A stretch of DNA of 64,000 nucleotides. Origin: a bacterium HR28 (GTDB taxonomy: Bacteria > Chloroflexota > Chloroflexia > Thermomicrobiales > Thermomicrobiaceae). Shown here piece by piece: positions 1 through 64,000 of this stretch. The position numbers and the translations under genes were made by a program. The notes under the pieces are model-generated. The model was not told where the DNA came from. It searched no databases and saw nothing but the letters and a program-made list of their open reading frames with translations. Every line of letters begins with the position of its first letter. The first letter of the stretch is position 1. Location of the stretch: contig BEIE01000004.1 of assembly GCA_002898255.1 (NCBI GenBank), forward strand, positions 1-64,000, read 5' to 3'.

Positions 1-102
1 CGGCGGGACGACCGGATAGACCCGCGCTCCCGTCGGATTGTTGTACAAAAGCTCCTGGATGTTCGGTGCTCGGTCGAGCACCTCTTGGAGGTTCCGCGCC
101 AT
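1..102 (-). CDS. Start of LigM/DesA-like tetrahydrofolate-dependent aryl O-demethylase (partial)
   Basis: Only the first 34 codons lie in the window and the gene runs off the left edge. The N-terminus (MARNLQEVLDRAPNIQELLY, then a GARVYPVVPP segment) resembles the start of the vanillate/syringate O-demethylase branch of the GcvT-like aminomethyltransferase family. Those enzymes move the methyl group of an aryl methyl ether to tetrahydrofolate. An AGGAGGG Shine-Dalgarno lies just upstream of the ATG. The gene follows the formate-THF ligase and MTHFR-like genes on the same strand, the gene set known as ligM/metF/ligH in sphingomonads. A related GcvT-family enzyme acting on another methylated substrate cannot be excluded from so short a piece. 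Confidence 0.5.
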   Translation of the reverse strand, partial: MARNLQEVLDRAPNIQELLYNNPTGARVYPVVPP

Positions 103-197
103 CGTAGTACCCTCCTTCTGTCACTCGAACCACATCTCACACGTTGCGAAGTGACCCCGTTGTGCCCCTTCAGTCTTAAGGGATGACCGACGCTGGA

Positions 198-1853
198 TTA
201 GGAAACTCCCAGGATATTCCCGTTCTCATCGATATCAATGGCGCCGGCTCGTGGGTTTCGTCCCAGACCTGGCATAGTCTGGATATCACCGAGGAGCACG
301 ACCACATATCCGGCTCCCGCGAACAACCGGAGTTCGCGCACCTCGACGGTGAACCCTTCGGGGCGACCAAGGAGATTTGGATCGGCGCTGAGCGAGGTTG
401 GCGTCTTAGCCATGCAAATTGGCAGCCGATCATAGCCGAGTCGCCGAAGGTCCTCAAGTTGGCGTCGAGCTGTCGCTGTAAAGTGGACACCCCCTGCACC
501 GTAGAGTGTGCGCGCCACTGCCTCAACCTTCCGCTCGAGTGGCCACTCGAGGTCGTAGATGGGTTGGAAGGACGGCTCGGTATTGGCTGCGCGGAGGACA
601 GCGCGTGCCAGCTCTACGCCACCCTCGCCACCACGCGTGTAGACCTCGACCACGGCAGCATCGTGAGCTCCCGCATCGATTGCCGTTTTACCGAGTAGCT
701 CGAGTTCCCGCGGTGAGTCGGTCGGAAAGCGGTTGATCGCGACAACCGCTGGCACGCCGAACGTGCGAAGGTTCTCAATGTGCTTGACCAGATTCGGCAA
801 ACCGGCTTCGAGTGCGGCGAGATCCTCACCACCCTCTTCAATTTCGCGGACGCTTTTCCCTCCTTGCACTTTGAGTGCGCGGACCGAGGCAACGAGTACA
901 GCAGCGTGCGGAGCGAGGCCGCTGGAGCGGCACTTAATGTGGAAGAACTTTTCGGCGCCAAGGTCAGTGCCGAAACCTGCCTCCGTCACGACCACGTCAC
1001 CAAGGCGTGTCGCGAGGATGTCTGCTACGACCGACGAAGTACCGGTGGCGATATTGCCGAAGGGACCAGCATGTACAAAAGCAGCCGTTCCCTCGCTCGT
1101 CTGGACCAGGTTCGGCTTGAGGGCATCGACGAGGAGGGCGGCCATAGCTCCCGCGCCTCCTAGTTCCTCAGCAGTGACTGGTTTCCCATCCCATGTACGA
1201 CCGACGACGATGCGGCCGAGCCGTTCGCGCAAGTCACGATAGTCCCGGGCAAGAGCAAGAATAGCCATCACCTCTGAAGCGGGCGTGATGTCAAAGCGAG
1301 AGACGCGGACAGTCCGATTTGTCTCGCCGAGACCGATGATAAGCTGGCGAAGTGCCCGATCGTTCAAGTCGATGACGCGAGGCCAAGTGATGCTGCGCGG
1401 GTCGATCGGTAGACGGTCTTGATAAAGGGCGTTGTCCACCAAGGCAGCGAGGAGATTGTGGGCGACAGTCACAGCGTGGTTGTCGCCCGTAAAGTGGAGG
1501 GCGAGATCGGGGAACGGGTGGAGCTGTGCGGCTCCACCGCCCGCTCCGGCTCCTTTAGTGCCGAAAACTGGTCCCATCGACGACTGGCGGACGGTCACGA
1601 TCGAACGGAGACCCAGCCGCCCAAAGGCCTGGCCAAGACCGACCGAGACCGTTGTCTTCCCCTCGCCGAAGGGGGTAGGAGTGATTCCAGTGACCAGAAC
1701 GTAGCGGGCGCGAGCTGTACTGAGGCGACGAAGCACGTCGAGCCGAATCTTTGCCTTGAAGGGACCGTACAGTTCTAGTTCCTCGGGGAGGAGACCGAGT
1801 TCTTCGGCGATCTCACTGACCGGCCGCAGCTGCTTCAGCTGCGTTCCGCTCAT
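198..1853 (-). CDS. fhs: Formate-tetrahydrofolate ligase (10-formyl-THF synthetase)
   Basis: A 551-residue protein, the usual length for this family. It shows the ATP-binding loop GITPTPFGEGKTTVSVGLGQ near residues 57-76 and conserved downstream blocks such as TGTSSVVADILATRLGD and VVTEAGFGTDLGAEKFFHIK. The enzyme interconverts formate, ATP and THF with 10-formyl-THF in the cytosol. The start is placed at 1853 because that ATG overlaps the TGA of the upstream MTHFR-like gene by 4 bp (ATGA), a translational-coupling arrangement; an in-frame upstream start at 1877 is less likely. With the O-demethylase downstream, the likely role is release of demethylation-derived carbon as formate (LigH role) rather than purine supply alone. 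Family assignment is firm; the pathway role is inferred. Confidence 0.93.
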   Translation of the reverse strand: MSGTQLKQLRPVSEIAEELGLLPEELELYGPFKAKIRLDVLRRLSTARARYVLVTGITPTPFGEGKTTVSVGLGQAFGRLGLRSIVTVRQSSMGPVFGTKGAGAGGGAAQLHPFPDLALHFTGDNHAVTVAHNLLAALVDNALYQDRLPIDPRSITWPRVIDLNDRALRQLIIGLGETNRTVRVSRFDITPASEVMAILALARDYRDLRERLGRIVVGRTWDGKPVTAEELGGAGAMAALLVDALKPNLVQTSEGTAAFVHAGPFGNIATGTSSVVADILATRLGDVVVTEAGFGTDLGAEKFFHIKCRSSGLAPHAAVLVASVRALKVQGGKSVREIEEGGEDLAALEAGLPNLVKHIENLRTFGVPAVVAINRFPTDSPRELELLGKTAIDAGAHDAAVVEVYTRGGEGGVELARAVLRAANTEPSFQPIYDLEWPLERKVEAVARTLYGAGGVHFTATARRQLEDLRRLGYDRLPICMAKTPTSLSADPNLLGRPEGFTVEVRELRLFAGAGYVVVLLGDIQTMPGLGRNPRAGAIDIDENGNILGVS

Positions 1854-2749
1854 GCGGTCGCTCCTTCCTGTCCACAACCCAAACTCTCACGGCGAGCAAG
1901 AACCCAGTGTACAACACTATCAACGCTGTTGAAGCTGCTCCAGTGAACACCAACGATGCCAGCATGAGCTGCGGCTGGCCGTCGCGCGAGTCCGTCCAAA
2001 AGGTCACCAGGGTCGTACCGAAGGCCCCCGGTGAGGAGGCGTCCGACCAATCCGCGTTGCTTCTCAAGGTATCGGAGCGAGGTGCCGAGACCGAGGCTCA
2101 TTCCGATGCGGATCAAACGGTCGAGCCGCAGTGTCCCTGGTAGGCAGAGGTAGACGGGAAGAGTGAATCCGCGAGCACGTGACCGCACGAGCCAATTCAG
2201 CAATGCGTCGGGATCGAAGACGAGCTGGGTAATCGCATAGTGTGCGTAGGCTTGCTTGGCGAGAAGATCAGCTTCCAGCACATCATTCGGAATGTGCGGA
2301 TGACCTTCCGGGTAAGCTGTGATGCCGATGCGTGTTGGGGGCGGCTCAAGTTCGACCAGTGTTTGGAGGAGTGCCAGCGAGTTGGGAAACTCACCGGCTG
2401 GACGCTCTTGGTCACCACCGACAACGAAGACTTCGTCAATACCGGCGGAGGTGTACTGGTGCCACAACTGAGCAAGCTGGGAACGATCACGGAGTGCACG
2501 CGCAGCGAGGTGAGGCACGACGCGATAGCCTTCACGCCGCAAGGCGAGGGCTGTCTGGAGCGTGCCTTCGACTCCATGGGCTGGTGAACTCGTGACGGTA
2601 AGAGTCGCGTCTCGGGGAACAATGGAGGAAACCTTGGAGAGATCGACGTTCGGGAGAACCTCGATACGGAGCTCGCGGAGGAGACTACAGAGAAATCGTG
2701 TGTCGATCTGTGCTTCTGTACTCACGAGGGAGCTGGGCGAATCAGTCAT
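1850..2749 (-). CDS. MetF-like methylenetetrahydrofolate reductase family protein
   Basis: A 299-residue TIM-barrel protein resembling MetF. Visible blocks are VPHLAARALRDRSQL, the central DEVFVVGGDQERPAGEF (compare the L-x-GD segment of MetF) and IGITAYPEGHP (compare the G-x-A-x-YPE-x-H motif). The C-terminal part (CLPGTLRLDRLIRIGMSLGL) is more divergent. In O-demethylation operons this enzyme oxidises 5-methyl-THF to 5,10-methylene-THF. It is the first gene of the minus-strand operon, with a GGAGTG-type Shine-Dalgarno before the ATG at 2749, and its stop overlaps the fhs start. Assignment to the MTHFR superfamily is good; the exact redox partner cannot be read from the sequence. Confidence 0.78.
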   Translation of the reverse strand: MTDSPSSLVSTEAQIDTRFLCSLLRELRIEVLPNVDLSKVSSIVPRDATLTVTSSPAHGVEGTLQTALALRREGYRVVPHLAARALRDRSQLAQLWHQYTSAGIDEVFVVGGDQERPAGEFPNSLALLQTLVELEPPPTRIGITAYPEGHPHIPNDVLEADLLAKQAYAHYAITQLVFDPDALLNWLVRSRARGFTLPVYLCLPGTLRLDRLIRIGMSLGLGTSLRYLEKQRGLVGRLLTGGLRYDPGDLLDGLARRPAAAHAGIVGVHWSSFNSVDSVVHWVLARRESLGCGQEGATA

Positions 2750-3052
2750 GACCCAACCCTTTCACTCCTTGCGTTCCTCACTGGCTGATCCTCCCGTCGC
2801 TGGCTACACATTCGTCTAGCGGACTGCCCACTCACACGGTGACTCGCCTCGAGGCGTCATTTCATCTCTATAGTAATGGGTCTCGTGTCTTTTCGCAAGC
2901 CCTAAACTGATCGTCGGGATGACAGATCGGCTTGATAGGCTGGAATCGCTTGGCAGGATGGCGACTGATCCGAGTGAAGGTGCACCATTCCCGGCGCCGG
3001 AGACTCCTCTTTAGACTTGCCGATCTGGGTGACGGTCGGAGATACTTGGAGT
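2750..3052. other. Intergenic region between the folate operon and selC
   Basis: About 300 bp without a convincing gene. It must hold the promoter of the minus-strand folate operon and that of selC. No consensus sigma-70 pair is clear in either direction, although AT-richer DNA near 2862-2900 is a plausible place. No repeat is seen. Confidence 0.5.
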
Positions 3053-3149
3053 GAGGGTGGATCGGGCCCGGTGGCCCGCACGGTCTTCAAAACCGGTGGG
3101 CGGGGTGACGAGCCTCGCCGGTGGGTTCGACTCCCATGCGCCCTCGCCA
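3053..3149 (+). tRNA. selC: tRNA-Sec (anticodon TCA), selC; prophage integration target
   Basis: The loop CTTCAAA at 3085-3091 carries anticodon TCA. The structure is typical of bacterial tRNA-Sec: a 6-bp D stem (CGGGCC/GGCCCG, 3063-3068 and 3073-3078) closed by a 4-nt loop, a long variable arm with a 7-bp stem (3099-3105 with 3113-3119), and a T arm GTGGG-TTCGACT-CCCAT. The acceptor stem GAGGGTGG pairs with GCGCCCTC over seven positions, with a mismatch at the inner end. The discriminator is G3146 and an encoded CCA follows at 3147-3149. The 5' part is host sequence; the sequence from the repeat end onward, including CCA, comes from the prophage. Selenoprotein machinery itself is not in the window. 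Confidence 0.92.
3078..3146. repeat. attL core: 69-bp direct repeat inside selC
   Basis: This stretch is identical to 58834-58902. It begins at the last base of the D stem and ends at the discriminator base, covering the anticodon, variable and T arms. Sequences differ immediately outside: CCAAGG here and TTCCGC at the other copy. This is the normal outcome of tyrosine-recombinase integration into a tRNA gene, which leaves the tRNA intact at the integrase-proximal end. Confidence 0.95.
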
Positions 3150-3219
3150 AGGTTTCCCCATCCCCATGCGGAAACCGTGAGCGGAATCCCTTCCCTGCTC
3201 CCCGATATGAGGGGGTTCC

Positions 3220-4422
3220 ATGGGCACAAACCAGCAGCAGCAGGCGGCCTCAACGGTGTTCCCCACCGGTGGGGGTGGGCCAAGTCACCGGCTCCTTACG
3301 GAGCCGTTGAACCGACTCCTTCCTCCCGGGGTGCGTCAGAAGGGGAACCGCTTCGAAGGGCGCGTCAAGGTCAATGGTAAGCAGTACACAGTTTCCGGAG
3401 CGACACCTGAGGAGGCGTACCTTGCCCTCCAGCAGTTGAAAGCGAGGTTGAACCAACGATTCCGAAACGAATCGGTAACTGATCACCGGCTCTGTGAGGA
3501 ACTGGTGAATGGTCGAGGTTGGCAGCCGCGTGAGCCACTCACCGTGGAGCAGCTGCTGGAGCAGTGGATGCGTGCTCATCCCGAGTGGAAGCCACGCACC
3601 CGCTACGATTACCAGGTCCTCGCGGCTCGCTGGGTGCTGCCACTCCTGGGTAGCTGCTCCCTCTCGCAACTGCAGCCGAGGCAGCTCGAGGAGATGCTCG
3701 CCTCTATGCCCACGCGGCAGGCAGCCAAGGTCTATGCCATGCTGAGGGCGGCCTTCAATGCAGCCTACCGCTGGGGCCTCATCGAGGAGAACCTCGTGGA
3801 GCGCGTATCCCCACCGCGCTACCGGGCCCCGAGGAAAGCCCTGCCGCCGTTGGAACAGGTAGCGCAGGCACTTGCAGAGAGCCGCCACCACTCCTGGTGG
3901 CCCTGGTTTGCCCTCGCTGTATCTACCGGGCTCAGGCCTGGTGAGCAGGCAGCCCTGCGCTGGGAAGACTGGTCGCCGGAGGAGAACGTGCTCTGGGTGC
4001 GGCGCAGTGGCCAGTACATCGACGGCACCTGGATCGAGACGCCGCCCAAGACGTATGCTGGAAACCGGCGGATCACTCTTCCCACGCTGGCGCAAGCAGC
4101 CCTGCAGGTCCAGCGAGAGCGGGTACGAGAGGGCGTCGCCCTCGTGTTCCCCAACCATGCTGGGAAGCCCTACTCGGCTTGGGGCATCAACGATGGCCTC
4201 AAACGGTTCTGCCGCGAGTCCGGCCTTCCACCTCTCACCCCACACCAGCTCCGCCACTACCATGCTTCCCTGCTGATCCAGCAAGGGGTGCCCCTCACCC
4301 TCATCTCCCGCCGCCTGGGGCACGCCTCGCCAGAGGTCACGGCACGCGTCTATGCCCACTGGCTGGGCGACGACGACAGCATCGCCGCTGACGCCGTCAG
4401 CACAGCGCTCCCGGTTCCTTAA
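3220..4422 (+). CDS. int: Tyrosine recombinase (phage integrase)
   Basis: A 400-residue integrase. The N-terminal part (about 37-80) has an arm-binding-domain look (GNRFEGRVKVNGKQYTVSG), followed by a core-binding domain (about 105-200). The catalytic residues are visible: R239 (STGLRPGE), a candidate Lys near 277, H342 and R345 (HQLRHYHAS), H368 (RRLGHAS) and the nucleophile Y378 (ARVYAHW). A GAGGGGG Shine-Dalgarno precedes the ATG at 3220, which lies about 70 bp inside attL, as expected for a selC-integrated phage. Two copies of the prophage palindrome fall inside the coding region and encode SHRLLTEPLNRL and RFRNESVTDHRL, so the protein itself carries repeat-derived sequence. Confidence 0.95.
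   Translation: MGTNQQQQAASTVFPTGGGGPSHRLLTEPLNRLLPPGVRQKGNRFEGRVKVNGKQYTVSGATPEEAYLALQQLKARLNQRFRNESVTDHRLCEELVNGRGWQPREPLTVEQLLEQWMRAHPEWKPRTRYDYQVLAARWVLPLLGSCSLSQLQPRQLEEMLASMPTRQAAKVYAMLRAAFNAAYRWGLIEENLVERVSPPRYRAPRKALPPLEQVAQALAESRHHSWWPWFALAVSTGLRPGEQAALRWEDWSPEENVLWVRRSGQYIDGTWIETPPKTYAGNRRITLPTLAQAALQVQRERVREGVALVFPNHAGKPYSAWGINDGLKRFCRESGLPPLTPHQLRHYHASLLIQQGVPLTLISRRLGHASPEVTARVYAHWLGDDDSIAADAVSTALPVP
3281..3310. repeat. End palindrome, copy L1 (inside int)
   Basis: Structure CAAGTCAC-CGGCTCC-TTAC-GGAGCCG-TTGA, with a 7-bp stem at 3289-3295 and 3300-3306 and a 4-nt loop. The asymmetric flanks (CAAGTCAC on one side, TTGA on the other) recur at 58435-58465 beside attR. It lies in the first codons of the integrase gene, about 135 bp from the attL core. 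Confidence 0.85.
3452..3478. repeat. End palindrome, copy L2 (degenerate, inside int)
   Basis: CAACGATTC followed by CGAAAC and GAATCGGTAAC: a 6-bp stem with flanks in the opposite orientation to copy L1. It is followed at once by a weaker CACCGGCTC half, so two degenerate units may sit side by side within the integrase coding sequence. Confidence 0.6.
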
Positions 4423-4425
4423 CGA

Positions 4426-4449
4426 CACCGATTCCGTCAGGAATCGGTG
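4426..4449. repeat. End palindrome, copy L3 (possible int terminator stem)
   Basis: A perfect 10-bp inverted repeat, CACCGATTCC-GTCA-GGAATCGGTG, starting 4 bp after the integrase stop. Its position suits a transcription terminator stem but no T-tract follows. Its core matches the dispersed palindrome family. Confidence 0.85.
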
Positions 4450-4483
4450 CACTGTAGCAGACCCGGGAACCAGCCGCTCCTCA

Positions 4484-4510
4484 CCAACGGTTCCGATAGG
4501 AACCGGTGGC
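4484..4510. repeat. End palindrome, copy L4
   Basis: CAACGGTTCC-GATA-GGAACCGGTG: a 7-bp stem with a 4-nt loop and the family flanks CAAC on the left and GGTGGC on the right, that is, the orientation opposite to copy L1. It lies 35 bp beyond copy L3. Confidence 0.85.
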
Positions 4511-4700
4511 TCACCGACTTTACCCAGAGGGGTACCCAAAATACCCATACCCCCTATGCGGCACCAAACGGCTGCTGCTGGTAGCTCGGTGTTGCAGGAG
4601 ATGTGGGGTGGTGATTTTGGAATACCCCCTGGGGGTATCGGGCCAGTACCTCCCTATCCCCCTCGCTTCCTCGAGTCCCCCGCCTCACGCGCAGAGCCTC

Positions 4701-4728
4701 AGCGATTCCGTTAGGAATCGGTGACTGC
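4701..4728. repeat. End palindrome, copy L5
   Basis: AG-CGATTCC-GTTA-GGAATCG-GTGACTGC: a 7-bp stem at 4703-4709 and 4714-4720 with the same inverted-orientation flanks as copy L4. Confidence 0.8.
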
Positions 4729-4965
4729 TCAGGCACCGCCCCGTTTGTCTTCAGGGTAAAGCCTCGCCACCTGCACCGACAATCGGTCTCCATTCTGCAC
4801 CGGCAGGACCTCTTTCCCTCCCACACGGAGCCATTGTCTCCTCGGCACACACCGTTTTCGTACCAGCGCGCCACCACGGCTACCGAACCTGGTGCCGTAT
4901 TTCGCGTGGCCACGAGGATTGTTTGCGGCGTCTGTGCGGTTGGAAGAAGACTGGTGCAGATGGTA

Positions 4966-4994
4966 TTGACATCCGGAACCATCTGTGCTATAAC
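4966..4994 (+). promoter_or_regulatory. Sigma-70-type promoter for the left small-gene cassette
   Basis: TTGACA at 4966-4971, a 17-bp spacer, then TATAAC at 4989-4994. It is followed by CGGTACCAG, a string also found after the putative -10 upstream of the repressor at 39525. It is the best match in the gap and points at the gene starting at 5260, giving a leader of about 260 nt. Confidence 0.7.
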
Positions 4995-5259
4995 GGTACC
5001 AGAAGGCAAGAGGGCGATCCCGGAAGCACCGGAGCAGCCCAGGCACCTTGACAACGGAGCAGGAGACACCGGGACGTCGCGACGACGCCCTGGACCACTG
5101 GAGCCGCTACCGAGGTTGCACAGCACATCGCCACCAGCGCCAACGATTTCGTCAGGCATCGGTGGCCCGCCTCGGTAGCGTGGGGACAGGAGCTGTTTCG
5201 GGGGTGCGACTCCCCTGGTCCCCGATGGAGCCGGTTCCAGTGCCAGAAGGAGGGACACC

Positions 5260-5559
5260 ATGGTTGCGCAGCCGTTGCTCCAGCGCGGTATCCGGATCTT
5301 CTACCACCAACTCGTGGTAGAGGTTCTCGCCGAGGCCATATCGGCAGCCTGGAAGCGGATCTCAGGTGAAGTCCTCGACCCCACCGATGCACGCCACCTG
5401 GCCTCTATCGCTCTCCGTGAAGAGCACGACCAGGCCTGGGTGGTCGTGGGTTCAGCCTTCCGCGCCGCTGAGACCCAGGACTACCACGACGAGGAGCTTC
5501 TGGATCTCGACGCCGAGATCCTCACCTATCGCCTCGTCGACAAGGGCTACCTCGGCTGA
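5260..5559 (+). CDS. Hypothetical protein, first gene of the left cassette
   Basis: A 99-residue soluble, acidic protein of unknown family. The centre is helix-rich (HQLVVEVLAEAISAAWKRIS) and the tail is acidic (YHDEELLDLDAEILTYRLV). A strong AGAAGGAGGG site precedes the ATG at 5260. It is the first gene downstream of the 4966 promoter, so it is a candidate early-expressed phage protein. No catalytic motif is seen. Confidence 0.7.
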   Translation: MVAQPLLQRGIRIFYHQLVVEVLAEAISAAWKRISGEVLDPTDARHLASIALREEHDQAWVVVGSAFRAAETQDYHDEELLDLDAEILTYRLVDKGYLG

Positions 5560-5852
5560 AGGAGGTGCCGAGACAGGATTCGAGAACGCAGCACAAACGA
5601 GATCTCTCAACGGATCCACCGAGAGCCAGTGACGCCGCCCCCTCCCCAGCGCTGGCCCAGGACTCTCGGCATCCTGGGCCAGGTCGAATGGGACCACTGA
5701 GGCCCCAGGGAGACTGGAAGGGGGGGGGGTCACCGGGACGGTACCGCAACGAACCCCAGTAGAGGCAGTACCGGAAACTGCTGCCACCTCTACTGGGAGA
5801 CGAGAGGGCAGCATCGCGTCGTCGGTCTCAGTGAAAAGAATCGAGGGGCACC
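5560..5852. other. Intergenic spacer with a G10 tract
   Basis: About 290 bp with no gene supported by a properly spaced ribosome-binding site. It contains an uninterrupted run of ten G at 5720-5729, preceded by CAGGGAGACTGGAA, a 14-bp string that recurs at 6402-6415 ahead of the next but one gene. The repeated string may mark a shared leader or regulatory element. Confidence 0.5.
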
Positions 5853-6287
5853 ATGGCACGGAAAGGGACGATGCAGCAGTTCCCGGTTCTCCAGAGCATT
5901 CTCGCGGATGCACTGGGAACCAAGCGCTCTCGGCGTCCTCGCCTCCCTGGTTATCGCCAGCAGCATGCAGCGACGGTTGCCATCGAGGCGCTCTTCGACT
6001 ACCTCGCCGACGTATCTCGTGCTGGTCACCCAGAGGAAGCCAAGAGCGCATCCTCTCACTACCAGCAGCTCCGCTCCCTCGATGAAGAAGCGCTGCTACG
6101 GTCCATCCAGTCCCTGCTACCGCTCCTCATCGAGAAGCACCCTCGCGGAGCGCAGATCTACAACACCGTCTGGAAGCACGCGCCGCATCGGTTGGGAGTT
6201 GCCTATGGTAAGTACCTCGTTACCGCGTCTCCCGAAGTCGTCGTCGATGAACTCTTCCAAACCTACGCCGAGATCATGACCAGTTAA
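5853..6287 (+). CDS. Hypothetical protein, left cassette
   Basis: A 144-residue basic protein with no recognised domain. The N-terminal segment is rich in Arg and Lys (ALGTKRSRRPRLPGYRQQHA) and could contact nucleic acid. The remainder is predicted helical, with leucine-rich blocks (SLDEEALLRSIQSLLPLLIE). A GAGGGG site lies a few bases before the ATG. It stands apart from its neighbours, with a G-tract spacer upstream and two hairpins downstream. Confidence 0.7.
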   Translation: MARKGTMQQFPVLQSILADALGTKRSRRPRLPGYRQQHAATVAIEALFDYLADVSRAGHPEEAKSASSHYQQLRSLDEEALLRSIQSLLPLLIEKHPRGAQIYNTVWKHAPHRLGVAYGKYLVTASPEVVVDELFQTYAEIMTS

Positions 6288-6304
6288 GCACATTCCCACC
6301 CATA

Positions 6305-6327
6305 GTACGGATTGATCCAATCCGTAC
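6305..6327. repeat. GTACGGATTG palindrome (second family)
   Basis: Perfect 10-bp inverted repeat GTACGGATTG-ATC-CAATCCGTAC, 17 bp after a stop codon. Related palindromes occur at 11035-11057 (GTACGGAT/ATCCGTAC) and near 58677-58695 (CGGATTG-CTC-CAATCCG). It could be an operator or a terminator stem. Confidence 0.75.
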
Positions 6328-6351
6328 CATACCGACCCTCCTTCCCCAGCG

Positions 6352-6375
6352 ACCCCAGGGGTCACCCCCTGGGGT
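6352..6375. terminator. GC-rich hairpin between cassette genes
   Basis: ACCCCAGGGG-TCAC-CCCCTGGGGT: a perfect 10-bp stem with a 4-nt loop. There is no T-run after it, so it may be an attenuator or RNA-processing stem rather than a simple terminator. Confidence 0.5.
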
Positions 6376-6428
6376 GTCGAATGCCGCCTGGTGTTCGGGT
6401 GGCAGGGAGACTGGAAAGGAGGACGGAA

Positions 6429-6644
6429 GTGCTCGAGAAGGGCCGCTACCTCATCGTCGCTCCTGACCCCTGTGGCGACGGTTACGTTGCCACCGAGGTC
6501 GAGCCCACCGCAGCCGAGGTCGCCATGCGGATCCTGACCTCGTGCTTCCTCACCCGGCACTACCGCCGCTTCGCTTTGGCGAAGGGAGCGACACCAGAGG
6601 AAGCGGTCACGAACTGGTTCCAGAACCGGCGAGAGCAGAAGTGA
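6429..6644 (+). CDS. Small hypothetical protein, left cassette
   Basis: A 71-residue protein starting at GTG 6429, chosen because an AAAGGAGG site ends 5 bases upstream; longer in-frame readings would run through the 6352-6375 hairpin. The sequence (LEKGRYLIVAPDPCGDGYVA, then a basic helical tail ending VTNWFQNRREQK) shows no known domain. The stop is 15 bp before the next gene's start. Confidence 0.65.
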   Translation: MLEKGRYLIVAPDPCGDGYVATEVEPTAAEVAMRILTSCFLTRHYRRFALAKGATPEEAVTNWFQNRREQK

Positions 6645-6659
6645 AAGGAGATGGGTGCC

Positions 6660-6974
6660 ATGACGAACCGTCACGCTGCTGCAGCTGAGCGCCTGTACCA
6701 GGCTGCTTATGACCTAGTTCTCGAACACCTGGATGACATCGACGAGGACGATGCCCACTTCGTGGCAGCCCAGCTTCTCTACGAGTGGGGAGCCGAACTC
6801 CTGGACCAGGACCGCGACTGGAAGCAGGCTGTCGAGAGCGCCCTGAAGCGCGTCCTCTCCTACGCGAAGCGCAATGGATACCGCGCACCCTTTAACCCCT
6901 TCGACGAGGAGGACTGGGACTATCTCGTCTGGTGCGTGATGGACGACCTCGAGAAGGTGGGCAACGCATCATGA
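6660..6974 (+). CDS. Hypothetical acidic protein, left cassette
   Basis: A 104-residue, strongly acidic helical protein (EHLDDIDEDDAHFVAAQLLY; NPFDEEDWDYLVWCVMDDLE). The start at 6660 is preferred over the ATG at 6651 because AAGGAG ends at 6650 and needs spacing. The stop overlaps the next start by 4 bp (ATGA), so translation is probably coupled. The charge resembles DNA-mimic or inhibitor proteins of phages, but that is only a compositional impression. Confidence 0.7.
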   Translation: MTNRHAAAAERLYQAAYDLVLEHLDDIDEDDAHFVAAQLLYEWGAELLDQDRDWKQAVESALKRVLSYAKRNGYRAPFNPFDEEDWDYLVWCVMDDLEKVGNAS

Positions 6975-7369
6975 ACACCGTCTGCACCATCTACCGCCTG
7001 GGACCGACGCACTGGTACGGGATCCTGAGGCTGGACCGCGAGAAGGCAGTGGTCATCTCGGGGACCAGCCTCGGGTCCCTGATCCTCCGAGCTTTCGAGG
7101 CGGTTGCTGAGGGTTCAGCGAACCGAAGGGAGCGATCCATGCAGGAAGTGATCACCTATCTGGAGCAGGTTTCGGTACCGGAGGGTGCACGGTACTGGAT
7201 CCAGTCAGCGATCCGGCACCTCCGCGAGGGGGATGGAGACCCTGAGCCGCGGCTCATCCTCGCAGCAGCCTGCTGCCTCCGCGAGGCAGCGTACCTCCTG
7301 AAGGAACAGCAGACGAAGCGCTGGCTGGAGTCGATGGTCACCTATCTGGAGCGAGAGGCCTTCCGCTGA
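6971..7369 (+). CDS. Hypothetical protein, left cassette
   Basis: A 132-residue protein; the start at 6971 is set by the ATGA overlap with the preceding gene. The N-terminus has beta-strand character (CTIYRLGPTHWYGILRL, then KAVVISGTSLGSLILRAFEA) and the rest is helical (ARYWIQSAIRHLREG, AACCLREAAYLLKEQQ). No family is recognised. A GGAGG site inside the short gap leads to the next gene. Confidence 0.7.
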   Translation: MNTVCTIYRLGPTHWYGILRLDREKAVVISGTSLGSLILRAFEAVAEGSANRRERSMQEVITYLEQVSVPEGARYWIQSAIRHLREGDGDPEPRLILAAACCLREAAYLLKEQQTKRWLESMVTYLEREAFR

Positions 7370-7381
7370 TGGAGGTGTGTG

Positions 7382-7861
7382 ATGGGGACGACACGCGGGG
7401 ACGTGCTCCGCAACAGAATCATCGAGATTCACAACATGGTTCCTGATGTGCTCATCGGGGAGCAACCAGCGGAAGATCTCTGGTCCCTCCTGGACTCGTG
7501 GTTCGAGGCGCTCACCGAGGAGGCCACCATGCTCTCGCAAGCGCTTCCGGGAGAGGGGACCGTACCCCGCTACCTGGAGACGCTGCGCGAGTCCCTGAGA
7601 TGGGAAATCGAGGCGAACCGCGCCCTCTTCCCAGCCATCCAGAATCGGGATCCAGACCAGAGCACCGTGCACGAGGTCGCCTCTATCCTCGGTCTCGTCA
7701 CAGCAGATCTCCTGGACAAACTCTTCCGCCGCCTCGTGATCCTCGCGGAACTCGTGGGAGCCCTCGATGGGTCCATCACGCTCCCCGATGAGGCGATTAT
7801 CGCCTACTACGAGTTCCTCGGCGCGATGATTCCGGAACCGAGTGAGGAACTGGATGCCTGA
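7382..7861 (+). CDS. Hypothetical protein, left cassette
   Basis: A 159-residue helical, acidic protein of unknown family. The ATG at 7382 is chosen because GGAGG at 7371-7375 gives normal spacing; a GTG one codon upstream is also possible. Segments such as EEATMLSQALPGEGTVPRYL and VASILGLVTADLLDKLFRRL suggest a helical bundle. Confidence 0.7.
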   Translation: MGTTRGDVLRNRIIEIHNMVPDVLIGEQPAEDLWSLLDSWFEALTEEATMLSQALPGEGTVPRYLETLRESLRWEIEANRALFPAIQNRDPDQSTVHEVASILGLVTADLLDKLFRRLVILAELVGALDGSITLPDEAIIAYYEFLGAMIPEPSEELDA

Positions 7862-7875
7862 AAGGAGGTACCAGC

Positions 7876-8256
7876 ATGGCGCGGCCCGTGAAGAGCATAC
7901 GCTTCCTCGAAGGTCTTGACATCACTTTCAAGGCAGAGCCGGTCTCGGTGGCGACCTACGGGGAAGGGGGCGGGGCCACCGCCGTCTACCGCTACCGCAT
8001 CCACGCCAGCGATACCAAGGGAGAGTATCCCGGGATCCGCGGGATTCTCACGATGGCGGCCCGTATGGACACCGGTATTCGCTTCGCCTGGGAGCAGGTG
8101 ACCTGGAGCGACGGTGAGGCCCTCGGGGATTCCGACGCCTGGGATGCCCTGGCGCTTCTGCTCCGGCATATCGCGGCGCAACTCCTCTACCAGCACGCCT
8201 GGGTCGCCGTGAAGGCCGGTCTCGTCAAGGTGGAAGAGGAGGCCTTCCATGCGTGA
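7876..8256 (+). CDS. Hypothetical protein, left cassette
   Basis: A 126-residue protein with an N-terminal beta-rich half (LEGLDITFKAEPVSVATYGE; VYRYRIHASDTKG) and a helical C-terminal half (DAWDALALLLRHIAAQLLYQ). A strong AAAGGAGG precedes the ATG. It overlaps the next gene by 8 bp. No function can be assigned. Confidence 0.72.
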   Translation: MARPVKSIRFLEGLDITFKAEPVSVATYGEGGGATAVYRYRIHASDTKGEYPGIRGILTMAARMDTGIRFAWEQVTWSDGEALGDSDAWDALALLLRHIAAQLLYQHAWVAVKAGLVKVEEEAFHA

Positions 8257-8905
8257 GCCGTCTCCCTTCTTGCTCCCTCTCCCCACGTACCCATCGCCAG
8301 GAACACTCGAAGGGATCCTCCAGATGGTGGCGTCGGTGCGTGCCCTCGGCTACTGCGCATCCGGCGCCATCGTCGTGGACGACATCCCGTGCCCGCGTGG
8401 GGTCCTGGAGCACCCCTGTTATCGCGAGGCTCTCCACGCACTCGAAATGCTCTGGAGAGAGAAGCCGAAGCGCGAGACAGCGAAAGCATTCGCCGAGAAG
8501 CGCTTCGCAGCCATATCCGGTGGGAGGGAACGCGTCGATATCGAACCGATACGGCATGCCCTTCCCGGGTCCCTGGTGGTCCACAACCACCCACCGCGAC
8601 ACCGCTATCGCGGGGACCTGGGACCTTCGCCACAGGACCTGCAGGTTCTCCGTCTCCACCGGGCAGCGGGCTTGCTTCTCTCCTCCCCGGGTGCAGTCTG
8701 GATCATCGCTTTCGACGGGAACGATGGTCCCGAGGATCTGGAGGTGCTGGAGTATGCCATCGTCGCCGGGGGGAGACTCGCGGAGTCCCAACGCTGGAAC
8801 AGCCTGCGGAAACTCGCTGCCGTGGTTCTCACCCTCATCGGCTGCTCCTGGGTCAGGATACCGGAGCAGCATTTCGTCTCTCTAGTTCGAAAGGAGGTTG
8901 CATGA
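8249..8905 (+). CDS. JAB/MPN (JAMM-motif) metalloprotease-like protein
   Basis: A 218-residue protein with the signature GSLVVHNHPPRHRYRGDLGP followed by SPQDLQVL, matching the JAMM pattern H-x-H-P...S-x-x-D that binds zinc in JAB/MPN peptidases and in RadC-like proteins. A candidate catalytic acidic residue lies upstream (AIVVDDIPCP). The stretch after the motif (AAGLLLSSPGAVWIIAF) fits the next core strand. The gene lies in a tight run: 8 bp overlap with the previous gene and 4 bp (ATGA) with the next. A second JAMM-like protein is encoded at 9350. The substrate is unknown; the motif call is good and enzymatic activity is inferred. Confidence 0.7.
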   Translation: MREPSPFLLPLPTYPSPGTLEGILQMVASVRALGYCASGAIVVDDIPCPRGVLEHPCYREALHALEMLWREKPKRETAKAFAEKRFAAISGGRERVDIEPIRHALPGSLVVHNHPPRHRYRGDLGPSPQDLQVLRLHRAAGLLLSSPGAVWIIAFDGNDGPEDLEVLEYAIVAGGRLAESQRWNSLRKLAAVVLTLIGCSWVRIPEQHFVSLVRKEVA

Positions 8906-9381
8906 GCATCGTGAGAAGCAAGAGCTTGTCGAGAAGACGGATACCAGTGTGGATCGACGCCGCACTGGCCGAGGATCTCGAGAGAGTCACCATTCCAGGA
9001 ACACACCCAGCAACGCTGCTCCGACTCCTCTTGCGCGCAGCCATCCGCGAGGTCGAGGAGATCCAGCTCTCGGAAGGTGTGCGACGTCTGGCCCCTCTGG
9101 TCTGGACTGCCGTCGCACCCAGGAGACGCAGACCATCCGTGATCGAGAGACTCCCGCGCATCGTCGATGAACACCTGGAAGCTATCGGCGCATCGTATGC
9201 GACCCGCGCCAAGGTCTATGCGCTGCTCTTGCCGCTCTCTCCCCTGCAGCGCCTCCTGCTCATCGCCGAGGGAGCGAGGGTGACCCAGTGCGCTCTCGGT
9301 GGCACGGGGGAGCAGCAGTGGGGAAGCGAGGACAGCGAGGAGGGAGAGCATGAAGAAGCTGGTGCCGACGTTGGAGCATAG
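8902..9381 (+). CDS. Hypothetical basic protein between two JAMM-like genes
   Basis: A 159-residue protein starting at ATG 8902, with AAAGGAGG upstream and an ATGA overlap with the preceding stop. The N-terminus (SIVRSKSLSRRRIPVWIDAA, then LLRLLLRAAIREVEEIQ) recalls a short ribbon-helix-helix-like module, which would suit DNA binding or an antitoxin role, but the match is by eye only. The tail is Gly/Glu-rich and probably disordered. It overlaps the following gene by 32 bp. Confidence 0.65.
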   Translation: MSIVRSKSLSRRRIPVWIDAALAEDLERVTIPGTHPATLLRLLLRAAIREVEEIQLSEGVRRLAPLVWTAVAPRRRRPSVIERLPRIVDEHLEAIGASYATRAKVYALLLPLSPLQRLLLIAEGARVTQCALGGTGEQQWGSEDSEEGEHEEAGADVGA

Positions 9382-9859
9382 CCTCCCGGCCACCGTCGAC
9401 TGGAGGAGCGTCGCGGAAACCGTCTCTGGATGCCTCGAGGACCCTCCCTACCCCCCGGAGCAGTTCTGGGCCATCGGTCCCGATGGTTCGCTCCGTGGGC
9501 ACTACCGTGGCGGCGACGACTCAGTGACGGTACCCTTCCCCGAACTCGGGAAGTTGTACCAGGCCATCTTCCTCCACTCGCACCCACCAGGGGTACCACC
9601 GACGCTCCACGATACCTATCACGCCGTCATCGCAGCATCGCCGCTTCTCGTGGTCGTCGAGGGAGGAAGGGCACACCTCGTTAGGGTCTGGCACCGCCAG
9701 GCACCTGGCCTCGTCGGCGCCAAACTCTCCGCGTCCTCGAACTTGGAACGAGGGGTCCGGATGGTCAGAGGCAAATACGACATCGTCCCTCTTCTCGCCG
9801 TGGAAGAGGCGATACGGTCACTGGAGGAGCGTTGGCAAGCGTTTCTGGAGGAGGAATGA
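9350..9859 (+). CDS. Second JAMM-motif-like protein
   Basis: A 169-residue protein with LYQAIFLHSHPPGVPPTLHD, which fits H-x-H-P...[S/T]-x-x-D with Thr in place of the usual Ser. The following strand (SPLLVVVEGGRAHLVRVW) suits a JAB/MPN core. The N-terminal part (VPTLEHSLPATVDWRSVAET) is not recognised. The start at 9350 follows a GAGGAGGG site. The neighbouring protein at 8249 is of the same general type, so the pair may have arisen by an old duplication or act together. The Ser-to-Thr change leaves catalysis uncertain. Confidence 0.62.
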   Translation: MKKLVPTLEHSLPATVDWRSVAETVSGCLEDPPYPPEQFWAIGPDGSLRGHYRGGDDSVTVPFPELGKLYQAIFLHSHPPGVPPTLHDTYHAVIAASPLLVVVEGGRAHLVRVWHRQAPGLVGAKLSASSNLERGVRMVRGKYDIVPLLAVEEAIRSLEERWQAFLEEE

Positions 9860-9860
9860 C

Positions 9861-10349
9861 ATGTATCTCTGCGGCAGATGTCATGGAACGGGAGTTTACC
9901 AGGACAATCACTGCCCCATCTGCGGTGGGTGGGGCGTCCTTCCCGGTATCCATAAAACCTGCTCGCGCTGCCAGGGGAGGGGAGCGGACCCTCGTGGCTA
10001 TACCTGCCAGCTCTGTTACGGCAAAGGGTGGGTAGCCGCGACGGTCCAGTACGAGAACCCCAGGATCCTCAGGATCCCGGTATCCACACTCGCAGCCGTC
10101 TGGCTCTCGGTACGCGCCGGAGAACCATCTCCTGTCTCGGAGCAGAGTACCGGTATCGCCGCTGGCATCCTCCTCGCCCTCCAGGAGCAGCGCGAAAGAG
10201 AAGGGTTCGAGGAGGGAGCGCAGATCCGCAGGATCTTCTCCGAGGGAGGGTGGATCGTCGTCGCACCCGACGGGATCTGGCACCTGGTCGAGGGAAAGAA
10301 TCCGACGAGGATCCTCGCCTTCCCCGCCCTCGGTTCGCAAGGCGCGTGA
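9861..10349 (+). CDS. Free-standing DnaJ-type cysteine-rich zinc-finger protein
   Basis: A 162-residue protein whose first 60 residues hold four C-x-x-C-x-G-x-G modules: CGRCHGTG, CPICGGWG, CSRCQGRG and CQLCYGKG. This is the arrangement of the DnaJ cysteine-rich domain, which binds two zinc ions and supports substrate or thiol chemistry. There is no J domain and no DnaJ C-terminal domain. The rest (PVSTLAAVWLSVRAGEPSPV onward) is of unknown family. It starts 1 bp after the preceding stop. Such stand-alone modules may act as phage chaperone adaptors; the domain call is firm and the role is inferred. Confidence 0.8.
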   Translation: MYLCGRCHGTGVYQDNHCPICGGWGVLPGIHKTCSRCQGRGADPRGYTCQLCYGKGWVAATVQYENPRILRIPVSTLAAVWLSVRAGEPSPVSEQSTGIAAGILLALQEQREREGFEEGAQIRRIFSEGGWIVVAPDGIWHLVEGKNPTRILAFPALGSQGA

Positions 10350-10362
10350 AAGGAGGGACGCC

Positions 10363-10656
10363 ATGACGCTGCCACCGTTTGCCCGAATCTTGCGCGAGTA
10401 CCGTGAGAAACATGACGTTTCCCAGTACCGCCTCGCGAAGGCTGTCGGTGTGGACCACTCGTATATCAGCCGTCTCGAGTCTGGGCAACGCCGCCCCAGC
10501 TACGACATCGTCCTGTCCATCGCGAGGGCGCTGGATCTGCAGGGGGAGGAGAAGAAGACCCTCTTCGCAGCGGCGGGTTTTCTCCCTCCCGAGGAACTCG
10601 AGGCGTTGTTCTCCTGGCAGCGACTCGCGCAACCGGAGAGGGAGGGTGAACGTTGA
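10363..10656 (+). CDS. XRE-family helix-turn-helix regulator
   Basis: A 97-residue protein with a clear Cro/C1-type HTH at about residues 8-62 (REYREKHDVSQYRLAKAVGV then DHSYISRLESGQRRPSYDIV). A short helical tail follows. AAAGGAGGG precedes the ATG. It lies near the end of the plus-strand left cassette, so it could be a Cro-like or auxiliary regulator. The protein at 39525 is the other candidate, and which of the two is the lysogeny repressor cannot be settled from sequence. Confidence 0.88.
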   Translation: MTLPPFARILREYREKHDVSQYRLAKAVGVDHSYISRLESGQRRPSYDIVLSIARALDLQGEEKKTLFAAAGFLPPEELEALFSWQRLAQPEREGER

Positions 10657-10693
10657 AAAGCGAGAGCGTTCTCGACAGAGAGGAGTCGTGACG

Positions 10694-11284
10694 ATGGTCT
10701 CTCATGCACCGACGCTGGAGGAGATCCTGCGCGAAGCCGTCTGCTACGACGAGGAAGAGGAGGGGTGGCTCTGCGAGATCCCCTGGGAGGAGGATCTCTG
10801 GGCACGCGGGAAAACGCGAGAGGAGGCCCTCGAAGGTCTTGCCGCCTGCATCCGAGAGTGGCTCGAGGAAGAGGGGTGGGGCGAGGAAGCAGAAGGAGAC
10901 GAGGATATCCAGCCTCTCCAAGAACCCTGGACACCAGGTCTCTTCGGTATCCCCTGGCGCTGGATCCTGATCCCGTCGCTCCTTCTGGTCTCTCTCCTGG
11001 TCACTCTGGTGGTCCTCGCGGGCCACCCACCACAGTACGGATTGGAACGATCCGTACCACAGGCAGAGACACCAGTACCGACGGCGACCTTCCGGTCACA
11101 ACAACCATCGCTTCCGGCACCGACTATCCAGGTGGCGCCAGTGGAGAGCCCGCAGGGGGAACGGTACCAGGAGCTGGAGCAGATGCGGGAGATGGAGCAG
11201 CACCTCCGCCAACTCGAAACGCGCCTGGCCCTCTGCTCCGACCCCGATACTGGTTCCTTTGCCCGGGCATACTTCTGCCACTGA
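10694..11284 (+). CDS. HicB-like domain fused to a transmembrane segment and coiled tail
   Basis: A 196-residue protein. Residues 8-58 (ILREAVCYDEEEEGWLCEIP then WARGKTREEALEGLAACIRE) follow the HicB antitoxin-like fold pattern: short strands, a G-K-T-x-E-E-A turn, then a helix. Residues 90-110 are a single hydrophobic membrane span. The C-terminus is Pro/Thr-rich and then coiled (ERYQELEQMREMEQHLRQLE). No HicA partner is adjacent. The start at ATG 10694 follows GAGGAG; a GTG at 10688 is an alternative. The gene contains a GTACGGAT palindrome at 11035-11057. It is last in the cassette and is followed by a strong terminator. Confidence 0.65.
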   Translation: MVSHAPTLEEILREAVCYDEEEEGWLCEIPWEEDLWARGKTREEALEGLAACIREWLEEEGWGEEAEGDEDIQPLQEPWTPGLFGIPWRWILIPSLLLVSLLVTLVVLAGHPPQYGLERSVPQAETPVPTATFRSQQPSLPAPTIQVAPVESPQGERYQELEQMREMEQHLRQLETRLALCSDPDTGSFARAYFCH

Positions 11285-11299
11285 CCCGCAACAAAAGAA

Positions 11300-11330
11300 A
11301 AAGGGGTCAGGCTCATGGCCTGACCCCTTT
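11300..11330. terminator. Strong bidirectional terminator
   Basis: Perfect 13-bp stem (AAAGGGGTCAGGC at 11300-11312 with its complement at 11318-11330) and a 5-nt loop. It lies between the end of the plus-strand left cassette and the end of the minus-strand late block. A-rich and T-rich flanks allow termination in both directions. Confidence 0.88.
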
Positions 11331-11354
11331 CCGTTTCTCCCGTTGCCGCGGTGG

Positions 11355-11702
11355 TCACCGAGAAGGTCCGCGACCTTCATCCAGCGGCGGGAACTCGATG
11401 ACGCCGAAACTCGCTGGTGTCCCTGCCACTGGAGCTGCCCCCTCGTCGCTCCCGCGCTTCACGTAACGCACCGTGAGGCTGGCAACCGCTGCGAGGGCGA
11501 GTCCTGCACCCAGCGCCTGCTGCAGGCTCGCGGGTGCGAACTGTGCTACCGCTGCCACGGCGACGCCCACCACCAGTGCCACCAGCGGGGTGAAGCGCCC
11601 ACGCAGCCGTGGCACCGCCTCGATGATGGTTTGCACCAGGAATACGACGAGAACGACGGCCTGGAACCCGCCGAGGAGGATTCCGCTGACGTCGACCTCC
11701 AT
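11355..11702 (-). CDS. Putative holin
   Basis: A 115-residue membrane protein with about three hydrophobic segments (QAVVLVVFLVQTIIEAV; FTPLVALVVGVAVAAVAQFA; a third around LGAGLALAAVASLTV), a short N-terminus and a charged C-terminus. Its place directly after the endolysin gene supports a holin that would permeabilise the membrane for lysin release. The start at 11702 follows an AGGAGG-type site; longer upstream in-frame sequence would run back into the endolysin gene. Confidence 0.7.
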   Translation of the reverse strand: MEVDVSGILLGGFQAVVLVVFLVQTIIEAVPRLRGRFTPLVALVVGVAVAAVAQFAPASLQQALGAGLALAAVASLTVRYVKRGSDEGAAPVAGTPASFGVIEFPPLDEGRGPSR

Positions 11703-11703
11703 C

Positions 11704-13170
11704 TCACGCTGCCTCCTTTCTTCCCTCGAGATGCGCGAGCAGGCGATGACCTGCCTCCACGACGGCGCGGAGATCCGCGGATGCCTGCTCCAAGAGAGCC
11801 ACAAAGCCGCTCAGCTCCTGAGCCAGATGCTCGTGCTCCTGCTCCTGCGTCTCGTTGCGCGCCTGGAGGAGCTTCTCCAGCTCCTCTCTCGCATCCAATA
11901 GCTCCGCTCCCACTCTCCCGAGAACCACGTGGTAATCCTCAGGCTTCCCGATGTCGGGTCGGTGCTCGAAGCGCGCCCTCTCGAAGTATTGGACGGTCAC
12001 GCCGTTTTCCTGGAACTCCTCGGTGATGGGCCATCCGAAGAGGGGGAGGCCACCGCGCTCCTCCCAGAAGCGCCGGAAGCCACCACCCAAGTGACACCCG
12101 AAGGGACCCACCTGGATCACCGCCATGGGATCATCGTGTACCAGCTGCTGCCCGAGGAAGCCCTGCACCAGCTGCAAGAAACGCTCCCAGGGGAAGAAGG
12201 GTCCGGGATCCGTGTGCCTGCCGGATCCGCCGCCGTAGCGCGGATCGGTGGGGTCAGGAACATCCACATGCCCAGCGATACCCGGAACACCCGCGAGAAT
12301 GCCCTGGCGGTCTACCTTGCGCACCGGAATCTGGTGTCGCCGACAGAGGTCGGCAACCAGCTCCGCTGTCGCCTGCAGAACCTCCCCCTCCACGGGTGGA
12401 TTCTGCCGCGAGTATCCCACCATCTCGATGTTGAGGCTGGCTCGATTCACACCATAGTTCCCGGCAGTCCACGCCGTGTCTCCCTCAGGAACCAGGCGCA
12501 CTACCCGCACCGGCTGCGAGGAACCGTCTCTCCCCACCACGTAGTGCGCCGAGGCCTGGCTCTGGGGGTTGCGCAGCCAGTTGACCGAAGATGTGAAGCC
12601 ACCCTCCGTCGTGTGCAGCAGGATCCACAGAATCCGTTTCCCTCCGCGACCCTGGTCGCGATTGGGAGAGAGCATCTCCTCGATCTCGAGTGCCATACTG
12701 CCCTCCTGATAACGCTGCATGAAGGCGAGAACCGACGCGATGTAGGCAGCAGGATCGTTCCCATCGCTCCGCGGAGCCCAGATGGGGATGATCTCCTCCA
12801 CCGTTACCGCACCTGCCCTCGCATAGGGATAACGTGGATCCACCAGTCGGTGCGCAGCATCGCGGAAGCCCTCGGTCCAGGAGGGGTAGCGGATGAATCG
12901 CCCCTTCTCCGTCTCCACCGGCTCCCCCACACCCGTCGAGCTGCTCCTGGTGTTTCCAGGGTTCTTGGTTCCGTACTCGGCGACGATGCCGAGGGTACCG
13001 AAGCGAGACTCGTGCCAGAAGATGGCCAGGAGGAACAAGGGGTCGACTCCCTCGGAGACGATAGCATCGTAGCCCTGCTCCGCCTCCACTGCTGCCGGTG
13101 ACCCGAAGGAGACGAGGAGACTCCGGAAGCGCCCTTTGGATATCCTGGGAGAGACACCGACGACTCTCAC
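11704..13170 (-). CDS. Modular endolysin: glucosaminidase-like, amidase, YFER-type C-terminal domain
   Basis: A 488-residue lysin. Residues about 35-130 resemble a lysozyme-like glucosaminidase (DPLFLLAIFWHESRFGTLGI, with candidate catalytic E54). Residues about 180-330 form an Amidase_2 zinc amidase (ILLHTTEGGF with H186; NIEMVG; GIAGHVDVPDP with H301; HTDPGPFFPW). Residues about 350-417 carry a Chloroflexota-style domain (GGLPLFGWPITEEF; VQYFERARFE) also seen in this prophage's secreted cargo. The C-terminus is coiled. It probably cleaves peptidoglycan at two bonds. The GTG start at 13170 overlaps the previous stop (GTGA), which fixes the start. No signal peptide is visible, so export probably needs the holin. 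Confidence 0.87.
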   Translation of the reverse strand: MRVVGVSPRISKGRFRSLLVSFGSPAAVEAEQGYDAIVSEGVDPLFLLAIFWHESRFGTLGIVAEYGTKNPGNTRSSSTGVGEPVETEKGRFIRYPSWTEGFRDAAHRLVDPRYPYARAGAVTVEEIIPIWAPRSDGNDPAAYIASVLAFMQRYQEGSMALEIEEMLSPNRDQGRGGKRILWILLHTTEGGFTSSVNWLRNPQSQASAHYVVGRDGSSQPVRVVRLVPEGDTAWTAGNYGVNRASLNIEMVGYSRQNPPVEGEVLQATAELVADLCRRHQIPVRKVDRQGILAGVPGIAGHVDVPDPTDPRYGGGSGRHTDPGPFFPWERFLQLVQGFLGQQLVHDDPMAVIQVGPFGCHLGGGFRRFWEERGGLPLFGWPITEEFQENGVTVQYFERARFEHRPDIGKPEDYHVVLGRVGAELLDAREELEKLLQARNETQEQEHEHLAQELSGFVALLEQASADLRAVVEAGHRLLAHLEGRKEAA

Positions 13171-13376
13171 GAATCCGCATCCTCCCTCGTGAAGCGCGCT
13201 CTCCTCGCGCCCAGCAGCAGTTGGGGACGGAGGTAGTAGCGGCGCTGCTCGCTCAGGAGCATCCTGCGCTCCAGTTCTCGCACCTTCCGTTGCGCTGCTG
13301 CGATCTCCTGCCACTGCCGGTCACATGCCTCCCTCGGACTGCCGATGGAGAGGAGACCGCGCAAGATTCCCGTCAT
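13167..13376 (-). CDS. Small coiled-coil protein in the lysis cassette
   Basis: A 69-residue protein (TGILRGLLSIGSPREACDRQ, then a basic helical segment with WQEIAAAQRKVRELERRMLL). Its start overlaps the preceding gene's stop (ATGA) and its stop overlaps the endolysin start (GTGA). It is wedged between two membrane or lysis genes, so a lysis-accessory role is possible, but no family is recognised. Confidence 0.6.
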   Translation of the reverse strand: MTGILRGLLSIGSPREACDRQWQEIAAAQRKVRELERRMLLSEQRRYYLRPQLLLGARRARFTREDADS

Positions 13377-13597
13377 GACTCCCTCCTCTCCAGGCGCTGG
13401 ATGGCTTTCTCCGCGAGGCTGGTGGTGGAGAGAGCGATCTCCCTCCAGGCATCGCGCTCCCTCGCCACCTCCTCGTAGTGCCGACCAAAAACCCACCACC
13501 CGCGTGCACCAGCTATCAGGATCAAGAGCAGCAGGGTGATGGTTCCGAGATCCGACAGCGCCGACAAGAGTTCCGGATTCAGGATCTCCACACCCAC
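13373..13597 (-). CDS. Single-span membrane protein, lysis cassette (holin or spanin-like candidate)
   Basis: A 74-residue protein with one transmembrane segment at about residues 16-36 (GTITLLLLILIAGARGWWVF) and a charged coiled C-terminal half (YEEVARERDAWREIALSTTS). This topology is common among phage antiholins, holins and inner-membrane spanins. It is first in the lysis cassette, 20 bp downstream of the fibre gene, and its stop overlaps the next start. Confidence 0.6.
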   Translation of the reverse strand: MGVEILNPELLSALSDLGTITLLLLILIAGARGWWVFGRHYEEVARERDAWREIALSTTSLAEKAIQRLERRES

Positions 13598-13616
13598 CCC
13601 CTTTCCCCCAGTCTCG

Positions 13617-15806
13617 TTATCCGAGGAAGACGATTTGCAAGCGGTTGAAGGTCCCTGCCGTTCCCTCGCTGTAGGTGGAGCGCGAGGTGCTGCACCAGAT
13701 CACGACGTCGATGGTGTCGTTGACGGCACAGGGAAGCAGGATCTGACCAGACGCAAGCACGTAGTCGCTAGTGTCGATGTTCTGGTCATAGACGTAGTAC
13801 TCCGTGCCGCCCTTCCGTACCCGCAACGACACCCTTCCGCCGCCGGTTGCCGCATTCAACAGAACCGAAACGCTGACGAGATAGAGGCCAGCGAGACCGA
13901 CAGTGTAAAAGTTCGACGTGCTGTTCCAGTTTCCGGGACCGGTTTGGCTCACGGCATTCGGGAAACTCACCACCGTCGTCGTGTTCGCGGCGATGCTCTG
14001 CGAAGTGGTCTTCCCGCGGAACAGGAAGGGGCGGTTCCCGATGGTCACGTACCCCGAGACGGAGAGGTTCCCGCTGATGGACCCCCCGCTGGTGAGCAGG
14101 AAGCTGGATGCGTGGTAGCCATCCACGAGGTCAGCGTTGAGACTGTTGCAGAGCGTCCCATTGGACACCGGGACCTGGTTGCTGGAATTCCCCGCATGGT
14201 ACCCATCCAGAAGATCCGCATGGAGGCCCGATCCCGCGCCTTGCGGTGAGACCGTTATCGTAACCGTCTTGGTACTCGTGTTCGCTGCGAGGCTGATGTT
14301 GCTCCCGGCGGAGAGGTTCAGCGTATCCGTCGTCGTGGATGCAGCAATCGTGGTGCTTCCGACGGCGACATTCGAGAACGCATTCTGGTTCTGGAGAGCA
14401 GAAGCGTGGTACCCATCCAGAAGGTCGGCGTGAAGGCCAGAGCCCGAGCCCTGCGGTGAGACCGCTATCGTCACTTGCTTCGTCGCAGCGTCGGGGGTCA
14501 ATGTCACATTGCTGCCAGCAGCCAGCTTGACGGTATCACCAGGAACCGTCGCGGCAACGTTGGTGCTCCCGACTTGAACGACACCGTAGCTGTTGACGCT
14601 GCTCCCACCCGACGCCGCAATCGTGACCTTCTTGTTGGCGGCGTCGGGTGTCAGGGTCACGTTGGAGCCAGCCACCAGCTCGATGGTATCCGTTTTCTGC
14701 GTCGCGGCGATGGTTATGCTACCCACCTTGACGCCGGAGAAGGCGTTTTGATTCACCTCGGCGCCTGGCTGGATACCATCGAGCTTTGCCTTATCGCCTG
14801 CACTCAGGAAGCCCGACGTCGTCGTCGTCGCATCCGGATGCGTGTGCGACGCCGGGGCAAATGCGCTGGCATGCTGTCCATCCAGGAGGTCAGCGTCGAG
14901 ACCAGAGCCGGAGCCCTGGGGTCCCACCGCGATGGTCACTTTGTCGTTGGCTGCATCCGGTGTCAACGTGACGTGAGCCCCAGCAGCCAGCTCCAGGACA
15001 TCCGCTGGTGCATCGGCAACCAGATTCGTCGCCCCTACCTTCACCGTCGCGAAGGTGTTTTGCGGCGGGTGCGTGTGAGACGCCGGGGCGAAATCGCTGG
15101 CATGCTTGCCGTCGAGAAGATCCGCATCCAGACCAGATCCCGCACCGTCGTTCCCAGCGTGCCAGATCTGGTACGCAGTCTCGCTCCCTGCACTGGATCC
15201 TGCTGGGCTCTGGAGGAAGCGGAGATTCGATCCCGAGAGCTGCAGCTCCTCCGTCTGCATGTTGTAGACCAGAATATTCCGCGCATCAGGCCAACTTCCG
15301 CGCTGATGGCGCAGAAAGAGGTTCGCATTCCCTCCACCACCCGCCTGCGCATTCTCCAGGAAGAAGCGGATGTCCCTCTGGGCGGAGACAGGGGCACCAT
15401 GGTAGAACTCGATACCAGCGGTGCTGTACTGACTCGTCGCGCTGGTTCTGACCTGCAGGATGCTGCTCCCGGCGGTACCCGTATCGATGGTGAGGGTACC
15501 GCTCATGGTATCCCCGGTCTTCTTCACGTAAGTGCCATCGTGATGATGTCCCGCTGCTGCGAAGGCACTCGCGTGCTGTCCATCGAGAAGGTCAGCGTCG
15601 AGACCCGAGCCGGAGCCCTGAGGGGTGATATCCGCGGGAGCATGTGTATGCGCGGGTACGGTGATCTGCCGTGCTACCCAGCGCCCCTGTGCTGCGTCCC
15701 AGAGCAGGAGCGATCCATCTGGAGGGTCGCCAGGGATCTCCACGTCTAGAAGCTGGCGAAGGCGCGTGCCGCGTGGTATCACCCGGCGAAACGTCTCCTC
15801 GGCCAT
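13617..15806 (-). CDS. Repeat-rich tail fibre with C1q/TNF-like head
   Basis: A 729-residue fibre. The N-terminus (AEETFRRVIPRGTRLRQLLD) probably attaches to the virion. The shaft holds six copies of a motif like [18 protein letters not shown], alternating with blocks of the type VKVGATNLVADAPADVLELA plus HVTLTPDAANDKVTIAV. The C-terminal 130 residues (FRGKTTSQSIAANTTTVVSF; FYTVGLAGLYLVSVSVLLNA; LQIVFLG end) resemble a jelly-roll C1q/TNF-like trimeric head. It probably binds the host surface. The start at 15806 follows GGAGGT. It shares near-identical DNA blocks with the fibre at 16476, which allows recombination between them. Confidence 0.85.
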   Translation of the reverse strand: MAEETFRRVIPRGTRLRQLLDVEIPGDPPDGSLLLWDAAQGRWVARQITVPAHTHAPADITPQGSGSGLDADLLDGQHASAFAAAGHHHDGTYVKKTGDTMSGTLTIDTGTAGSSILQVRTSATSQYSTAGIEFYHGAPVSAQRDIRFFLENAQAGGGGNANLFLRHQRGSWPDARNILVYNMQTEELQLSGSNLRFLQSPAGSSAGSETAYQIWHAGNDGAGSGLDADLLDGKHASDFAPASHTHPPQNTFATVKVGATNLVADAPADVLELAAGAHVTLTPDAANDKVTIAVGPQGSGSGLDADLLDGQHASAFAPASHTHPDATTTTSGFLSAGDKAKLDGIQPGAEVNQNAFSGVKVGSITIAATQKTDTIELVAGSNVTLTPDAANKKVTIAASGGSSVNSYGVVQVGSTNVAATVPGDTVKLAAGSNVTLTPDAATKQVTIAVSPQGSGSGLHADLLDGYHASALQNQNAFSNVAVGSTTIAASTTTDTLNLSAGSNISLAANTSTKTVTITVSPQGAGSGLHADLLDGYHAGNSSNQVPVSNGTLCNSLNADLVDGYHASSFLLTSGGSISGNLSVSGYVTIGNRPFLFRGKTTSQSIAANTTTVVSFPNAVSQTGPGNWNSTSNFYTVGLAGLYLVSVSVLLNAATGGGRVSLRVRKGGTEYYVYDQNIDTSDYVLASGQILLPCAVNDTIDVVIWCSTSRSTYSEGTAGTFNRLQIVFLG

Positions 15807-15884
15807 CGGTACCTCCACTCAGCGAAAGGTCACCCAATCATTGCCGACGCAGCGAGGGACAGACAGCGACCCTCGAGAGAGGCG

Positions 15885-16466
15885 TCAATGCATGACCCAC
15901 GTGGTTCCATTCCAGCGCTTCACGGGGTGCCAGACCCACTGTGTGCCGTCCCACCGCTTCACCGGGTGTTTAACCCAGTTGGCTCCGTCCCAGCGCTTGA
16001 CGCCGCTCCCGCGGTTGTAGACGAGGTAGGCCCCGATCCTTCCCGCATGTGCAGAGCCGCCGGAGGCAGCGCTGACGCCACTCGTGGACGTCTTGTGATA
16101 GTGCGTTCCGCCGCTTCCGTAACTCCAGACCGCCTGTGCATTGGGATCTCGCCACCACCCGACGTAGTACTCCCATCCAGCCTGGGTAACCATCGGCTCG
16201 AAGCTGATCTCCGTCCACGCCTGTCCGCCGGTACTGTCGCTCCCCGTCGGGAAGGCAACGGAGACGGAGCGGAGAAGGTTTCCCTGGTAGTCCCAGACGC
16301 AGATCTTCCCGGTGATAGGTCCACCGCGGCCACCGACGTAGACCCCCGCCCCGGTAATGACGCCAGCCTCTGGCATGACGATCTTCTCGGACCAGACTTG
16401 GTTCTCGAAGTTGATCCCGGTCCACTCCCAGGAGGACCAGGGACCACTATAGCCAGCCTGCGGCAT
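15885..16466 (-). CDS. Probable fibre-associated or adhesin protein with triple KRWDG repeats
   Basis: A 193-residue protein between two fibre genes. The first 140 residues look beta-rich (GINFENQVWSEKIVMPEAGV; AGVYVGGRGGPITGKICVWD; AGWEYYVGWWRDPNAQAVWS). The C-terminus has three tandem units VKRWDGANWVKHP / VKRWDGTQWVWHP / VKRWNGTTWVMH, a short aromatic repeat often seen at the end of phage structural proteins. It starts at ATG 16466, 10 bp beyond the upstream fibre gene's stop. A receptor-binding or tail-tip role is inferred from position. Confidence 0.65.
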   Translation of the reverse strand: MPQAGYSGPWSSWEWTGINFENQVWSEKIVMPEAGVITGAGVYVGGRGGPITGKICVWDYQGNLLRSVSVAFPTGSDSTGGQAWTEISFEPMVTQAGWEYYVGWWRDPNAQAVWSYGSGGTHYHKTSTSGVSAASGGSAHAGRIGAYLVYNRGSGVKRWDGANWVKHPVKRWDGTQWVWHPVKRWNGTTWVMH

Positions 16467-16475
16467 CACTTCCCC

Positions 16476-18218
16476 CTATCCGAGAACGGTGCTGGTGTCG
16501 ATCCAGAGGTCACCGGGACGTGCATCCGTGGGAACAGTGCTCTGCACGTAGATCCTGCCGCCGGTATACCCACTGGCGCTCCGGTAGAGGACGATATCGT
16601 CACCGTTACCAGTGGCACCGATTCTCCCTAGGAGGCGCCCCCCACCTGGTGGAACCCAGATGCGAGCCATCTCGTTCCCCGAGGAATCCAGGAAGACGAT
16701 ATCCCCAGGGTCCGTCGCTGCACTGCTCCCGGCGCGGAGATACAAGTTCTTCCCCGAGCCGATAGTGAGGTCACCCGTCATGGTTCCACCGGCGACGTTG
16801 AGGTAGTCGGGATGCGAGTGTGTCGCCGATGCGAAGCTGCTCGCGTGGTACCCGTCCAAAAGGTCAGCGTTCAGTGAGGAGCAGACGGTCCCATTGGAGA
16901 CCGCAACCTGGTTGCCCGCATTCCCCGCATGGTAGCCATCGAGAAGGTCCGCATTGAGCCCGGATGCGTTGACCGCAATCGTGACCGTCTTGGTGCTGGT
17001 GTTCGCCGAGAGGCTGATATTGCTCCCGGCAGAGAGTTGCAGCGTATCGGTCTTCGCGCTGGCAGCGATGGTCGTTGCACCCACTGTCACATTGGAGAAG
17101 GCGTTCTGGTTGACCTCCGCGCCGGATTGGATTCCGTCCAGTTTGCTCTTGTCAGCAGCGCTCATGAAACCAGCGGCAGTCGTCGTCGCATTCGCGTGGA
17201 CGTGGCTTGCCGAAGCGAAAGCACTCGCGTGCTGTCCATCCAGGAGGTCAGCGTCGAGACCAGAGCCGGAGCCCTGGTTCAGTGTGATGGTGACGCGCTT
17301 GGCAGCGCTGTCGGGTGTCAGCGTGAGTTGCGTCGTCGAGCTGGCGAGGGTCAGGGTATCGTTTCCAGTCGTCGCTGCGACATCGGTGGTTCCGATTCTG
17401 ACCTTGCCGTAGTTGATGAGACCAGACGACGACGAGAGCGAGTCCAGCTTCTGTTTATCCAGTGCACTCATGAAGCCAGCACTGGATGTCGTCGCTACGG
17501 GGTGCGTATGGTCCGCTGTCGCTGCCCCGATAGCTTCTGGCGTGATGGGGTCAGGTCCCGTCGATGCATGGCGGCTGGCGTGGTTGGCGAGAGCGGACAA
17601 CGTGATGGGAACAGCGTCGGACCAGTTCGCAGTTCCCAGTATCTCCTTGAGGCGCTTGACGATCCAGGAAAGGACCTGGGTCAGGCTCCCGCTATTCGCG
17701 TAGGGAGTAGCGGTACCTTGATCCAGAGTACGGTTCCCGATCTTGGTATCGCTGACGGCGCCATCAGCGATCTTTGCAGTCACCACCGCTCCATCGGCGA
17801 TCTTACTGGCATTGACTGCGCCGTCGGCAATCTTGGCAGTCGTGACTGCAGCATCGGCGATCTTGACAGCAGTCACGCCACCATCGGCGATCTTGGGAGT
17901 GGTAACGGATCCGTCGGCGAGGGGTGAGGAGCCGCCTGGCCCGAAGAGCGACAGAACCTGGAAGCGCACACCGCTCTTGATCCAGCGGACCTGACTGGTC
18001 GCAGGGTCGAACAGTTCGATATCATAGCGACCCGTCGGAGAGGGGAGTGCCGCGGTATCCACCGGCAGCTCCCAGTAACCCGTGCCGGAAGCGCTGCTGG
18101 TCTCGACGAAACTTGCGCCCAAGCTCCCATCCGCGTTCACGGGATAAGCGCGCACCCGCACACCGCCCAATGGGCTTCCTTCTCGGAATGCATACCCGCT
18201 GAAGACCAGAACCGCCAT
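16476..18218 (-). CDS. Second repeat-rich tail fibre
   Basis: A 580-residue fibre. The N-terminal 100 residues are a beta-sandwich-like module ([40 protein letters not shown]). Next come about seven six-to-nine-residue repeats ([20 protein letters not shown]...), typical of trimeric fibre shafts. Then follow three GLDADLLDG-type motifs and blocks homologous to the 13617 fibre. A GGGAGGAGGG site sets the ATG at 18218. A 48-bp stretch (17230-17277) is identical to 14872-14919 in the other fibre. The C-terminus lacks the C1q-like head and ends in a short beta region, so the downstream 15885 protein may complete the tip. Confidence 0.83.
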
Positions 18219-18248
18219 CGTCCCTCCTCCCGCAAGCACGCGACGATT

Positions 18249-18275
18249 CACCGGTTCCTGAGGGAACCGTTGAGG
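18249..18275. repeat. End-palindrome family, internal copy
   Basis: TCACCGGTTCC-TGAG-GGAACCGTTGAGG, stem 18252-18258 with 18263-18269, in the 87-bp gap between the fibre gene and the nuclease-like gene. It is one of only three good copies away from the prophage ends. Confidence 0.8.
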
Positions 18276-18305
18276 CGACGGTGCCATCGACGTCAGCGGA
18301 TGGCA

Positions 18306-18848
18306 TCACACCGCTGCGCGTAACTTCGAATGGTCATGCCCGAGAACCGCTTCCTTGACGTAGTAGATGGGGTCGCGGAGCGCGTCATCCTCATCGATGA
18401 AGATGACCTGAATCCCGCGCTCCGCGAAGTAGAGGAGGCGGAAGAGGTCGCGCTCTTGCCTCTCCGACCCTAACGTGTAGTGCCAGTAAAGACCGCTGAC
18501 CTCGATAGCGATGCGCAAATCAGGTAAGAGAAAGTCGACCTGGGAGTCGAAGCCGCGTCCCACTCCCGGCAGCTGTGCGTGGACGAAGAAATCGTCTTCC
18601 GGGTGGTACCCCAGCTGGAGGAGAGCCCAAAAGACGGCCCACTCGGGCTTGGTCCCACCCGGATACTGCTCGAGCCACCAGAGAGGTGGCTCTCCCGCTG
18701 GTTCCTGAACACGGAATTGCTCGAGGCCACGCATCCCTCGCGGGATGATGGTCGCCTCGCTTCTCCCAAAGCCACGCGGCTCCCGAGGGAGACCAGGGAG
18801 GCGCGGGATCGTGCCGCGACGCGGGAGTTTCAAGCGGATCTTCGCCAT
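18306..18848 (-). CDS. DUF559/Vsr-like nuclease-fold protein
   Basis: A 180-residue protein. The central part (PEWAVFWALLQLGYHPEDDF; FDSQVDFLLPDLRIAIEVSG; RGIQVIFIDEDDAL) matches the layout of very-short-patch-repair/DUF559-type PD-(D/E)xK proteins: a helix, then D-x-x-x-P-D-x-x-x-x-x-E-V. The usual Lys after the core Glu is replaced (EVSG), so nuclease activity is doubtful. It lies among tail genes, 2 bp after the beta-propeller gene. It may be a freestanding homing-type nuclease relic or a structural adaptation of the fold. Confidence 0.6.
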   Translation of the reverse strand: MAKIRLKLPRRGTIPRLPGLPREPRGFGRSEATIIPRGMRGLEQFRVQEPAGEPPLWWLEQYPGGTKPEWAVFWALLQLGYHPEDDFFVHAQLPGVGRGFDSQVDFLLPDLRIAIEVSGLYWHYTLGSERQERDLFRLLYFAERGIQVIFIDEDDALRDPIYYVKEAVLGHDHSKLRAAV

Positions 18849-18850
18849 CT

Positions 18851-20680
18851 TCAGGACTCCAGCTCGATGAGAGAAACCGAGTACCGCCCCTCTCGTCGCG
18901 GTCCCTGGACTTCGCTGGCGACGAGTTCCGTGATGAAGACGCGCTTCTCGATGACTCCCCCCTCGTCGTGATACCGGAAGGTTCCAGCTACTCGCGACGT
19001 TGCCGCCTCCTCGAGACGCCGGATCAATTCATGCGCCGGTACTCCCACCGTTTCCCGACAATAGGGGTCGGTCAGCTGGAGGACCACCTCCCATCCCCAG
19101 AGGAGACGCGGTACACGGAGGTAGGTGAGGACACAACTCCGGAGCAGCGGCGCTACCGAGGGGTCAACTCCGCGACGCATCGCGATGAGGAGACGGGCAG
19201 CACGGAAGTGGTGACCCTCGGTGCCACCGATCCTGAAGCGCTGCTTCCCAGTAGCGGTAACGCTCCCCACGTACTCCCACTGCTCGCGATAATCCCAGCC
19301 CACGTAGACGGAGACCTCGCAACCATCGGGTACCACTGCGTCCACATCGATCCCGAGGGCGAGCTTGTCCAGCTCCGACCACCCCATATCCCACCAGGCC
19401 GTGATGAGCGCTCCTTCGGGTGCGTACCGCTGCGTCGGATTCTGCAAAGGATTGTGAAGACCGACGGGAAGGTCGACGGACCAGACACCCAACGAGTCGC
19501 TGCCCCAGAGGCGATAGGTTCCGTTCCCCGAGAGCGCTGCGACGTCACCCATCTCGGAGACCCCGCTCCGCTGCGTCAAGAGGTGGAAGGCGATACCTGG
19601 GCTCATGAGGATGGCACCCGTCACGGAGACCCCTGGGAAGAGAGCCGTCTCTATCGGCAGCCCCGTATCGATATGGGATGTGCTGCCGCCGCTCTGCTGC
19701 GCTACCGCGATGACAGCGAACCAGAGGCCATGTCCAGCGACGACCTGCTGCACCCGTCCCGAGAGGTGAGCAGGGAGGCCGTCATCCTTGTCCGGTCCCA
19801 CAACGGTCACGGCATTCGTGTTGTACTTGTAGATGGACAATCCAACCGGAACATACAACTCGCCGCGCCAGACTGCTGCCCTCCCGACCTGATCCGTCTC
19901 GGGATACTGGAGACCAGTGGGATAGAAGCGCTGTGCGGCGAAGTCATACGCATAGAGACCATCCCTCGCTACCGCATGCAGCACGATATCGCCAGCAGCA
20001 TCGAAGTAGGGGATGAGCTGCCGCGTGTACCCCGGCGGAGCCGGGAACTTCCCCGCCATCTGCCAGGAGGATCCATCCGTCGGATCGATGGTCCACAGCA
20101 TCCGATTCTGCATGTCGATCCGGAAGAGCTTGTCGTCCCAGACACCGAGAGCGAAGCCACCGGCACCAGGTACGTGGGTCCAGCTATCGAGGTCCGCATC
20201 GTATACCGAGGTACCAGTCGTGGTCAGGACCACAATCCTGCCGTCGTAGATGGCGACGTCACTGAACGCACCCAAAACGGAGCCCAGATCGCTCCAGGAT
20301 TGCGTCTCCTCCTCCCAACGGTACAGCGTCTCCGCTGCGAGAGCATAGATCCGGTCCGCGAAGCTGAGGAACCGTTGCACCACTGGGATCGTGCCGCGGC
20401 TCTCGACCAGCGGCGGGAGCGTCAGATACCGGTAGCGACCATCCAAGCTGCCGAACCAGTACCGATCCAGGTGTCGCGTCGGTTCCGCGAAGAGCACCCC
20501 GAGGCCACCGGTAAAGTCGCTGGAGACCCATTCCGATTCCACGACGTGGTCGCTGCGGCGATAGTCTCCCGTCACCACCTTCTGCGGGAACGGCGTGATG
20601 GCCCGGCGAACCAGGGGGCGCTGTGCGAGTGGGTAGTTGACGCCATAGAGGGAGATCACACCCTCGCGGGTCCGCTCCAT
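18851..20680 (-). CDS. Beta-propeller virion protein (tail hub or nozzle candidate)
   Basis: A 609-residue protein with kelch/WD-like strand repeats (FLSFADRIYALAAETLYRWE; VAIYDGRIVVLTTTGTSVYD; GGFALGVWDDKLFRIDMQNR; AAVWRGELYVPVGLSIYKYN). The C-terminus has the YSVSLIELES ending seen in phage tail or hub proteins. Short-tailed phages use a large beta-propeller protein as the tail nozzle, and the position between capsid genes and fibres fits that. This is an architectural inference; residue-level similarity to a known nozzle was not seen. Confidence 0.62.
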   Translation of the reverse strand: MERTREGVISLYGVNYPLAQRPLVRRAITPFPQKVVTGDYRRSDHVVESEWVSSDFTGGLGVLFAEPTRHLDRYWFGSLDGRYRYLTLPPLVESRGTIPVVQRFLSFADRIYALAAETLYRWEEETQSWSDLGSVLGAFSDVAIYDGRIVVLTTTGTSVYDADLDSWTHVPGAGGFALGVWDDKLFRIDMQNRMLWTIDPTDGSSWQMAGKFPAPPGYTRQLIPYFDAAGDIVLHAVARDGLYAYDFAAQRFYPTGLQYPETDQVGRAAVWRGELYVPVGLSIYKYNTNAVTVVGPDKDDGLPAHLSGRVQQVVAGHGLWFAVIAVAQQSGGSTSHIDTGLPIETALFPGVSVTGAILMSPGIAFHLLTQRSGVSEMGDVAALSGNGTYRLWGSDSLGVWSVDLPVGLHNPLQNPTQRYAPEGALITAWWDMGWSELDKLALGIDVDAVVPDGCEVSVYVGWDYREQWEYVGSVTATGKQRFRIGGTEGHHFRAARLLIAMRRGVDPSVAPLLRSCVLTYLRVPRLLWGWEVVLQLTDPYCRETVGVPAHELIRRLEEAATSRVAGTFRYHDEGGVIEKRVFITELVASEVQGPRREGRYSVSLIELES

Positions 20681-20698
20681 CTCTCCCTCCTCCCTCGT

Positions 20699-21730
20699 TT
20701 ACGGCAGAACCGCGACGGCACCGTGGGGCACCCTGCCCACCAGGCGGTGGAGCGATCCATCCGCTACCTGGAGTGCGACCATCAGGCGACGCAAGTGCTC
20801 CTCGACGTCGATGCCAGGACCGCGGCTCCGGGCTGCATGCAAGAAGACCGAAGCAAGGCTCACCAGCGAGAGCGGCTCGACGGGAAGGTGCGAGTGCGGC
20901 TGCACAGGTGGAGTCAGTGGGCCGAAGCCTCGCAGGAGAACCTCGGTCAGTGCAGAGGGAACGAGCAGCTTCCGTCCCGGAGCAGGAGACCACGCATCGT
21001 CGGGAACGAGGCCACCCTCGGTATGCACCTCGTAGATATGCGTGAAGCCAGCTGGAATGGCAGCGAGCCCGTTCTCGGAACCGGGACTGGTGGTCACCGG
21101 TATCCCAGGAGCATCCAGGCGAACACGCGCCAGATTGGCGTACTCGATGACGGCAGACCGGATGGCACGCAGGACCTCGGAGGGGGAAAGTCCCAGCAAG
21201 AGGTACCGCGTTCCCGGTACAACCGGAGCCGGAAAGGGGGAGACCAGGGTAAGCTCTCCCCCACTCGAAGACGCAACGACGCGGCTCACCAAACCATTGG
21301 CGACATCGTCATCAGGGTGGATGACGACGCTCTGTTGCACCCAGGTATCGGTCCCCCCAGGAAGCGTCGCATCGACGAGAACGGTTCCATCGGGGGACAC
21401 CTCGCTGATCTCTCCCTCGATGACCGGAGCATGTTGCGACGCGACCTGGGCGAGGAGGTCATAGAGGGAGAGCATTGGAACCGGACTCGGGTTGCCGACG
21501 AAGGTGGGGATGATCCGTTGCACGCTTCCCCGCGTGAACGTCACCTCCCAGATCCCGGGAACCGTCACGCGACTCGCGGGAATCGTTACCGCAAAACGGT
21601 TCCCTCCGAGGGGTACCGCCGACAGACCCGATACCACCTCCCCGAGGGAGTCCTTCGCCGTCACCGTGACGCTACCGGAACCCGGAAGGTCGGCGACCAC
21701 GGTGAGGTCGCTCCCGATGAATCCCTCCAT
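20699..21730 (-). CDS. Virion protein of unknown function (connector/tail candidate)
   Basis: A 343-residue protein. The N-terminal 80 residues are beta-sandwich-like (GSGSVTVTAKDSLGEVVSGL; GNRFAVTIPASRVTVPGIWE). The centre has a segment LSPSEVLRAIRSAVIEYANL with a head-completion or adaptor look, and the C-terminal part is helical. It precedes the beta-propeller gene and follows a small gene downstream of the capsid, where adaptor or tail-tube-equivalent proteins of short-tailed phages are encoded. No specific family is recognised. Confidence 0.55.
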   Translation of the reverse strand: MEGFIGSDLTVVADLPGSGSVTVTAKDSLGEVVSGLSAVPLGGNRFAVTIPASRVTVPGIWEVTFTRGSVQRIIPTFVGNPSPVPMLSLYDLLAQVASQHAPVIEGEISEVSPDGTVLVDATLPGGTDTWVQQSVVIHPDDDVANGLVSRVVASSSGGELTLVSPFPAPVVPGTRYLLLGLSPSEVLRAIRSAVIEYANLARVRLDAPGIPVTTSPGSENGLAAIPAGFTHIYEVHTEGGLVPDDAWSPAPGRKLLVPSALTEVLLRGFGPLTPPVQPHSHLPVEPLSLVSLASVFLHAARSRGPGIDVEEHLRRLMVALQVADGSLHRLVGRVPHGAVAVLP

Positions 21731-21746
21731 GACCCCTTCTCCTCCG

Positions 21747-22241
21747 CTAGCTTGCCTTCTTCCCCTTCTCCTGGTGCACGTGCTCGGGATCCTCCTCCTC
21801 CACGACGTGGGTCAGGTAGTCGTCGAGGAAGGTGATCTTGCTCTCGTCGTAGAGAGCGCGGATCTCAGGCTTGAGCGTCGTCCACTGGAGACGCGTGAAG
21901 CCAGTGGCCTGGTCCCGTCCACGGTACAGACCACGCTCCCCGAAGGCCAGGAGCAGATCGATAGCCACGCGCCTCGGAACGCGCCGCCCCTCGGGGCCGA
22001 AGGTCCATTCGCGCCCCTGGTAGCGAATGACCAGTGGCTTCCCCGATGCGGGTGCGATGCGGACACGTCCATCGCCCAGGTGATCCGCATCGAGCCAGGC
22101 GCGCAAGAGTTGGGTTCGCTCCGGTTCCTCCGTGTGGAAAAGGATGTCATCGAGCTTGCGGTCACCGAGCACACCCGTATCGGGGACACTGACGCCCCGC
22201 GAGATGAGGACTGGTTCTTCCTGCCGGATCCTGACACTCAT
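21747..22241 (-). CDS. Hypothetical late protein downstream of the capsid gene
   Basis: A 164-residue charged protein starting at ATG 22241, which overlaps the stop of the zinc-ribbon gene by 4 bp and follows GGGAGG. The sequence includes a beta-rich middle (PLVIRYQGREWTFGPEGRRV) and an acidic tail (HVVEEEDPEHVHQEKGKKAS). The location suggests a head-completion or assembly factor; no motif confirms it. Confidence 0.65.
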   Translation of the reverse strand: MSVRIRQEEPVLISRGVSVPDTGVLGDRKLDDILFHTEEPERTQLLRAWLDADHLGDGRVRIAPASGKPLVIRYQGREWTFGPEGRRVPRRVAIDLLLAFGERGLYRGRDQATGFTRLQWTTLKPEIRALYDESKITFLDDYLTHVVEEEDPEHVHQEKGKKAS

Positions 22242-22540
22242 GTTGCCTCCCTTGCCAATACACACAGATCGCGCAACTCGCCCTCGGTGACTGCTTCTCC
22301 ATCCCGTGCCGGTGCTATCTGACACGGGAGGTACTGCGGGTCTTCATGAATCCCCTCCCAGTACGCTGGATCGTTGGGCGAGGCAGAGTAATTGAGAGGA
22401 CGCATCACGATGACCGGACTCGTGAAGACCCGCACCGCCCTCTTCCCACAAGGGCAAAGACGTTCCGCGGTGACCTCCGACATCGACATCCTCACCAGGT
22501 AGCGATGACCACCAGCGCACCGGAAGACATACTGCGGCAT
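22238..22540 (-). CDS. FmdB-like zinc-ribbon protein
   Basis: A 100-residue protein whose first 40 residues (MPQYVFRCAGGHRYLVRMSM ... RLCPCGKRAVRVF) match the FmdB-type putative regulatory zinc ribbon: a first Cys/His pair, then C-x-C. Such small ribbons commonly occur beside capsid genes in phages of Actinobacteria and Chloroflexota. The role there is unknown. It overlaps the next gene's start (ATGA). Confidence 0.72.
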   Translation of the reverse strand: MPQYVFRCAGGHRYLVRMSMSEVTAERLCPCGKRAVRVFTSPVIVMRPLNYSASPNDPAYWEGIHEDPQYLPCQIAPARDGEAVTEGELRDLCVLAREAT

Positions 22541-22568
22541 CGTTCACCCCCGTATCCCGGAGAAGATG

Positions 22569-22606
22569 GGGCCCGGGGTGAGCGAGAGCGCGCTCACCCC
22601 AGGCCC
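22569..22606 (-). terminator. Hairpin downstream of the capsid gene
   Basis: A 10-bp stem GGGGTGAGCG/CGCTCACCCC (22575-22584 with 22591-22600), extended by GGGCC/GGCCC after one mismatch, lies 7 bp beyond the capsid stop. It probably acts as a partial terminator or 3' RNA stabiliser that favours capsid over downstream expression. Confidence 0.65.
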
Positions 22607-22612
22607 TCAGGA

Positions 22613-23575
22613 TTATGTGGTCTCGAGGTCGCGGATGACCCCCTGCCGCCCAGGGTGGCGACAAATGAGGTTGGCGTAGGTCTTGATCACATACTCCTCG
22701 CGGTCCGTGTTGACCGGGACCTGCTCTGTCTCGAAGGGCAGGAGCACCTCGTAGCTCCAGTCACGCTTGTCGACCCAGAACATCGCACCGGGTGCCATCC
22801 GTGGGATCACCATGACTGGGATCGAGTCGTACTCCAGCGCCTCGAAGCCACCGTCGGCCTTCGTCACGTTGACCCAGCGACGGCGGTCTTCCAGGAGGTT
22901 CCCGTACTGGTCGAAGTGGACGCGAGAGGTAAGGATATAACTGATCTCCGCCTCGCGCTCCGGCTTCTCCAGCTCGGCTCGCATCTGCTGGAAGAGGCCC
23001 ATCGTCAGTGCACGCGGCGTCCCGCCGTTGTCGAGGACGACGCTCCGCCACCACGTCGCCGTCGTCCTATCGATAGTGGCGTAGACACCATCGGCTCTGA
23101 CGATGTCGCCAAGGCAGTCCATCTCGGCACGTGCATACTCGTCGGACACCGTGTTGGGATTGATCCCGAGGAGATGTCCGTCGATCTTGTACAGAAGGTC
23201 GATGGATGCCCGGCGAGCCTCTTCAGCGAGGACGCGAACCAACGCTGCCTCATCCGACTTCGTGGCAGCGATAGCCAGACCAGAGGCACCGTAGGTGATC
23301 CGCGCCATCTTGTAGGGTTTGCGGGCACGTTCATATGCCTGCTTCCCCGCGTCTCCGATGGGATCGTCTTCCTTGTAGAAGACCGCACTGTTGTTGCGGT
23401 CATAGTGGACGATCCACTGCGCCTCGTGACCAGTCCCGCTCTTGGTGCCGAAGAGCTTGACCAAGGTCACTTTCTCGCCGAGAGCGCGGACAAACGGCTT
23501 CTCGAAGTGTTCGCGGAAGATCTTGGCCAGATCCGTGAGTGCACCTGCCGAGGTGTAAACTCGCGGCGACGCCAT
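22613..23575 (-). CDS. Major capsid protein
   Basis: A 320-residue protein in the canonical place after a scaffold gene. Composition and layout fit an HK97-fold capsid subunit: an N-terminal helical part (LTDLAKIFREHFEKPFVRAL), a central segment with ARRASIDLLYKIDGHLLGIN, and C-terminal strands (SIPVMVIPRMAPGAMFWVDK; YEVLLPFETEQVPVNTDREE). It is followed by an expression-tuning hairpin. No prohead protease is recognised; scaffold removal might use another route. The call rests mainly on gene order and general fold features. Confidence 0.75.
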   Translation of the reverse strand: MASPRVYTSAGALTDLAKIFREHFEKPFVRALGEKVTLVKLFGTKSGTGHEAQWIVHYDRNNSAVFYKEDDPIGDAGKQAYERARKPYKMARITYGASGLAIAATKSDEAALVRVLAEEARRASIDLLYKIDGHLLGINPNTVSDEYARAEMDCLGDIVRADGVYATIDRTTATWWRSVVLDNGGTPRALTMGLFQQMRAELEKPEREAEISYILTSRVHFDQYGNLLEDRRRWVNVTKADGGFEALEYDSIPVMVIPRMAPGAMFWVDKRDWSYEVLLPFETEQVPVNTDREEYVIKTYANLICRHPGRQGVIRDLETT

Positions 23576-23607
23576 CTTCCCGTCCCTCCATCACACTGAA
23601 CGCTGGT

Positions 23608-24291
23608 TCAGCGTCCTTGGAGCGCCCTCACGATGGCTTCGACAGCCTCATCGAAGGTTTCTGGCTCGCGTGGACCGGCGCCACCAGAGACCCCCTCGAA
23701 ACGATCCGCCTGCGTCTCGCGGCGCTGCCTCTTGGCAGCCTGCCGACGGATCTGCGCCAGCTCACGCGCTACCATCTCCATCGCGTAGGGATCGTTGATC
23801 TGGTAAAGGCGCTCCGCAGGAACGCCGTACCGCTGCGATAACGTCATGACAACCAAGTGTTTGGCGAGTTCCTGGAGCTGCTGCTCCGTATACGACAGCT
23901 GTGCAGCTTTTTGCTGCATCAGCATGTCTGCATAGAGCTGTTGCGCGACCTGTGGACGCTCCTCCTCGGGAACCTGCTCCAGTTGCTGCTGGAGCAGGAT
24001 CTGCTGGAGTTGCGCCTCGAGGCGCGCTCTCTCGAGTTCCAGGGCCCTCCGCGCCTCCACCTCCTTCTGGATACGCGCCTGGAGGCCCTTGAACCGTCGT
24101 TCCCACTCCTCAGCACGCTTCCGGTACGCCTCGGGATCAGCAGCCTCCTCCTCTCCCTCCGGAGCTGCCGCTTCCTCCGGCGTATCGGGAGCAACCGTTC
24201 CAGCGAGATTCCCCTCCCCGCGGTGAAGCTCCTCGGCGCTTTCCTCGGGTGAGAGGTCTCCGGTGACGGTGGGGAACGTGAACTCTTCCAT
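23608..24291 (-). CDS. Scaffolding protein
   Basis: A 227-residue protein of typical scaffold make-up: an acidic, Ala/Glu-rich N-terminal third (GEGNLAGTVAPDTPEEAAAP), a long coiled coil (about 60-150; QLQQILLQQQLEQVPEEERP) and a basic C-terminal region (RRQAAKRQRRETQADRFEGV) that could contact the capsid protein. It sits immediately before the capsid gene in transcription order. ATG 24291 follows GAGGAGGG. Confidence 0.82.
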   Translation of the reverse strand: MEEFTFPTVTGDLSPEESAEELHRGEGNLAGTVAPDTPEEAAAPEGEEEAADPEAYRKRAEEWERRFKGLQARIQKEVEARRALELERARLEAQLQQILLQQQLEQVPEEERPQVAQQLYADMLMQQKAAQLSYTEQQLQELAKHLVVMTLSQRYGVPAERLYQINDPYAMEMVARELAQIRRQAAKRQRRETQADRFEGVSGGAGPREPETFDEAVEAIVRALQGR

Positions 24292-24365
24292 CGTCGTCCC
24301 TCCTCGTGTCTTCTCCGGCGGTGAGCGGGAGGGGGCGCTCCCCCTCCCCCTTCCACCGTCTCTCG

Positions 24366-27300
24366 TCACTGTTCGCTCTGATACCAGTAGGCCTCAGGGC
24401 TGCGCGGAGCCCACAATGGTTGCCTCTGCGCCCACTCGATGTAAGCGCGGAGTTCTGGATCTCCGCGGATCACCTGGTCTTGGATCCCCGGCGGGAGCAT
24501 CAGGAGAGCCTGGACCTTGGCTACCAACGCTTCCGGACCGGGACGCCAGGAGAGCGGCGTATAGGCAGCGGCGATGTTCCCTTCTCGGGCCAGGCGGCTC
24601 ATGGTCCCTGGTGGAAGATCTCCGGTGGGCGGGAGCTGTGCCCTCGCGCTCCGGATCCTCTCCTCCGTCTCCGGCAGGAACTTCACCGGAACGGGGAGCG
24701 TCATCCCGACCAGCTCCTGTCCCAGGAGCTGGCGACGGACATCCGCCCATGCTCGCTGGAAGATAGGAGACGATGGGTCGCGCATCGCGGCGACATACGC
24801 AGGATGCGCTGCCCTCCCCGTCTCCTCCACCGAGAGTTCCAGGATCCGCTTCTGCACCAGGTAATCGGTATAGTCAGAACCCGTCAACGTCGGTCCCTTG
24901 CCACGGAGGCGACGGGTCCCTTCGCGGATCGGCTGCTCCACGTCGATTCCCGTGACCTGGGACACCAGACCCGAGTGCCGCAGTACCCGCATCGGTTCCC
25001 AGTCCTCGCCGAGGGCGCCGGATATCCCCAGCGGGATCTCTGCCCACGGAGCGAGTCCCAAACCGAAGCGACTCGCCTGCTCCTGGATCTTGGCCAGGAG
25101 CGGTGCATCGTCAGGGATATACCGGTACTTGAGCTGGTCAGCGATGGAGAGCGCAACCAGCGGGTTGGCATACGCCGTGCCGGGACCGAAGAGGAAGCCC
25201 AGAACCGGAACCGGCATGGTATCGGAGAAGCGCGGCGGGAGTCCCAGACGCTTCCGTTCATCCTCGCTGATCTGGTGGTAGCTCTCCCAGGCTCGGAGGA
25301 GCCAGGGATGTTGCCCCAGCGTCTCGAGGTAGAACGGGATGTTGCGCGTGGCCCAGAAGTGGAAGGGTGCCCAGGCGCGAATGCCCAGCCATCTCTCGAT
25401 ATTGCGCTCATCGCCGTAGTCGAAGAAGAGGCGACGAGCTAACTGCTCTCCGCGGCTCGAGGCCTCCGCCTGGACCCTGCTCCAAGCAGCCGCCAATTCC
25501 GCTGCCTGCTCAGGAGTCCCTCCGACGCTCCGAACCGCCTTCTCCAGCTGCTCTACCGAGAAGGTGACACCATGCTCGGTAGCGTCGAGCATCCTGATGA
25601 GGCGGTTCCCGCGCTGGCGTCCCAGAGTCTGGCGCACCAAACTATCGAATGCTGGTCTGGCCTCTTTGAGGCTCCGTACCGTCTCGCTGACCCAGGCAGC
25701 GCTGCGGAAGCTGGACTCGATTGCTTGCGCCATCCTCCGGTTGAATTGCACGACCCGTTCTGCTCCTGCCCCCAGGCGGCGCGAGACCCTCCCGAGAAGG
25801 GTTCCCAGAGCCGTCTCCGCTTGTGGCGAGGCGAACTCCTCCCAGACGGTAGCTTGTGGGCGCCAGAGAGCCGACTCGGGAATCGGGATCCCGAGTCTCT
25901 CAGCGACGGTGAAGGCACTCCTGCCCACCAGCGGGTTCACGCCGTAGAGCGCTGCCTTCACCGTCGAGTCAAGGATATTCTGTGCATGGTAGCGCGGTGT
26001 GAGCAGCGCTTGCTCCCGCCAGGCACGCAACGGCAGGACTTGAGAGATCCGCGAGAGTGCACGCACTACCGCTGGATCACGACCCACGCCGAGTTTCTTG
26101 GCCATCTCGTCGGCATAGGCATCGACCAGAGCTTCCTTCCTGGCCTCGCGGAGGCTCTTCCCCAAGATCGCCTCGCTGGCCTCCTTCGGGTCGATACCGA
26201 CGAGTTCCAGAAAACCATCGATGGCGCGGCGCCCATTCTCGTCGGCGAAGCGGCGCAGCTCTACCACGTCGCGGAGCGTCGCGGTCTCCCTGGCGATATC
26301 CGGTGCCAGTGGCTCCTTCTCGGCAATCGCTTGTGCGATGGAGAGGAGCGCCTGTTTCGCCTCCTGGAAGCGACGCTCCGCCTCCTGTACCCGCTGGAGA
26401 GCACCCGCTTCCTTGAGAGCCCGGACCAGGTCATCCGACAGCGTGCTCCCGTACCAGCTCCGCGCCAGAGCACCCTGGACGGATGCCCGGAGGCGCCGGT
26501 TCCGCGGCAGAAGCTTGTCGATGACCCTCTGCGCCGCCGGGAAACGAACACCAAAGGCTGCCCAGGTCTCTCCGAGGTCGCGGAGCAGTTGTGCCGTCCT
26601 GTTCCGCGCCTCCGCCTCGGTCCCGGCACGCAGAATCGCTGCGACGCGAGGACGCAGGTGCGGAAACCAGAGACTGGTGGCAACCAGCGGCCCCTTCTCG
26701 CCACCGAAGGAGCGCTCCAACGCTGCCGCGATGGTATCGAGGTGGGGAGCAGCGATCCGCTCCTCGGCAGCGATTTGGGAGAGGACATCCTGGAAACCCT
26801 CGCCAGCGAGGGGGCGGATCGTCGGCCCAGGTTTCCCGGAGGCGATTCTCACAGCTTCCGCTGCCCCCTCGTCGCTGACCTCCTGCGTGAGACGACCCCG
26901 GAAGCGCGCCTTGACCTCGAGACCATCCCCGGGATCCAGAATCCCCGCCTTCTGGAGCATCCACTCCAGGTGCCCGAGTTCCCGCCGGGAGAGGCTCCGT
27001 AGCCTCCCGTCGGAACCCACTCTCCCGAAGATCTGCTCCACTCCGGGTCCCCAGTCGTTCCCCGCTAGAATGTAGCGAGTCGCCTTGTCGAAGAGGGCAC
27101 CCTTCATCCGCGGGTTGAAATCCAGCGGCCCACGTCCCTGGGCATCGAAGAGGGGACGACCAGCGACCACGGGGTTCGGGTCACCCTGCTGGTACGAGAG
27201 GCGCGCCGTCTTGCGGATCTCCCTGAGCCTCCCACGGATCTCCTCCTCACTTGCACGCCGAGCCGTCTCCCCATCCTGTTGTGCACGCTGCTCCCGAGGC

Positions 27301-30300
27301 GCCGCCTCCTCCTGGAAGCGCTGCCCCTGCAGCGAGGCCTCCCGCTGGCGCTGAACCGCCTCCTGGGCAGCGGCATCGGATCCGCGGATCTGCTCTTCCG
27401 TCGCCGGGAGCGCCGTTCCCGGCTCCACCGTGAAATCCCGTGGCCAGGTGCCGTCGTCGAGGCGCACCGAGAACTTGACGACCCCTTCTGGTGTATCGAC
27501 CTCGGTGAAGTAGAGACGCTCCGGTCCCTGGATCGAAGTCTCTCCGGTGGCCTGGACCACGTGCCCACGATGGGGTCCCGTGGTGTAGACCAGTCCTTTG
27601 CGCCCAACGAGAATCGACTCCTGGTCGTACTTGGCACCCAGCTCCAGCGCATCGGCCTCCCGCATCCCCGGTACCAGGAAGGAGTGTTCGACGACACCCT
27701 CCTCGGAGTAGCGCCCTCGCACCGGAATCGGTTCATAGCCGCGGCTCCGGAGTTCTTCGAGGAGCTGCTGACGACGTCGAGACAGCTCCTCTTCCGGTAA
27801 CCCCATCTTGTCCGATGTGAGAACCACGTAGTCTCCGCTCTGGAGGATTTCCCGCAACCTCCGCGGCACCGGTGCAGACGGGAGCGAGAGGCCCTGCAAG
27901 AGCTGTCGCGCCACCTCTGGAGTCAGATCCTCGCGAGGGAGGCCACGCCGATAGGCGACCTCGGCGATTCTCCTGTAGCGCTGCAACGGCTCCCGGAGCG
28001 GCTCCGGTACCTCTCCGGTGGCCAGGAGCTTCTCCACACCTCTGGCAAAAGCCTCCTCGGTCTCGCGTGCCTCGGTGGCGAAGATCCCGACACCCTCACC
28101 GACGTAGCGGAGCAAGTGCGCCAGTTCATGCGGGAGCGTCGTGATGTCGGCACGCGGCGTGAGGTAGATGACGGGACCACCAGGGCCCAGCTCCAGGTAT
28201 CCGCGCACCCGCTCCAGACCCTGTCGGAGCCTCGGGTACAGTGCATCGATGATCCTGGAGGCGTCGTCGCTCCGCAGGATCCCGGTCTCGGCGACTCGCT
28301 GCAGCGTCTCCCGGATCTGAGGATCTCGCGCAACGATGGCAGACGGCATCGCGAGATCCCAGTTGTCGAGGAGTTTGCGGATGCCGCTGCTGTCACCCTG
28401 TACCAGTGCGCGGACTACCTCGCCGAGACCTCGTCTCACCCCCTCTCCCTCGATCCTGATGATCTGCCAGAGCCCAGCCTGCAGGCTCGCGAGATTGGGA
28501 TACAGGCGTCGCAGGACGGGATCCTGTCGGACACGAGACCAGAGTTCCCGCAAGAGCACACGCTCCGCGACGGCGCGTAGAGGATTGGCAGACTTTTCTG
28601 CTTCCTTGACCGCTTCCTCGTAGGGAGCACCAGAGAGGAGCGCGATATCGCGCCGGATCCAGCGGTCCAATGCCGCAGCTTCGATTTCCTTCTCCGCCTC
28701 CTCGAGGAAACGCAGAACCTCCTCCTCGGGAACGCCAGCCTGACGCATCGCTACCGCCTTGTCGAAAGCATCCGCATACTGGCTGACGACCCAGGTGTAG
28801 TTCAGGAGCTTGTCGAGGTAGGGAGATGGTTGCCCCGGCTTCGGGACGAGACGGTTGAGGTCAGGGAAGCGTTGCCAGACCGGTCTCGTATAGTCGCTGA
28901 CGTCGGCGAATGCCGAGTCAGGGAAGAGGCCAGGGAAACCGATGAGCAGAAAGCGCCGGAACTCGTCATAGCCGCTTTTGAGGATGCCTCCCGGGTGCCG
29001 ACCTTGTGCCATCTGCTCGAGCCAACTGGCGACGGCTCGCAGATTGGCTAGTGGACTCGCGTCCTTGCCTCCCGCTGCCCAGGCAGCGAGGACGACGTCG
29101 CGGATATCGCGCTGCTCCAGAAGGTGGCGCACCAGCTTGGCTGCTTCCTCGTCGAGGAGATAGCCATCCGCATCCACACGCGTCACGTCGATACCGAGGC
29201 GAGCAGCAGTCCCTGGATCCAAGCGGCTGACATGTGTCAGTCCCAGGACACGCGCCGTATCCAGGAGCGGGTTGACTGGTCTCTCCGGAGCCACGAACTT
29301 CGTGACACCCTCCAGGCGCTTCTCGCTCCTGCGAGGTCGGAAGGGAACCTCCCCCACTCTCTGCATCGCCTCGCGGAAGACGCTTTCCGGTATCGCCTCC
29401 TGAGGACGGAAGCTGTAGCCCATCTCCTTGAGTACCGCATTGAGGCGGTCAGCCTCGTCTTGAGAGAGGTAGACGGCTCGGCGGTACTGTGGGTCGACGT
29501 TGAGGGGGTCGACCAGCTTTGTGACGGCATCCTCAGGCAGCCCTACACCACGCGGGAAGAGACGCGAGAAGAGTGCTCCTGCATCACGGTACCAGGCGGC
29601 AGCCTCCCTCGCCATCTTCTCGCCCATCGCCGCAGTACCGGCGCGCAGGCGTGTCAACCACTGGTCGACGGCATCCGGTGGATGCCCCAGTCGCTGGAGG
29701 GCAGTCGCGAGCAACTCCTCATCCGGGTGCTCCGGTACGTAGTGCGGATCCTCCAGCATCTTCCGCGTCACGTCCTCGAGTGTCTGGAGGAGGCGCTTCC
29801 CGTCCCCTCCTGGATCCTCGAAGGATGGGCGGATCCGCATCATCCCGTAGACCTCATCGAGGTCGCGGAACTTCTCAGGATTCTGCGCATAGATCCCCAC
29901 CGCAACGGCGTCGAGGATCCTGTGCAAGGTATCGCGAGCCTCGCCTGGAAACTCTCTGGTGAGCAAGGTGTCATCGAGTTCGAGATGTGCGCGCATCCGC
30001 TCCGATGGGCGCAGCGTTACGCGGTTCCCCTCGCGCACCTCCTGCATGAGACCGCGCTCCAGAAGCTCCCGCTTCACCTCGATGAGCGGATCCTTGGCCT
30101 CTGGGCGGAGCGGAGCCTCACGCGAGAGTGCATCCCAGGCACGGGTCAAGCTCACACCATCGAGGCTGCGAACCACTTCCCGGACCTGCTCACGCGGCAG
30201 CCCCGCGAGGCGCTCTGCCCATTCCACGCGTGCTGCCCTGGCGATATCGCCCTCGGGCTGCAACAGATCCGGGATGCCGCGACTCTCCGCCTCTTCCAGT

Positions 30301-31010
30301 GCCCTCTTGAAGATGGACACCTTCTCGCGAAGCTGCGCCGCCGCTGACTTCTGAAAGAGCGGCTTCCCAGTGACCTTCTCGAGGACCCTCGCTCCCTTGC
30401 GGAGGCCCGTCAAGGGAACCGTCACTGGGAGAGCCTGGATCCGCCCCAGGATCTCATCCGTCGCGACGGCGACGTCGAAGGCTTTGGCCAGAGCCGGAGA
30501 GGCCTCGAGTGCCCTGGCAACGCGAGGAACCTTCCCGAGCTTGCCCACGAGTCCGACGCCGACGAGATTGAGGGGGTCAAGGAGTATCTCCGAGGCCAAC
30601 TTCAACCACGGATGACCCTCCATGGCGATATTCCAGGCCTCGGTGTAGCTCTCCGCCTCCTTGACACGCGGGTTCGGCGAGACCTGCTTGACGTACCACC
30701 CGAGAGCAGGTCGCGTCACATATTTATTCCCGACATCGAGGATCCACCCCGCTGCATGCAGCGCTGCACGCAAGGGGTTGGCCCCGCTGTCGCTGGTCTC
30801 GCGAGGGACGGTAACTCCCTGCTGAGGCGGTGCGACGAAGGCCGGAAGAGCAGCAGCAGGGGCAGGTTGTCTCAGCAATGGCTGCTGAGGGATTGGCCGC
30901 TGTGGCGTCTGTTGCGGCAGCGCCACCTGCTCACCGCTTTCCGTATCTCCCTGACCACCTCGAACTCGAGACAAGGCCTCCTGGAAGAGGCGACGTTCCA
31001 GATCTCCCAT
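24366..31010 (-). CDS. Giant polyvalent virion protein with HExxH and DUF3293-like domains
   Basis: A 2214-residue protein, the largest in the window. A Pro/Gln-rich head (about 1-70) is followed by long helical regions. Near residue 961 there is a zinc-peptidase-type motif, TTLPHELAHLLRYVGEGVG (H961, E962, H965). Residues about 1060-1145 resemble DUF3293 (VVLTSDKMGLPEEELSRRRQ; ALELGAKYDQESILVGRKG). The C-terminal third has FFDYGDERNIERWLGIRAWA / FHFWATRNIPFYLETLG, a pattern seen in large polyvalent proteins of phages and conjugative elements. The AAAGGAGG site before ATG 31010 is strong. It probably enters the virion and the host cell with the DNA. It lies between the lysin and scaffold genes, as ejection proteins often do. 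Confidence 0.78.
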   Translation of the reverse strand: MGDLERRLFQEALSRVRGGQGDTESGEQVALPQQTPQRPIPQQPLLRQPAPAAALPAFVAPPQQGVTVPRETSDSGANPLRAALHAAGWILDVGNKYVTRPALGWYVKQVSPNPRVKEAESYTEAWNIAMEGHPWLKLASEILLDPLNLVGVGLVGKLGKVPRVARALEASPALAKAFDVAVATDEILGRIQALPVTVPLTGLRKGARVLEKVTGKPLFQKSAAAQLREKVSIFKRALEEAESRGIPDLLQPEGDIARAARVEWAERLAGLPREQVREVVRSLDGVSLTRAWDALSREAPLRPEAKDPLIEVKRELLERGLMQEVREGNRVTLRPSERMRAHLELDDTLLTREFPGEARDTLHRILDAVAVGIYAQNPEKFRDLDEVYGMMRIRPSFEDPGGDGKRLLQTLEDVTRKMLEDPHYVPEHPDEELLATALQRLGHPPDAVDQWLTRLRAGTAAMGEKMAREAAAWYRDAGALFSRLFPRGVGLPEDAVTKLVDPLNVDPQYRRAVYLSQDEADRLNAVLKEMGYSFRPQEAIPESVFREAMQRVGEVPFRPRRSEKRLEGVTKFVAPERPVNPLLDTARVLGLTHVSRLDPGTAARLGIDVTRVDADGYLLDEEAAKLVRHLLEQRDIRDVVLAAWAAGGKDASPLANLRAVASWLEQMAQGRHPGGILKSGYDEFRRFLLIGFPGLFPDSAFADVSDYTRPVWQRFPDLNRLVPKPGQPSPYLDKLLNYTWVVSQYADAFDKAVAMRQAGVPEEEVLRFLEEAEKEIEAAALDRWIRRDIALLSGAPYEEAVKEAEKSANPLRAVAERVLLRELWSRVRQDPVLRRLYPNLASLQAGLWQIIRIEGEGVRRGLGEVVRALVQGDSSGIRKLLDNWDLAMPSAIVARDPQIRETLQRVAETGILRSDDASRIIDALYPRLRQGLERVRGYLELGPGGPVIYLTPRADITTLPHELAHLLRYVGEGVGIFATEARETEEAFARGVEKLLATGEVPEPLREPLQRYRRIAEVAYRRGLPREDLTPEVARQLLQGLSLPSAPVPRRLREILQSGDYVVLTSDKMGLPEEELSRRRQQLLEELRSRGYEPIPVRGRYSEEGVVEHSFLVPGMREADALELGAKYDQESILVGRKGLVYTTGPHRGHVVQATGETSIQGPERLYFTEVDTPEGVVKFSVRLDDGTWPRDFTVEPGTALPATEEQIRGSDAAAQEAVQRQREASLQGQRFQEEAAPREQRAQQDGETARRASEEEIRGRLREIRKTARLSYQQGDPNPVVAGRPLFDAQGRGPLDFNPRMKGALFDKATRYILAGNDWGPGVEQIFGRVGSDGRLRSLSRRELGHLEWMLQKAGILDPGDGLEVKARFRGRLTQEVSDEGAAEAVRIASGKPGPTIRPLAGEGFQDVLSQIAAEERIAAPHLDTIAAALERSFGGEKGPLVATSLWFPHLRPRVAAILRAGTEAEARNRTAQLLRDLGETWAAFGVRFPAAQRVIDKLLPRNRRLRASVQGALARSWYGSTLSDDLVRALKEAGALQRVQEAERRFQEAKQALLSIAQAIAEKEPLAPDIARETATLRDVVELRRFADENGRRAIDGFLELVGIDPKEASEAILGKSLREARKEALVDAYADEMAKKLGVGRDPAVVRALSRISQVLPLRAWREQALLTPRYHAQNILDSTVKAALYGVNPLVGRSAFTVAERLGIPIPESALWRPQATVWEEFASPQAETALGTLLGRVSRRLGAGAERVVQFNRRMAQAIESSFRSAAWVSETVRSLKEARPAFDSLVRQTLGRQRGNRLIRMLDATEHGVTFSVEQLEKAVRSVGGTPEQAAELAAAWSRVQAEASSRGEQLARRLFFDYGDERNIERWLGIRAWAPFHFWATRNIPFYLETLGQHPWLLRAWESYHQISEDERKRLGLPPRFSDTMPVPVLGFLFGPGTAYANPLVALSIADQLKYRYIPDDAPLLAKIQEQASRFGLGLAPWAEIPLGISGALGEDWEPMRVLRHSGLVSQVTGIDVEQPIREGTRRLRGKGPTLTGSDYTDYLVQKRILELSVEETGRAAHPAYVAAMRDPSSPIFQRAWADVRRQLLGQELVGMTLPVPVKFLPETEERIRSARAQLPPTGDLPPGTMSRLAREGNIAAAYTPLSWRPGPEALVAKVQALLMLPPGIQDQVIRGDPELRAYIEWAQRQPLWAPRSPEAYWYQSEQ

Positions 31011-31048
31011 CGCCCCTCCTTTCGTTGTTTTCTCACGGTGTCGCGTCT

Positions 31049-32239
31049 TCAGAAGACGAGGTAGTTGCGCGGGTTCACGAGCTTCCCGCTGGCGTCACGC
31101 ATCTCGATGTGGACATGCGGTCCCGTCGAGTACCCCGTGCTGCCGGAGAGACCGAGGAAGGTACCAGGCTCCACGCGCTGCCCCGGTCTCACGGCGACGG
31201 AGGAGAGGTGCCCGAGAAGCAAGAGCTTCCCATCAGGAAGCCGGATGGTCACCGAATTCCCGTACCCACCGTTCCACCCAGCCTGAACGACGGTTCCCGA
31301 GAAGGGGCTGTAGAGGCTGGTTCCCAACGGTGTTCCGATATCGAGACCACTATGGTATCCCGAGGAGTACATCCGTGGATTGTAGTTCCCGTACTCCTGC
31401 GTCACGGGAAACCGTTGCCCACCGAAGATCGCCCATAAGCTCCCAGCCCTGGTGGCGACACCGGAACTCCCGGTACCGCGCAGCCTCGCCAGGGTATTGC
31501 GGAACAGCTGGACGTACTGGTATCCCGAGGTCCCCACCGCATCGCGAGCACCAGTGATGTTCCCGCTGGCATCGATGGCACCGAAGTAGGCGGCAGCAGC
31601 CTTGTCCCAGGAACCGTAGCGCCGATACAGCTCCGAGAGGAAGTCCGCTGCCGTGAAGATGTTGGTCCGCGGATCCCAGAGGTTCCCACCGTACTTGGAC
31701 GCTCTCCCCGCATGGTAGTTCGGCATGATCTGCATCAAGCCCACTGCACCCTGTGGAGAGCGCGCATTGGGATTGCCACCGCTCTCGATAGCCATGATTG
31801 CCGCGAGGACATCCCAGGGAACGCCGAACTGCCGCTCCGCTTCTTCGAGTAAAGGTTTCCAGCGCAGGACGCCACTCACGTCCTTGCCCTTTGCTGGATC
31901 CCCTAGCGGAAGCACCGTCTTCTTGAGGAGACGGTTGTCCTCACCCGAGGCCATCCTGAGATACCCCCAGATGTCACGCGCCTCACGTTTCCGCGCACCG
32001 TAGAGCTGGGCATAGTCTCTGGCGACTTTCCCGAAAGGTCTCGGGGAAGACCAATGTAACGACGCAACGATTCCGTTAGGAGTCGGCGATATGCGGGTCC
32101 CCTCCGCCGCGGTAGCGAGGACGCTCTGGTTCAGCGGCAGTGCACCCGCGAAAAAGGGCAGAGAAGGTGGTGTATTCGAAACCCACGGGGTTTCGCGCAC
32201 CAGGGGAAGCCACCCGAGAAACCCTCGTACCGGTGGCAT
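31049..32239 (-). CDS. Virion-associated lysin: SLT transglycosylase plus M23 peptidase
   Basis: A 396-residue protein with two peptidoglycan-cleaving domains. Residues about 128-225 form a lytic transglycosylase (DVLAAIMAIESGGNPNARSP with catalytic E152; GAVGLMQIMPNYHAG; AAAAYFGAID). Residues about 280-392 form a LytM/M23 peptidase (SGYHSGLDIGTPLG with H296 and D300; GPHVHIEMRD with H375 and H377). The 120-residue N-terminal part is of unknown fold and may anchor the protein in the virion. It probably opens the wall during DNA entry. An end-palindrome copy lies within the N-terminal coding region (32065-32088). Confidence 0.9.
   Translation of the reverse strand: MPPVRGFLGWLPLVRETPWVSNTPPSLPFFAGALPLNQSVLATAAEGTRISPTPNGIVASLHWSSPRPFGKVARDYAQLYGARKREARDIWGYLRMASGEDNRLLKKTVLPLGDPAKGKDVSGVLRWKPLLEEAERQFGVPWDVLAAIMAIESGGNPNARSPQGAVGLMQIMPNYHAGRASKYGGNLWDPRTNIFTAADFLSELYRRYGSWDKAAAAYFGAIDASGNITGARDAVGTSGYQYVQLFRNTLARLRGTGSSGVATRAGSLWAIFGGQRFPVTQEYGNYNPRMYSSGYHSGLDIGTPLGTSLYSPFSGTVVQAGWNGGYGNSVTIRLPDGKLLLLGHLSSVAVRPGQRVEPGTFLGLSGSTGYSTGPHVHIEMRDASGKLVNPRNYLVF
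32065..32088. repeat. End-palindrome family, internal copy in the lysin gene
   Basis: CAACGATTCC-GTTA-GGAGTCGGCG, stem 32068-32074 with 32079-32085 and one mismatch. It lies inside the coding sequence for the lysin N-terminus. Confidence 0.7.
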
Positions 32240-32257
32240 CGCTACCCCCTCGTGTCA

Positions 32258-32983
32258 TCAGCTACCGAAGTAGCGGTCAACGAATCCTGTATTGACGAGG
32301 AACTCGATAAAGCTCACTCCCTGCCCATTGGTCGACGCCATGTAGCGGATGTAGTCATCGAGCTTCTGCTGGAGATCCTGGCGCGCTATCCGTTGCCAAG
32401 TCGGCGTGAACCAAAGCGAACCAACGGTTCGCAGGAGATCTTCGACCAGGTTGAACTGGTCAGTAAAGTCACCGAACTGCTCACCGGGCACGAAGTTCCT
32501 GAGAGCCTGTCCGACGGCACGCCGCGAGAACGGTGTCCCCGAGAGTCCACTCGCCTGACCGAGGAGCAAGTTTGGGACTTGTTGCGCGACACTCAGGAAA
32601 CCAGCCAGTTGCGAATCCTGGTCTCCCGTGGATGGATTCGTGAGGTCGTAGAGTTGCCGCAGACCCTCAGCGATCTGCGTGGCGTACTGCGTGAAGGGGT
32701 TCGTGATGTGTGTCGAGAACCCCATCTCGGCCAGACGCTGGGTAACCGCAGCTGTCGGGTACTCGTAGAAGAACCTCTGCTGGAACAGGCTCCCCGTCGT
32801 CGGCCCAAAGATGGGTGCACCTCTCGGGTTGACGGAGAATTGTGACCCGAAGAGCGGCCTACCAGCCTGGCTCTGTTGGTTGAACGCGGACAGCTGCTGC
32901 TGTCGTGCCTGCTGCCCACGCTGGAGTGCCTGTGGATCATAGGGATATGACCAGAACGATGCTGCGTCGAAGAGCGTCGCCAT
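32258..32983 (-). CDS. Hypothetical virion protein
   Basis: A 241-residue, Gln/Phe-rich protein (ALQRGQQARQQQLSAFNQQS; FGPTTGSLFQQRFFYEYPTA) with no recognised domain. It sits in the run of genes between portal and the large ejection-type proteins and shares their Gln-rich composition. It is likely a minor virion or internal head protein. ATG 32983 is 12 bp beyond the upstream gene's stop. Confidence 0.65.
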   Translation of the reverse strand: MATLFDAASFWSYPYDPQALQRGQQARQQQLSAFNQQSQAGRPLFGSQFSVNPRGAPIFGPTTGSLFQQRFFYEYPTAAVTQRLAEMGFSTHITNPFTQYATQIAEGLRQLYDLTNPSTGDQDSQLAGFLSVAQQVPNLLLGQASGLSGTPFSRRAVGQALRNFVPGEQFGDFTDQFNLVEDLLRTVGSLWFTPTWQRIARQDLQQKLDDYIRYMASTNGQGVSFIEFLVNTGFVDRYFGS

Positions 32984-32995
32984 GGTACCTCCTCG

Positions 32996-33355
32996 CTAGC
33001 TGAATGCGAACCAGCGCAGTGGCCGCTGGTATCGCGACGGGTCTTCTCCGCGGAGCGCCGGTGTCAGCATGGACAGGAACCAGTTCGGGTTGAGCGTACT
33101 GAGGTACTCTACCCAGTCAGGAGCCTCTGGACCCTCGAGAGCGCTCCGCACCTGGTACCCTCGGTAGATGGTCTCGAAGAGGCGCTCTAGTCCACTGCGC
33201 TGGGTCAGGCTCGGATTGAGATTCCGCAACCAAAGCTCATAGGCGGCTTGCGGCTCTTGCTCCAGGTAGGCTCGGGTATAGATGGAGTAGAGGGGAACCT
33301 GACCAGCCCACTCCGCCGCCGACAGGCGCGGTATCCTCACGGCGTAGTTGGCCAC
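32996..33355 (-). CDS. Hypothetical virion protein
   Basis: A 119-residue aromatic-rich protein (EWAGQVPLYSIYTRAYLEQE; WVEYLSTLNPNWFLSMLTPA) without a known domain. The gene lies in the tight minus-strand late block with about 12-16 bp spacing on both sides. A minor structural role is inferred from position only. Confidence 0.65.
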   Translation of the reverse strand: MANYAVRIPRLSAAEWAGQVPLYSIYTRAYLEQEPQAAYELWLRNLNPSLTQRSGLERLFETIYRGYQVRSALEGPEAPDWVEYLSTLNPNWFLSMLTPALRGEDPSRYQRPLRWFAFS

Positions 33356-33371
33356 GCTCTCACCTCCCTCC

Positions 33372-33800
33372 CTAGAACGGTCTGCCCGGCATCGTGGCTC
33401 CCGGTGGGATCAAGCGCTGGCTCTCTGGGAAAACCTGTTCGCGGATACCAGGTGGCAGCATCGTCGGCAGGAGACGCCTGCTACCCGCCACTATCGACTG
33501 GTAACGGTTCACCAGGTCACGGAACTGCTGCGGGCTCGCCTGCTCGAAGGAAACCCCTGGAGACCCGAAGAGAGCCTGCGACATCGGTGGTAGAGCAGCA
33601 CCTCCCGGTGTCGTCGCCAATGCCTCCCGGAGAATCGGGAGAGCTTGTTCCAGCACCCCCTCGGTGCCGAGCACCCGCTGGTTCTCCAGGAGCCAGCGGA
33701 TGAAGGGCGACGAAAGCAAACGGCTCTGCTGCGCGATGTTGTAGAGAGCTAACCGAGCATCGGCTGGCGAGTAGATCGGACCCACTGGTGTCATCGGCAT
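33372..33800 (-). CDS. Hypothetical virion protein
   Basis: A 142-residue protein starting at ATG 33800, supported by a GAGAGGGG site; an in-frame start at 33854 would lie within a 22-bp direct repeat and has a weak site. The sequence (PIYSPADARLALYNIAQQSR; FRDLVNRYQSIVAGSRRLLP) is Gln/Pro-rich, like its neighbours. No function is recognised. Confidence 0.65.
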   Translation of the reverse strand: MPMTPVGPIYSPADARLALYNIAQQSRLLSSPFIRWLLENQRVLGTEGVLEQALPILREALATTPGGAALPPMSQALFGSPGVSFEQASPQQFRDLVNRYQSIVAGSRRLLPTMLPPGIREQVFPESQRLIPPGATMPGRPF

Positions 33801-33853
33801 CGTCTGCCCCTCTCGTGTCGTCGTCGTCGAAGGGAACCGCTGCAAAACCTCCA

Positions 33854-33907
33854 TACCCTAACGGGTAAACGGGTCAGGACCCCTTTACCCTAACGGGTAA
33901 ACGGGTC
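33854..33907. repeat. 22-bp direct repeat at a gene end
   Basis: Two identical 22-bp copies (33854-33875 and 33886-33907) separated by 10 bp. Each contains TAACGGGTAAACGGGTC. The right copy spans the last codons and stop of the gene ending at 33890, so the left copy is a duplication of that gene end. It points to a small tandem duplication or slippage event. Confidence 0.85.
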
Positions 33908-35056
33908 GTATCCGTTTATCCAGAGGAATTCCGCAAAATCCTGTATCTGGCCATACCGTCGCCAATCACGCTCCAACTCCTGAAGCTCCTGCTTCTTCTG
34001 CCGCAACGCTTCTTCGCTGAAGCCGTACCGTCGGAGCATCGGCTCGAATCCCTGCTCCCAATACAGCTCCGCTACCGACGCACCAGGAGTCTCGGCTGCC
34101 CGGCGAGCAGCCATCCGCAGGGCCTGTCCTCGCTCCGTCACGACGCCGAGGACATCGAGGAGGTCTTGCTGGCGCTGATAGACGGAAAGCCAGTCCGGAG
34201 TCTGCTTGCTCACGGTTCCAGTACTCTGGACAGCGCTGGTCCCCGTGTTTCCGGAGCGATAGAGGCCCTGCAGAACAAAGGTCGGCTGCGCACCCGCTGC
34301 CCGCATCGCCTCGATGCTCGGGTAGTACCCGAGGAGCACCTGATCCGGTATCCTCTCCCCCGCTGCGAGGGCAGCCGTTGCCTGCCCGACATTGGGCAGC
34401 GACGGTCCCAGCAAGGAACGGTCAGCGTTGGCGATGACCTCAGCAGGCGCCAGGAAGTACGTCGGCTCCAGTCCCATCTTCTGGAGGTCGGCAATCGTCG
34501 GCGCTATCCCTGCCAGGATCTGATCAGGAACCGGCGTCACGGGAATCCGCTCCGAGGGGAGGGGAGAGGGAGCGCTCCTCGTCGCCGACGCCGAAGAGGC
34601 GGATCCGCGTCGTTGACTTCCCTGCTGTTGCTGCATCGTGTAGGTGGGCTGGAGGCCACGCTCTCGCAACTCCTGGAGCGTCGCAGCTTGCCCAGTCAGG
34701 ATCTGGTCCGGTACCGGCATCGCCGCGAGTGTCTCCCCCGAGGTGGCAGGCGGAGGGTTCTCTACCCTCTGGACCGGAGGGAGCCGACCCATAGTCCGCT
34801 GCGCCTCGACGAACACGGGATCCTGCCAGGGATCATAGGGACGGAATTCGCTGAGTCTCCCCGGTTGACCCGTAAAGAAGGAGTAGAGCAGTGCACCGGG
34901 AACTTGACCAGCGATGGCAGCTCCCTGGATCGCTGCCGAAGCACCTTGGTGGACGCGGCCTGCTAGCGATATTGCACCAGCATTCATCTGTTCCGCGAGC
35001 CACTTGAGCCAGTTCCCGATACCCCTCGCCGTTATCGGGGCCGTGATCTCTGCCAT
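33890..35056 (-). CDS. Hypothetical virion protein with three internal repeats
   Basis: A 388-residue protein. An N-terminal helical part with a hydrophobic stretch (about 42-61, AIQGAAIAGQVPGALLYSFF) is followed by three repeats of about 26 residues at 115-140, 176-201 and 236-261. Each reads roughly PDQIL-x-G-x-x-x-T/S-x-x-x-L-x-x-x-G-x-x-P-T-Y. A coiled C-terminus ends the protein (QKKQELQELERDWRRYGQIQ). It is encoded directly after the portal gene, a common place for internal or ejection proteins. The repeat unit is not one I recognise. Confidence 0.68.
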   Translation of the reverse strand: MAEITAPITARGIGNWLKWLAEQMNAGAISLAGRVHQGASAAIQGAAIAGQVPGALLYSFFTGQPGRLSEFRPYDPWQDPVFVEAQRTMGRLPPVQRVENPPPATSGETLAAMPVPDQILTGQAATLQELRERGLQPTYTMQQQQGSQRRGSASSASATRSAPSPLPSERIPVTPVPDQILAGIAPTIADLQKMGLEPTYFLAPAEVIANADRSLLGPSLPNVGQATAALAAGERIPDQVLLGYYPSIEAMRAAGAQPTFVLQGLYRSGNTGTSAVQSTGTVSKQTPDWLSVYQRQQDLLDVLGVVTERGQALRMAARRAAETPGASVAELYWEQGFEPMLRRYGFSEEALRQKKQELQELERDWRRYGQIQDFAEFLWINGYDPFTR

Positions 35057-35074
35057 CAGCTACCACCTCCACCC

Positions 35075-36988
35075 TCAGACCAGACCCGGAATCTCACCCG
35101 CTCCCGGTAGCGGCTCGACCCCTGGTACCCCCGGCGGAGCCTCCTCTCCCTGCCCGCCGGATACCGAGGCCTGTGAGTGCTGCAGCAGGTTCATCAGCGT
35201 CGCCAACTGCGGCGGCAGAGCCTGCGGCGGCATCCCCGGAGGGGCAGCCTGCGGAGGGGGCGCACCACCAGGTCGTTCCGGAGCAGAAGTGCGCTTCTGC
35301 TCCTCCTGTTGCTCCTTGCGCAGCTTCGCCTGGCGCCACAACTCGTAGAGGACGGGGTCTGTCCTGGCCAGAGCCCATGGCACCAGAACCTCTCGTGTCA
35401 CCTCGGGATCGAGGTAGGCCAGATCCGCGAGGACTCGTTCATTCTCGCGTTGCGGGTTCTCGATACCGAGGAATTCATCCCGCGCCGTTTCGAGGGAGAT
35501 CAACTTCTTGTCTGTCAGGAGAGCAGCGAGCTGCGCCATCTGGACGCGGTCACGCGGTGCAACCTTGCGGAAGCGGACCACAGTGCGCGTCCCCACCGCA
35601 GCGATGAGGTCAGGTGTGATCGCCTGACCGGAGACCAGCCTCCCCGTCAAGGGATCGCGCACCAGGTACCCTACCGGACCATCGTGGAGATCCCGGATCA
35701 ACTCCAGAGCGCGCTGGTTCACCTGCTCGATCACCTGCTCGAGCACCCTGGTGAGGGGGTGTAACGTATCCATCGCTGCATCGGTCTGCAGCGTCAACGC
35801 GAACCCTGACCCTTGGCCAACACCCCAGAGGACTCCGGGAAGGCCACCCTTCTCGACGTCATCGAGGAGCGCTTGCATCACTGGAGCCGCATTGGCCGGG
35901 TTGGGCGTGACCTGCAAAACTTCGACGCGCTCTCTATCGAAGTAGAGGAAGTTGGTGGCACCAGCCGAGAGCCGGATGGGTTGTGGGTTGTCTGGTCTGG
36001 CCGGATCGTAATAGTAGACCGTCGGAGGGTTGGCGACACGAGCCACCTCTGTCGCCAGCTGAGAGACGAGACGGTTCAGCTGGCGATAAGCTCGTTTGAT
36101 GCCATGAAAGATGCTGACGCCGACCTCCTGCGTCCAGTGCGTCTGGTCATGCGTCGTCGCCCTCACTGGGGCGCCGAGTCCCGTCGCGACGACCCAGGGC
36201 ACGAAGCCGTATCCATGCTCCGTCGGAGGTTTGACCTCGATGCCATCCACTTCGAGATAGTGCCACCAGTCGTCGTAGTAGGCCACCACCTCGACGACCT
36301 CGTCCTCGTCCCTCCCCGAGAGGCGCTTCTCCGCCTCGGGCCACTCATCGAGGATCTCTCCCACCGTCGCCCAGTAGCGGTGCACCACGTAGCGGAGACC
36401 GCTGGAGCCGAGCTGGGGGTAGACCTGGCGAGGGTCGCAGACATGGAGGTCCACCGGGATCTCGCCTGGTGGAGCATCCGCATTGTAGGAGATGCGGATC
36501 GTTACCCACCCACGGAGACAGAGGAAGTGCGCGATATCGCGCAGCAGAGGACCGTGCAGAGCCTGCATCCAGCGTCGGTCCCAAACTTCCCAGGCATAGC
36601 GGAGGAAGTCCTCGATAGCCTGTGCCGCCTCTTTGAGGCGGTTCTCCGGCGGAACCGCGTCGATAGACGGCGGTTGCTTGGAGAGGATCGAGGAGGCCTT
36701 CTCCACCATGACCCAAGGGATATTGCGGATGACGACCTCTCCCTCACCCTCTGGAATCTCGGCCATCCGGTAGAGCGAGAGGTCTTCATCCATCCTCCGG
36801 TCACGCAGAGACCAGAACTCGGTGGCACGTTGCACGAGGTTCGCTATCTGCTCACGCGAAGGTCGTCGCCGCTTCGGTTGCTTCGGAGCCGCGGTGACAC
36901 CGGGCTCCAAGAGGTCCTGAACCTCAGCCACACCCTCGGCGATGCGCCAGAGTCCTTGCGCGTTCTCTTCCTGCGGAGGGAAAACCAT
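35075..36988 (-). CDS. Portal protein
   Basis: A 637-residue protein with the size and features of large portals: an N-terminal segment, a helical hip domain (ENRLKEAAQAIEDFLRYAWE), strand-rich wing (VPVDLHVCDPRQVYPQLGSS-like region) and a helical crown (SLETARDEFLGIENPQRENE) ending in a Pro/Gln-rich tail. It follows the large terminase directly. ATG 36988 is chosen because AAGGAGG lies 4-5 bp upstream; a GTG at 37006 overlapping the terminase stop is less likely. Confidence 0.85.
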   Translation of the reverse strand: MVFPPQEENAQGLWRIAEGVAEVQDLLEPGVTAAPKQPKRRRPSREQIANLVQRATEFWSLRDRRMDEDLSLYRMAEIPEGEGEVVIRNIPWVMVEKASSILSKQPPSIDAVPPENRLKEAAQAIEDFLRYAWEVWDRRWMQALHGPLLRDIAHFLCLRGWVTIRISYNADAPPGEIPVDLHVCDPRQVYPQLGSSGLRYVVHRYWATVGEILDEWPEAEKRLSGRDEDEVVEVVAYYDDWWHYLEVDGIEVKPPTEHGYGFVPWVVATGLGAPVRATTHDQTHWTQEVGVSIFHGIKRAYRQLNRLVSQLATEVARVANPPTVYYYDPARPDNPQPIRLSAGATNFLYFDRERVEVLQVTPNPANAAPVMQALLDDVEKGGLPGVLWGVGQGSGFALTLQTDAAMDTLHPLTRVLEQVIEQVNQRALELIRDLHDGPVGYLVRDPLTGRLVSGQAITPDLIAAVGTRTVVRFRKVAPRDRVQMAQLAALLTDKKLISLETARDEFLGIENPQRENERVLADLAYLDPEVTREVLVPWALARTDPVLYELWRQAKLRKEQQEEQKRTSAPERPGGAPPPQAAPPGMPPQALPPQLATLMNLLQHSQASVSGGQGEEAPPGVPGVEPLPGAGEIPGLV

Positions 36989-37002
36989 ATGCCCTCCTTC
37001 CT

Positions 37003-38547
37003 TCACCAGGCGTCATACGCCATGCGCCGGATCACAGGTTCTGGACGCTCCAGACGCCGGAACGGTGGCAGGTTGACGAAAAAGTACTCGACGGCGCTCC
37101 TGAGATGGGAGGTTCCATCGTGGATCGGCCTCCCTCTCTCGTCCTTCCGGGCACGGCTCATCGCCTCGTCGACGATGGAGGCATCGACGGCTCCGCCGGG
37201 GTTCACATTGACGACGACGCGCCGGATCCCGATTTCGGTCATCTGCTTGCGGGTCAGATAATCACGGGCCTTCTGGTTGGTGAAGACATAGATACCATGC
37301 TGCTTCAGGATATCGAGAACCGAGAGGCCCGTTCCCGCATGACGGTTCCCCCCTGCCGGATCCCCGAAATGGATAGGACGAGACCACTTTCGGTGTGCCA
37401 GAATCTTCGCCTTCTCGTCTTCCGTGTAGAGATGTTCTTGCGCTGGCTCCAGCTCCCCCGTCACGAAGGGGATGAACCAGTCCACGGGAGTATCGCGTCT
37501 CTGCAATGCATCCAGGCAGACGATCTCGTCGCGCTCCTGGTCGACCTGCCACCAGATGATGCAGGTCGTGTCGAGGCCGAAGTCCCAGCTGCAATAGAGT
37601 AAGGCATTCGGGTCGTAGTCGCGCTTCTCGCGCCTCACACCTTGCCAACCTGGGTAGACGAGATCCCCCTGGTCCACGTAGGGATCCATCTCCAGCTCCT
37701 GCAAGACTTCTTCGCGTGTCTTGCGCTCCAGCTGCCGCTGGTACCACTCGTCGTCCTTCTTGGGATGGAGACGCCAGTGGAGCTGGATACGGGGGACCTG
37801 CTGCGATTCCCAAAGACGCCAGAAGAGATTGTCCGCACCATTGACGGTGGAGACGGCGATACGGCAACGTGTCGCCTCGGAGGCGGAACGCCAGGCCCTC
37901 TCCTGCGTGTTCTTCTCCCAGTGCGCCAGCTCATCAATGAAGATAACGGAGAAGCGACCTTGTCTCCCGAAGTTCCCTTGACTGCTCTCCCCTTTGATCG
38001 CGGACCCGTTCTCGGGATTGAGCAGCTTCATGTGAAAGCGGTGCCTCCGCGGAGAGAACCCCTGCGGCTTGAGCCATGATGGCAAACGCTCCAACATGTA
38101 GTCGATTCTCCCGAAATGGGAGTCGATGAGGCGGTTATCCACCAGGTCCTCGGTACGGGACCCGATGAGCGCCTGGAAACCGCTGTCGAAGAGCCAGTGC
38201 CACAGGAGCCAGGCCATCGCGACCCAGCTCGCGCCCATATCGCGGCTCTTGAGGACGATCCCGTCTTCCTGGTTGCGGTACCGCTCCTCGTACCAGCGGA
38301 TGAGATCCACCTGGTAGTCCCAGAGGATGAATGGGATGTGTGGGCTCTTGTCGCTCTCCAGCTCGCGAGGGTCGAAGGTCCACAGCGCGAAGTTGCAGAA
38401 CCAGGCGGGATCCTCACGGCAGCGACGCCGGATCTCCTCTCGGAGCATTGGATCCCGTTGCGCCTGGACGGTCAAGAGGGCGCGCTCCTTGAGGCTCGGC
38501 GGGTGATCAGGGATCACGACCCTGCCTCGTGGAGACGTGCCAGCCAT
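37003..38547 (-). CDS. Terminase large subunit (packaging ATPase/nuclease)
   Basis: A 514-residue terminase. The ATPase part has a Walker A-like loop at about residues 100-107 (KSRDMGASW) and Walker B with catalytic acid at about 205-206 (VIFIDELAHW). The C-terminal nuclease part shows acidic motifs in YCSWDFGLDTTCI and HFGDPAGGNRHAG, and in the region around EAMSRARKDERGRP. It cuts and pumps phage DNA into proheads through the portal. The start is ATG 38547, with GAGGAG upstream. The gene overlaps the small-subunit gene by about 34 bp. Confidence 0.92.
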   Translation of the reverse strand: MAGTSPRGRVVIPDHPPSLKERALLTVQAQRDPMLREEIRRRCREDPAWFCNFALWTFDPRELESDKSPHIPFILWDYQVDLIRWYEERYRNQEDGIVLKSRDMGASWVAMAWLLWHWLFDSGFQALIGSRTEDLVDNRLIDSHFGRIDYMLERLPSWLKPQGFSPRRHRFHMKLLNPENGSAIKGESSQGNFGRQGRFSVIFIDELAHWEKNTQERAWRSASEATRCRIAVSTVNGADNLFWRLWESQQVPRIQLHWRLHPKKDDEWYQRQLERKTREEVLQELEMDPYVDQGDLVYPGWQGVRREKRDYDPNALLYCSWDFGLDTTCIIWWQVDQERDEIVCLDALQRRDTPVDWFIPFVTGELEPAQEHLYTEDEKAKILAHRKWSRPIHFGDPAGGNRHAGTGLSVLDILKQHGIYVFTNQKARDYLTRKQMTEIGIRRVVVNVNPGGAVDASIVDEAMSRARKDERGRPIHDGTSHLRSAVEYFFVNLPPFRRLERPEPVIRRMAYDAW

Positions 38548-39098
38548 CGCGCCCACTCCTCTTCCGATGCATCATCCGGCGGTATCGCTGCCATGATCTC
38601 CGCTTCTCGGTTCTGCTCCTTCTCGGTCTCCTGGAGGATCTCCCGCGTCATCGTCGTCGTCGAGAGCCTGACGATACCGACGCGGTCCAGCCAAGCTTCG
38701 ATAGCTTTGAGCTTGATCTCCTGCCGCCCCTCCTTGAGAAGCGTCGCGAACTCCTCGATGATCGTCGGCGCAAGGAGCGCCAGCTCCTCAAGAACACGTG
38801 TCCGCAGCGTCGACAGGTTCCGGAGTTCCCGTTCCTGCTGTTCACTATCGTAGGCCTGTGCCTGCTCGTACCACCGATCCTCCTTGGACCAGCGGTAGAG
38901 AAGCTCTTTGTTCGTCGTGGGAATATCCCTCCGGAGACCCAGGCTTCCATCGGGGTCACGACGACGCCGAGAAACGTATTCGCGCCAGAGACCCTCCACG
39001 CTCCGGCGCGGACCCATCGCGAGGAAGTCGATGAGGGCCTTCTGACGCCGGAGGTACTCCTTGGTTCCGGGATTCGCACCGTAAATCTGGATCGTCAC
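38514..39098 (-). CDS. Terminase small subunit (likely)
   Basis: A 194-residue protein immediately upstream of TerL and overlapping it. The N-terminal half carries a helix-turn-helix-like region (VEGLWREYVSRRRRDPDG; IPTTNKELLYRWSKEDRWYE), the middle is coiled (about 85-135), and the C-terminus is acidic. It would recognise the packaging site. Its start overlaps the stop of the upstream small gene (ATGA). Identity rests on position and general make-up. Confidence 0.72.
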   Translation of the reverse strand: MTIQIYGANPGTKEYLRRQKALIDFLAMGPRRSVEGLWREYVSRRRRDPDGSLGLRRDIPTTNKELLYRWSKEDRWYEQAQAYDSEQQERELRNLSTLRTRVLEELALLAPTIIEEFATLLKEGRQEIKLKAIEAWLDRVGIVRLSTTTMTREILQETEKEQNREAEIMAAIPPDDASEEEWARWLARLHEAGS

Positions 39099-39433
39099 AT
39101 CTCATCCTCCCCCTCACTCCGGTTGGTCGCGATTTTGGCACCCTGCACGAGAGCCTCCTCGACCAATTGCTGGATCTGACTCTTCGGCGTGAACTCCTGG
39201 TGGTAGTAACCCAGCAACAGCGCGCCGGGAACCACGTCGCCCCAGATCAGCGCTGGTCCGGGACGGCTCTCTTTCGCTTCCCGCGCTTCAGGATCAGCAA
39301 CCTGGTGGAGCGGCACGATGCTCCGCAGAACCTCTCCATCCAGAGCCCAGAAGGTCAGCGGGAGAATGAGGCGATACGGCTGGCGCGGGAGAGCGTAGAC
39401 CGCAAACCACCCTGCAGCAGGAAAGAGCTTCAC
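39095..39433 (-). CDS. First gene of the late operon, unknown function
   Basis: A 112-residue protein starting at GTG 39433 with GAGGTG upstream, giving the N-terminus KLFPAAGWFAVYALPRQPYR. A longer frame would read through the promoter region of the divergent repressor gene. The C-terminus is charged (QQLVEEALVQGAKIATNRSE). The stop overlaps the TerS start. It could be a small assembly or regulatory protein; no family is recognised. Confidence 0.6.
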   Translation of the reverse strand: MKLFPAAGWFAVYALPRQPYRLILPLTFWALDGEVLRSIVPLHQVADPEAREAKESRPGPALIWGDVVPGALLLGYYHQEFTPKSQIQQLVEEALVQGAKIATNRSEGEDEM

Positions 39434-39524
39434 GGCACACCTCGCAAGATCCTGATACAATCGGTACCAGGGAAGGGAAGAGCTCTCGTACCGCTTGCGG
39501 GAGACGCGAGAAAGGAGAGGGACC

Positions 39525-39980
39525 ATGGCGAAAGAGCAGCGGGGAAAGCGCGTTCCACCAGAGGTCGCCGAGTTCGGGAAGATCCTCCGCCAGCTCCGTG
39601 AGCATTACGGTCTCTCCCAACACGAACTGGCCAGGCGTTCCGGTGTTCCCTACCACACGATCCATCGCCTCGAGGCGGGCCAGATCCCCAAACCCAGCTT
39701 CGACGATCTCGCCAGGCTGGCTCGGTTCTTCGGCATCGACCTGGAGGCGATGGGTGTCCTTCTCGGTCTCTGGGGTCCGGAGGAGATCCCCGCTGCTCTC
39801 GATCCCGAGCTGCACCAGTACTTGGAACAGCTACGACGTGTCGCGAGCAAGTTGTCTCCGGAGGAGCAGCATACCCTCGCCATCCAGTTGCGGCCTCTCG
39901 TCTCCTACTGGTCGCCGGAGAAGACGGCGCTTCCTGACTGGCTCCTCGAGTTGATCACTCCGCGCAAGGAGAGACTGTAA
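39525..39980 (+). CDS. XRE-family repressor candidate, divergent from the late operon
   Basis: A 151-residue protein with an N-terminal Cro/C1-type HTH at about residues 20-75 (GKILRQLREHYGLSQHELAR; VPYHTIHRLEAGQIPKPSFD) and a helical C-terminal half (ELHQYLEQLRRVASKLSPEE) suited to dimerisation. No LexA-like protease domain is present, so RecA-type cleavage is not expected. AAAGGAGAGG precedes ATG 39525. A TACAAT -10 candidate at 39456-39461, followed by CGGTACCAG, lies in the divergent region, with no clear -35. It is the best candidate for control of late transcription and lysogeny; the XRE protein at 10363 is the alternative. Confidence 0.82.
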   Translation: MAKEQRGKRVPPEVAEFGKILRQLREHYGLSQHELARRSGVPYHTIHRLEAGQIPKPSFDDLARLARFFGIDLEAMGVLLGLWGPEEIPAALDPELHQYLEQLRRVASKLSPEEQHTLAIQLRPLVSYWSPEKTALPDWLLELITPRKERL

Positions 39981-40014
39981 CGGAACCCCGCTGGTACCGC
40001 AACCTACCATGGGG

Positions 40015-40087
40015 CAGCCGGGGCAGGATTCGAACCTGCGTCGCAAGGGGTTAACAACCCCTTGCTCTACCACTGAGCTACCCGGCT
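40015..40087 (-). tRNA. Prophage tRNA-Asn (anticodon GTT)
   Basis: A full cloverleaf of 73 nt. The 7-bp acceptor stem AGCCGGG/CCCGGCT is perfect. The D arm is GCTC-AGTGGTA-GAGC, the anticodon stem AGGGG/CCCCT closes loop TTGTTAA with anticodon GTT, and the T arm is GCAGG-TTCGAAT-CCTGC with discriminator G. No CCA is encoded. It is transcribed with the small minus-strand gene group, antisense-adjacent to the repressor's 3' end. Confidence 0.93.
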
Positions 40088-40090
40088 CCG

Positions 40091-40303
40091 TCACTTCCGG
40101 CGACGTGGGTACTTGATGTTCACCAGCTCGGTCCGCCCACCTTCGGGACCCTTGCCTCGCATGACCGCGAAAGTGAGAACGGTTCCATCATCGAGCTTCT
40201 TGCTCCGGTAGCGGAGGACCTGTTTCTTGGGCGGATCCTTGTAATCCTCGACGATGTAATTCTTCGACTTCTCGATTTTTATCGGCTTCCGCTTCGTCGC
40301 CAC
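40091..40303 (-). CDS. Small basic hypothetical protein
   Basis: A 70-residue, very basic protein (ATKRKPIKIEKSKNYIVEDY; ends NIKYPRRRK) starting at GTG 40303 with GAGGGG upstream. Its stop is only 3 bp from the tRNA-Asn gene, so the two are probably on one transcript. It may bind nucleic acid. Confidence 0.6.
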   Translation of the reverse strand: MATKRKPIKIEKSKNYIVEDYKDPPKKQVLRYRSKKLDDGTVLTFAVMRGKGPEGGRTELVNIKYPRRRK

Positions 40304-40321
40304 AGCGCCACCCCTCTCTTC

Positions 40322-40699
40322 CTAGCGCGGTGCTGCCAAGATCAGTTGCAAGACCCTGCTCGCGGTCTGGTTCACGGGAGAGGAACTGGTTCCGCTTCTG
40401 ATCCTGAGGTAGCGGATACCCGCAAAGCGCCGAGGATCGATTTGGATGTACCAGGATGGAGCAACAGACAGAATGACCTCGTTTCCCGCCGCATCGTAAA
40501 GGTCGAACCAAGCGGTTCCGTTGATGGATGCCTGGAAGGTGATGGCCGTTCCATCCCAGGTGCTCGGCATCAGGATGCCGACCAGGGTCAATCCATCGAG
40601 GTCGATACCGGGGCTGAGGCTGGATCCCGAGGAGAGTGTGACGCTGCGCACCTCGGGATAGAACGCTGCGTACTCCAGATCAACGCGAGGACGCCCCAT
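40322..40699 (-). CDS. Phage decoration/head-fibre-like beta protein
   Basis: A 125-residue beta-rich protein with the pattern of a common small phage structural protein: LSPGIDLDGLTLVGILMPST, then ITFQASINGTAWFDLYDAAG, then IDPRRFAGIRYLRIRSGTSS and NQTASRVLQLIL. Proteins of this pattern are usually annotated as hypothetical phage proteins and may decorate heads or fibres. It starts at ATG 40699 after GGAGGG and overlaps the upstream gene by 20 bp. It lies away from the late block. Confidence 0.62.
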   Translation of the reverse strand: MGRPRVDLEYAAFYPEVRSVTLSSGSSLSPGIDLDGLTLVGILMPSTWDGTAITFQASINGTAWFDLYDAAGNEVILSVAPSWYIQIDPRRFAGIRYLRIRSGTSSSPVNQTASRVLQLILAAPR

Positions 40700-40910
40700 C
40701 AAAGCCCTCCAATCGGTCTCCTTGTGGTCGGTAACCGACCCACTGCTGCGACAGTTCCTCCCATGCACGGCGGCAATCGTCGGTATCAAACCCCATCACC
40801 CAGACACCAATCTGCGGTTCCGGGGTACCGATGAAATACGGTGTGCCGGGAATCGCTTCGAAAACCCAACCATCAGGTTCCACCCAGGAGACCGGCAGCT
40901 CTATCGTCAT
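40680..40910 (-). CDS. Hypothetical small protein
   Basis: A 76-residue acidic, Trp-rich protein (PVSWVEPDGWVFEAIPGTPY; DDCRRAWEELSQQWVGYRPQ). AAAGGAGG precedes ATG 40910. It overlaps the next gene's start. Family unknown. Confidence 0.62.
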   Translation of the reverse strand: MTIELPVSWVEPDGWVFEAIPGTPYFIGTPEPQIGVWVMGFDTDDCRRAWEELSQQWVGYRPQGDRLEGFDGASSR

Positions 40911-40935
40911 CGCAACCTCCTTTCCCGCAGAACCG

Positions 40936-41115
40936 TCAGAGCAGGTACCACACGAGGGCGACAAACGAGAGAAGGAGGAAGAGGAACGCCTGCACGAGGA
41001 CCAGCCTCTCGACGGTATCGAGGTAGGGGCGGTTCTCTAGGAGGAGCATCACGACACAGAAGATGAGCGACGAGAGACCGCATGTCCCCAAGAACAGCAG
41101 CAGCAACGGGCTCAT
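40936..41115 (-). CDS. Small two-span membrane protein
   Basis: A 59-residue protein with two hydrophobic segments (SPLLLLFLGTCGLSSLIFCV and LVLVQAFLFLLLSFVALVWY) joined by a short charged turn (ENRPYLDTVER). The start at 41115 overlaps the upstream stop (ATGA). It resembles small phage membrane proteins such as holin-like or superinfection-exclusion factors; function unproven. Confidence 0.62.
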   Translation of the reverse strand: MSPLLLLFLGTCGLSSLIFCVVMLLLENRPYLDTVERLVLVQAFLFLLLSFVALVWYLL

Positions 41116-41522
41116 GAGTCGCTCCACCCCAGGTCTTCATCCAGATCCGCGTACAGGAACCCTTCATCGGAGCCGAGTGCGGCAAAGGTCCAGCAGGACG
41201 CAGTGAGGAGGACCAGGTTGGCATCGTCGATCACCCTGCAGAGGTGCTGGAACCTCTCCTCGTTCAGCTCTGGTAGCGAGGCGCAGAGGATAGGGTGCTG
41301 GTCAGACGGCTTCTCGGGATCCTCGTACCAGCGGAGAGAAAGCCTCGCATCCGGGAACCAGTTCAGGATCAGGTTCGCCGCACCGCGGAGGTGTACTGGA
41401 AGATCCGGACATTCAGAGAGGGTGCGCAGCAACTCCTCTCCCCCCTCGACCTCGATACCGAAACGCAGAAGATCTCTCACTGCCGGTTCTGCCGCGTTGC
41501 AGCAGCTTTCTTGTGCGCTCAC
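41112..41522 (-). CDS. Hypothetical protein
   Basis: A 136-residue acidic protein starting at GTG 41522, which overlaps the upstream stop (GTGA). Leucine-rich helical segments (GGEELLRTLSECPDLPVHLR; RFQHLCRVIDDANLVLLTAS) and an acidic end (YADLDEDLGWSDS) are visible. No domain is recognised. Confidence 0.62.
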   Translation of the reverse strand: MSAQESCCNAAEPAVRDLLRFGIEVEGGEELLRTLSECPDLPVHLRGAANLILNWFPDARLSLRWYEDPEKPSDQHPILCASLPELNEERFQHLCRVIDDANLVLLTASCWTFAALGSDEGFLYADLDEDLGWSDS

Positions 41523-41689
41523 TTCTTCTTCTTCCGGCCCTTCCGCGCTAGCTCATCGAAGGACTTGCCATACTTCCGACGGCCAATCCAGGCCGCCAAA
41601 GCCTCGGGGTCCTTGACCCCTTTTCGCTTCAGCTGCTCCGTCAGCCGCTTGAAGCGCTCACCGCTGCCCAAGGGTGGCTTCTTGGTCAT
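41519..41689 (-). CDS. Small conserved-type phage protein (56 residues)
   Basis: A 56-residue basic protein beginning TKKPPLGSGERFKRLTEQLK and ending LARKGRKKK. The pattern PPLGSGxRF...KG...P.ALAAWIGRRKYG is familiar from short phage proteins of unknown role. ATG 41689 has a GGAGG-type site upstream, and the stop overlaps the next gene's GTG start (GTGA). Confidence 0.72.
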   Translation of the reverse strand: MTKKPPLGSGERFKRLTEQLKRKGVKDPEALAAWIGRRKYGKSFDELARKGRKKKK

Positions 41690-41701
41690 GGCGTTCCTCC
41701 T

Positions 41702-41983
41702 TCAGGTGTCCACACCGAACTTCCAGGACTCCGCTGGTTGCTCCAGCTCTGTGATGCGCGAGCTGACCAGGATACGGATGTCGTCCAGCGTCATGAGCAA
41801 GCAACGCAGCACGTATGCCTGCTCTCGCCCCTCTCGTTGCCGCGCACTCGCGAGGTACAGCGCGAACTCGCGTGCCAGAGCGTCCAGCTCTTCCTCCCAC
41901 TGGTCACGTACCATGTGCACCACCGTGCCCTCTTTCGCATGGAGCCGGCAATGCTCTTGCAAGTCGGTACCGTGCAGGAGCAT
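41702..41983 (-). CDS. Hypothetical helical protein
   Basis: A 93-residue helical protein (VRDQWEEELDALAREFALYL; YVLRCLLMTLDDIRILVSSR). The start is uncertain: the ATG at 41983 has a poor ribosome-binding site, and the Met at 41914 is an alternative. It is the most upstream gene of the small minus-strand group that ends with tRNA-Asn. Confidence 0.5.
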   Translation of the reverse strand: MLLHGTDLQEHCRLHAKEGTVVHMVRDQWEEELDALAREFALYLASARQREGREQAYVLRCLLMTLDDIRILVSSRITELEQPAESWKFGVDT

Positions 41984-42007
41984 TCCGGCGATCCATGACC
42001 ATTCCCC

Positions 42008-42036
42008 TTGTGAACAGACCGCCGTCTCGCTACACT
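42008..42036 (+). promoter_or_regulatory. Promoter candidate for the secreted cargo gene
   Basis: TTGTGA at 42008-42013, a 17-bp spacer, and TACACT at 42031-42036, about 49 bp before the ATG of the plus-strand secreted protein. A promoter of its own suits a gene expressed from the prophage (moron). Confidence 0.55.
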
Positions 42037-42084
42037 ACCGCCAGGCAGTCGCGAACAATTGCCTTTTCGAGAACGGGAGGGAAC

Positions 42085-43389
42085 ATGATGGTCACGTCTC
42101 GCAGAGGAGAGGCAGGGGTCGTCGCGTTACAAGTCCGTCGCAAGCAGCCCAAACGGCTCCCTCGCCTCGCCAGCTCGCGCCTGCTCCCTATCGCTCTCAT
42201 CATCGTCTCTTTCGCCGCCCTCTTCGCTCCCGGGACAGCCGCGCAGGAGTTCGTGTCCGCGCCGCCGCAGCCGGAGGGACTCAGCGAGGAGGTCGGGGAG
42301 ATCGGGTGGGGAGTCACCCCCGGAGCCATCTGTGGGCCATGGTTGCGCCCACCCCATGACCCCATGGCACTCTTTCTCCCTCTCGTTGCCTACGACGTGC
42401 CCGTCGCCGTCGGTCTGGAGACGGGCTGGGTCTTCGGGAGCGGAGGCTTTGTCCGGATCGAGCCGTATCGTGAGGGATACGCGCAGCTCGAGTGCCCAGT
42501 GAGCCTGGTCGAGGCACGCTATGTGGTCTACTTCGACAAAGGGCGCGTTGAACTCCCCTACGGGACCCTCGATACGGGCTGGATTCCTGTTGGCCGGCGC
42601 CAGATTCCTGTGAGGGACGACGTTCATGACGTCGCAGAATACCGGAGTGTCTGGGATCCGGAGCATCCGGCGTGGTGGATCGTAACGACTGGGAATCTAG
42701 CGCTGGAACTCCTCAGTGGGCAAGTCGAGGTCGGCATGAATCTGTACGTGAAGCGTGAGCCTGCAGCGATCTCCGTCGTCGGCGAGAGCGGGACCGGTAT
42801 CACGTATGCGGCACTCGGAAAGGTGATGGATGTCAGATGGCCACCATATTGGTCCAACGAAAATCCTGTCATCACCCGGACCCTCGATCCCACCGGAACC
42901 ATCGGGGAGGATCCCTCTTTGGAGCGCTACGGCGTCACCATCGTCTTCCCCCCTTTCTTCGGCCTGTCCGTGCCGTACTTGCCCCACGGTGTTGCCAGTG
43001 TCTTCTGGGACTACCTCCAGCGACCAGGGTGGGTCGCGACGGACATCCACTACGCGGGAGACTTCGATTTCACCCCGCATGGGAGTGACTATCGCTGGCG
43101 GTACACGCTGAAGGAAGGCGACCAGCGTCTCCCCTGGCTCTGGTTGGTTGGTGTACCGATCACCGATCCCTACTGGGTTCGGGCCACCATCGATGGTGTG
43201 GAACGCTGGATCCTCGTCCAGTGCTTCGAGAGACGGTGCATGAGCTACACGCCGGACAACCCGGAGGGCTGGCGCGTCGAGTTCACCAATACCGGTGCGC
43301 ACTACTACACCTGGCGCTATGGTCAAGCTCCGAGGTGGGCGGGAGTGCCGTGGGTAACGCAAATACGGGCCTACTCGCTGGGTGACTGA
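42085..43389 (+). CDS. Secreted cargo protein, FERRC/WRY family (paralogue of the 56837 gene)
   Basis: A 434-residue protein with an N-terminal signal segment at about residues 28-52 (LLPIALIIVSFAALFAPGTA, then AQEF as a likely cleavage region). The C-terminal third matches the protein at 56837: YGVTIVFP, VASVFWDYLQRPGW, LPWLWLVGVPITDPYWVRAT, LVQCFERRCMSYTPDNPEGW and AHYYTWRY. The PIT...FER pattern resembles domains in the endolysin and the glycoside hydrolase-like protein of this prophage. It has its own promoter and a downstream hairpin, typical of lysogenic cargo. Biochemical function unknown. Confidence 0.75.
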   Translation: MMVTSRRGEAGVVALQVRRKQPKRLPRLASSRLLPIALIIVSFAALFAPGTAAQEFVSAPPQPEGLSEEVGEIGWGVTPGAICGPWLRPPHDPMALFLPLVAYDVPVAVGLETGWVFGSGGFVRIEPYREGYAQLECPVSLVEARYVVYFDKGRVELPYGTLDTGWIPVGRRQIPVRDDVHDVAEYRSVWDPEHPAWWIVTTGNLALELLSGQVEVGMNLYVKREPAAISVVGESGTGITYAALGKVMDVRWPPYWSNENPVITRTLDPTGTIGEDPSLERYGVTIVFPPFFGLSVPYLPHGVASVFWDYLQRPGWVATDIHYAGDFDFTPHGSDYRWRYTLKEGDQRLPWLWLVGVPITDPYWVRATIDGVERWILVQCFERRCMSYTPDNPEGWRVEFTNTGAHYYTWRYGQAPRWAGVPWVTQIRAYSLGD

Positions 43390-43460
43390 GAGGGCGGCCT
43401 CACCTGGTGCGCACCGCTACACGAGACCGGAGCAGTCCATCCCGGAGCAAGAGGATGGTG

Positions 43461-43490
43461 CACTGGAGGGACCTTTTGGCCCCTCCAGTG
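43461..43490. terminator. Terminator-like hairpin between convergent cargo genes
   Basis: CACTGGAGGG (43461-43470) and its exact complement (43481-43490) with a 10-nt loop. It lies between the plus-strand gene ending at 43389 and the minus-strand gene ending at 43563, so it can serve both. Confidence 0.7.
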
Positions 43491-43562
43491 TGAACCCCTC
43501 ACCGCCTCACGTCACCGCTTACTCGCGTAATCGTTGACGAGTTACCCGGTTCCTGCTCCCTC

Positions 43563-45653
43563 TCAGGGCTGCATCCGGTAGACCTCCAAGACGCCACCGA
43601 CTTTTCCATCGACATGCACGTTGAATTCGGACTCCGCAGCGTGGCTCCGCGGGATGCCCGCGCCGAGGCGGATCAGCGGTGCATCCCAAGGCTCCGTGGT
43701 GGTCGTCGTGCAACCAGAGCTGGATCCCGGAGCGAGACCATTCGGGTGCTCGTAGCGCAGGACGCCTCTCTCGAAGTACTGTACCAGGTAGTAGCAAACA
43801 TTGGTGCCGATAGTCACCTTCTCAGAAAAGTGAGTCGATATCGGTCTCCCGAGGAGGGCAATCCGCTCCTGATCCGAGATACCAGCATCGCCGCGCTGCC
43901 GCCCCATGCGCGACACGTGATCAGTCCAGAAATGCCCACACACCTGGAAACCGCTCACGCTGTCGTAGTGCGGGCAGGCCGTCGAATCGCGGACTACCAC
44001 TGCGCTGTCGAAGGGATTCCGCTTCAGGGTTCCGTTGACGTTTCGGATGTAGCAGTTTCCAGGACCGGTGCCGCTGTCGCAGCGCAGGATCACCCGGAAG
44101 CGGCCAATCGTCTTGCCGGTGTCCTTGCACACCGTCGAGCCCGTCGATGCACAGAGATAGCCAACCTGGATCGCCCTGAGAAAACCGAACTCTTCGTTAG
44201 AGCTCTGCGTCTCGCTCAGGGCGCCCCGCTCCGTCACCAGCATCCAGCGGTTGAGCGAGGGGTTGAACCACCAGCCAAGACGGTTGCCGTAGACGTAGAT
44301 GGAACCACCGACGGACTCTGCTCCATCGGCAACGTAGTTATACACGCTGCACCCAGTTCCGGAGTAGAGACAGGCAGGATTGAAGCTGGCGCCGCTCTCC
44401 GGTATCCGCGCAAAGACGGTGTCGAGAAGAGCACGATCCAGGATGTATACGTTCCGGGAGAACCCCTTGCGGTAATCGCTGACGCGATTATTCGGATCCG
44501 CAGAGGCCTGGAACGGCCTCACAGGAGTGCTGAGGTTGTTACACTCCGCCTGCGTCACGACATCCGGGGAATTTTGCTGATACCAGCACCCAAGGGTGAA
44601 GAGAAGACCGAAAGCAATGTTGTTATTGGGATCCAAGAGCATCTCCCGGAGAGAATACCCCTTGACGATGCCGGGCTGACGCGTGCCACCGCTTCCCTCA
44701 CCGACGATGTTTGGGAGGCCCCAGCCGGTGAGATCCTGGACCGTTCCCACCCCCGTCTCGCCGACGTAGACGGTCTTGCTCCCCACCTTCTGCTTCAGGT
44801 ACCGCATCGTTTGAACAGAGTCGATTGGATAGGACAGTGAACCGTTGTAGAAGCGCTGATACGCATACACGTTGATCGAGAAGGCATCGAATCCGCTGAG
44901 GACACCCGGGCTACTGAACACAGCATCGATTTGGCTCTGCCGGGTGCTGTAGCTTGTGTCGGGAAAGCCAGAGACCGTTCCAGCAGCGAGGAAGACTCGA
45001 CTCGCGTTGGACCCGAAGTTCTGATTGATCCAGGTCCGCATCTGCGGAGCCAGATTGGCAAGGGTGTTCGAGTAGTCCCGAAGCTCTGCGATGATGTCAG
45101 TACGCAAACCATCGCAGTTCGCGTCGTACTCGAGGTCAGGCTCATTCCCGAGCTGGATGTAGACTACAACGCCAGTATCGGAGCCGAGGTAGGAATTCAG
45201 GCGCTGCACCAGTGTCGCTGTCGTCGTGTTGTAGGGACGCGACATCATCAGGCGACCCGTGATGAAGTTATAGGTCAGGGGAGAATGAGTAGGATCCGTA
45301 TCACACGGCGCATGTGCTCCGACGCGCACCACGAAGGTGCGGATCCCGTTCTGGTAGAGCTTATCGATGTCATCAGCGCGGAGATAGTTCGACTGAAAGT
45401 CACCCCAGACGCTGGCAACTTTTACGCCATAGGACCGGATGATGCCCATCTGGGTGTCGATGTGGCGGACATCGCCGGAAGGTACTTGACGCGACGCGTT
45501 GCCGAGAAACGGGGCAGTCAGGCCGATCTGGGTCGTCGCTGCTGCCTTTACCGCGGGAACCTCGCGCTGCGGAAGCGGCAAGAGGGCCAGTGCCGAGAGT
45601 GCAACGACAGCAGCCAGCAAGAGCGCCGAGAAACGGGCCAGACGAGACGGCAC
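43563..45653 (-). CDS. Secreted glycoside hydrolase-like protein (clan A-type TIM barrel), prophage cargo
   Basis: A 696-residue protein with a signal peptide (about 5-28, LARFSALLLAAVVALSALAL). Residues about 40-330 look like a GH clan A barrel: acid/base candidate E171 in YIQLGNEPDLE and nucleophile candidate E299 in TVYVGETGVGT, about 128 residues apart. A beta-rich middle region follows, with many Cys (ACLYSGTGCSVYNYVADGAE). Near the C-terminus (about 620-665) is the LLGRPIS ... YFERGVLRYEHP type domain shared with the endolysin. The GTG start at 45653 follows AAAGGAG. Substrate unknown; a surface polysaccharide is plausible. It lies between a terminator hairpin and the origin-like gap, as expected of cargo. 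Confidence 0.7.
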   Translation of the reverse strand: MPSRLARFSALLLAAVVALSALALLPLPQREVPAVKAAATTQIGLTAPFLGNASRQVPSGDVRHIDTQMGIIRSYGVKVASVWGDFQSNYLRADDIDKLYQNGIRTFVVRVGAHAPCDTDPTHSPLTYNFITGRLMMSRPYNTTTATLVQRLNSYLGSDTGVVVYIQLGNEPDLEYDANCDGLRTDIIAELRDYSNTLANLAPQMRTWINQNFGSNASRVFLAAGTVSGFPDTSYSTRQSQIDAVFSSPGVLSGFDAFSINVYAYQRFYNGSLSYPIDSVQTMRYLKQKVGSKTVYVGETGVGTVQDLTGWGLPNIVGEGSGGTRQPGIVKGYSLREMLLDPNNNIAFGLLFTLGCWYQQNSPDVVTQAECNNLSTPVRPFQASADPNNRVSDYRKGFSRNVYILDRALLDTVFARIPESGASFNPACLYSGTGCSVYNYVADGAESVGGSIYVYGNRLGWWFNPSLNRWMLVTERGALSETQSSNEEFGFLRAIQVGYLCASTGSTVCKDTGKTIGRFRVILRCDSGTGPGNCYIRNVNGTLKRNPFDSAVVVRDSTACPHYDSVSGFQVCGHFWTDHVSRMGRQRGDAGISDQERIALLGRPISTHFSEKVTIGTNVCYYLVQYFERGVLRYEHPNGLAPGSSSGCTTTTTEPWDAPLIRLGAGIPRSHAAESEFNVHVDGKVGGVLEVYRMQP

Positions 45654-45720
45654 GCTAGAACTCCTTTCGCAACCTCGCAGCCGGAACCGTTTGCCGCGGG
45701 TTTCAGTGGGGGCAGGTGCG

Positions 45721-45790
45721 AGCACCCTCAAGGGGCGCAAACAGCGCCAGGGGGTCGAAGACACTGGACCCAGAAACGGGTGAGGGTGCT
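45721..45790. repeat. Inverted repeat in the leader of the glycoside hydrolase gene
   Basis: AGCACCCTCA (45721-45730) and TGAGGGTGCT (45781-45790) are exact complements 50 bp apart. Flanking GCAGGTG (just left) and CACCTGC (just right) extend the pairing. On the minus strand it would form a long stem in the leader of the gene starting at 45653. Confidence 0.7.
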
Positions 45791-45846
45791 GATCCCACCT
45801 GCTTCGTATCGGGAGCGTGGGAATCCCGGCACCGGAAAGGCTCACC

Positions 45847-45868
45847 GACGGCTCCTGGCGGAGCCGTC
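45847..45868. repeat. End-palindrome family, internal copy
   Basis: GACGGCTCC-TGGC-GGAGCCGTC: a perfect 9-bp stem. The right flank CAGCAAC and left flank CTCACC resemble other copies. It lies at the left edge of the origin-like gap. Confidence 0.75.
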
Positions 45869-46157
45869 AGCAACTGCCGCTTGCTGGCACAAGCAGCGGC
45901 ATCAGTGCGTTTGGTGGCGCGATGGTGCTAAGGCGGTGGATTCGCTCCGGAGCAAGGGGAGGGCGGTGCCGGGATTTTCGGCTCCCATTAATATATGCAC
46001 GAGCCCGCGTTCCCGGGAGCCTTCGGAGCCGGGTTTCCGTAGTCAGAATTCCGCATCATGAAGCCAAAAACTGGGCGTTGACAGTCGCGTTCCCGGGGAG
46101 ATTTGCGTCGAGACGCGGAAATCACCTCAGCGCCGCGGGTGTCGGGAGATCTCGAGG

Positions 46158-46337
46158 GGTGTAATTTTGATTACACCTGGCAACGGGGTCGTCGCTACCG
46201 TTCCGCGGTGAGCAGAAGTTACCTAAGTTTCGACAGCGTTTACGCTGTCGATGTCCAGGGCTCCTGCCGGAGCCCTGTCCCAAGAGGGGAAAGCTCTGTG
46301 GTGGTGCTGCTTCGGTAGCTGCTCCTGAGAGCTACCG
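46158..46337. repeat. Cluster of four stem-loops
   Basis: Four hairpins in 180 bp: GGTGTAAT-TTTG-ATTACACC (46158-46177), CGACAGCG-TTTA-CGCTGTCG (46231-46250), CAGGGCTCC-TGCC-GGAGCCCTG (46256-46277), and GGTAGCT/AGCTACC around an 8-nt loop (about 46315-46336). The first three are perfect with 4-nt loops. Such stacks are typical of replication origins or regulatory RNAs. Confidence 0.75.
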
Positions 46338-46616
46338 TTTCCTGGCTCCTTCTGGGATTCCTCTGGGCCCATCGGAAACCATCTGGTAACAATGGGTATC
46401 GAGGATACCGGAGCTACCAGGATCCCTCTGGTCCGAAAGATCCTGGAGATGCCGATTGGTCCCAGAGGTTTCCTGGATTCCCATCGGTTCCTCTGGTTTC
46501 ATCGGTCTCTATGGATCCCTCTGGTTCCCTGGATACCAATGGAGCCATTTCTTCGGAGAAAACCCATATGGGTACCAATGGGATCCCAAGGATCCCTAGA
46601 TACCGATGGAATCCTA

Positions 46617-46676
46617 AGGGGTCATTGGTGGTTCCTAACGTATCTCAAGATACGTTAGGAACCACCAATGACCCCT
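46617..46676. repeat. 60-nt perfect palindrome (29-bp arms, 2-nt spacer)
   Basis: The left arm 46617-46645 and right arm 46648-46676 are exact reverse complements around CA. The arms begin AGGGGTCATTGG and the tip reads CGTATCT-CA-AGATACG. It can extrude as a cruciform or fold as a very stable single-strand hairpin. No gene overlaps it, and the transcripts of neighbouring genes do not end here, so a terminator role is unlikely. Confidence 0.92.
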
Positions 46677-46701
46677 GGTAGCTACTGGAATCCTAAGGCT
46701 A

Positions 46702-46820
46702 CCTGGATACCGATGAACCCATATGGGTTACAAGGGTCCTGGATACCAGTAGCCCCAATGGAATCCTAGGATTCCTGGATACCGGTAGCTCTCATGGAGC
46801 CTCCAGGATTCCTGGATACC
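46702..46820. repeat. 36-bp-spaced direct repeats (iteron-like)
   Basis: CCTGGATACC occurs at 46702, 46738, 46774 and 46811, that is, at spacings of 36, 36 and 37 bp. A further exact copy is at 46528, with near copies at 46472 (CCTGGATTCC) and 46595 (CCTAGATACC). Between the boxes are short palindromes such as AACCCATATGGGTT and AATCCTAGGATT. The regular spacing suggests an array of protein-binding sites. Confidence 0.85.
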
Positions 46821-46938
46821 GAGGGTTCCTCGACGCCCTCTTGGCCAATCGTCTCCAGCAGGCACCGGATTGCAAAGCAGCAGCTGCTCTCGTCTCCCGT
46901 GGCAGCTGTGGTTTTCCGGCGATTCCGTTTGCGACCCC

Positions 46939-46979
46939 TTGACATCTGGTTCCATCGGTGGGTATAATGCAACCGATGG
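46939..46979 (+). promoter_or_regulatory. Promoter and overlapping operator of the replication operon
   Basis: TTGACA at 46939-46944 and a perfect TATAAT at 46963-46968, spacer 18 bp. An inverted repeat CCATCGGT (46952-46959) / ACCGATGG (46972-46979) straddles the -10, so a dimeric repressor bound there would block transcription. The first gene starts at 47017. This is the best promoter in the prophage. Confidence 0.82.
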
Positions 46980-47016
46980 TGTTACGGCGGTGCCAAACGT
47001 ACCGAGGAGGGTGCAG

Positions 47017-47598
47017 ATGGAAGAGCGAACTCGGCGAGAGAACCGGAGCCTCCCGAGCATCCAGATTCGGACCAGGGGGCAGGTACAGCAGGTCTACCGG
47101 TACCGGGATGTCCTGAACCTCGCCTACCAGTACGGCCTGGTGGCTTTCGAGCAAGCAGCTCCCATCCAGGTGGTGATGGTTCCCTCGCAACGGGATCCGG
47201 AGCGGATGGTTCCGATGTTTATCAGCGAGGTGTACGCCATCTTCCGCAATGCCGATGGTTCGCTGGTTCGCTTCCATGGGGTTGGCGATTGCAGCTACGA
47301 GAATGCGCAGCCGAATGTGGCAGCAGCGGGACCACGAATGGCTCATACCAGGGCGAAGGCTCGGGCTCTCGCGGATGCTCTGAATCTGGATGCCAACCTG
47401 AGCGAGGAGTTCGACCTGAGTGACGAGGGAGCGACGGTTGCTGCTGACTCCGTGAGCCGTGGTTCCGGAGCGAGCAAGCAGGTTCCTGCTGAACCGCGCT
47501 GCTCTCGTTGCGGGTCTCCGATGAGCCAGCGGAGTGCTGAGTACTCGATGCGGATCCGTGGTGATCTGGTCTGCTATCGATGTGCAAAGGGGTCCTGA
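47017..47598 (+). CDS. Annealing-protein-like conserved phage protein with C-terminal zinc ribbon
   Basis: A 193-residue protein. The segment GSLVRFHGVGDCSYENAQPN, then ARAKARALADALN-like (TRAKARALADALNLD), resembles phage recombination or ssDNA-annealing-type proteins with the pattern GD-(A/C)S-x-EN ... TRAxARALR. The C-terminus holds a zinc ribbon (CSRCGSPMSQ ... LVCYRCAKG). GAGGAGGG precedes ATG 47017, about 40 bp after the promoter. It is first in the replication operon, so it is made early. The family link is by eye; Erf/Sak-type activity is a hypothesis. Confidence 0.6.
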   Translation: MEERTRRENRSLPSIQIRTRGQVQQVYRYRDVLNLAYQYGLVAFEQAAPIQVVMVPSQRDPERMVPMFISEVYAIFRNADGSLVRFHGVGDCSYENAQPNVAAAGPRMAHTRAKARALADALNLDANLSEEFDLSDEGATVAADSVSRGSGASKQVPAEPRCSRCGSPMSQRSAEYSMRIRGDLVCYRCAKGS

Positions 47599-47599
47599 G

Positions 47600-48451
47600 G
47601 TGCGTGACCCTGTGCTCGAGGCTCTCCAGCTGATCGAGGTTCTGCACGCTCACGAGGACGGGATCCGCACCCTCGACCCCAAGGGCTACCGGCGGACCCT
47701 TCGTGACCTGGAGCGTGCACTCCGCGAGGCTTTCCCGAGCTACCAGGACAGGATCCCGGAAATCGTCGCGGCTCTGCAGGGTGGCAAGAAGCCGCTTCCG
47801 CCGCGCTGGTGGGAGGGAGGTTGGCAGATGACGACGCCGTCTCCGGAGGAGATCCTCCTCTCGGTGTTCCTGGGGCAACGGGATCCTCGCTACCTTCCCG
47901 AGGATGCGTTGGACCCCCTGGCTGATGCCTACCGCGAGTACCTGCGTGGTTCTGAACTCCCTTCGCCGGAATCGCCGGTGCTCTTCGGGCTCAGTCTCGT
48001 TGTGGACGCGTTGCTCTGGGGCTTCCACCGGTTCCGGCTCTACCGCAACGGCAGGCTGGTGGGAATGCGCGAGCTGCTGCGCGAGAGGTTCGCTGCCGAC
48101 GAAGCGCTGGTGGATGGTCTCGCGCTGCTCTCCCGGCGCTGCGAGGAGATGGGCTGGGAGCAGCGTTTGGCTGCCTTTCTCGCCCTCCCGGGGGCAGCAC
48201 AGCTCCTGGATCAGATCCTGACGCTCTATGGCGATCTCCTGGTAGCCAAGGGCGTCGAGAGGACACCGGTCCTCCCACCAGCACCGGTTCCTGAGCGCGA
48301 GACGCCCTGGTTTCGCCGCAGACTCCTCCAGGTCTACGCAACGGTTGGTCACGTTGGTTTTGCAGCCCGCGCCCTCAGGATCCGGAAGGCGCGGGCATCC
48401 GCGCTGATTCGCGAGATGGAGGCGAAGGATGGCAAAGAAGCGGCAGCTTGA
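47600..48451 (+). CDS. Replication-operon protein with C-terminal HTH-like region (initiator candidate)
   Basis: A 283-residue helical protein starting at GTG 47600, 1 bp after the previous stop. The C-terminal 35 residues (QVYATVGHVGFAARALRIRK then ARASALIREMEAK) look like a DNA-binding HTH. Its place beside the iteron-like region and before the helicase module makes it a candidate replication initiator. It overlaps the next gene by 23 bp. No database family is recognised. Confidence 0.55.
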   Translation: MRDPVLEALQLIEVLHAHEDGIRTLDPKGYRRTLRDLERALREAFPSYQDRIPEIVAALQGGKKPLPPRWWEGGWQMTTPSPEEILLSVFLGQRDPRYLPEDALDPLADAYREYLRGSELPSPESPVLFGLSLVVDALLWGFHRFRLYRNGRLVGMRELLRERFAADEALVDGLALLSRRCEEMGWEQRLAAFLALPGAAQLLDQILTLYGDLLVAKGVERTPVLPPAPVPERETPWFRRRLLQVYATVGHVGFAARALRIRKARASALIREMEAKDGKEAAA

Positions 48452-49085
48452 GGGTTCACCGATTGCTGGCACAGCCGTCGAGGGTGCAGGAGCGACGTTG
48501 TTTCCGGAGCTGGAGGGTGAGGAGTTACCGAGTGCCGTTGCCATCGGCGCTGGTGCAGCGTCTGCTGGTGCGGAGAGCGATGATCCCAAGCGGGATCTCC
48601 TCGAAGCGTTTCTCCCGGATATTTTCACGTCGGACCACGTTGACTGGCTCTGGGATTCCTTGAGCATCCTCGGTCAGTTCGCCCCAGAGGAGTTGCAGCG
48701 CCTCCAGGTGGCGACGCTTCTGCTCATTCTGGAGCGACAGTACATGATCCTCGAGGAACTCAAGCGCCTCCGCTGGGAGGGCAAGGCGCATCGCAGCGAG
48801 AGCGGTCCAAAGTTCCAGCGCAACGGGGGGCAATCGCGCTCCTCGGAGGGCTTCGACGCCACCTACTTCCGAGAGCGGATCCTGCGGGAGTTGGGTGAGG
48901 AACCAGACGACCAGACGCTGGAGGTGCTCCTCGCTCTCGCTGGCGAGCCGGGAAGACTGGACCGCGCCATCACGTCGACGAAGCGGTATGTGGAGCAGCA
49001 CCAGGTGGCGAAGCCGTTGGGGTTTCTCGTCGCGAAGTTGCGGAGTTGGCGCGAGGAAGACCGCTCCCGCCAGCACCTCCGGTAG
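48429..49085 (+). CDS. Helicase-loader-like protein (position-based)
   Basis: A 218-residue protein: a flexible Ala/Gly-rich N-terminal third (EGAGATLFPELEGEELPSAV), then helical domains (EELQRLQVATLLLILERQYM) and a C-terminal domain (TLEVLLALAGEPGRLDRAIT; KPLGFLVAKLRSW) of the size of DnaD-like or loader domains. It immediately precedes the DnaB-like helicase gene. The function is inferred from gene order only. Confidence 0.5.
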   Translation: MAKKRQLEGSPIAGTAVEGAGATLFPELEGEELPSAVAIGAGAASAGAESDDPKRDLLEAFLPDIFTSDHVDWLWDSLSILGQFAPEELQRLQVATLLLILERQYMILEELKRLRWEGKAHRSESGPKFQRNGGQSRSSEGFDATYFRERILRELGEEPDDQTLEVLLALAGEPGRLDRAITSTKRYVEQHQVAKPLGFLVAKLRSWREEDRSRQHLR

Positions 49086-49130
49086 CGGCGATAGGCGGTG
49101 AGGGTCCGGTCTGAGGGCGAGGAGGCTTCC

Positions 49131-50987
49131 GTGGGCGTTTGGCGCGTCGCGAAGGGGATTCTGGAGCAGGAAGAACGCTGGGTAGCGTCTCCATGCCAGC
49201 CACGCGGTGTTCCGACGGGTCTCGCTGGTCTGGATGCCCTGACCCACGGACTCCGTCCTCGTGAGGTGACGCTCCTCGCGGCGAGAACGAGTCACGGGAA
49301 GTCGGCTTTGGCACTGACCATCGCAATCAACGTCCTGAAGTGGGAGATTTTGCAGAGCCTGCGTGAGGGGAAGCGTCCTGGACGGGTGCTCTACCTTTCG
49401 CCGGAGATGCACCCTGAGCAGCTCCTCATGCGTCTCGCCTCTGCCGAGAGCCGGGTGGATCTCGAGGTCATCCAGGATGGCATCGCGCTCCCGGAGCAGC
49501 GGCGGCGATGGAGAGAAGCGCTGGCGTCGCTGGAACCCCTCGACCCGTATCTGATCATCGAGGGTGGATATGGGATGGATATCGACGACGTCGAGTCCTC
49601 AGTCAGGAGTCTCCACGCGGAGCACCCACTGGTTCTGGTGGTGATCGACTACCTCCAGCGTTTGAGCTACGGCGTCGTCGATGACGACTACCGACGCCTC
49701 TCGCTGATTTCACAGACCATCAAAGATCTCGCTAACGAGACGGGGATTCCGTTTCTCGTGGTCTCGCAGCTCAATCGGCAGATCGAAAAGGACCGGCACC
49801 AGGGCGACAGGATGCCTGATCTCTCGGATTTGCGTGGATCCGGAAGACTCGAGGAGGATGCAGACAACGTCTGGATCCTCTGGCGTCCACCGAAGTTGTC
49901 GACTGAGAGCGCGTCGGCACCGCAAAGCGCCAAACTCCTGGTTGCCAAGGCCAGGAGCGGCAAGGTCGGCGAAGTGGACCTCTGGTTCTACCCGCGGATC
50001 GTCTCCTTCGTCGACTCCGGTTCCGGGAAGGTTCGCGCCGATGGTGGGCTGTCTCTCCACTCTGTCGCGGGTGAGCCGCTGCCGACTCTCGTGGAACTGG
50101 CGCTGATGATGCAGCAGGGGAGGATGGGCAGCGAGGCGCACTCTCGGGAGGGAGGGGTGGACGGTGGCTTCCAGTCACCGATGACTGGTGGAATCGGTGA
50201 GTCGTGTGCTGTCGAGGAGTCCACTGCTGCTCCGGTGGCAGGTGGCGGGATACCTCAGGGAACCGTTGCTGCTCCGGGTGACGCATCGTCCAGTCACCGG
50301 CCCTCTCAGGAATCGCTGGTGATCCGAGAGGAGCCGGTGGTGGATCGTGCAACAGGAAACCGCGGCGACATTCTGAAGAGACTCGATGTTCTCGCGGCGG
50401 CGTTTGCATCCTGGGGCAGCGAGGAGACACCGAAGCTCGGCGGAGCCGTCGGCGAGCCAACGGTTGCTGGCGGGTCCGTTGGCCGCCTGGAGGGCAGTGT
50501 TCGCCGCTTGCGGGAAAAGGGGGTGGCGGGTCGCCGCTTGCTGGTGCAGTCGTTTGGCGATTCCACGGAGACGACGCCGCGTCTCGTCCTCTGGAACTGG
50601 TTTCCAGAAGATGGCGGTGGTGCATCGGTGCCTGAGGAAAGGCGGGAGAGCGGCGGGAGGAGGGGGCCGCCGAGGGGGCGGAGGCGAGGTGCGGATTTCG
50701 AGAAGCGCCTGGCCAGACGCCTCGGAGGCTATCGCTGGCCTGGTCTGGATGGCGATATCGAGATACCGCAAGGATGGCGCATCGAGTGCAAGTACCGTGA
50801 GGGCCTGGTGCTTGACAGCCGCAGTGAACTGAGGTATTGGTTAGAACAGTTGTACGGGTACGCCAAGCGATGGGGACCGGAGAAGCGCTGGGCACTGGCT
50901 CTCACTGGTGGACGTGGATACCGGAAAGGGGCGGTCTACGTCCTGATGCCGCTGGAGTTCTGGTGGGAGCTGGTATGCGCTACGTGA
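49131..50987 (+). CDS. DnaB-type replicative helicase fused to a PD-(D/E)xK nuclease-like domain
   Basis: A 618-residue protein. Residues about 25-300 form a RecA-fold DnaB helicase core: GVPTGLAGLDALTHGLRPRE, Walker A TLLAARTSHGKSALALT, Walker B LVLVVIDYLQRL, and SQLNRQIE ... DLRGSGRLEEDADNVWIL. The DnaB N-terminal domain is missing. A Gly/Ser/Pro-rich linker (about 310-520) leads to a C-terminal domain with GADFEKRLARRLGGYRWPG, then D542 and E552-C-K554, the PD-(D/E)xK layout of Holliday-junction resolvase-like nucleases. The GTG start at 49131 follows GAGGAGG; a GTG at 49098 is less likely. The fusion suggests a helicase that also cleaves branched DNA. Confidence 0.82.
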   Translation: MGVWRVAKGILEQEERWVASPCQPRGVPTGLAGLDALTHGLRPREVTLLAARTSHGKSALALTIAINVLKWEILQSLREGKRPGRVLYLSPEMHPEQLLMRLASAESRVDLEVIQDGIALPEQRRRWREALASLEPLDPYLIIEGGYGMDIDDVESSVRSLHAEHPLVLVVIDYLQRLSYGVVDDDYRRLSLISQTIKDLANETGIPFLVVSQLNRQIEKDRHQGDRMPDLSDLRGSGRLEEDADNVWILWRPPKLSTESASAPQSAKLLVAKARSGKVGEVDLWFYPRIVSFVDSGSGKVRADGGLSLHSVAGEPLPTLVELALMMQQGRMGSEAHSREGGVDGGFQSPMTGGIGESCAVEESTAAPVAGGGIPQGTVAAPGDASSSHRPSQESLVIREEPVVDRATGNRGDILKRLDVLAAAFASWGSEETPKLGGAVGEPTVAGGSVGRLEGSVRRLREKGVAGRRLLVQSFGDSTETTPRLVLWNWFPEDGGGASVPEERRESGGRRGPPRGRRRGADFEKRLARRLGGYRWPGLDGDIEIPQGWRIECKYREGLVLDSRSELRYWLEQLYGYAKRWGPEKRWALALTGGRGYRKGAVYVLMPLEFWWELVCAT

Positions 50988-51595
50988 GACTGCCAGATGA
51001 GGATCTCGAAGCGCTCCGGAGAATGGCGGCTGACATCGAGGAGTCGAAACGGCGGTACCCCACTGTGGATTGGGGCGTGGACAGCCTCGAGTCCCGGTTC
51101 CTCTCCCTCTGCGCGGAGCGCTGTGTCGCCGTGCTGCTGGGCTGCGAGCACGAGGTCGCGGTGCTGCCAGCTGGCGACGGCGGGGTGGACCTGGTTCTCC
51201 CGCGGGAGACACGTTTCGGCAGAACCGTCGAAGTCAAGTTTCGGAGGTCGCGGAAGACGGATCTGGCGACGGCATCCCTGCGTTTCTGGGAGGAGCTGGT
51301 CGCGGACATCTACGTTCTCGTCTGGCCAGCTTGCGAACAGGGGTGGGAGCCGAACCAGGGATTCACCGTCGTGGGCTTCGCGACCAAGCGCCAGTTCCAC
51401 GAGAGGATCCTCGCCAGGCCGCCGATCCGCATGAAGGGAGAGAAGTGGGAGATACCCTGGCAGGATCTCCGGCCCATCGAGGTACTGATACAGGAGGTTC
51501 GCGATGAAGCCACGCATCGGGATCGCCGGGAAGTCGGGATCAGGGAAGACGACGTTGGCCGAGGCTCTGGCAGTGCTCTACGACCTGCCGCGTGA
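50975..51595 (+). CDS. PD-(D/E)xK nuclease-like protein
   Basis: A 206-residue protein whose centre reads LPAGDGGVDLVLPRETRFGR then TVEVKFRRSRKTDL: an acidic residue, a strand, then E-V-K, as in PD-(D/E)xK nucleases and DUF-type restriction folds. The start ATG 50975 overlaps the helicase-fusion gene by 13 bp. It runs 92 bp into the dNMP kinase gene in another frame, so the last 30 residues may be an extension. Its role may be in replication or recombination; specificity unknown. Confidence 0.6.
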   Translation: MRYVRLPDEDLEALRRMAADIEESKRRYPTVDWGVDSLESRFLSLCAERCVAVLLGCEHEVAVLPAGDGGVDLVLPRETRFGRTVEVKFRRSRKTDLATASLRFWEELVADIYVLVWPACEQGWEPNQGFTVVGFATKRQFHERILARPPIRMKGEKWEIPWQDLRPIEVLIQEVRDEATHRDRREVGIREDDVGRGSGSALRPAA

Positions 51596-52004
51596 CAGTT
51601 TCGCTGCGCCGATCCGTTGGGCTCTCCAGGAGCTGGGAGTGCGTCCACCGTATCCGCGAATGCTGATGCAGCGCTTGGGGCAGTCTCTCCGCGAGTACGA
51701 CGAGGACCATTTCGTGAAACTCCTGGAGGAGCGCAACCCTGGTCTCCAGGCCAGCGGTCTCGTGATCGACGATGTTCGCTATCCCAATGAGTTCTGCTGG
51801 TTGCGCGAGAAGGGGTTCATTCTGGTCTACCTCGAGGGGAGCTTCCGTCCACTGGAGGGTGAAGAGGCGGCACACGAATCCGAGATTGCTCTCTCCCGCG
51901 ATGCCTATCCCTTCGACTTGGTCCTGCCAGCTGGGACCTCCGTAATCCAGCGCGTGGCGGCAGTGGCACGGGTGCTCCGCTCCGGATCGGTAACCGTGGC
52001 GTGA
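51504..52004 (+). CDS. Deoxynucleoside monophosphate kinase
   Basis: A 166-residue P-loop kinase: Walker A at residues 7-16 (GIAGKSGSGKTTLAEAL), a substrate-binding segment (RDSFAAPIRWALQELGV), the DDVRYPNEF motif, and AAHESE, all typical of phage dNMP kinases that supply dNTP precursors. CAGGAGG precedes ATG 51504. It lies just before the polymerase gene, consistent with local dNTP supply. Confidence 0.85.
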   Translation: MKPRIGIAGKSGSGKTTLAEALAVLYDLPRDSFAAPIRWALQELGVRPPYPRMLMQRLGQSLREYDEDHFVKLLEERNPGLQASGLVIDDVRYPNEFCWLREKGFILVYLEGSFRPLEGEEAAHESEIALSRDAYPFDLVLPAGTSVIQRVAAVARVLRSGSVTVA

Positions 52005-52013
52005 GGTGGTTCG

Positions 52014-54059
52014 ATGTGGAGCTACGCACTAGTGGAGACGCTACCGGAACTACCACCGGGGATACTGTCTCTGGATATCGAGACCACTGGTCTCGACTAT
52101 CACCGCGACTCCGTCGTCGTCATCACCGTTGCCAGCCCAGAACAGGCGTGGGTGGTGGATTGCCGGAGGATCCCCCGGGAGGCAGTGGCGTCGTGGCTGC
52201 ATCGGCTCTTTCGAGAGCGCAAGGTCATCATCCACAATACGCTCTTCGATGTGGCGTTCCTCGCTACCGCGTATGGGATCGCCGAACCGGCTGCAGGTTC
52301 CATCTGGGACACCAAACTGGTGGAAGCGGTTCTCGAGGGGGGGAGGGACGAGGGGTGGCGCGACTTTTCGTTGCGCCATCTTTCCGAGAAGTATCTCGGC
52401 CTCTCCCTCGACAAAATGTGGCAGTCCAGTTTCGCGGCAGACGGCGACCTCAGCGAAGAGCAGGTTCGCTACGCCGCCTATGATGCGCTGGTTCTCCACG
52501 GGATCCAGAGGGAGCAGGAGCGACGTCTCCGCAGTACACCTTCGCTTCTCCGTGTCGTTGCCCTGGAACACCATGCTGTTCGGGGATTCTGGGAGATGCA
52601 ACGCCGTGGCGTGGGGGTGGATCTCGCGGTCCTGGAGCAGGAGCGGCAGCGCTGGGAGCGGGAAGCATCCGCGCTCCGGCAACGGCTGCAGGGGCGCCTG
52701 ACCCGTCGCATCATCGGTGCGCGAGAGGCCAAGCTCGCGGAGGCCGAGGAGAGGCTCCGGCTCTGGAATGAGGCTCTGGAGGCAGAACTGGCTCGGCACG
52801 AGAGCGTGTGGCGTGCCGGTGTCGCGGATCCATCCTGGGTCGAATCTCTCCGACGCAATTGGCTGGGGTACCAGGTAACCGAGAAGGTAACCGTCGATGA
52901 TGCGGAGATCCTGAGCTGGCTGGATCCCGAGAGGGGCCTCCGTCGGTACCTGCAGCGAGTCGGGCAACGTTTCCGGCGCGAGAATCCCAGGCCACCGCGG
53001 CCACGAGTCGATATCCTAGCTCCCATCAATCTCCTCTCCGCACAGCAGCTTCTCGAGGCCCTCAACGCGGAACTCCAGGAGGCGGGGATCCCTCCCATCG
53101 CCAATACCGAGGCGAAGGTGTTGCGGGGCCTTTTGGGGATGGACGAGGATCTGGACAGTAACGTCCTGCGCCCTCTCCTGCGCTACAAGGAACTCGAGAA
53201 ACTCCTCGACTTTGTAGAGCAGATACGAGAGCACACGAGGGAGGGGAGACTCTACCCCGACTGGCAACCAATCGGGGCCGCCACTGGAAGGGCATCCTGC
53301 CGCAATCCCAACCTTATGGCGCAGCCGAAGGCGGCGGGATTCCGGAGGGCATTCGTCGCCAGGGATGGGCATGTCCTGGTGACCGCAGACTACTCCCAAA
53401 TCGAACTTCGCATCATGGCAGCACTGTCTGGTGATCCGGAGATGACTCGAGCCTTCATCGACGGCCTGGATCTGCATCGCCTTACTGCCTCGCGGATTTT
53501 CGGCATCGCAGAGGAGGAGGTGACGGAGAAACAGCGGAAGATCGGAAAGCAGGTGAATTTCGGAACGCTCTATGGGATGGGTCCTCGCCGCCTGGTCGCG
53601 GAGTTGGCTGCCCAGGGTATCAGGATTTCTCTCGAGGATGCGCAGGCAGCTCTCGATGGATGGAGACGCACCTTCTCCGCAGCCGCTGCGTTGATCCGGG
53701 AGTGGGGAGAGAGGGCTCTCCGCGACGGTTACGTGGAGACGGCATTGGGGAGGCGCAGGAACTTCGCGGAACCATCCGATGGCTCCGAGGCCGCTGCGGT
53801 AGCCAGGAGAGGTGGGAACCTGCCGATCCAGGGTACAGCCGCCGACATCATGAAGCTCGCGATGGGAGAGCTAGCCGGTACGGGGCTGGTTTTACAGGTC
53901 CACGACGAGTTGGTCGTCGAGGTTCCAGAGGAGGATGCCGAGGAAGCGGCATGGCGGATCCAGGAGACGATGCGCCGCTGCGCCGAGGCAGTCCTGGGTG
54001 GTTTCCCGGTGCAGGTGGATGTAGCCGTTGGGGCAACTTGGGCGGAGGAAGCGGAATGA
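52014..54059 (+). CDS. Family A DNA polymerase with 3'-5' exonuclease
   Basis: A 681-residue polymerase. The proofreading domain is complete: Exo I with D21 and E23 (SLDIETTGLDYH), Exo II with N75 and D79 (NTLFDVAFL), Exo III with D157 (YAAYDAL). The 5'-nuclease domain of Pol I is absent. The polymerase domain shows motif A (D459 in DYSQIELRI), motif B (RKIGKQVNFGTLYGM) and motif C (VHDELVVE, D631). It starts 9 bp after the dNMP kinase stop and overlaps the next start (ATGA). It is the phage replicase. Confidence 0.95.
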   Translation: MWSYALVETLPELPPGILSLDIETTGLDYHRDSVVVITVASPEQAWVVDCRRIPREAVASWLHRLFRERKVIIHNTLFDVAFLATAYGIAEPAAGSIWDTKLVEAVLEGGRDEGWRDFSLRHLSEKYLGLSLDKMWQSSFAADGDLSEEQVRYAAYDALVLHGIQREQERRLRSTPSLLRVVALEHHAVRGFWEMQRRGVGVDLAVLEQERQRWEREASALRQRLQGRLTRRIIGAREAKLAEAEERLRLWNEALEAELARHESVWRAGVADPSWVESLRRNWLGYQVTEKVTVDDAEILSWLDPERGLRRYLQRVGQRFRRENPRPPRPRVDILAPINLLSAQQLLEALNAELQEAGIPPIANTEAKVLRGLLGMDEDLDSNVLRPLLRYKELEKLLDFVEQIREHTREGRLYPDWQPIGAATGRASCRNPNLMAQPKAAGFRRAFVARDGHVLVTADYSQIELRIMAALSGDPEMTRAFIDGLDLHRLTASRIFGIAEEEVTEKQRKIGKQVNFGTLYGMGPRRLVAELAAQGIRISLEDAQAALDGWRRTFSAAAALIREWGERALRDGYVETALGRRRNFAEPSDGSEAAAVARRGGNLPIQGTAADIMKLAMGELAGTGLVLQVHDELVVEVPEEDAEEAAWRIQETMRRCAEAVLGGFPVQVDVAVGATWAEEAE

Positions 54060-54478
54060 AGCCGCAGGTAGCTTTACCGAAGAGGGTCCGCGTCGGTGGA
54101 GTCTGGTATCGCGTCGTCCTGGAAGAAGAGCTAGTGGGCGACGATGGGATCGAGCTTCTGGGGCAACACGACTACGGGAGATTGGTCCTGCGCCTCTCTC
54201 GGGCAACGGCACCGGAGCTTCTGCCCTTCGTGCTCCTCCATGAGGTTCTCCACGCCTGTGTGACCGTTTGTGGTGCCGACTCGCACCAGGAGGAACAGAT
54301 CGTCGCCGGACTCTCACATACCCTGCTGCAGGTGCTGCGCGAGAACCCCGGCCTGGTGCGCTACTTGCTGTCGTCGACGAAGGAGGAGAGGAGTGGCACG
54401 TCATCGGTTCGGCGGATCGATGGAGGGTCGGTACCGGCAGCGATGTCGGATGGGGAGGAAACCGGTGGATCCTCTTGA
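54056..54478 (+). CDS. HExxH-motif phage protein (putative metallopeptidase)
   Basis: A 140-residue protein with FVLLHEVLHACVTVCG, an H-E-x-x-H zinc motif, followed by EEQIVAGLSHTLLQVLRENP. This layout occurs in small phage proteins of unknown role encoded near polymerases. The start overlaps the polymerase stop (ATGA). The C-terminal 30 residues (TKEERSGTSSVRRIDGGSVP) look disordered and overlap the next gene. Confidence 0.7.
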   Translation: MKPQVALPKRVRVGGVWYRVVLEEELVGDDGIELLGQHDYGRLVLRLSRATAPELLPFVLLHEVLHACVTVCGADSHQEEQIVAGLSHTLLQVLRENPGLVRYLLSSTKEERSGTSSVRRIDGGSVPAAMSDGEETGGSS

Positions 54479-54680
54479 GATTCTCGAGAAGATCCGCTGG
54501 GAGATCCTGGAGGCCAACAGTGCCGCGGATCATCTCTGGGAACGGTTGTCGCATCTCAGCGAGGCGTTGGAGCTCGTGGGACCTCTGGAGCATGCCATCG
54601 AGGATGCCATCCGTTCCACGGCGATGGATATCCGCCTGTGGGAGGGCAACGAGGGTGACCTCGAGTGGGAGGTGGCGTGA
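54465..54680 (+). CDS. Small helical protein, replication operon
   Basis: A 71-residue acidic helical protein (DPLEILEKIRWEILEANSAA; VGPLEHAIEDAIRSTAMDIR). GTG 54465 is chosen because GGGGAGGAA lies at ideal spacing; an ATG at 54450 is possible. It overlaps the preceding gene by 14 bp and the primase start by 1 bp. No family is recognised. Confidence 0.6.
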   Translation: MDPLEILEKIRWEILEANSAADHLWERLSHLSEALELVGPLEHAIEDAIRSTAMDIRLWEGNEGDLEWEVA

Positions 54681-55552
54681 TGGTTGTCCTGGTCCGCTGT
54701 CCCTATCACGACGATTCGACGCCGTCTTTGGCTCTCTACGGTGATCACGCCTACTGCTTTGGTGGCTGTGGCCTGGTGCCGCTGGAGTGGCTGCCTGAGG
54801 GGTACCTCGACTACGCCAAGCGAGAGGCGGAGAGGGAACGGCGTGAGGGGAAGCCGAAGGGACTCCCGCCGGAACAGCTTCGAGTGCTGGTCGAGGTCTG
54901 GCACTGGCAGCTCCTCGAGGGTCCACGACGGCACCGGCTCTCCTGGCTGGAGAAGCGGGGGCTGGACGAGGTTGCGGTCAGGCGCTTCAAGCTGGGGCAC
55001 AGTGGGGCTTGGTTTGTGATCCCGGTGCTCTCCGGCGGCGAGGTGCAGGGGGTGCGCTTCCGCCGGGACGACCTGTACGCCGAGGAGGAGGCCCCCAAGT
55101 ACCGGAGTCCCAAAGGGCAGAGCAGCCTCCTCTACCGGCCCAACCCTGGTGGATGGCCGCTGGTGGTGACCGAGGGAGAATTCGACGCGATGGTGCTCGC
55201 GCTCACTGGCTGCGATGCAGTAACAGCGACTGCTGGTGCAGGGAGCGTGGTGGCTCTGCTGGAGCGCGAGGGGATCCTGGGGCGATACCGGAGGCGGGGG
55301 CAGCGCCTGCATGTTGCGGTGGATCAGGACGCGGCTGGTGAGGAAGCTGTCCGGCAGATCCTCCGGCGAGGTGTCAGCGTCTGTCGCTGGCGCTGGGAGG
55401 GCGGGAAGGACGTCTCGGAAGCCCTCGCTGGTCTCCCTCGCTGGCAGTGGAAGGGGTGGGTGCGGAAACGACTGCGGGATGGGTTGATCCTCGAAGCTGC
55501 GCGAGGCCTGGATGGGGAGGGAGATCGTGCCTGCCGTCGGTTGGTGGCTTGA
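54680..55552 (+). CDS. DNA primase (CHC2-type zinc finger plus TOPRIM)
   Basis: A 290-residue primase. The zinc-binding module is at the N-terminus (CPYHDDSTPSLALYGDHAYC with FGGCG: C7, H10, C26, C30). The TOPRIM part has LVVTEGEFDAMVLAL (catalytic Glu) and VAVDQDAAGEEAV (D-x-D). The core between them (SGAWFVIPVLSGGEVQGVRF) is partly duplicated at 56626-56768. It would lay down primers together with the DnaB-type helicase. It is compact relative to bacterial DnaG and lacks a helicase-binding domain. Confidence 0.88.
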   Translation: MVVLVRCPYHDDSTPSLALYGDHAYCFGGCGLVPLEWLPEGYLDYAKREAERERREGKPKGLPPEQLRVLVEVWHWQLLEGPRRHRLSWLEKRGLDEVAVRRFKLGHSGAWFVIPVLSGGEVQGVRFRRDDLYAEEEAPKYRSPKGQSSLLYRPNPGGWPLVVTEGEFDAMVLALTGCDAVTATAGAGSVVALLEREGILGRYRRRGQRLHVAVDQDAAGEEAVRQILRRGVSVCRWRWEGGKDVSEALAGLPRWQWKGWVRKRLRDGLILEAARGLDGEGDRACRRLVA

Positions 55553-56261
55553 CGATGGAGAGCTGGTGTCGTTTGCCGATGCGCGAGAGAAAGCGTTGCG
55601 GGAGGGAAGTTTCCGGGGATGGATCCTTCCGGTCTTGGTGGCGATGGAGGAACAGGTGCGCGAGGAGCGCGGTCTCTGGGTCTCTCCATCGCAGGCTCTG
55701 GTCTGCCCGAGGTTGCGGGTGTTGCAGCTGACGGAGCCCTATTACGTGAGGCCAGAGTGGGTCTGGGCTGCGATGAGTGGGAGCGCGATTCACCGGAGGT
55801 TGGCAGATGTGCGGCTGGAGGGAGCGCTCCAGGAGATTCCTTTGCGAGGGAGCGTGGAGGTCCGCCTCGACGGGAAGGAGGTGGCGTTTCCGGTTCAAGG
55901 GACCGCTGATCTCTACTTGCCTGGGGAGCGGAGGCTCATCGACATTAAGACGACGGGGAAGCGGATCCTGGAGCCGTTAGCGGAGCACGAGTTACAGGTC
56001 AATATCTACGCCTGGTTGCTCCGCGAGAACGGGTATCCAGTAGAGCATGCGGAACTCTGGTACGTGCAGCAGGGGCTCAGGAACGGAAGGGTGCAGCGAC
56101 GGTTAGTGCGGGTAGAGATCCTGCCTCACGAGGAGGTAACGGCTCTGCTGGAGGCGATAGCGGAGCCACTGGCTCGCTACGTCGAGGAGGGGGTGCTGCC
56201 GGGGTGCCGTTGCACGCAGAAAGCATTCGTGTATCCGGAGCTTTGCAGCCGGTTTCCGTGA
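55512..56261 (+). CDS. RecB/Cas4-like PD-(D/E)xK nuclease
   Basis: A 249-residue nuclease: MSGSAIHRRLADV (His motif), VQGTADLYLPGERRLIDIKT (D ... D-x-K) and EHELQVNIYAWLLRENGYPV (Q-x-x-x-Y motif), the full signature of RecB-family exonucleases. The C-terminus has three Cys (CRCTQKAFVYPELC), too few for a standard Fe-S cluster. It overlaps the primase by 41 bp; GTG 55527 with GGGAGGGAG upstream is an alternative start. It may process ends for recombination with the annealing-like protein at 47017. Confidence 0.84.
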   Translation: MGREIVPAVGWWLDDGELVSFADAREKALREGSFRGWILPVLVAMEEQVREERGLWVSPSQALVCPRLRVLQLTEPYYVRPEWVWAAMSGSAIHRRLADVRLEGALQEIPLRGSVEVRLDGKEVAFPVQGTADLYLPGERRLIDIKTTGKRILEPLAEHELQVNIYAWLLRENGYPVEHAELWYVQQGLRNGRVQRRLVRVEILPHEEVTALLEAIAEPLARYVEEGVLPGCRCTQKAFVYPELCSRFP

Positions 56262-56279
56262 GAGCGAGGAGGAAAAGAC

Positions 56280-56630
56280 ATGACTCGGTCAAGGAAGCGG
56301 ATCTATCGCGAGGCTGACACGCTTCCAGCCGAGGAGGTCAAGGAGCTGCTCGTGGAGTGGCGGAAACAGCAGAACCTGGTGATCAGTGGCCTCCTGGAGT
56401 ATTGGCGAAAGGCGAGCCCAGCCCAGAAGCAGAGCCTGCCCTGGTACTGGGAGGCGGAGGACGGGATCAACGTCACGGTGCTACGGCACCGGGATGGGCA
56501 GGTGCTGCTGCGGATTGCTCGGATTCCTTCCGGCGATCCGGTGCTGCTGTGGGCGCTCTCTGCTGGCACCCTCGACGGACTCGAGGAGACGCTGAGGGAG
56601 CTGCGCGAGAGTTGGATAGGGGGGCGGTGA
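56280..56630 (+). CDS. Hypothetical protein at the end of the replication operon
   Basis: A 116-residue basic protein (TRSRKRIYREADTLPAEEVK; GLLEYWRKASPAQKQSLPWY) with a beta-strand block (INVTVLRHRDGQVLLRIARI). GAGGAGGAAA precedes ATG 56280. The stop overlaps a GTG that begins a primase-like remnant. Function unknown. Confidence 0.65.
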   Translation: MTRSRKRIYREADTLPAEEVKELLVEWRKQQNLVISGLLEYWRKASPAQKQSLPWYWEAEDGINVTVLRHRDGQVLLRIARIPSGDPVLLWALSAGTLDGLEETLRELRESWIGGR

Positions 56631-56768
56631 GGCGGTTCCAGCTGGAGCAGAGCGGGGCTTGGCTCAGGATCCCGGTTCTCTCCGGCAAGGTGGCTCAGGG
56701 AGTCAGGTTCCGTCGCGGCGACCTCTCTGCAGAAGAAGAAGAGGAGACGACCAAGTACCGGAATCCCA
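56626..56768 (+). pseudogene. Truncated duplicate of the primase core
   Basis: The plus-strand reading VRRFQLEQSGAWLRIPVLSG then VAQGVRFRRGDLSAEEEEET, KYRNP closely matches the primase at about 54971-55110 (VRRFKLGHSGAWFVIPVLSG, VQGVRFRRDDLYAEEEAP, KYRSP). Neither the zinc finger nor the TOPRIM residues are present. The frame continues only as antisense of the next gene. It is a fragment left by a partial duplication or a lost second primase. Confidence 0.8.
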
Positions 56769-56777
56769 TGGAACGAT

Positions 56778-56816
56778 GCAGGCTCTCGCCGAGTAGCTCG
56801 CCCAGCGAGAGCCTGC
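56778..56816. terminator. Hairpin between convergent operons
   Basis: GCAGGCTCTCGC (56778-56789) and its exact complement (56805-56816) form a 12-bp stem with a 15-nt loop. It lies between the end of the replication operon and the end of the minus-strand cargo gene, a natural site for bidirectional termination. Confidence 0.75.
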
Positions 56817-56836
56817 TGTCCAGAAAGGGTGATCGG

Positions 56837-58060
56837 TCACCAGTGATAAGGGTCATACCCCCGCCACCAAGGGAGGATCCAGCCGTTTCCTGGCTGCTTA
56901 TGATAACGCCAAGTGAAGTAGTGCCTGCCGATGTTCCCCATCTCGACCTGCCAGCCAGGAGGGTTCGATGGCGTATAGGTCAGGCACCGCCTCTCGAAGC
57001 ACTGGACCAGCACCCACTGCTCCTGCCCCGCGACCTTGGCCCTGGTCCAGTAGGGCTCGGTGATGGGCCAGCCCACCAGCCAGAGCCAGGGGAAGCGGCG
57101 CGGAACCTGGTACAGCGTGTATTGAAAGAAAGTAATCGGTCTCGCTACTGGATACCCGATAGAGCGGGCTCCGATGATCTCCCGCGCCTGCCACCCAGGC
57201 TGCTGGAAGAAGTCCCAGAAGACGCTAGCCACCGTGTGCCAGGTGGGAGCCCCGATGTCAACGTAGGTCACGCCATAGGTACCGAGGCTAGCGTCATCCC
57301 CTACCTCTCCCTGACTGTCGATGGTCTGGATTACCGGCCAGCCTGCGGGGAGGGGGTGATACCTCATGACCTTCCCCAGGGCCGCGTAGGTGACCCCGCC
57401 GCCGTCGGGGTCTCCGGCGACGGGAATCGAGGCTGGCTCTCGTTGGAGGAAGATGTGGTCGCCCATCTGAAGCTGGCCGGTCAGGAGTTCCCAGGCCAGG
57501 TTCCCGGAGGTCAGAGCCCACAGGGAGATGGAGGAATCCGGGTCCCACCCAGCGCGATAGAGGAACAGCGGTATCTTTTGCCCATCGACTTCGACTTCGA
57601 CTTCCTTGTTACCGATAGGGAGCCAGAACTCTTCAGCAGGGACGTGACCGAGTTCAATCCGTCCCTTGTCGAAGTACATGACCCATCGCATCCCCTGGGT
57701 GGTCCGTGGCCCAATGCAGTTCCAGTAGCCCAGTAGGCTTGCGTCGTGGTAGGGCTCAACGAAGATGACTCCAAAGCGGGCTCCGAAGAGCCAGCTTTCC
57801 TCCTTGTTGTCTACTACCGGTATGTCGAAGGTGAAGGCCGGGAGGGAGAGGGCGGTGCCCTGTTCCATGGTTCCTTGAGGCTCTCTAGGATGAGGAACCC
57901 TTCCACCTAGTCGCCCACATGCCTGGTCGGCTACCGCGCCAAGCCCAAGCTCTGGCGGCGGCTCTGCGCCCTGGGCTCCGAGGGGCAGGAATCCGAGCCC
58001 GCTCAGCGTCAGCGTGAGCGCAACGAGGAGCTGGAGTCCGCGAACTCTCGCCGGTAGCAT
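56837..58060 (-). CDS. Secreted cargo protein, FERRC/WRY family (paralogue of the 42085 gene)
   Basis: A 407-residue protein with a signal peptide (about 8-32, GLQLLVALTLTLSGLGFLPL). It shares with the 42085 protein RWVMYFDKGRIEL, GNLAWELLTGQ, GVTYAALGKVM, VASVFWDFFQQPGW, LPWLWLVGWPITEPYWTRAK, LVQCFERRCLTYTPSNPPGW and HYFTWRY. The start at ATG 58060 follows AAAGGTGG. The gene lies near attR, transcribed against the replication operon, with a terminator between them, as expected of lysogeny cargo. Function unknown; two paralogues in one prophage suggest selection or local duplication. Confidence 0.78.
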   Translation of the reverse strand: MLPARVRGLQLLVALTLTLSGLGFLPLGAQGAEPPPELGLGAVADQACGRLGGRVPHPREPQGTMEQGTALSLPAFTFDIPVVDNKEESWLFGARFGVIFVEPYHDASLLGYWNCIGPRTTQGMRWVMYFDKGRIELGHVPAEEFWLPIGNKEVEVEVDGQKIPLFLYRAGWDPDSSISLWALTSGNLAWELLTGQLQMGDHIFLQREPASIPVAGDPDGGGVTYAALGKVMRYHPLPAGWPVIQTIDSQGEVGDDASLGTYGVTYVDIGAPTWHTVASVFWDFFQQPGWQAREIIGARSIGYPVARPITFFQYTLYQVPRRFPWLWLVGWPITEPYWTRAKVAGQEQWVLVQCFERRCLTYTPSNPPGWQVEMGNIGRHYFTWRYHKQPGNGWILPWWRGYDPYHW

Positions 58061-58434
58061 CTGTCCCACCTTTCTGCTGCTTCCATCCCTCAATAATAAC
58101 GACCCCGAGCTATCAGCGGTTGCGGGGCTATTGTCAGAATGGCAAGGGTTGGGAAACTGGAAAATCGGCGGGGTGGGGACTACTCCCGGCCACGGATCCG
58201 GCCCAGGAAAGGAGCGGGGGTAGGGGTGGGGGGTCGGAAGCTCAGACGGCGCTGGCCTCGCCTGCGGCGCTGGAAGCGGTGCCTCAGACGGCGGCGGCCT
58301 CGCCCAACTTCACCCATCAGAGGGCAGCGACTTGGTACAAGCTGTCAAAACGTAGGTAATCAACGATGCAGGGGGAGAGGGGGCAGGGTGGGGCGAGCAG
58401 GCTGGCTGAGCGGGAGCTGGCAGCGAGGCGAGAG

Positions 58435-58465
58435 CAAGTCACCGTCTCCTTACGGAGACGTTGAC
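58435..58465. repeat. End palindrome, copy R1
   Basis: CAAGTCAC-CGTCTCC-TTAC-GGAGACG-TTGAC: flanks and loop identical to copy L1 at 3281, with a compensated change in the stem (GGCTCC to GTCTCC). Confidence 0.88.
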
Positions 58466-58506
58466 ATGCGTGCTATGGATGGCGCTAGCGAGGGGTGGGA
58501 GGGAGA

Positions 58507-58565
58507 CAAGCCACCGGCTCCTTCGGAGCCGTTGACGAGTCACCGTCTCTTTACGGAGACGGTGA
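58507..58565. repeat. End palindromes, copies R2 and R3 (adjacent)
   Basis: CAAGCCACCGGCTCC-TTC-GGAGCCGTTGAC (58507-58534) is followed at once by GAGTCACCGTCTCT-TTAC-GGAGACGGTGAGG (58535-58566). The two units touch, making a 30-bp periodic pair like the array further right. Confidence 0.85.
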
Positions 58566-58710
58566 GGCAGCTCGCGATGCTGGCAGACCGTAGCGGCGCT
58601 ATACTGTGGGTGCAGGTTGGATGACTGAGCGCTGGGGAGCGAGGGGGAAGGAGACCCGATGGCGGGAAACCAGGGCACGGATTGCTCCAATCCGTACTGC
58701 GTGGCAGGCG

Positions 58711-58830
58711 CCGAGTCACCGTCTCCTCCGGAGACGTTGACAAGCCACCGGATCCTTACGGATCCGTTGGCAAGCCACCGGATCCTTGGGGAGCCGTTGG
58801 CAAGCCACCGGATCCTTGGGGAGCCGTTGG
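58711..58830. repeat. Four tandem 30-bp palindromic units abutting attR
   Basis: Units at 58711, 58741, 58771 and 58801, each exactly 30 bp. The last two are identical (CAAGCCACCGGATCC, then TTGGGGAGCCGTTGG). The first two have perfect stems (CGTCTCC/GGAGACG and CGGATCC/GGATCCG). The array ends 3 bp before the attR core. It is the densest cluster of the family. Confidence 0.92.
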
Positions 58831-58833
58831 AGT

Positions 58834-58902
58834 GCACGGTCTTCAAAACCGGTGGGCGGGGTGACGAGCCTCGCCGGTGGGTTCGACTCCCATGCGCCCT
58901 CG
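58834..58902. repeat. attR core: second 69-bp copy of the tRNA-Sec 3' part
   Basis: Identical to 3078-3146, with anticodon, variable and T arms but no acceptor 5' half and no D arm; the sequence upstream is the palindrome array. It is followed by TTCCGC, not CCA. It cannot form a tRNA and marks the right prophage boundary. Confidence 0.95.
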
Positions 58903-59572
58903 TTCCGCAATACGAAGCCGAAAATCGCTGCACGCTTGACCGCGCCTGCGTTCAATCTCTCTCGCTCGCAATGGCGCTGCGAGCAGCTTTGCTGGCAACG
59001 CGATTTCGTCTCTCATGCGCCCTCATCCGTCGTGTGGTGGCACCGATATGTGAGCCGCAGGACGGCCGACTGGCCGAAGAGTACCAGGCTTCCTCGTCGC
59101 GTCGGTCGAGAGGGTGCCAAGCAGACCAGTTTCTTCAGTGCAAATACTGTGACAAAATCGCCGTCAATCTCTTTTTTTTCCACAAGATGGGGCTATGGTA
59201 AGGGAGGGCGACTCACGTTGCGTTCCATGGGGAAGAGTATTCTTAGAACATACGTTGTGGCTGTGTTGGCTTTGCCCTTGACGAGTACATGAACGAGAAG
59301 CAGGTCGGCAGGGCAGCGGTGCTGCCCGTCTATTCCTGTTCTCGTTGAGTGTTCTATGAGTGTAGTTCGTCTCTCGCTTCCCTTGCTCCAGGATCCGCTG
59401 TCTCCCTCGCCCGCGGAGGTAAGGCGTCTCCACTCGCCGTTTGTGACTCCTGCTCGTCGGTGCCCTCTCGGCAAGATCCAAAAAGGCCTGCAACAGCGCG
59501 CCGCCACAAACGGCACCAGGTGACCTCATCTGATCGCTTATCTAGGACCGCTGCCAGCGCCTTCGGCTCCTG
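58903..59572. other. Host intergenic region to the right of attR
   Basis: About 670 bp that would follow selC in the uninfected chromosome. No convincing gene is seen. It holds a degenerate copy of the tRNA-Sec 3' end (59004-59029) and a T8 run at 59169-59176. Short frames here lack ribosome-binding sites. Confidence 0.55.
59004..59029. repeat. Degenerate copy of the tRNA-Sec 3' end (possible old attR)
   Basis: TTTCGTCTCTCATGCGCCCT then CATCCG matches 58882-58907 (TTCGACTCCCATGCGCCCTC GTTCCG) at about 20 of 25 positions. It could be the scar of an earlier integration at selC. The match is short. Confidence 0.4.
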
Positions 59573-59848
59573 TTAGGGTTTGGGCACTGATGATCCACCA
59601 GTGCCGCGTCGTCGGTAGGCTTCTTCGAGGAGCTGGATGAGATCGGCGTCGGTGAAGAGCAGCGTTTCAGGTGCCAACGACAAACTCTCCTCATCTCGGC
59701 CTGGCGCGGCTACATACCCTTTGACGAGAAAGCCTTCAGGAGTTTCGATGACGGCGATACGTGTGAAGCGATGCTGATCGAGATAATGCCCGAGGGCACG
59801 GAGCGTATCCTCGTACCGTGTCCGATATCGGCCCGTGTGATCGCGCAT
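59573..59848 (-). CDS. Small hypothetical host protein downstream of the ThDP enzyme
   Basis: A 91-residue protein (RYEDTLRALGHYLDQHRFTR; IAVIETPEGFLVKGYVAAPG; DADLIQLLEEAYRRR) with a small alpha/beta look and no recognised family. The start at 59848 is not certain, because the best GGAGG lies 12 bp upstream. It follows the ThDP-enzyme gene by about 25 bp and is probably in its operon. Confidence 0.6.
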   Translation of the reverse strand: MRDHTGRYRTRYEDTLRALGHYLDQHRFTRIAVIETPEGFLVKGYVAAPGRDEESLSLAPETLLFTDADLIQLLEEAYRRRGTGGSSVPKP

Positions 59849-59873
59849 CCTCGACAAGTCCTCCAATGCATGA

Positions 59874-61550
59874 TCAGCGAAGCTTATGGAACTCGACGAA
59901 ACTGGGATGGTGTTCCTCACTGTCAACCAGTACATCGAGGACTGCTGGTTGGCCAGCATCATTGGCCCGTCGCGCTCGTTCGAGAGCGGGTGCTAGTTCT
60001 TCAGGGTGCTCAACGCGCTCGGCGTAGCAGCCGGCAGCTCGTGCCACGGCCGCGAAATCGAAAGTGGCGGCGAATTCAGTGGCGATGACTCGACCACCGA
60101 GCTGCGTACGCTGTGTCCAGCGCGGCCAACCGAGTGCGTGATCATTGAAGATGACCCATGTCACACGAAGGTGGTGTTCGACAGCTGTTGGGAGTTCATG
60201 CATCCCCATTTGGAATGCACCGTCACCGGTCGTGCAGACAACGTACCACTCTGGTTTTGCCAAGGCAGCACCAATCGCTCCACAAACACCAAGTCCCATC
60301 GCGGTCTGTTCCGCTGGTGGCACGACAGCACCGCGGTCTCGAACGCGATAGTACGGCCAATAGTAGGCCCACAGGTCCTGGGCTCCGTTCTCCAATACCA
60401 AAATGGTTTTCTGGTCAAAAATGCGATTGATGGTGGCAACGATGCGCTTCCCGCGTATCGGCTGCTGACTGGTCATCGCGTCCGCCTCTGCAGCTGCGAT
60501 GGCAGCGCGCTGTCGCTCGGTCAGCTCTCGCACACGAGCCTCGTCGCGTAGGAATCCTTCTCGTTCGAGCGCCTCAAGCAGCGCAAGGAGCGCGAGTTTC
60601 GCGTCTGCCTGAATGGCGACGTCCGGTATCCAGTTCCGGCCGAGCTCCTCGGCCGCGATATCGATTTGCACGAAGTGTGCGCCGCTCGGAAAATAGGTCC
60701 AGGCACCCGACTGGAACTCCTCCATCCGTGATCCGACGGTGATGAGGAGATCTGACTCTTCCCAAATCGCCTTGGCGTACTCAGTGCGGTAGAGACCGAC
60801 GAGACCTGCGAAGAGCGGGTGATCTTCTTGGATGATTCCGCGACCTGCTGGCGTGACTTGGACCGGGATCCCCAGGCGTTCAACAAAGGCTTGCACTACG
60901 TCGTAAGCACCTGACGCTATGGCACCGCCGCCGCAGACCAGGAGCGGGCGCTTCGCTGAGCGAAGCAAGCGCACTACTTGGGCGATCCGTTCGGGATCTG
61001 GGGCGGGGCGTACAGCGCGATCCGCTGGAGTATAGGGTGGCATAGTGACGCGTTCGAGCGCACGGTCGGCGGGAATCTCCAGATACACTGGGCCAGGCTG
61101 TCCGGTGGTGGCCAGCGTGAGCGCGCGACGAAGATACCAACCGATACGGTCAGGCCGCTCGACCGTCACCGCCCATTTGGTGATGGGTCGGAAAATGCTG
61201 ACTTGATCTGCCTCTTGAAATGCTCCCATACCGTACGTTCGAGTTGGTGCTCGGACACCAAGCGCAAGCACAGGGACACAACCCGACCAGGCTTCGAGGA
61301 TGCCGGGGACGAGGTTCGCTATCCCGGGGCCGGGGCAGCCAAAGCAACAACCGACTGTGCCGGAGACGCGTGCAAAAGCGTAGGCCATAAACGCGCCAGC
61401 TGTTTCGTGCCGAGTCAATATGGGGCGGACGGCGGCTGAGTCGTAGAGGGCGTCGTACAAGTGTTTCGGCGAACCGGGTAGACCGAAAACGTAGCGGATC
61501 CCTTCGCGTTCGAAAACTGCAACGAGTTCTTCCCACGCTGTACGTTCCAT
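59874..61550 (-). CDS. Thiamine diphosphate-dependent enzyme, acetolactate synthase-like large subunit
   Basis: A 558-residue ThDP enzyme. The pyrimidine-binding domain has the catalytic Glu in LTRHETAGAFMAYAFARVSG. The central FAD/nucleotide-type domain is present (RPLLVCGGGAIASGAYDVVQ). The ThDP motif is TTGDGAFQMGMHELPTAVEH ... VIFNDHALG. Such enzymes include acetolactate synthase, benzoylformate decarboxylase and oxalyl-CoA decarboxylase. No regulatory small subunit is adjacent, so a catabolic decarboxylase or carboligase is possible. ATG 61550 is the best start; longer frames run into the divergent promoter region. Confidence 0.85.
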   Translation of the reverse strand: MERTAWEELVAVFEREGIRYVFGLPGSPKHLYDALYDSAAVRPILTRHETAGAFMAYAFARVSGTVGCCFGCPGPGIANLVPGILEAWSGCVPVLALGVRAPTRTYGMGAFQEADQVSIFRPITKWAVTVERPDRIGWYLRRALTLATTGQPGPVYLEIPADRALERVTMPPYTPADRAVRPAPDPERIAQVVRLLRSAKRPLLVCGGGAIASGAYDVVQAFVERLGIPVQVTPAGRGIIQEDHPLFAGLVGLYRTEYAKAIWEESDLLITVGSRMEEFQSGAWTYFPSGAHFVQIDIAAEELGRNWIPDVAIQADAKLALLALLEALEREGFLRDEARVRELTERQRAAIAAAEADAMTSQQPIRGKRIVATINRIFDQKTILVLENGAQDLWAYYWPYYRVRDRGAVVPPAEQTAMGLGVCGAIGAALAKPEWYVVCTTGDGAFQMGMHELPTAVEHHLRVTWVIFNDHALGWPRWTQRTQLGGRVIATEFAATFDFAAVARAAGCYAERVEHPEELAPALERARRANDAGQPAVLDVLVDSEEHHPSFVEFHKLR

Positions 61551-61673
61551 TGCGATCCCCCGCGTGTCAGAATACTCGACGTGATGGTTTTGCGAAAGGT
61601 GACGTTGGTTGTGCAGCGCAACGACGGCTAGAATGGAACGGTTGTGATAGGATCGTGCAGTCGAGCGGAAGCC

Positions 61674-62513
61674 ATGGAACAACGCTCAGTGCCAGCGCCG
61701 TTGTCGCTTCTCCAGCGTGTGACATTGGAGCTCGAGTATTTGACGCGGGGTGAACGGCTGCGAGAATTGCGCCATCGCGTTACGTTGCTCGAGTTTGCAC
61801 AGCAAGAACTCCGTGCGACCATTCAGCAGCGCCTTGGTGCGTTACAGCGGGAAGTTGAGGACCTGCGCGCGGAAGTTCAGATCCTCGAGGTCCGACTGAG
61901 TCGCTTGCTACGCGTGTCCAGACCGCTTTCCGACGAAGAACTTGATTCCACGACGGCGGATAGCAAGGACGCCGCATGGCGTGAGGATTGGCGGCGACAG
62001 CACGGTTCCCGTGGAAATGGATGTTCCGAGGAGTTTCTGTCTCCCAACGGTCACGAGGCCGAATTGCTTCGGCGGCTCTATCGGATGCTGGCCCGTCTGT
62101 TACACCCAGATTTGGCGCGTGACGATCACGATCGTCTCCAGCGTGAACATCTCATGCGCCTTGTGAACCAGGCTTGGGAGCGCCGTGATGTCGAACAGTT
62201 ACAGCGGCTGGTGGCCGTCTGGTCTGCTGCTGAAGAGCCGAACTATTCGTCCGATCTGGACGATCTGCGTCGCTGTCTCGCGCAGCGGGAAGTCGAGGAG
62301 ATGCAACTGGCCCGCCGGTTGCGTGAACTGGAACGCTCCGACCTGGGGCAGCTTCTCAAACGCGGTCCCCAAAGTGTGGAACGCTATCTCCAGCGGCAAG
62401 AGGAGCTTCTCCGGCATGACATCGCGGTCTTGCGTTTGCGACGGCGGCGATTACTCCGCCTGATCGAGGAACGAAGACGCGAACTTGCTCTTCGCGCGGG
62501 ATTACAGTACTGA
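61674..62513 (+). CDS. Coiled-coil protein with J-domain-like HPD motif
   Basis: A 279-residue protein. Residues about 15-85 form a coiled coil (LRELRHRVTLLEFAQQELRA). Residues about 130-175 contain LLRRLYRMLARLLHPDLARD with H144-P145-D146, then REHLMRLVNQAWERRDVEQL: the helix-HPD-helix layout of J domains. The C-terminal 100 residues are again coiled and basic. It may recruit a Hsp70 partner. It is divergent from the ThDP gene and is followed directly by the next gene. Confidence 0.65.
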   Translation: MEQRSVPAPLSLLQRVTLELEYLTRGERLRELRHRVTLLEFAQQELRATIQQRLGALQREVEDLRAEVQILEVRLSRLLRVSRPLSDEELDSTTADSKDAAWREDWRRQHGSRGNGCSEEFLSPNGHEAELLRRLYRMLARLLHPDLARDDHDRLQREHLMRLVNQAWERRDVEQLQRLVAVWSAAEEPNYSSDLDDLRRCLAQREVEEMQLARRLRELERSDLGQLLKRGPQSVERYLQRQEELLRHDIAVLRLRRRRLLRLIEERRRELALRAGLQY

Positions 62514-63710
62514 GTGCCTCATATGCTGACTACCGACCTCGAACATCCAACCTTGCCGACCGGCTCGCTGCTAGGGGCACTGAAATACCCTCCCCTCCAG
62601 CGCTGGAGTGACCGGGGTGGGGCAAGCCGGATCATTGGAGATGCCTGGGCGCGGTACGTTGTCGGGTACCTAGAGCCGCTGGTCGGGGGTCCAATCGATC
62701 TTTGGGAAGGTCGAGGGACGCTCCGCGCGCTCATTCCGCTCGACCTCGATTCGTCGCTCAAAGGGACGCTCCCACGCCGCGTCCGAATACCGGATCTTCT
62801 GCTCGTCATTGAGGAACCCGCGGGGATGTTTGTGCGGGCCTTGGACGCGAAGTTTGACATCTCGGTGGCAGAAGCCGAGCAGGTGAGCATACAGAACCTG
62901 GAGCGTTTACTCGCTGGATCGGAGTCTATCGCACGCCGCGTAATGACGGTGAGTCGTTGTGGCCGTCTGATGACGGGCGAAGGGGGTGTCGCTGCGCCAG
63001 AGCATTGGTCAACGCGAGCCCTCCTCCCCAAGCTCGACGGCCGAGATGCGCGACTGCATCGTAGGCAGGTGCTCTGTCTACCAGTGCGTCCACCCGACCT
63101 ATTTCGGACAGTTCCTGAAGCACAATTGGTCGGGCAGTTGGCGCGGCTCGATCGACTGCCAGTGTCCCCGGCGCAGGACTTAGCGGTTGCGACGTACTAC
63201 CTGCGGCTGGTTTGTGCCTGCCGGTGGTGCTACACAGAAGAGCGGAAGCCGTTGCTCGACGTAGGGGAGTTTCGCGTCGTCGACGACGAATTCGCTGCGG
63301 CTCTCGCGGAACGGATCGCCGGTGCCTCCAGTGCATTCCAGGTAGTCGAGGTGTGGACACAGCAGGTGGAGCCGATCCAGCGAGCACGGCGTGAGCTAGA
63401 ACCGTTCTTAGAGCCACCGGTGTCGAAGGAGGAGGTCAAGACGCTTCTGGCCTGTTACGGCAACCTCGGCGGAGCGTCGGGACTTAGGGGTGTCTTGCGA
63501 ACGTTACGCGAACGGTATCGGATTCGTTTAGTCGAGCAGGTGGGAGTCATTCCTGCGTCGCAAGCGGCGGAATCGGTCGCTCAACGCGCTCGAGAACTCG
63601 CTACGCTTCAAAGAGAACTACGCTCCTGGGCACTGGAGGAACTTCGGCGCATTGTTATTGAGAGCCGTGCTGCACCTTTGCCAGGAACGAGCCAGGTATC
63701 TCACACATGA
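62514..63710 (+). CDS. Hypothetical host protein, partner of the J-like protein
   Basis: A 398-residue protein that starts at GTG 62514 right after the preceding stop (an ATG at 62523 is an alternative). A segment RIPDLLLVIEEPAGMFVRAL then DAKFD has a PD-(D/E)xK flavour (D ... D-x-K). The C-terminal part is helical (AQRARELATLQRELRSWALE). The two Cys in RLVCACRWCYTEER are notable. No family is recognised. Its 3' end overlaps the convergent YlxP gene by 10 bp. Confidence 0.6.
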   Translation: MPHMLTTDLEHPTLPTGSLLGALKYPPLQRWSDRGGASRIIGDAWARYVVGYLEPLVGGPIDLWEGRGTLRALIPLDLDSSLKGTLPRRVRIPDLLLVIEEPAGMFVRALDAKFDISVAEAEQVSIQNLERLLAGSESIARRVMTVSRCGRLMTGEGGVAAPEHWSTRALLPKLDGRDARLHRRQVLCLPVRPPDLFRTVPEAQLVGQLARLDRLPVSPAQDLAVATYYLRLVCACRWCYTEERKPLLDVGEFRVVDDEFAAALAERIAGASSAFQVVEVWTQQVEPIQRARRELEPFLEPPVSKEEVKTLLACYGNLGGASGLRGVLRTLRERYRIRLVEQVGVIPASQAAESVAQRARELATLQRELRSWALEELRRIVIESRAAPLPGTSQVSHT

Positions 63711-63991
63711 ATGATTTCGGTCTGATAGTCAAGGAGATATCCCTCCGACAAATGTTCTTCGATGTACTGCAGGACGTGACGGAGCATCTCATCGGCGTGT
63801 TGCGCTGAGGTTGACACACAAGCGATGCCAAGTTCGGCGAACTGCCACTGTGAATGACCATCGACCTCGGCGATGGAGACATTAAAGCGATGTTGGACTT
63901 GGTGGATGATTGACTTGATGACCTTCCGCTTCTCCTTTAAGGAGTGCGCGCTTGGAATTTCTATAGCAAGACGAGAAATGCCGACGACCAT
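63701..63991 (-). CDS. YlxP/DUF503 family protein
   Basis: A 96-residue protein with the family pattern: VVGISRLAIEIPSAHSLKEK RKV at the start, then HRFNVSIAEVDGHSQWQFAE and LGIACVSTSAQHADEMLRHV. DUF503 proteins are small ferredoxin-like-fold proteins often encoded near rbfA and infB, with a possible link to ribosome maturation. It appears complete. Confidence 0.85.
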   Translation of the reverse strand: MVVGISRLAIEIPSAHSLKEKRKVIKSIIHQVQHRFNVSIAEVDGHSQWQFAELGIACVSTSAQHADEMLRHVLQYIEEHLSEGYLLDYQTEIIHV

Positions 63992-64000
63992 ACTCTGAGC

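Follow-up and report, generated by a model that had tools for sequence, protein, structure and literature searches.

What does the 1.3-kb non-coding region between the two gene arms of this prophage do? The initial annotation of the window (the whole 64-kb stretch of DNA analysed here) saw in it a phage replication origin with iteron-like repeats, a long palindrome and stacked hairpins beside a replication operon. Its description of the layout holds: no ORF inside the region is recognised as a gene, genes for a DnaB-like helicase, PolA and a TOPRIM primase lie to the right, and the coordinates given for the palindrome and the four hairpins are correct (Table 1). Its interpretation stands in part. 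Judging from sequence, this may be the replication-initiation or early-control region of the phage, with a protein-coated array and a palindrome whose opening would be helped by divergent transcription, a reading to which we give slightly less than an even chance.

Prophage and gene neighbourhood

The prophage is integrated in a selenocysteine tRNA gene (3053-3149), and its att sites correspond to the 3' part of that tRNA (left, 3078-3149; right, about 58829-58902). The left att matches the free viral contig L013, while the tRNA 3' part is repeated at the right end; with att located there, an attP/att reading of the non-coding region was rejected. The left arm carries structural, lysis and terminase genes, and a gene for an HTH regulator lies at 39495-39980. 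A packaging-site reading of the region was also set aside, the terminase genes being at 37.0-39.1 kb. A tRNA-Asn gene is found within the prophage at 40013-40087, and a tRNA occupies the matching place (2954-3025) in the 54-kb viral contig L006. The large leftward gene at 43563-45653 (696 aa in L006), which has no family and a signal-like N-terminus, adjoins the non-coding region in both the window phage and L006.

The right arm reads rightward from 47017, with three genes of no functional family followed by helicase, polymerase and primase. No known initiator family was recognised for the genes at 47017, 47600 and 48429, and structure predictions for the first two proteins were of low confidence and uninformative, the model of the 47600 protein (pLDDT 64) having no fold match. 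We infer that the 47600 product is a candidate array-binding protein; the third product is a candidate helicase loader by position only, and the first could, at a guess, be a single-strand annealing protein. Within the same class, but in a different family, a protein for which no Pfam or NCBIfam family was found (L042:1501-1677) has a TRAKARALADA-type motif in common with the first gene. The fusion of the helicase to a PDDEXK/RusA-like domain also occurs in L006 and in the relatives L007 and L021; a tie between this nuclease domain and the palindrome was rejected, because the same domain is present in relatives that have neither palindrome nor array.

Table 1. Positions of the prophage, its putative control region and the adjacent operon in the window
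Feature	Position	Strand	Basis or remark
Prophage in tRNA-Sec	3078..58902 (about)	.	att match and repeat of tRNA 3' part; integrase family matches
Tyrosine integrase	3220-4422		family matches
Non-coding divergent region, from leftward gene 43563-45653 to rightward replication operon	45654..47016	.	ORFs; synteny with L006 and G025
Conserved block: GCCGGGATTTTCGGC, CGTTCCCG (twice), GAATTCCGCATCATGA, CGCGGAAATCACC, hairpins	45964..46290	+	alignment of window, G025 and L006
GGTGTAATTTTGATTACACC, operator-like inverted repeat (first of the four hairpins)	46158..46177	+	identical in window, G025 and L006
Hairpin TCGACAGCG-TTTA-CGCTGTCGA	46230..46251	+
Hairpin CAGGGCTCC-TGCC-GGAGCCCTG	46256..46277	+
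Hairpin GGTAGCT-GCTCCTGAG-AGCTACC	46314..46336	+	read from sequence
Array of alternating GG and CC, usually GG-(A/T)2-3-CC, signed period 9.4 bp	46338..46840	.
Perfect palindrome (60 bp), 29-bp arms, centre CA	46617..46676	.	centre TG in L005/L013
Four exact CCTGGATACC boxes	46702..46820	+	fifth exact copy at 46528
Consensus sigma-70-type promoter, TTGACA-18-TATAAT	46939..46968	+	at end of non-coding region
First operon gene, 193 aa, C-terminal zinc-ribbon-like end	47017..47598	+	predicted model, pLDDT 56
Second operon gene, 283 aa, no family, predicted mostly helical, HTH-like C-terminus	47600..48451	+
Third operon gene, 218 aa, no family	48429..49085	+
DnaB-like helicase C-domain with C-terminal PDDEXK/RusA-like nuclease domain	49098..50987	+
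Family A DNA polymerase (PolA)	52014..54059	+
TOPRIM DNA primase	54665..55552	+

A periodic array of GG and CC words

The boxes reported by the initial annotation are real: CCTGGATACC occurs exactly at 46702, 46738, 46774 and 46811 (spacings of 36, 36 and 37 bp) and again at 46528, with one-mismatch copies at 46472 (CCTGGATTCC) and 46595 (CCTAGATACC). All five exact copies in the 64-kb window are on the + strand of this region, and when the array was dinucleotide-shuffled 500 times, no 10-mer reached five copies (four copies, the most obtained, were seen once). "Iterons", though, names the wrong unit, as these boxes belong to a wider array with a 9.4-bp period, of which they form the most regular part. 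Nor is that array an ordinary tandem repeat: tandem-repeat calling picked out only 46737-46821, at period 36 and 2.3 copies.

Over a core of about 500 bp, GG and CC switch about every 4.7 bases, with 4-5 bp from GG to CC and 9-10 bp from GG to GG, recurring at 18-20, 28 and 37-38 bp. The signed GG/CC signal peaks at 9.40 bp, a strength equalled by none of 1000 dinucleotide shuffles, and the parts on either side of the palindrome are both periodic (9.35 and 9.05). The array thus described comprises about 50 short boxes, each with two-fold symmetry, and contains nested direct and inverted duplications; the bases inside GG-n-CC are 86-98% A/T in arrays versus 62-64% in host DNA. Its score of 32 in 300-nt windows is the strongest in the window, against at most 14.6 in a 200-kb sample of host DNA, and no comparable array was seen in the other loci scanned. 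A high-alternation stretch at host locus L034 was set aside for lack of the periodicity, and a host repeat family was rejected because the rest of the host genome contains no match to the array and palindrome of the window.

Such a sequence could also work as a highly folded strand, in the form of a structured RNA or a single-stranded DNA element, if the array were transcribed or exposed. Single-strand folding is indeed strong relative to dinucleotide shuffles (z-scores of -4.3 and -3.9 in the window and -8.4 in the sister prophage G025), and the hairpin at 46256 has a compensatory counterpart in L006 (CAGGGCTGC-TGAC-GCAGCCCTG, one C-G to G-C swap). However, alternating GG and CC words boost pairing on either strand regardless, so folding strength does not tell a DNA element from an RNA one. 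A search for promoter-like sites directed into the array found none, and Rfam gave only sub-threshold matches in the region, mostly to miRNA-type hairpins, with no family match; we regard a folded-strand function as very unlikely.

A palindrome with a flipped centre

The arms of the palindrome are perfect, as the initial annotation had it, and enclose a 2-nt centre. The next longest perfect hairpin arms are 13 bp in the window and 16 bp in nine 20-kb host stretches. Across 45500-47000 the window differs from L013 only at 46290, by a one-base gap at 46293 and in the palindrome centre (CA versus TG). An inversion of the centre would give the change from CA to TG, two substitutions being the alternative.

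In L006, which has three perfect hairpins of 48-54 bp with 19-22-bp arms, hairpins 2 and 3 have 10-nt loops that are reverse complements of each other (TCTCCGAGAC and GTCTCGGAGA), and the stems of these two carry compensatory changes. The hairpin at 46230 has TTTA as its central four bases in the window, against TAAA in G025. Since template switching at hairpins leaves loop inversions and compensatory stem changes (PMC8794818), the flipped centres and loops argue for folding of these sequences in vivo, either as single strands or into cruciforms. The sequence of the palindrome itself is not kept in G025 or L006.

Conservation of pattern among related phages

Four phage genomes carry the array at the same place, two of them nearly identical: the window phage, L005/L013 (almost the same as the window in the array region), G025 (in a host of the same genus) and L006. 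Between the window and G025, 45713-46277 is 83% identical, and GGTGTAATTTTGATTACACC, which occurs once in the host genome, is unchanged. The G025 array, with a period of 9.45 over about 1.1 kb, does not align with that of the window apart from one 27-bp match. L006 has a weaker array at 9.9 bp, its score of 17.5 lying near the top of the shuffles (best shuffle 16.7). Among these related phages the pattern is kept while the letters are not, as would suit a site of replication start or control that evolves rapidly.

The array is absent in four more distant relatives with the same operon (L007, L008, L021 and L022), whose first-gene proteins are about 55-62% identical, and therefore a replication module of this kind does not in general require it. 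These relatives keep a hairpin-bearing non-coding region of their own there, with compensatory stem changes, so that the position is kept while the array is confined to one subgroup. L007:7380-8003 and L021:5280-6003 have highly conserved elements in common (TCCAGCGTGCTGAGCG; CGCTGACTTCCC...GCGCCGATTTGACCGGCAGTCGGGG), whose stems show compensatory changes and for which Rfam gave no match. Scans of genome collections for relatives found none, and class- and phylum-wide searches found no additional array-bearing phage. As a DNA query against the host genome the G025 array gave no match, in a type of search that is blind to a grammar without sequence.

Could the array be a functionless mutational by-product, grown from a short palindromic seed by local duplication, inversion and template switching? 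Its quick turnover, the nested direct and inverted duplications, the life of four relatives without it and the loop inversions, which are footprints of template switching (PMC8794818), would all be expected. On the other hand, two arrays that do not align agree in period (9.40 and 9.45), in A/T-rich box centres and in place, and the window copy is almost unchanged relative to L013, whereas the gene to its left differs by 8-14%. GG/CC positions in the G025 array also mismatch less than positions elsewhere (0.13 versus 0.27), a weak point as a flank control gave a similar ratio and the selection test is hence not decisive. We consider an array without function improbable.

Replication origin or control region

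The origin reading of the initial annotation draws support from gene context, the promoter, a sign change in skew and the presence of the array in four phages; against it stand the phasing of the repeats and the lack of an AT-rich element, DnaA boxes and a known initiator. As at iteron origins, clustered repeated sites lie beside replication genes, here between divergent gene arms and directly before the helicase/PolA/primase operon. Plasmid iterons are generally in phase with the helix (PMC5043065). Here, in contrast, the period is 9.4 bp rather than about 10.5 bp or its multiples, and the box spacings of 36, 36 and 37 bp equal 3.4-3.5 turns, about half a turn off, which puts the boxes out of helical phase. 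The region contains no AT-rich opening element, its richest 40-mer (60% AT) lying over the palindrome, and no DnaA box within one mismatch. No intrinsic terminators were found.

GC skew turns positive near 45-46 kb in the window, and G025 and L006 show the same change at the corresponding place. At fourfold sites the right arm has positive skew and the left arm values near zero or mixed, with mostly negative ones at 3-11 kb. The maximum of the skew is at att, not opposite the region, and the right-arm skew follows the gene strand; this is not the profile expected of symmetric theta replication from the region. Next to attR, 58424-58830 holds a cluster of repeats of about 30 bp, each with a short hairpin (e.g., GAGTCACCGTCTCCTTACGGAGACGTTGAC), whose stems vary in matched pairs (GTCTCC/GGAGAC, GGCTCC/GGAGCC and GGATCC/GGATCC); these are possibly arm sites for integrase or excisionase, or a rival origin. 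It is this evidence on both sides, the rival cluster included, that keeps our reading of the 1.3-kb region as an origin or control region tentative.

The array may instead serve transcription control only, as an operator bank or enhancer for early promoters that is bound by a phage regulator, while the origin lies at another site. The perfect promoter of the window is overlapped by array-type words, in that the inverted repeat CCATCGGT...ACCGATGG flanks the -10, and they recur at the -10 in G025 (GGTTCCG...CGGAACC); the conserved GGTGTAATTTTGATTACACC inverted repeat is operator-like, and the cluster at 58424-58830 could be the origin. Yet about 50 units in 500 bp is far above usual operator banks, and the HTH regulator gene is not adjacent. 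Control without initiation seems to us rather unlikely.

A possible mechanism

If the region does initiate replication, a phage DNA-binding protein from the adjacent operon, probably an oligomerising dimer, could coat the GG-WWW-CC array. As 9.4 bp is less than one helical turn, successive bound units would shift round the helix, favouring a wrapped filament over binding along one face. Transcription leaving on both sides, from the leftward gene and the rightward promoter, would make the region negatively supercoiled; transcription activates the lambda origin even from promoters directed away from it (PMC5043065). Negative supercoils would in turn favour extrusion of the 60-bp palindrome as a cruciform, or its melting, in place of a classical AT-rich element, and the DnaB-like helicase, TOPRIM primase and PolA of the neighbouring operon could load at the opened palindrome. 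The array-type words around the -10 suggest that the same protein may repress its own operon.

In its most specific form, this proposal makes the array a nucleoprotein scaffold set by a spacing grammar, in which symmetric GG-(A/T)2-3-CC boxes every 9.4 bp are rebuilt in each lineage by duplication and template switching, and the wrapped filament opens a palindrome-based rather than AT-rich origin. We think it unlikely that all of this is right. Should the array work as proposed, a replication or control site could be conserved by a periodic pattern while its letters turn over, and searches based on alignment would miss such sites; the palindrome, furthermore, would give GC-rich DNA a means of opening. 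That the palindrome centre is flipped between two copies otherwise almost identical is a trace, open to direct testing, of hairpins or cruciforms forming in a phage genome.

Comparison with known systems

Among temperate phages, the N15-type hairpin telomere telRL is likewise a long near-perfect palindrome of similar size. The palindrome described here belongs to a tyrosine-integrase prophage at tRNA-Sec and is not retained in G025 or L006. A hairpin telomere was rejected, as no protelomerase was found and the att duplication of tRNA-Sec together with the integrase shows chromosomal integration.

Like the parS site of pSM19035, which is bound by dimers of omega (ParB), the array is an unbroken run of contiguous short boxes (PMC9499535), and it could accordingly be a partition site, bound by a ribbon-helix-helix (RHH) or similar protein, for a phage kept as a free circle. 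A contiguous array of short symmetric boxes is what an RHH centromere would present, and fast evolution is possible for centromere-like arrays. The repeats of parS are heptads, however, as opposed to about 50 boxes at 9.4-bp spacing, and no RHH or ParA partner was found in the prophage: a genome search with PF01402 (RHH_1), the sole RHH family searched, yielded three sub-threshold hits, all of them outside the prophage, and ParA, ParM and TubZ were lacking among the proteins scanned (part of the ORFs). Because the phage integrates, it also has no obvious need for partition, and we judge such a role highly improbable.

The origin of PLE, the ICP1 satellite, is, like our region, a non-coding part of a mobile element with several repeat types (PMC7145576). 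Part of the PLE non-coding region is needed for replication, and its iterons contain internal inverted repeats (PMC7145576). PLE has a recognisable RepA_N initiator with iteron binding shown, whereas no initiator family was recognised for the region described here.

The initial annotation did not recognise the pairing of iterons and a palindrome from a known phage origin, but the lambda origin also has a hyphenated palindrome beside its iterons. Four 19-bp iterons lie inside gene O in lambda, with a 40-bp A+T-rich region, as against some 50 short boxes in non-coding DNA here, with a 9.4-bp period, no AT-rich region, fast-diverging sequence and no recognised O or P homologue. Lambda too is a phage with two-fold-symmetric repeats beside its replication genes and an origin activated by transcription (PMC5043065), as may be the case here.
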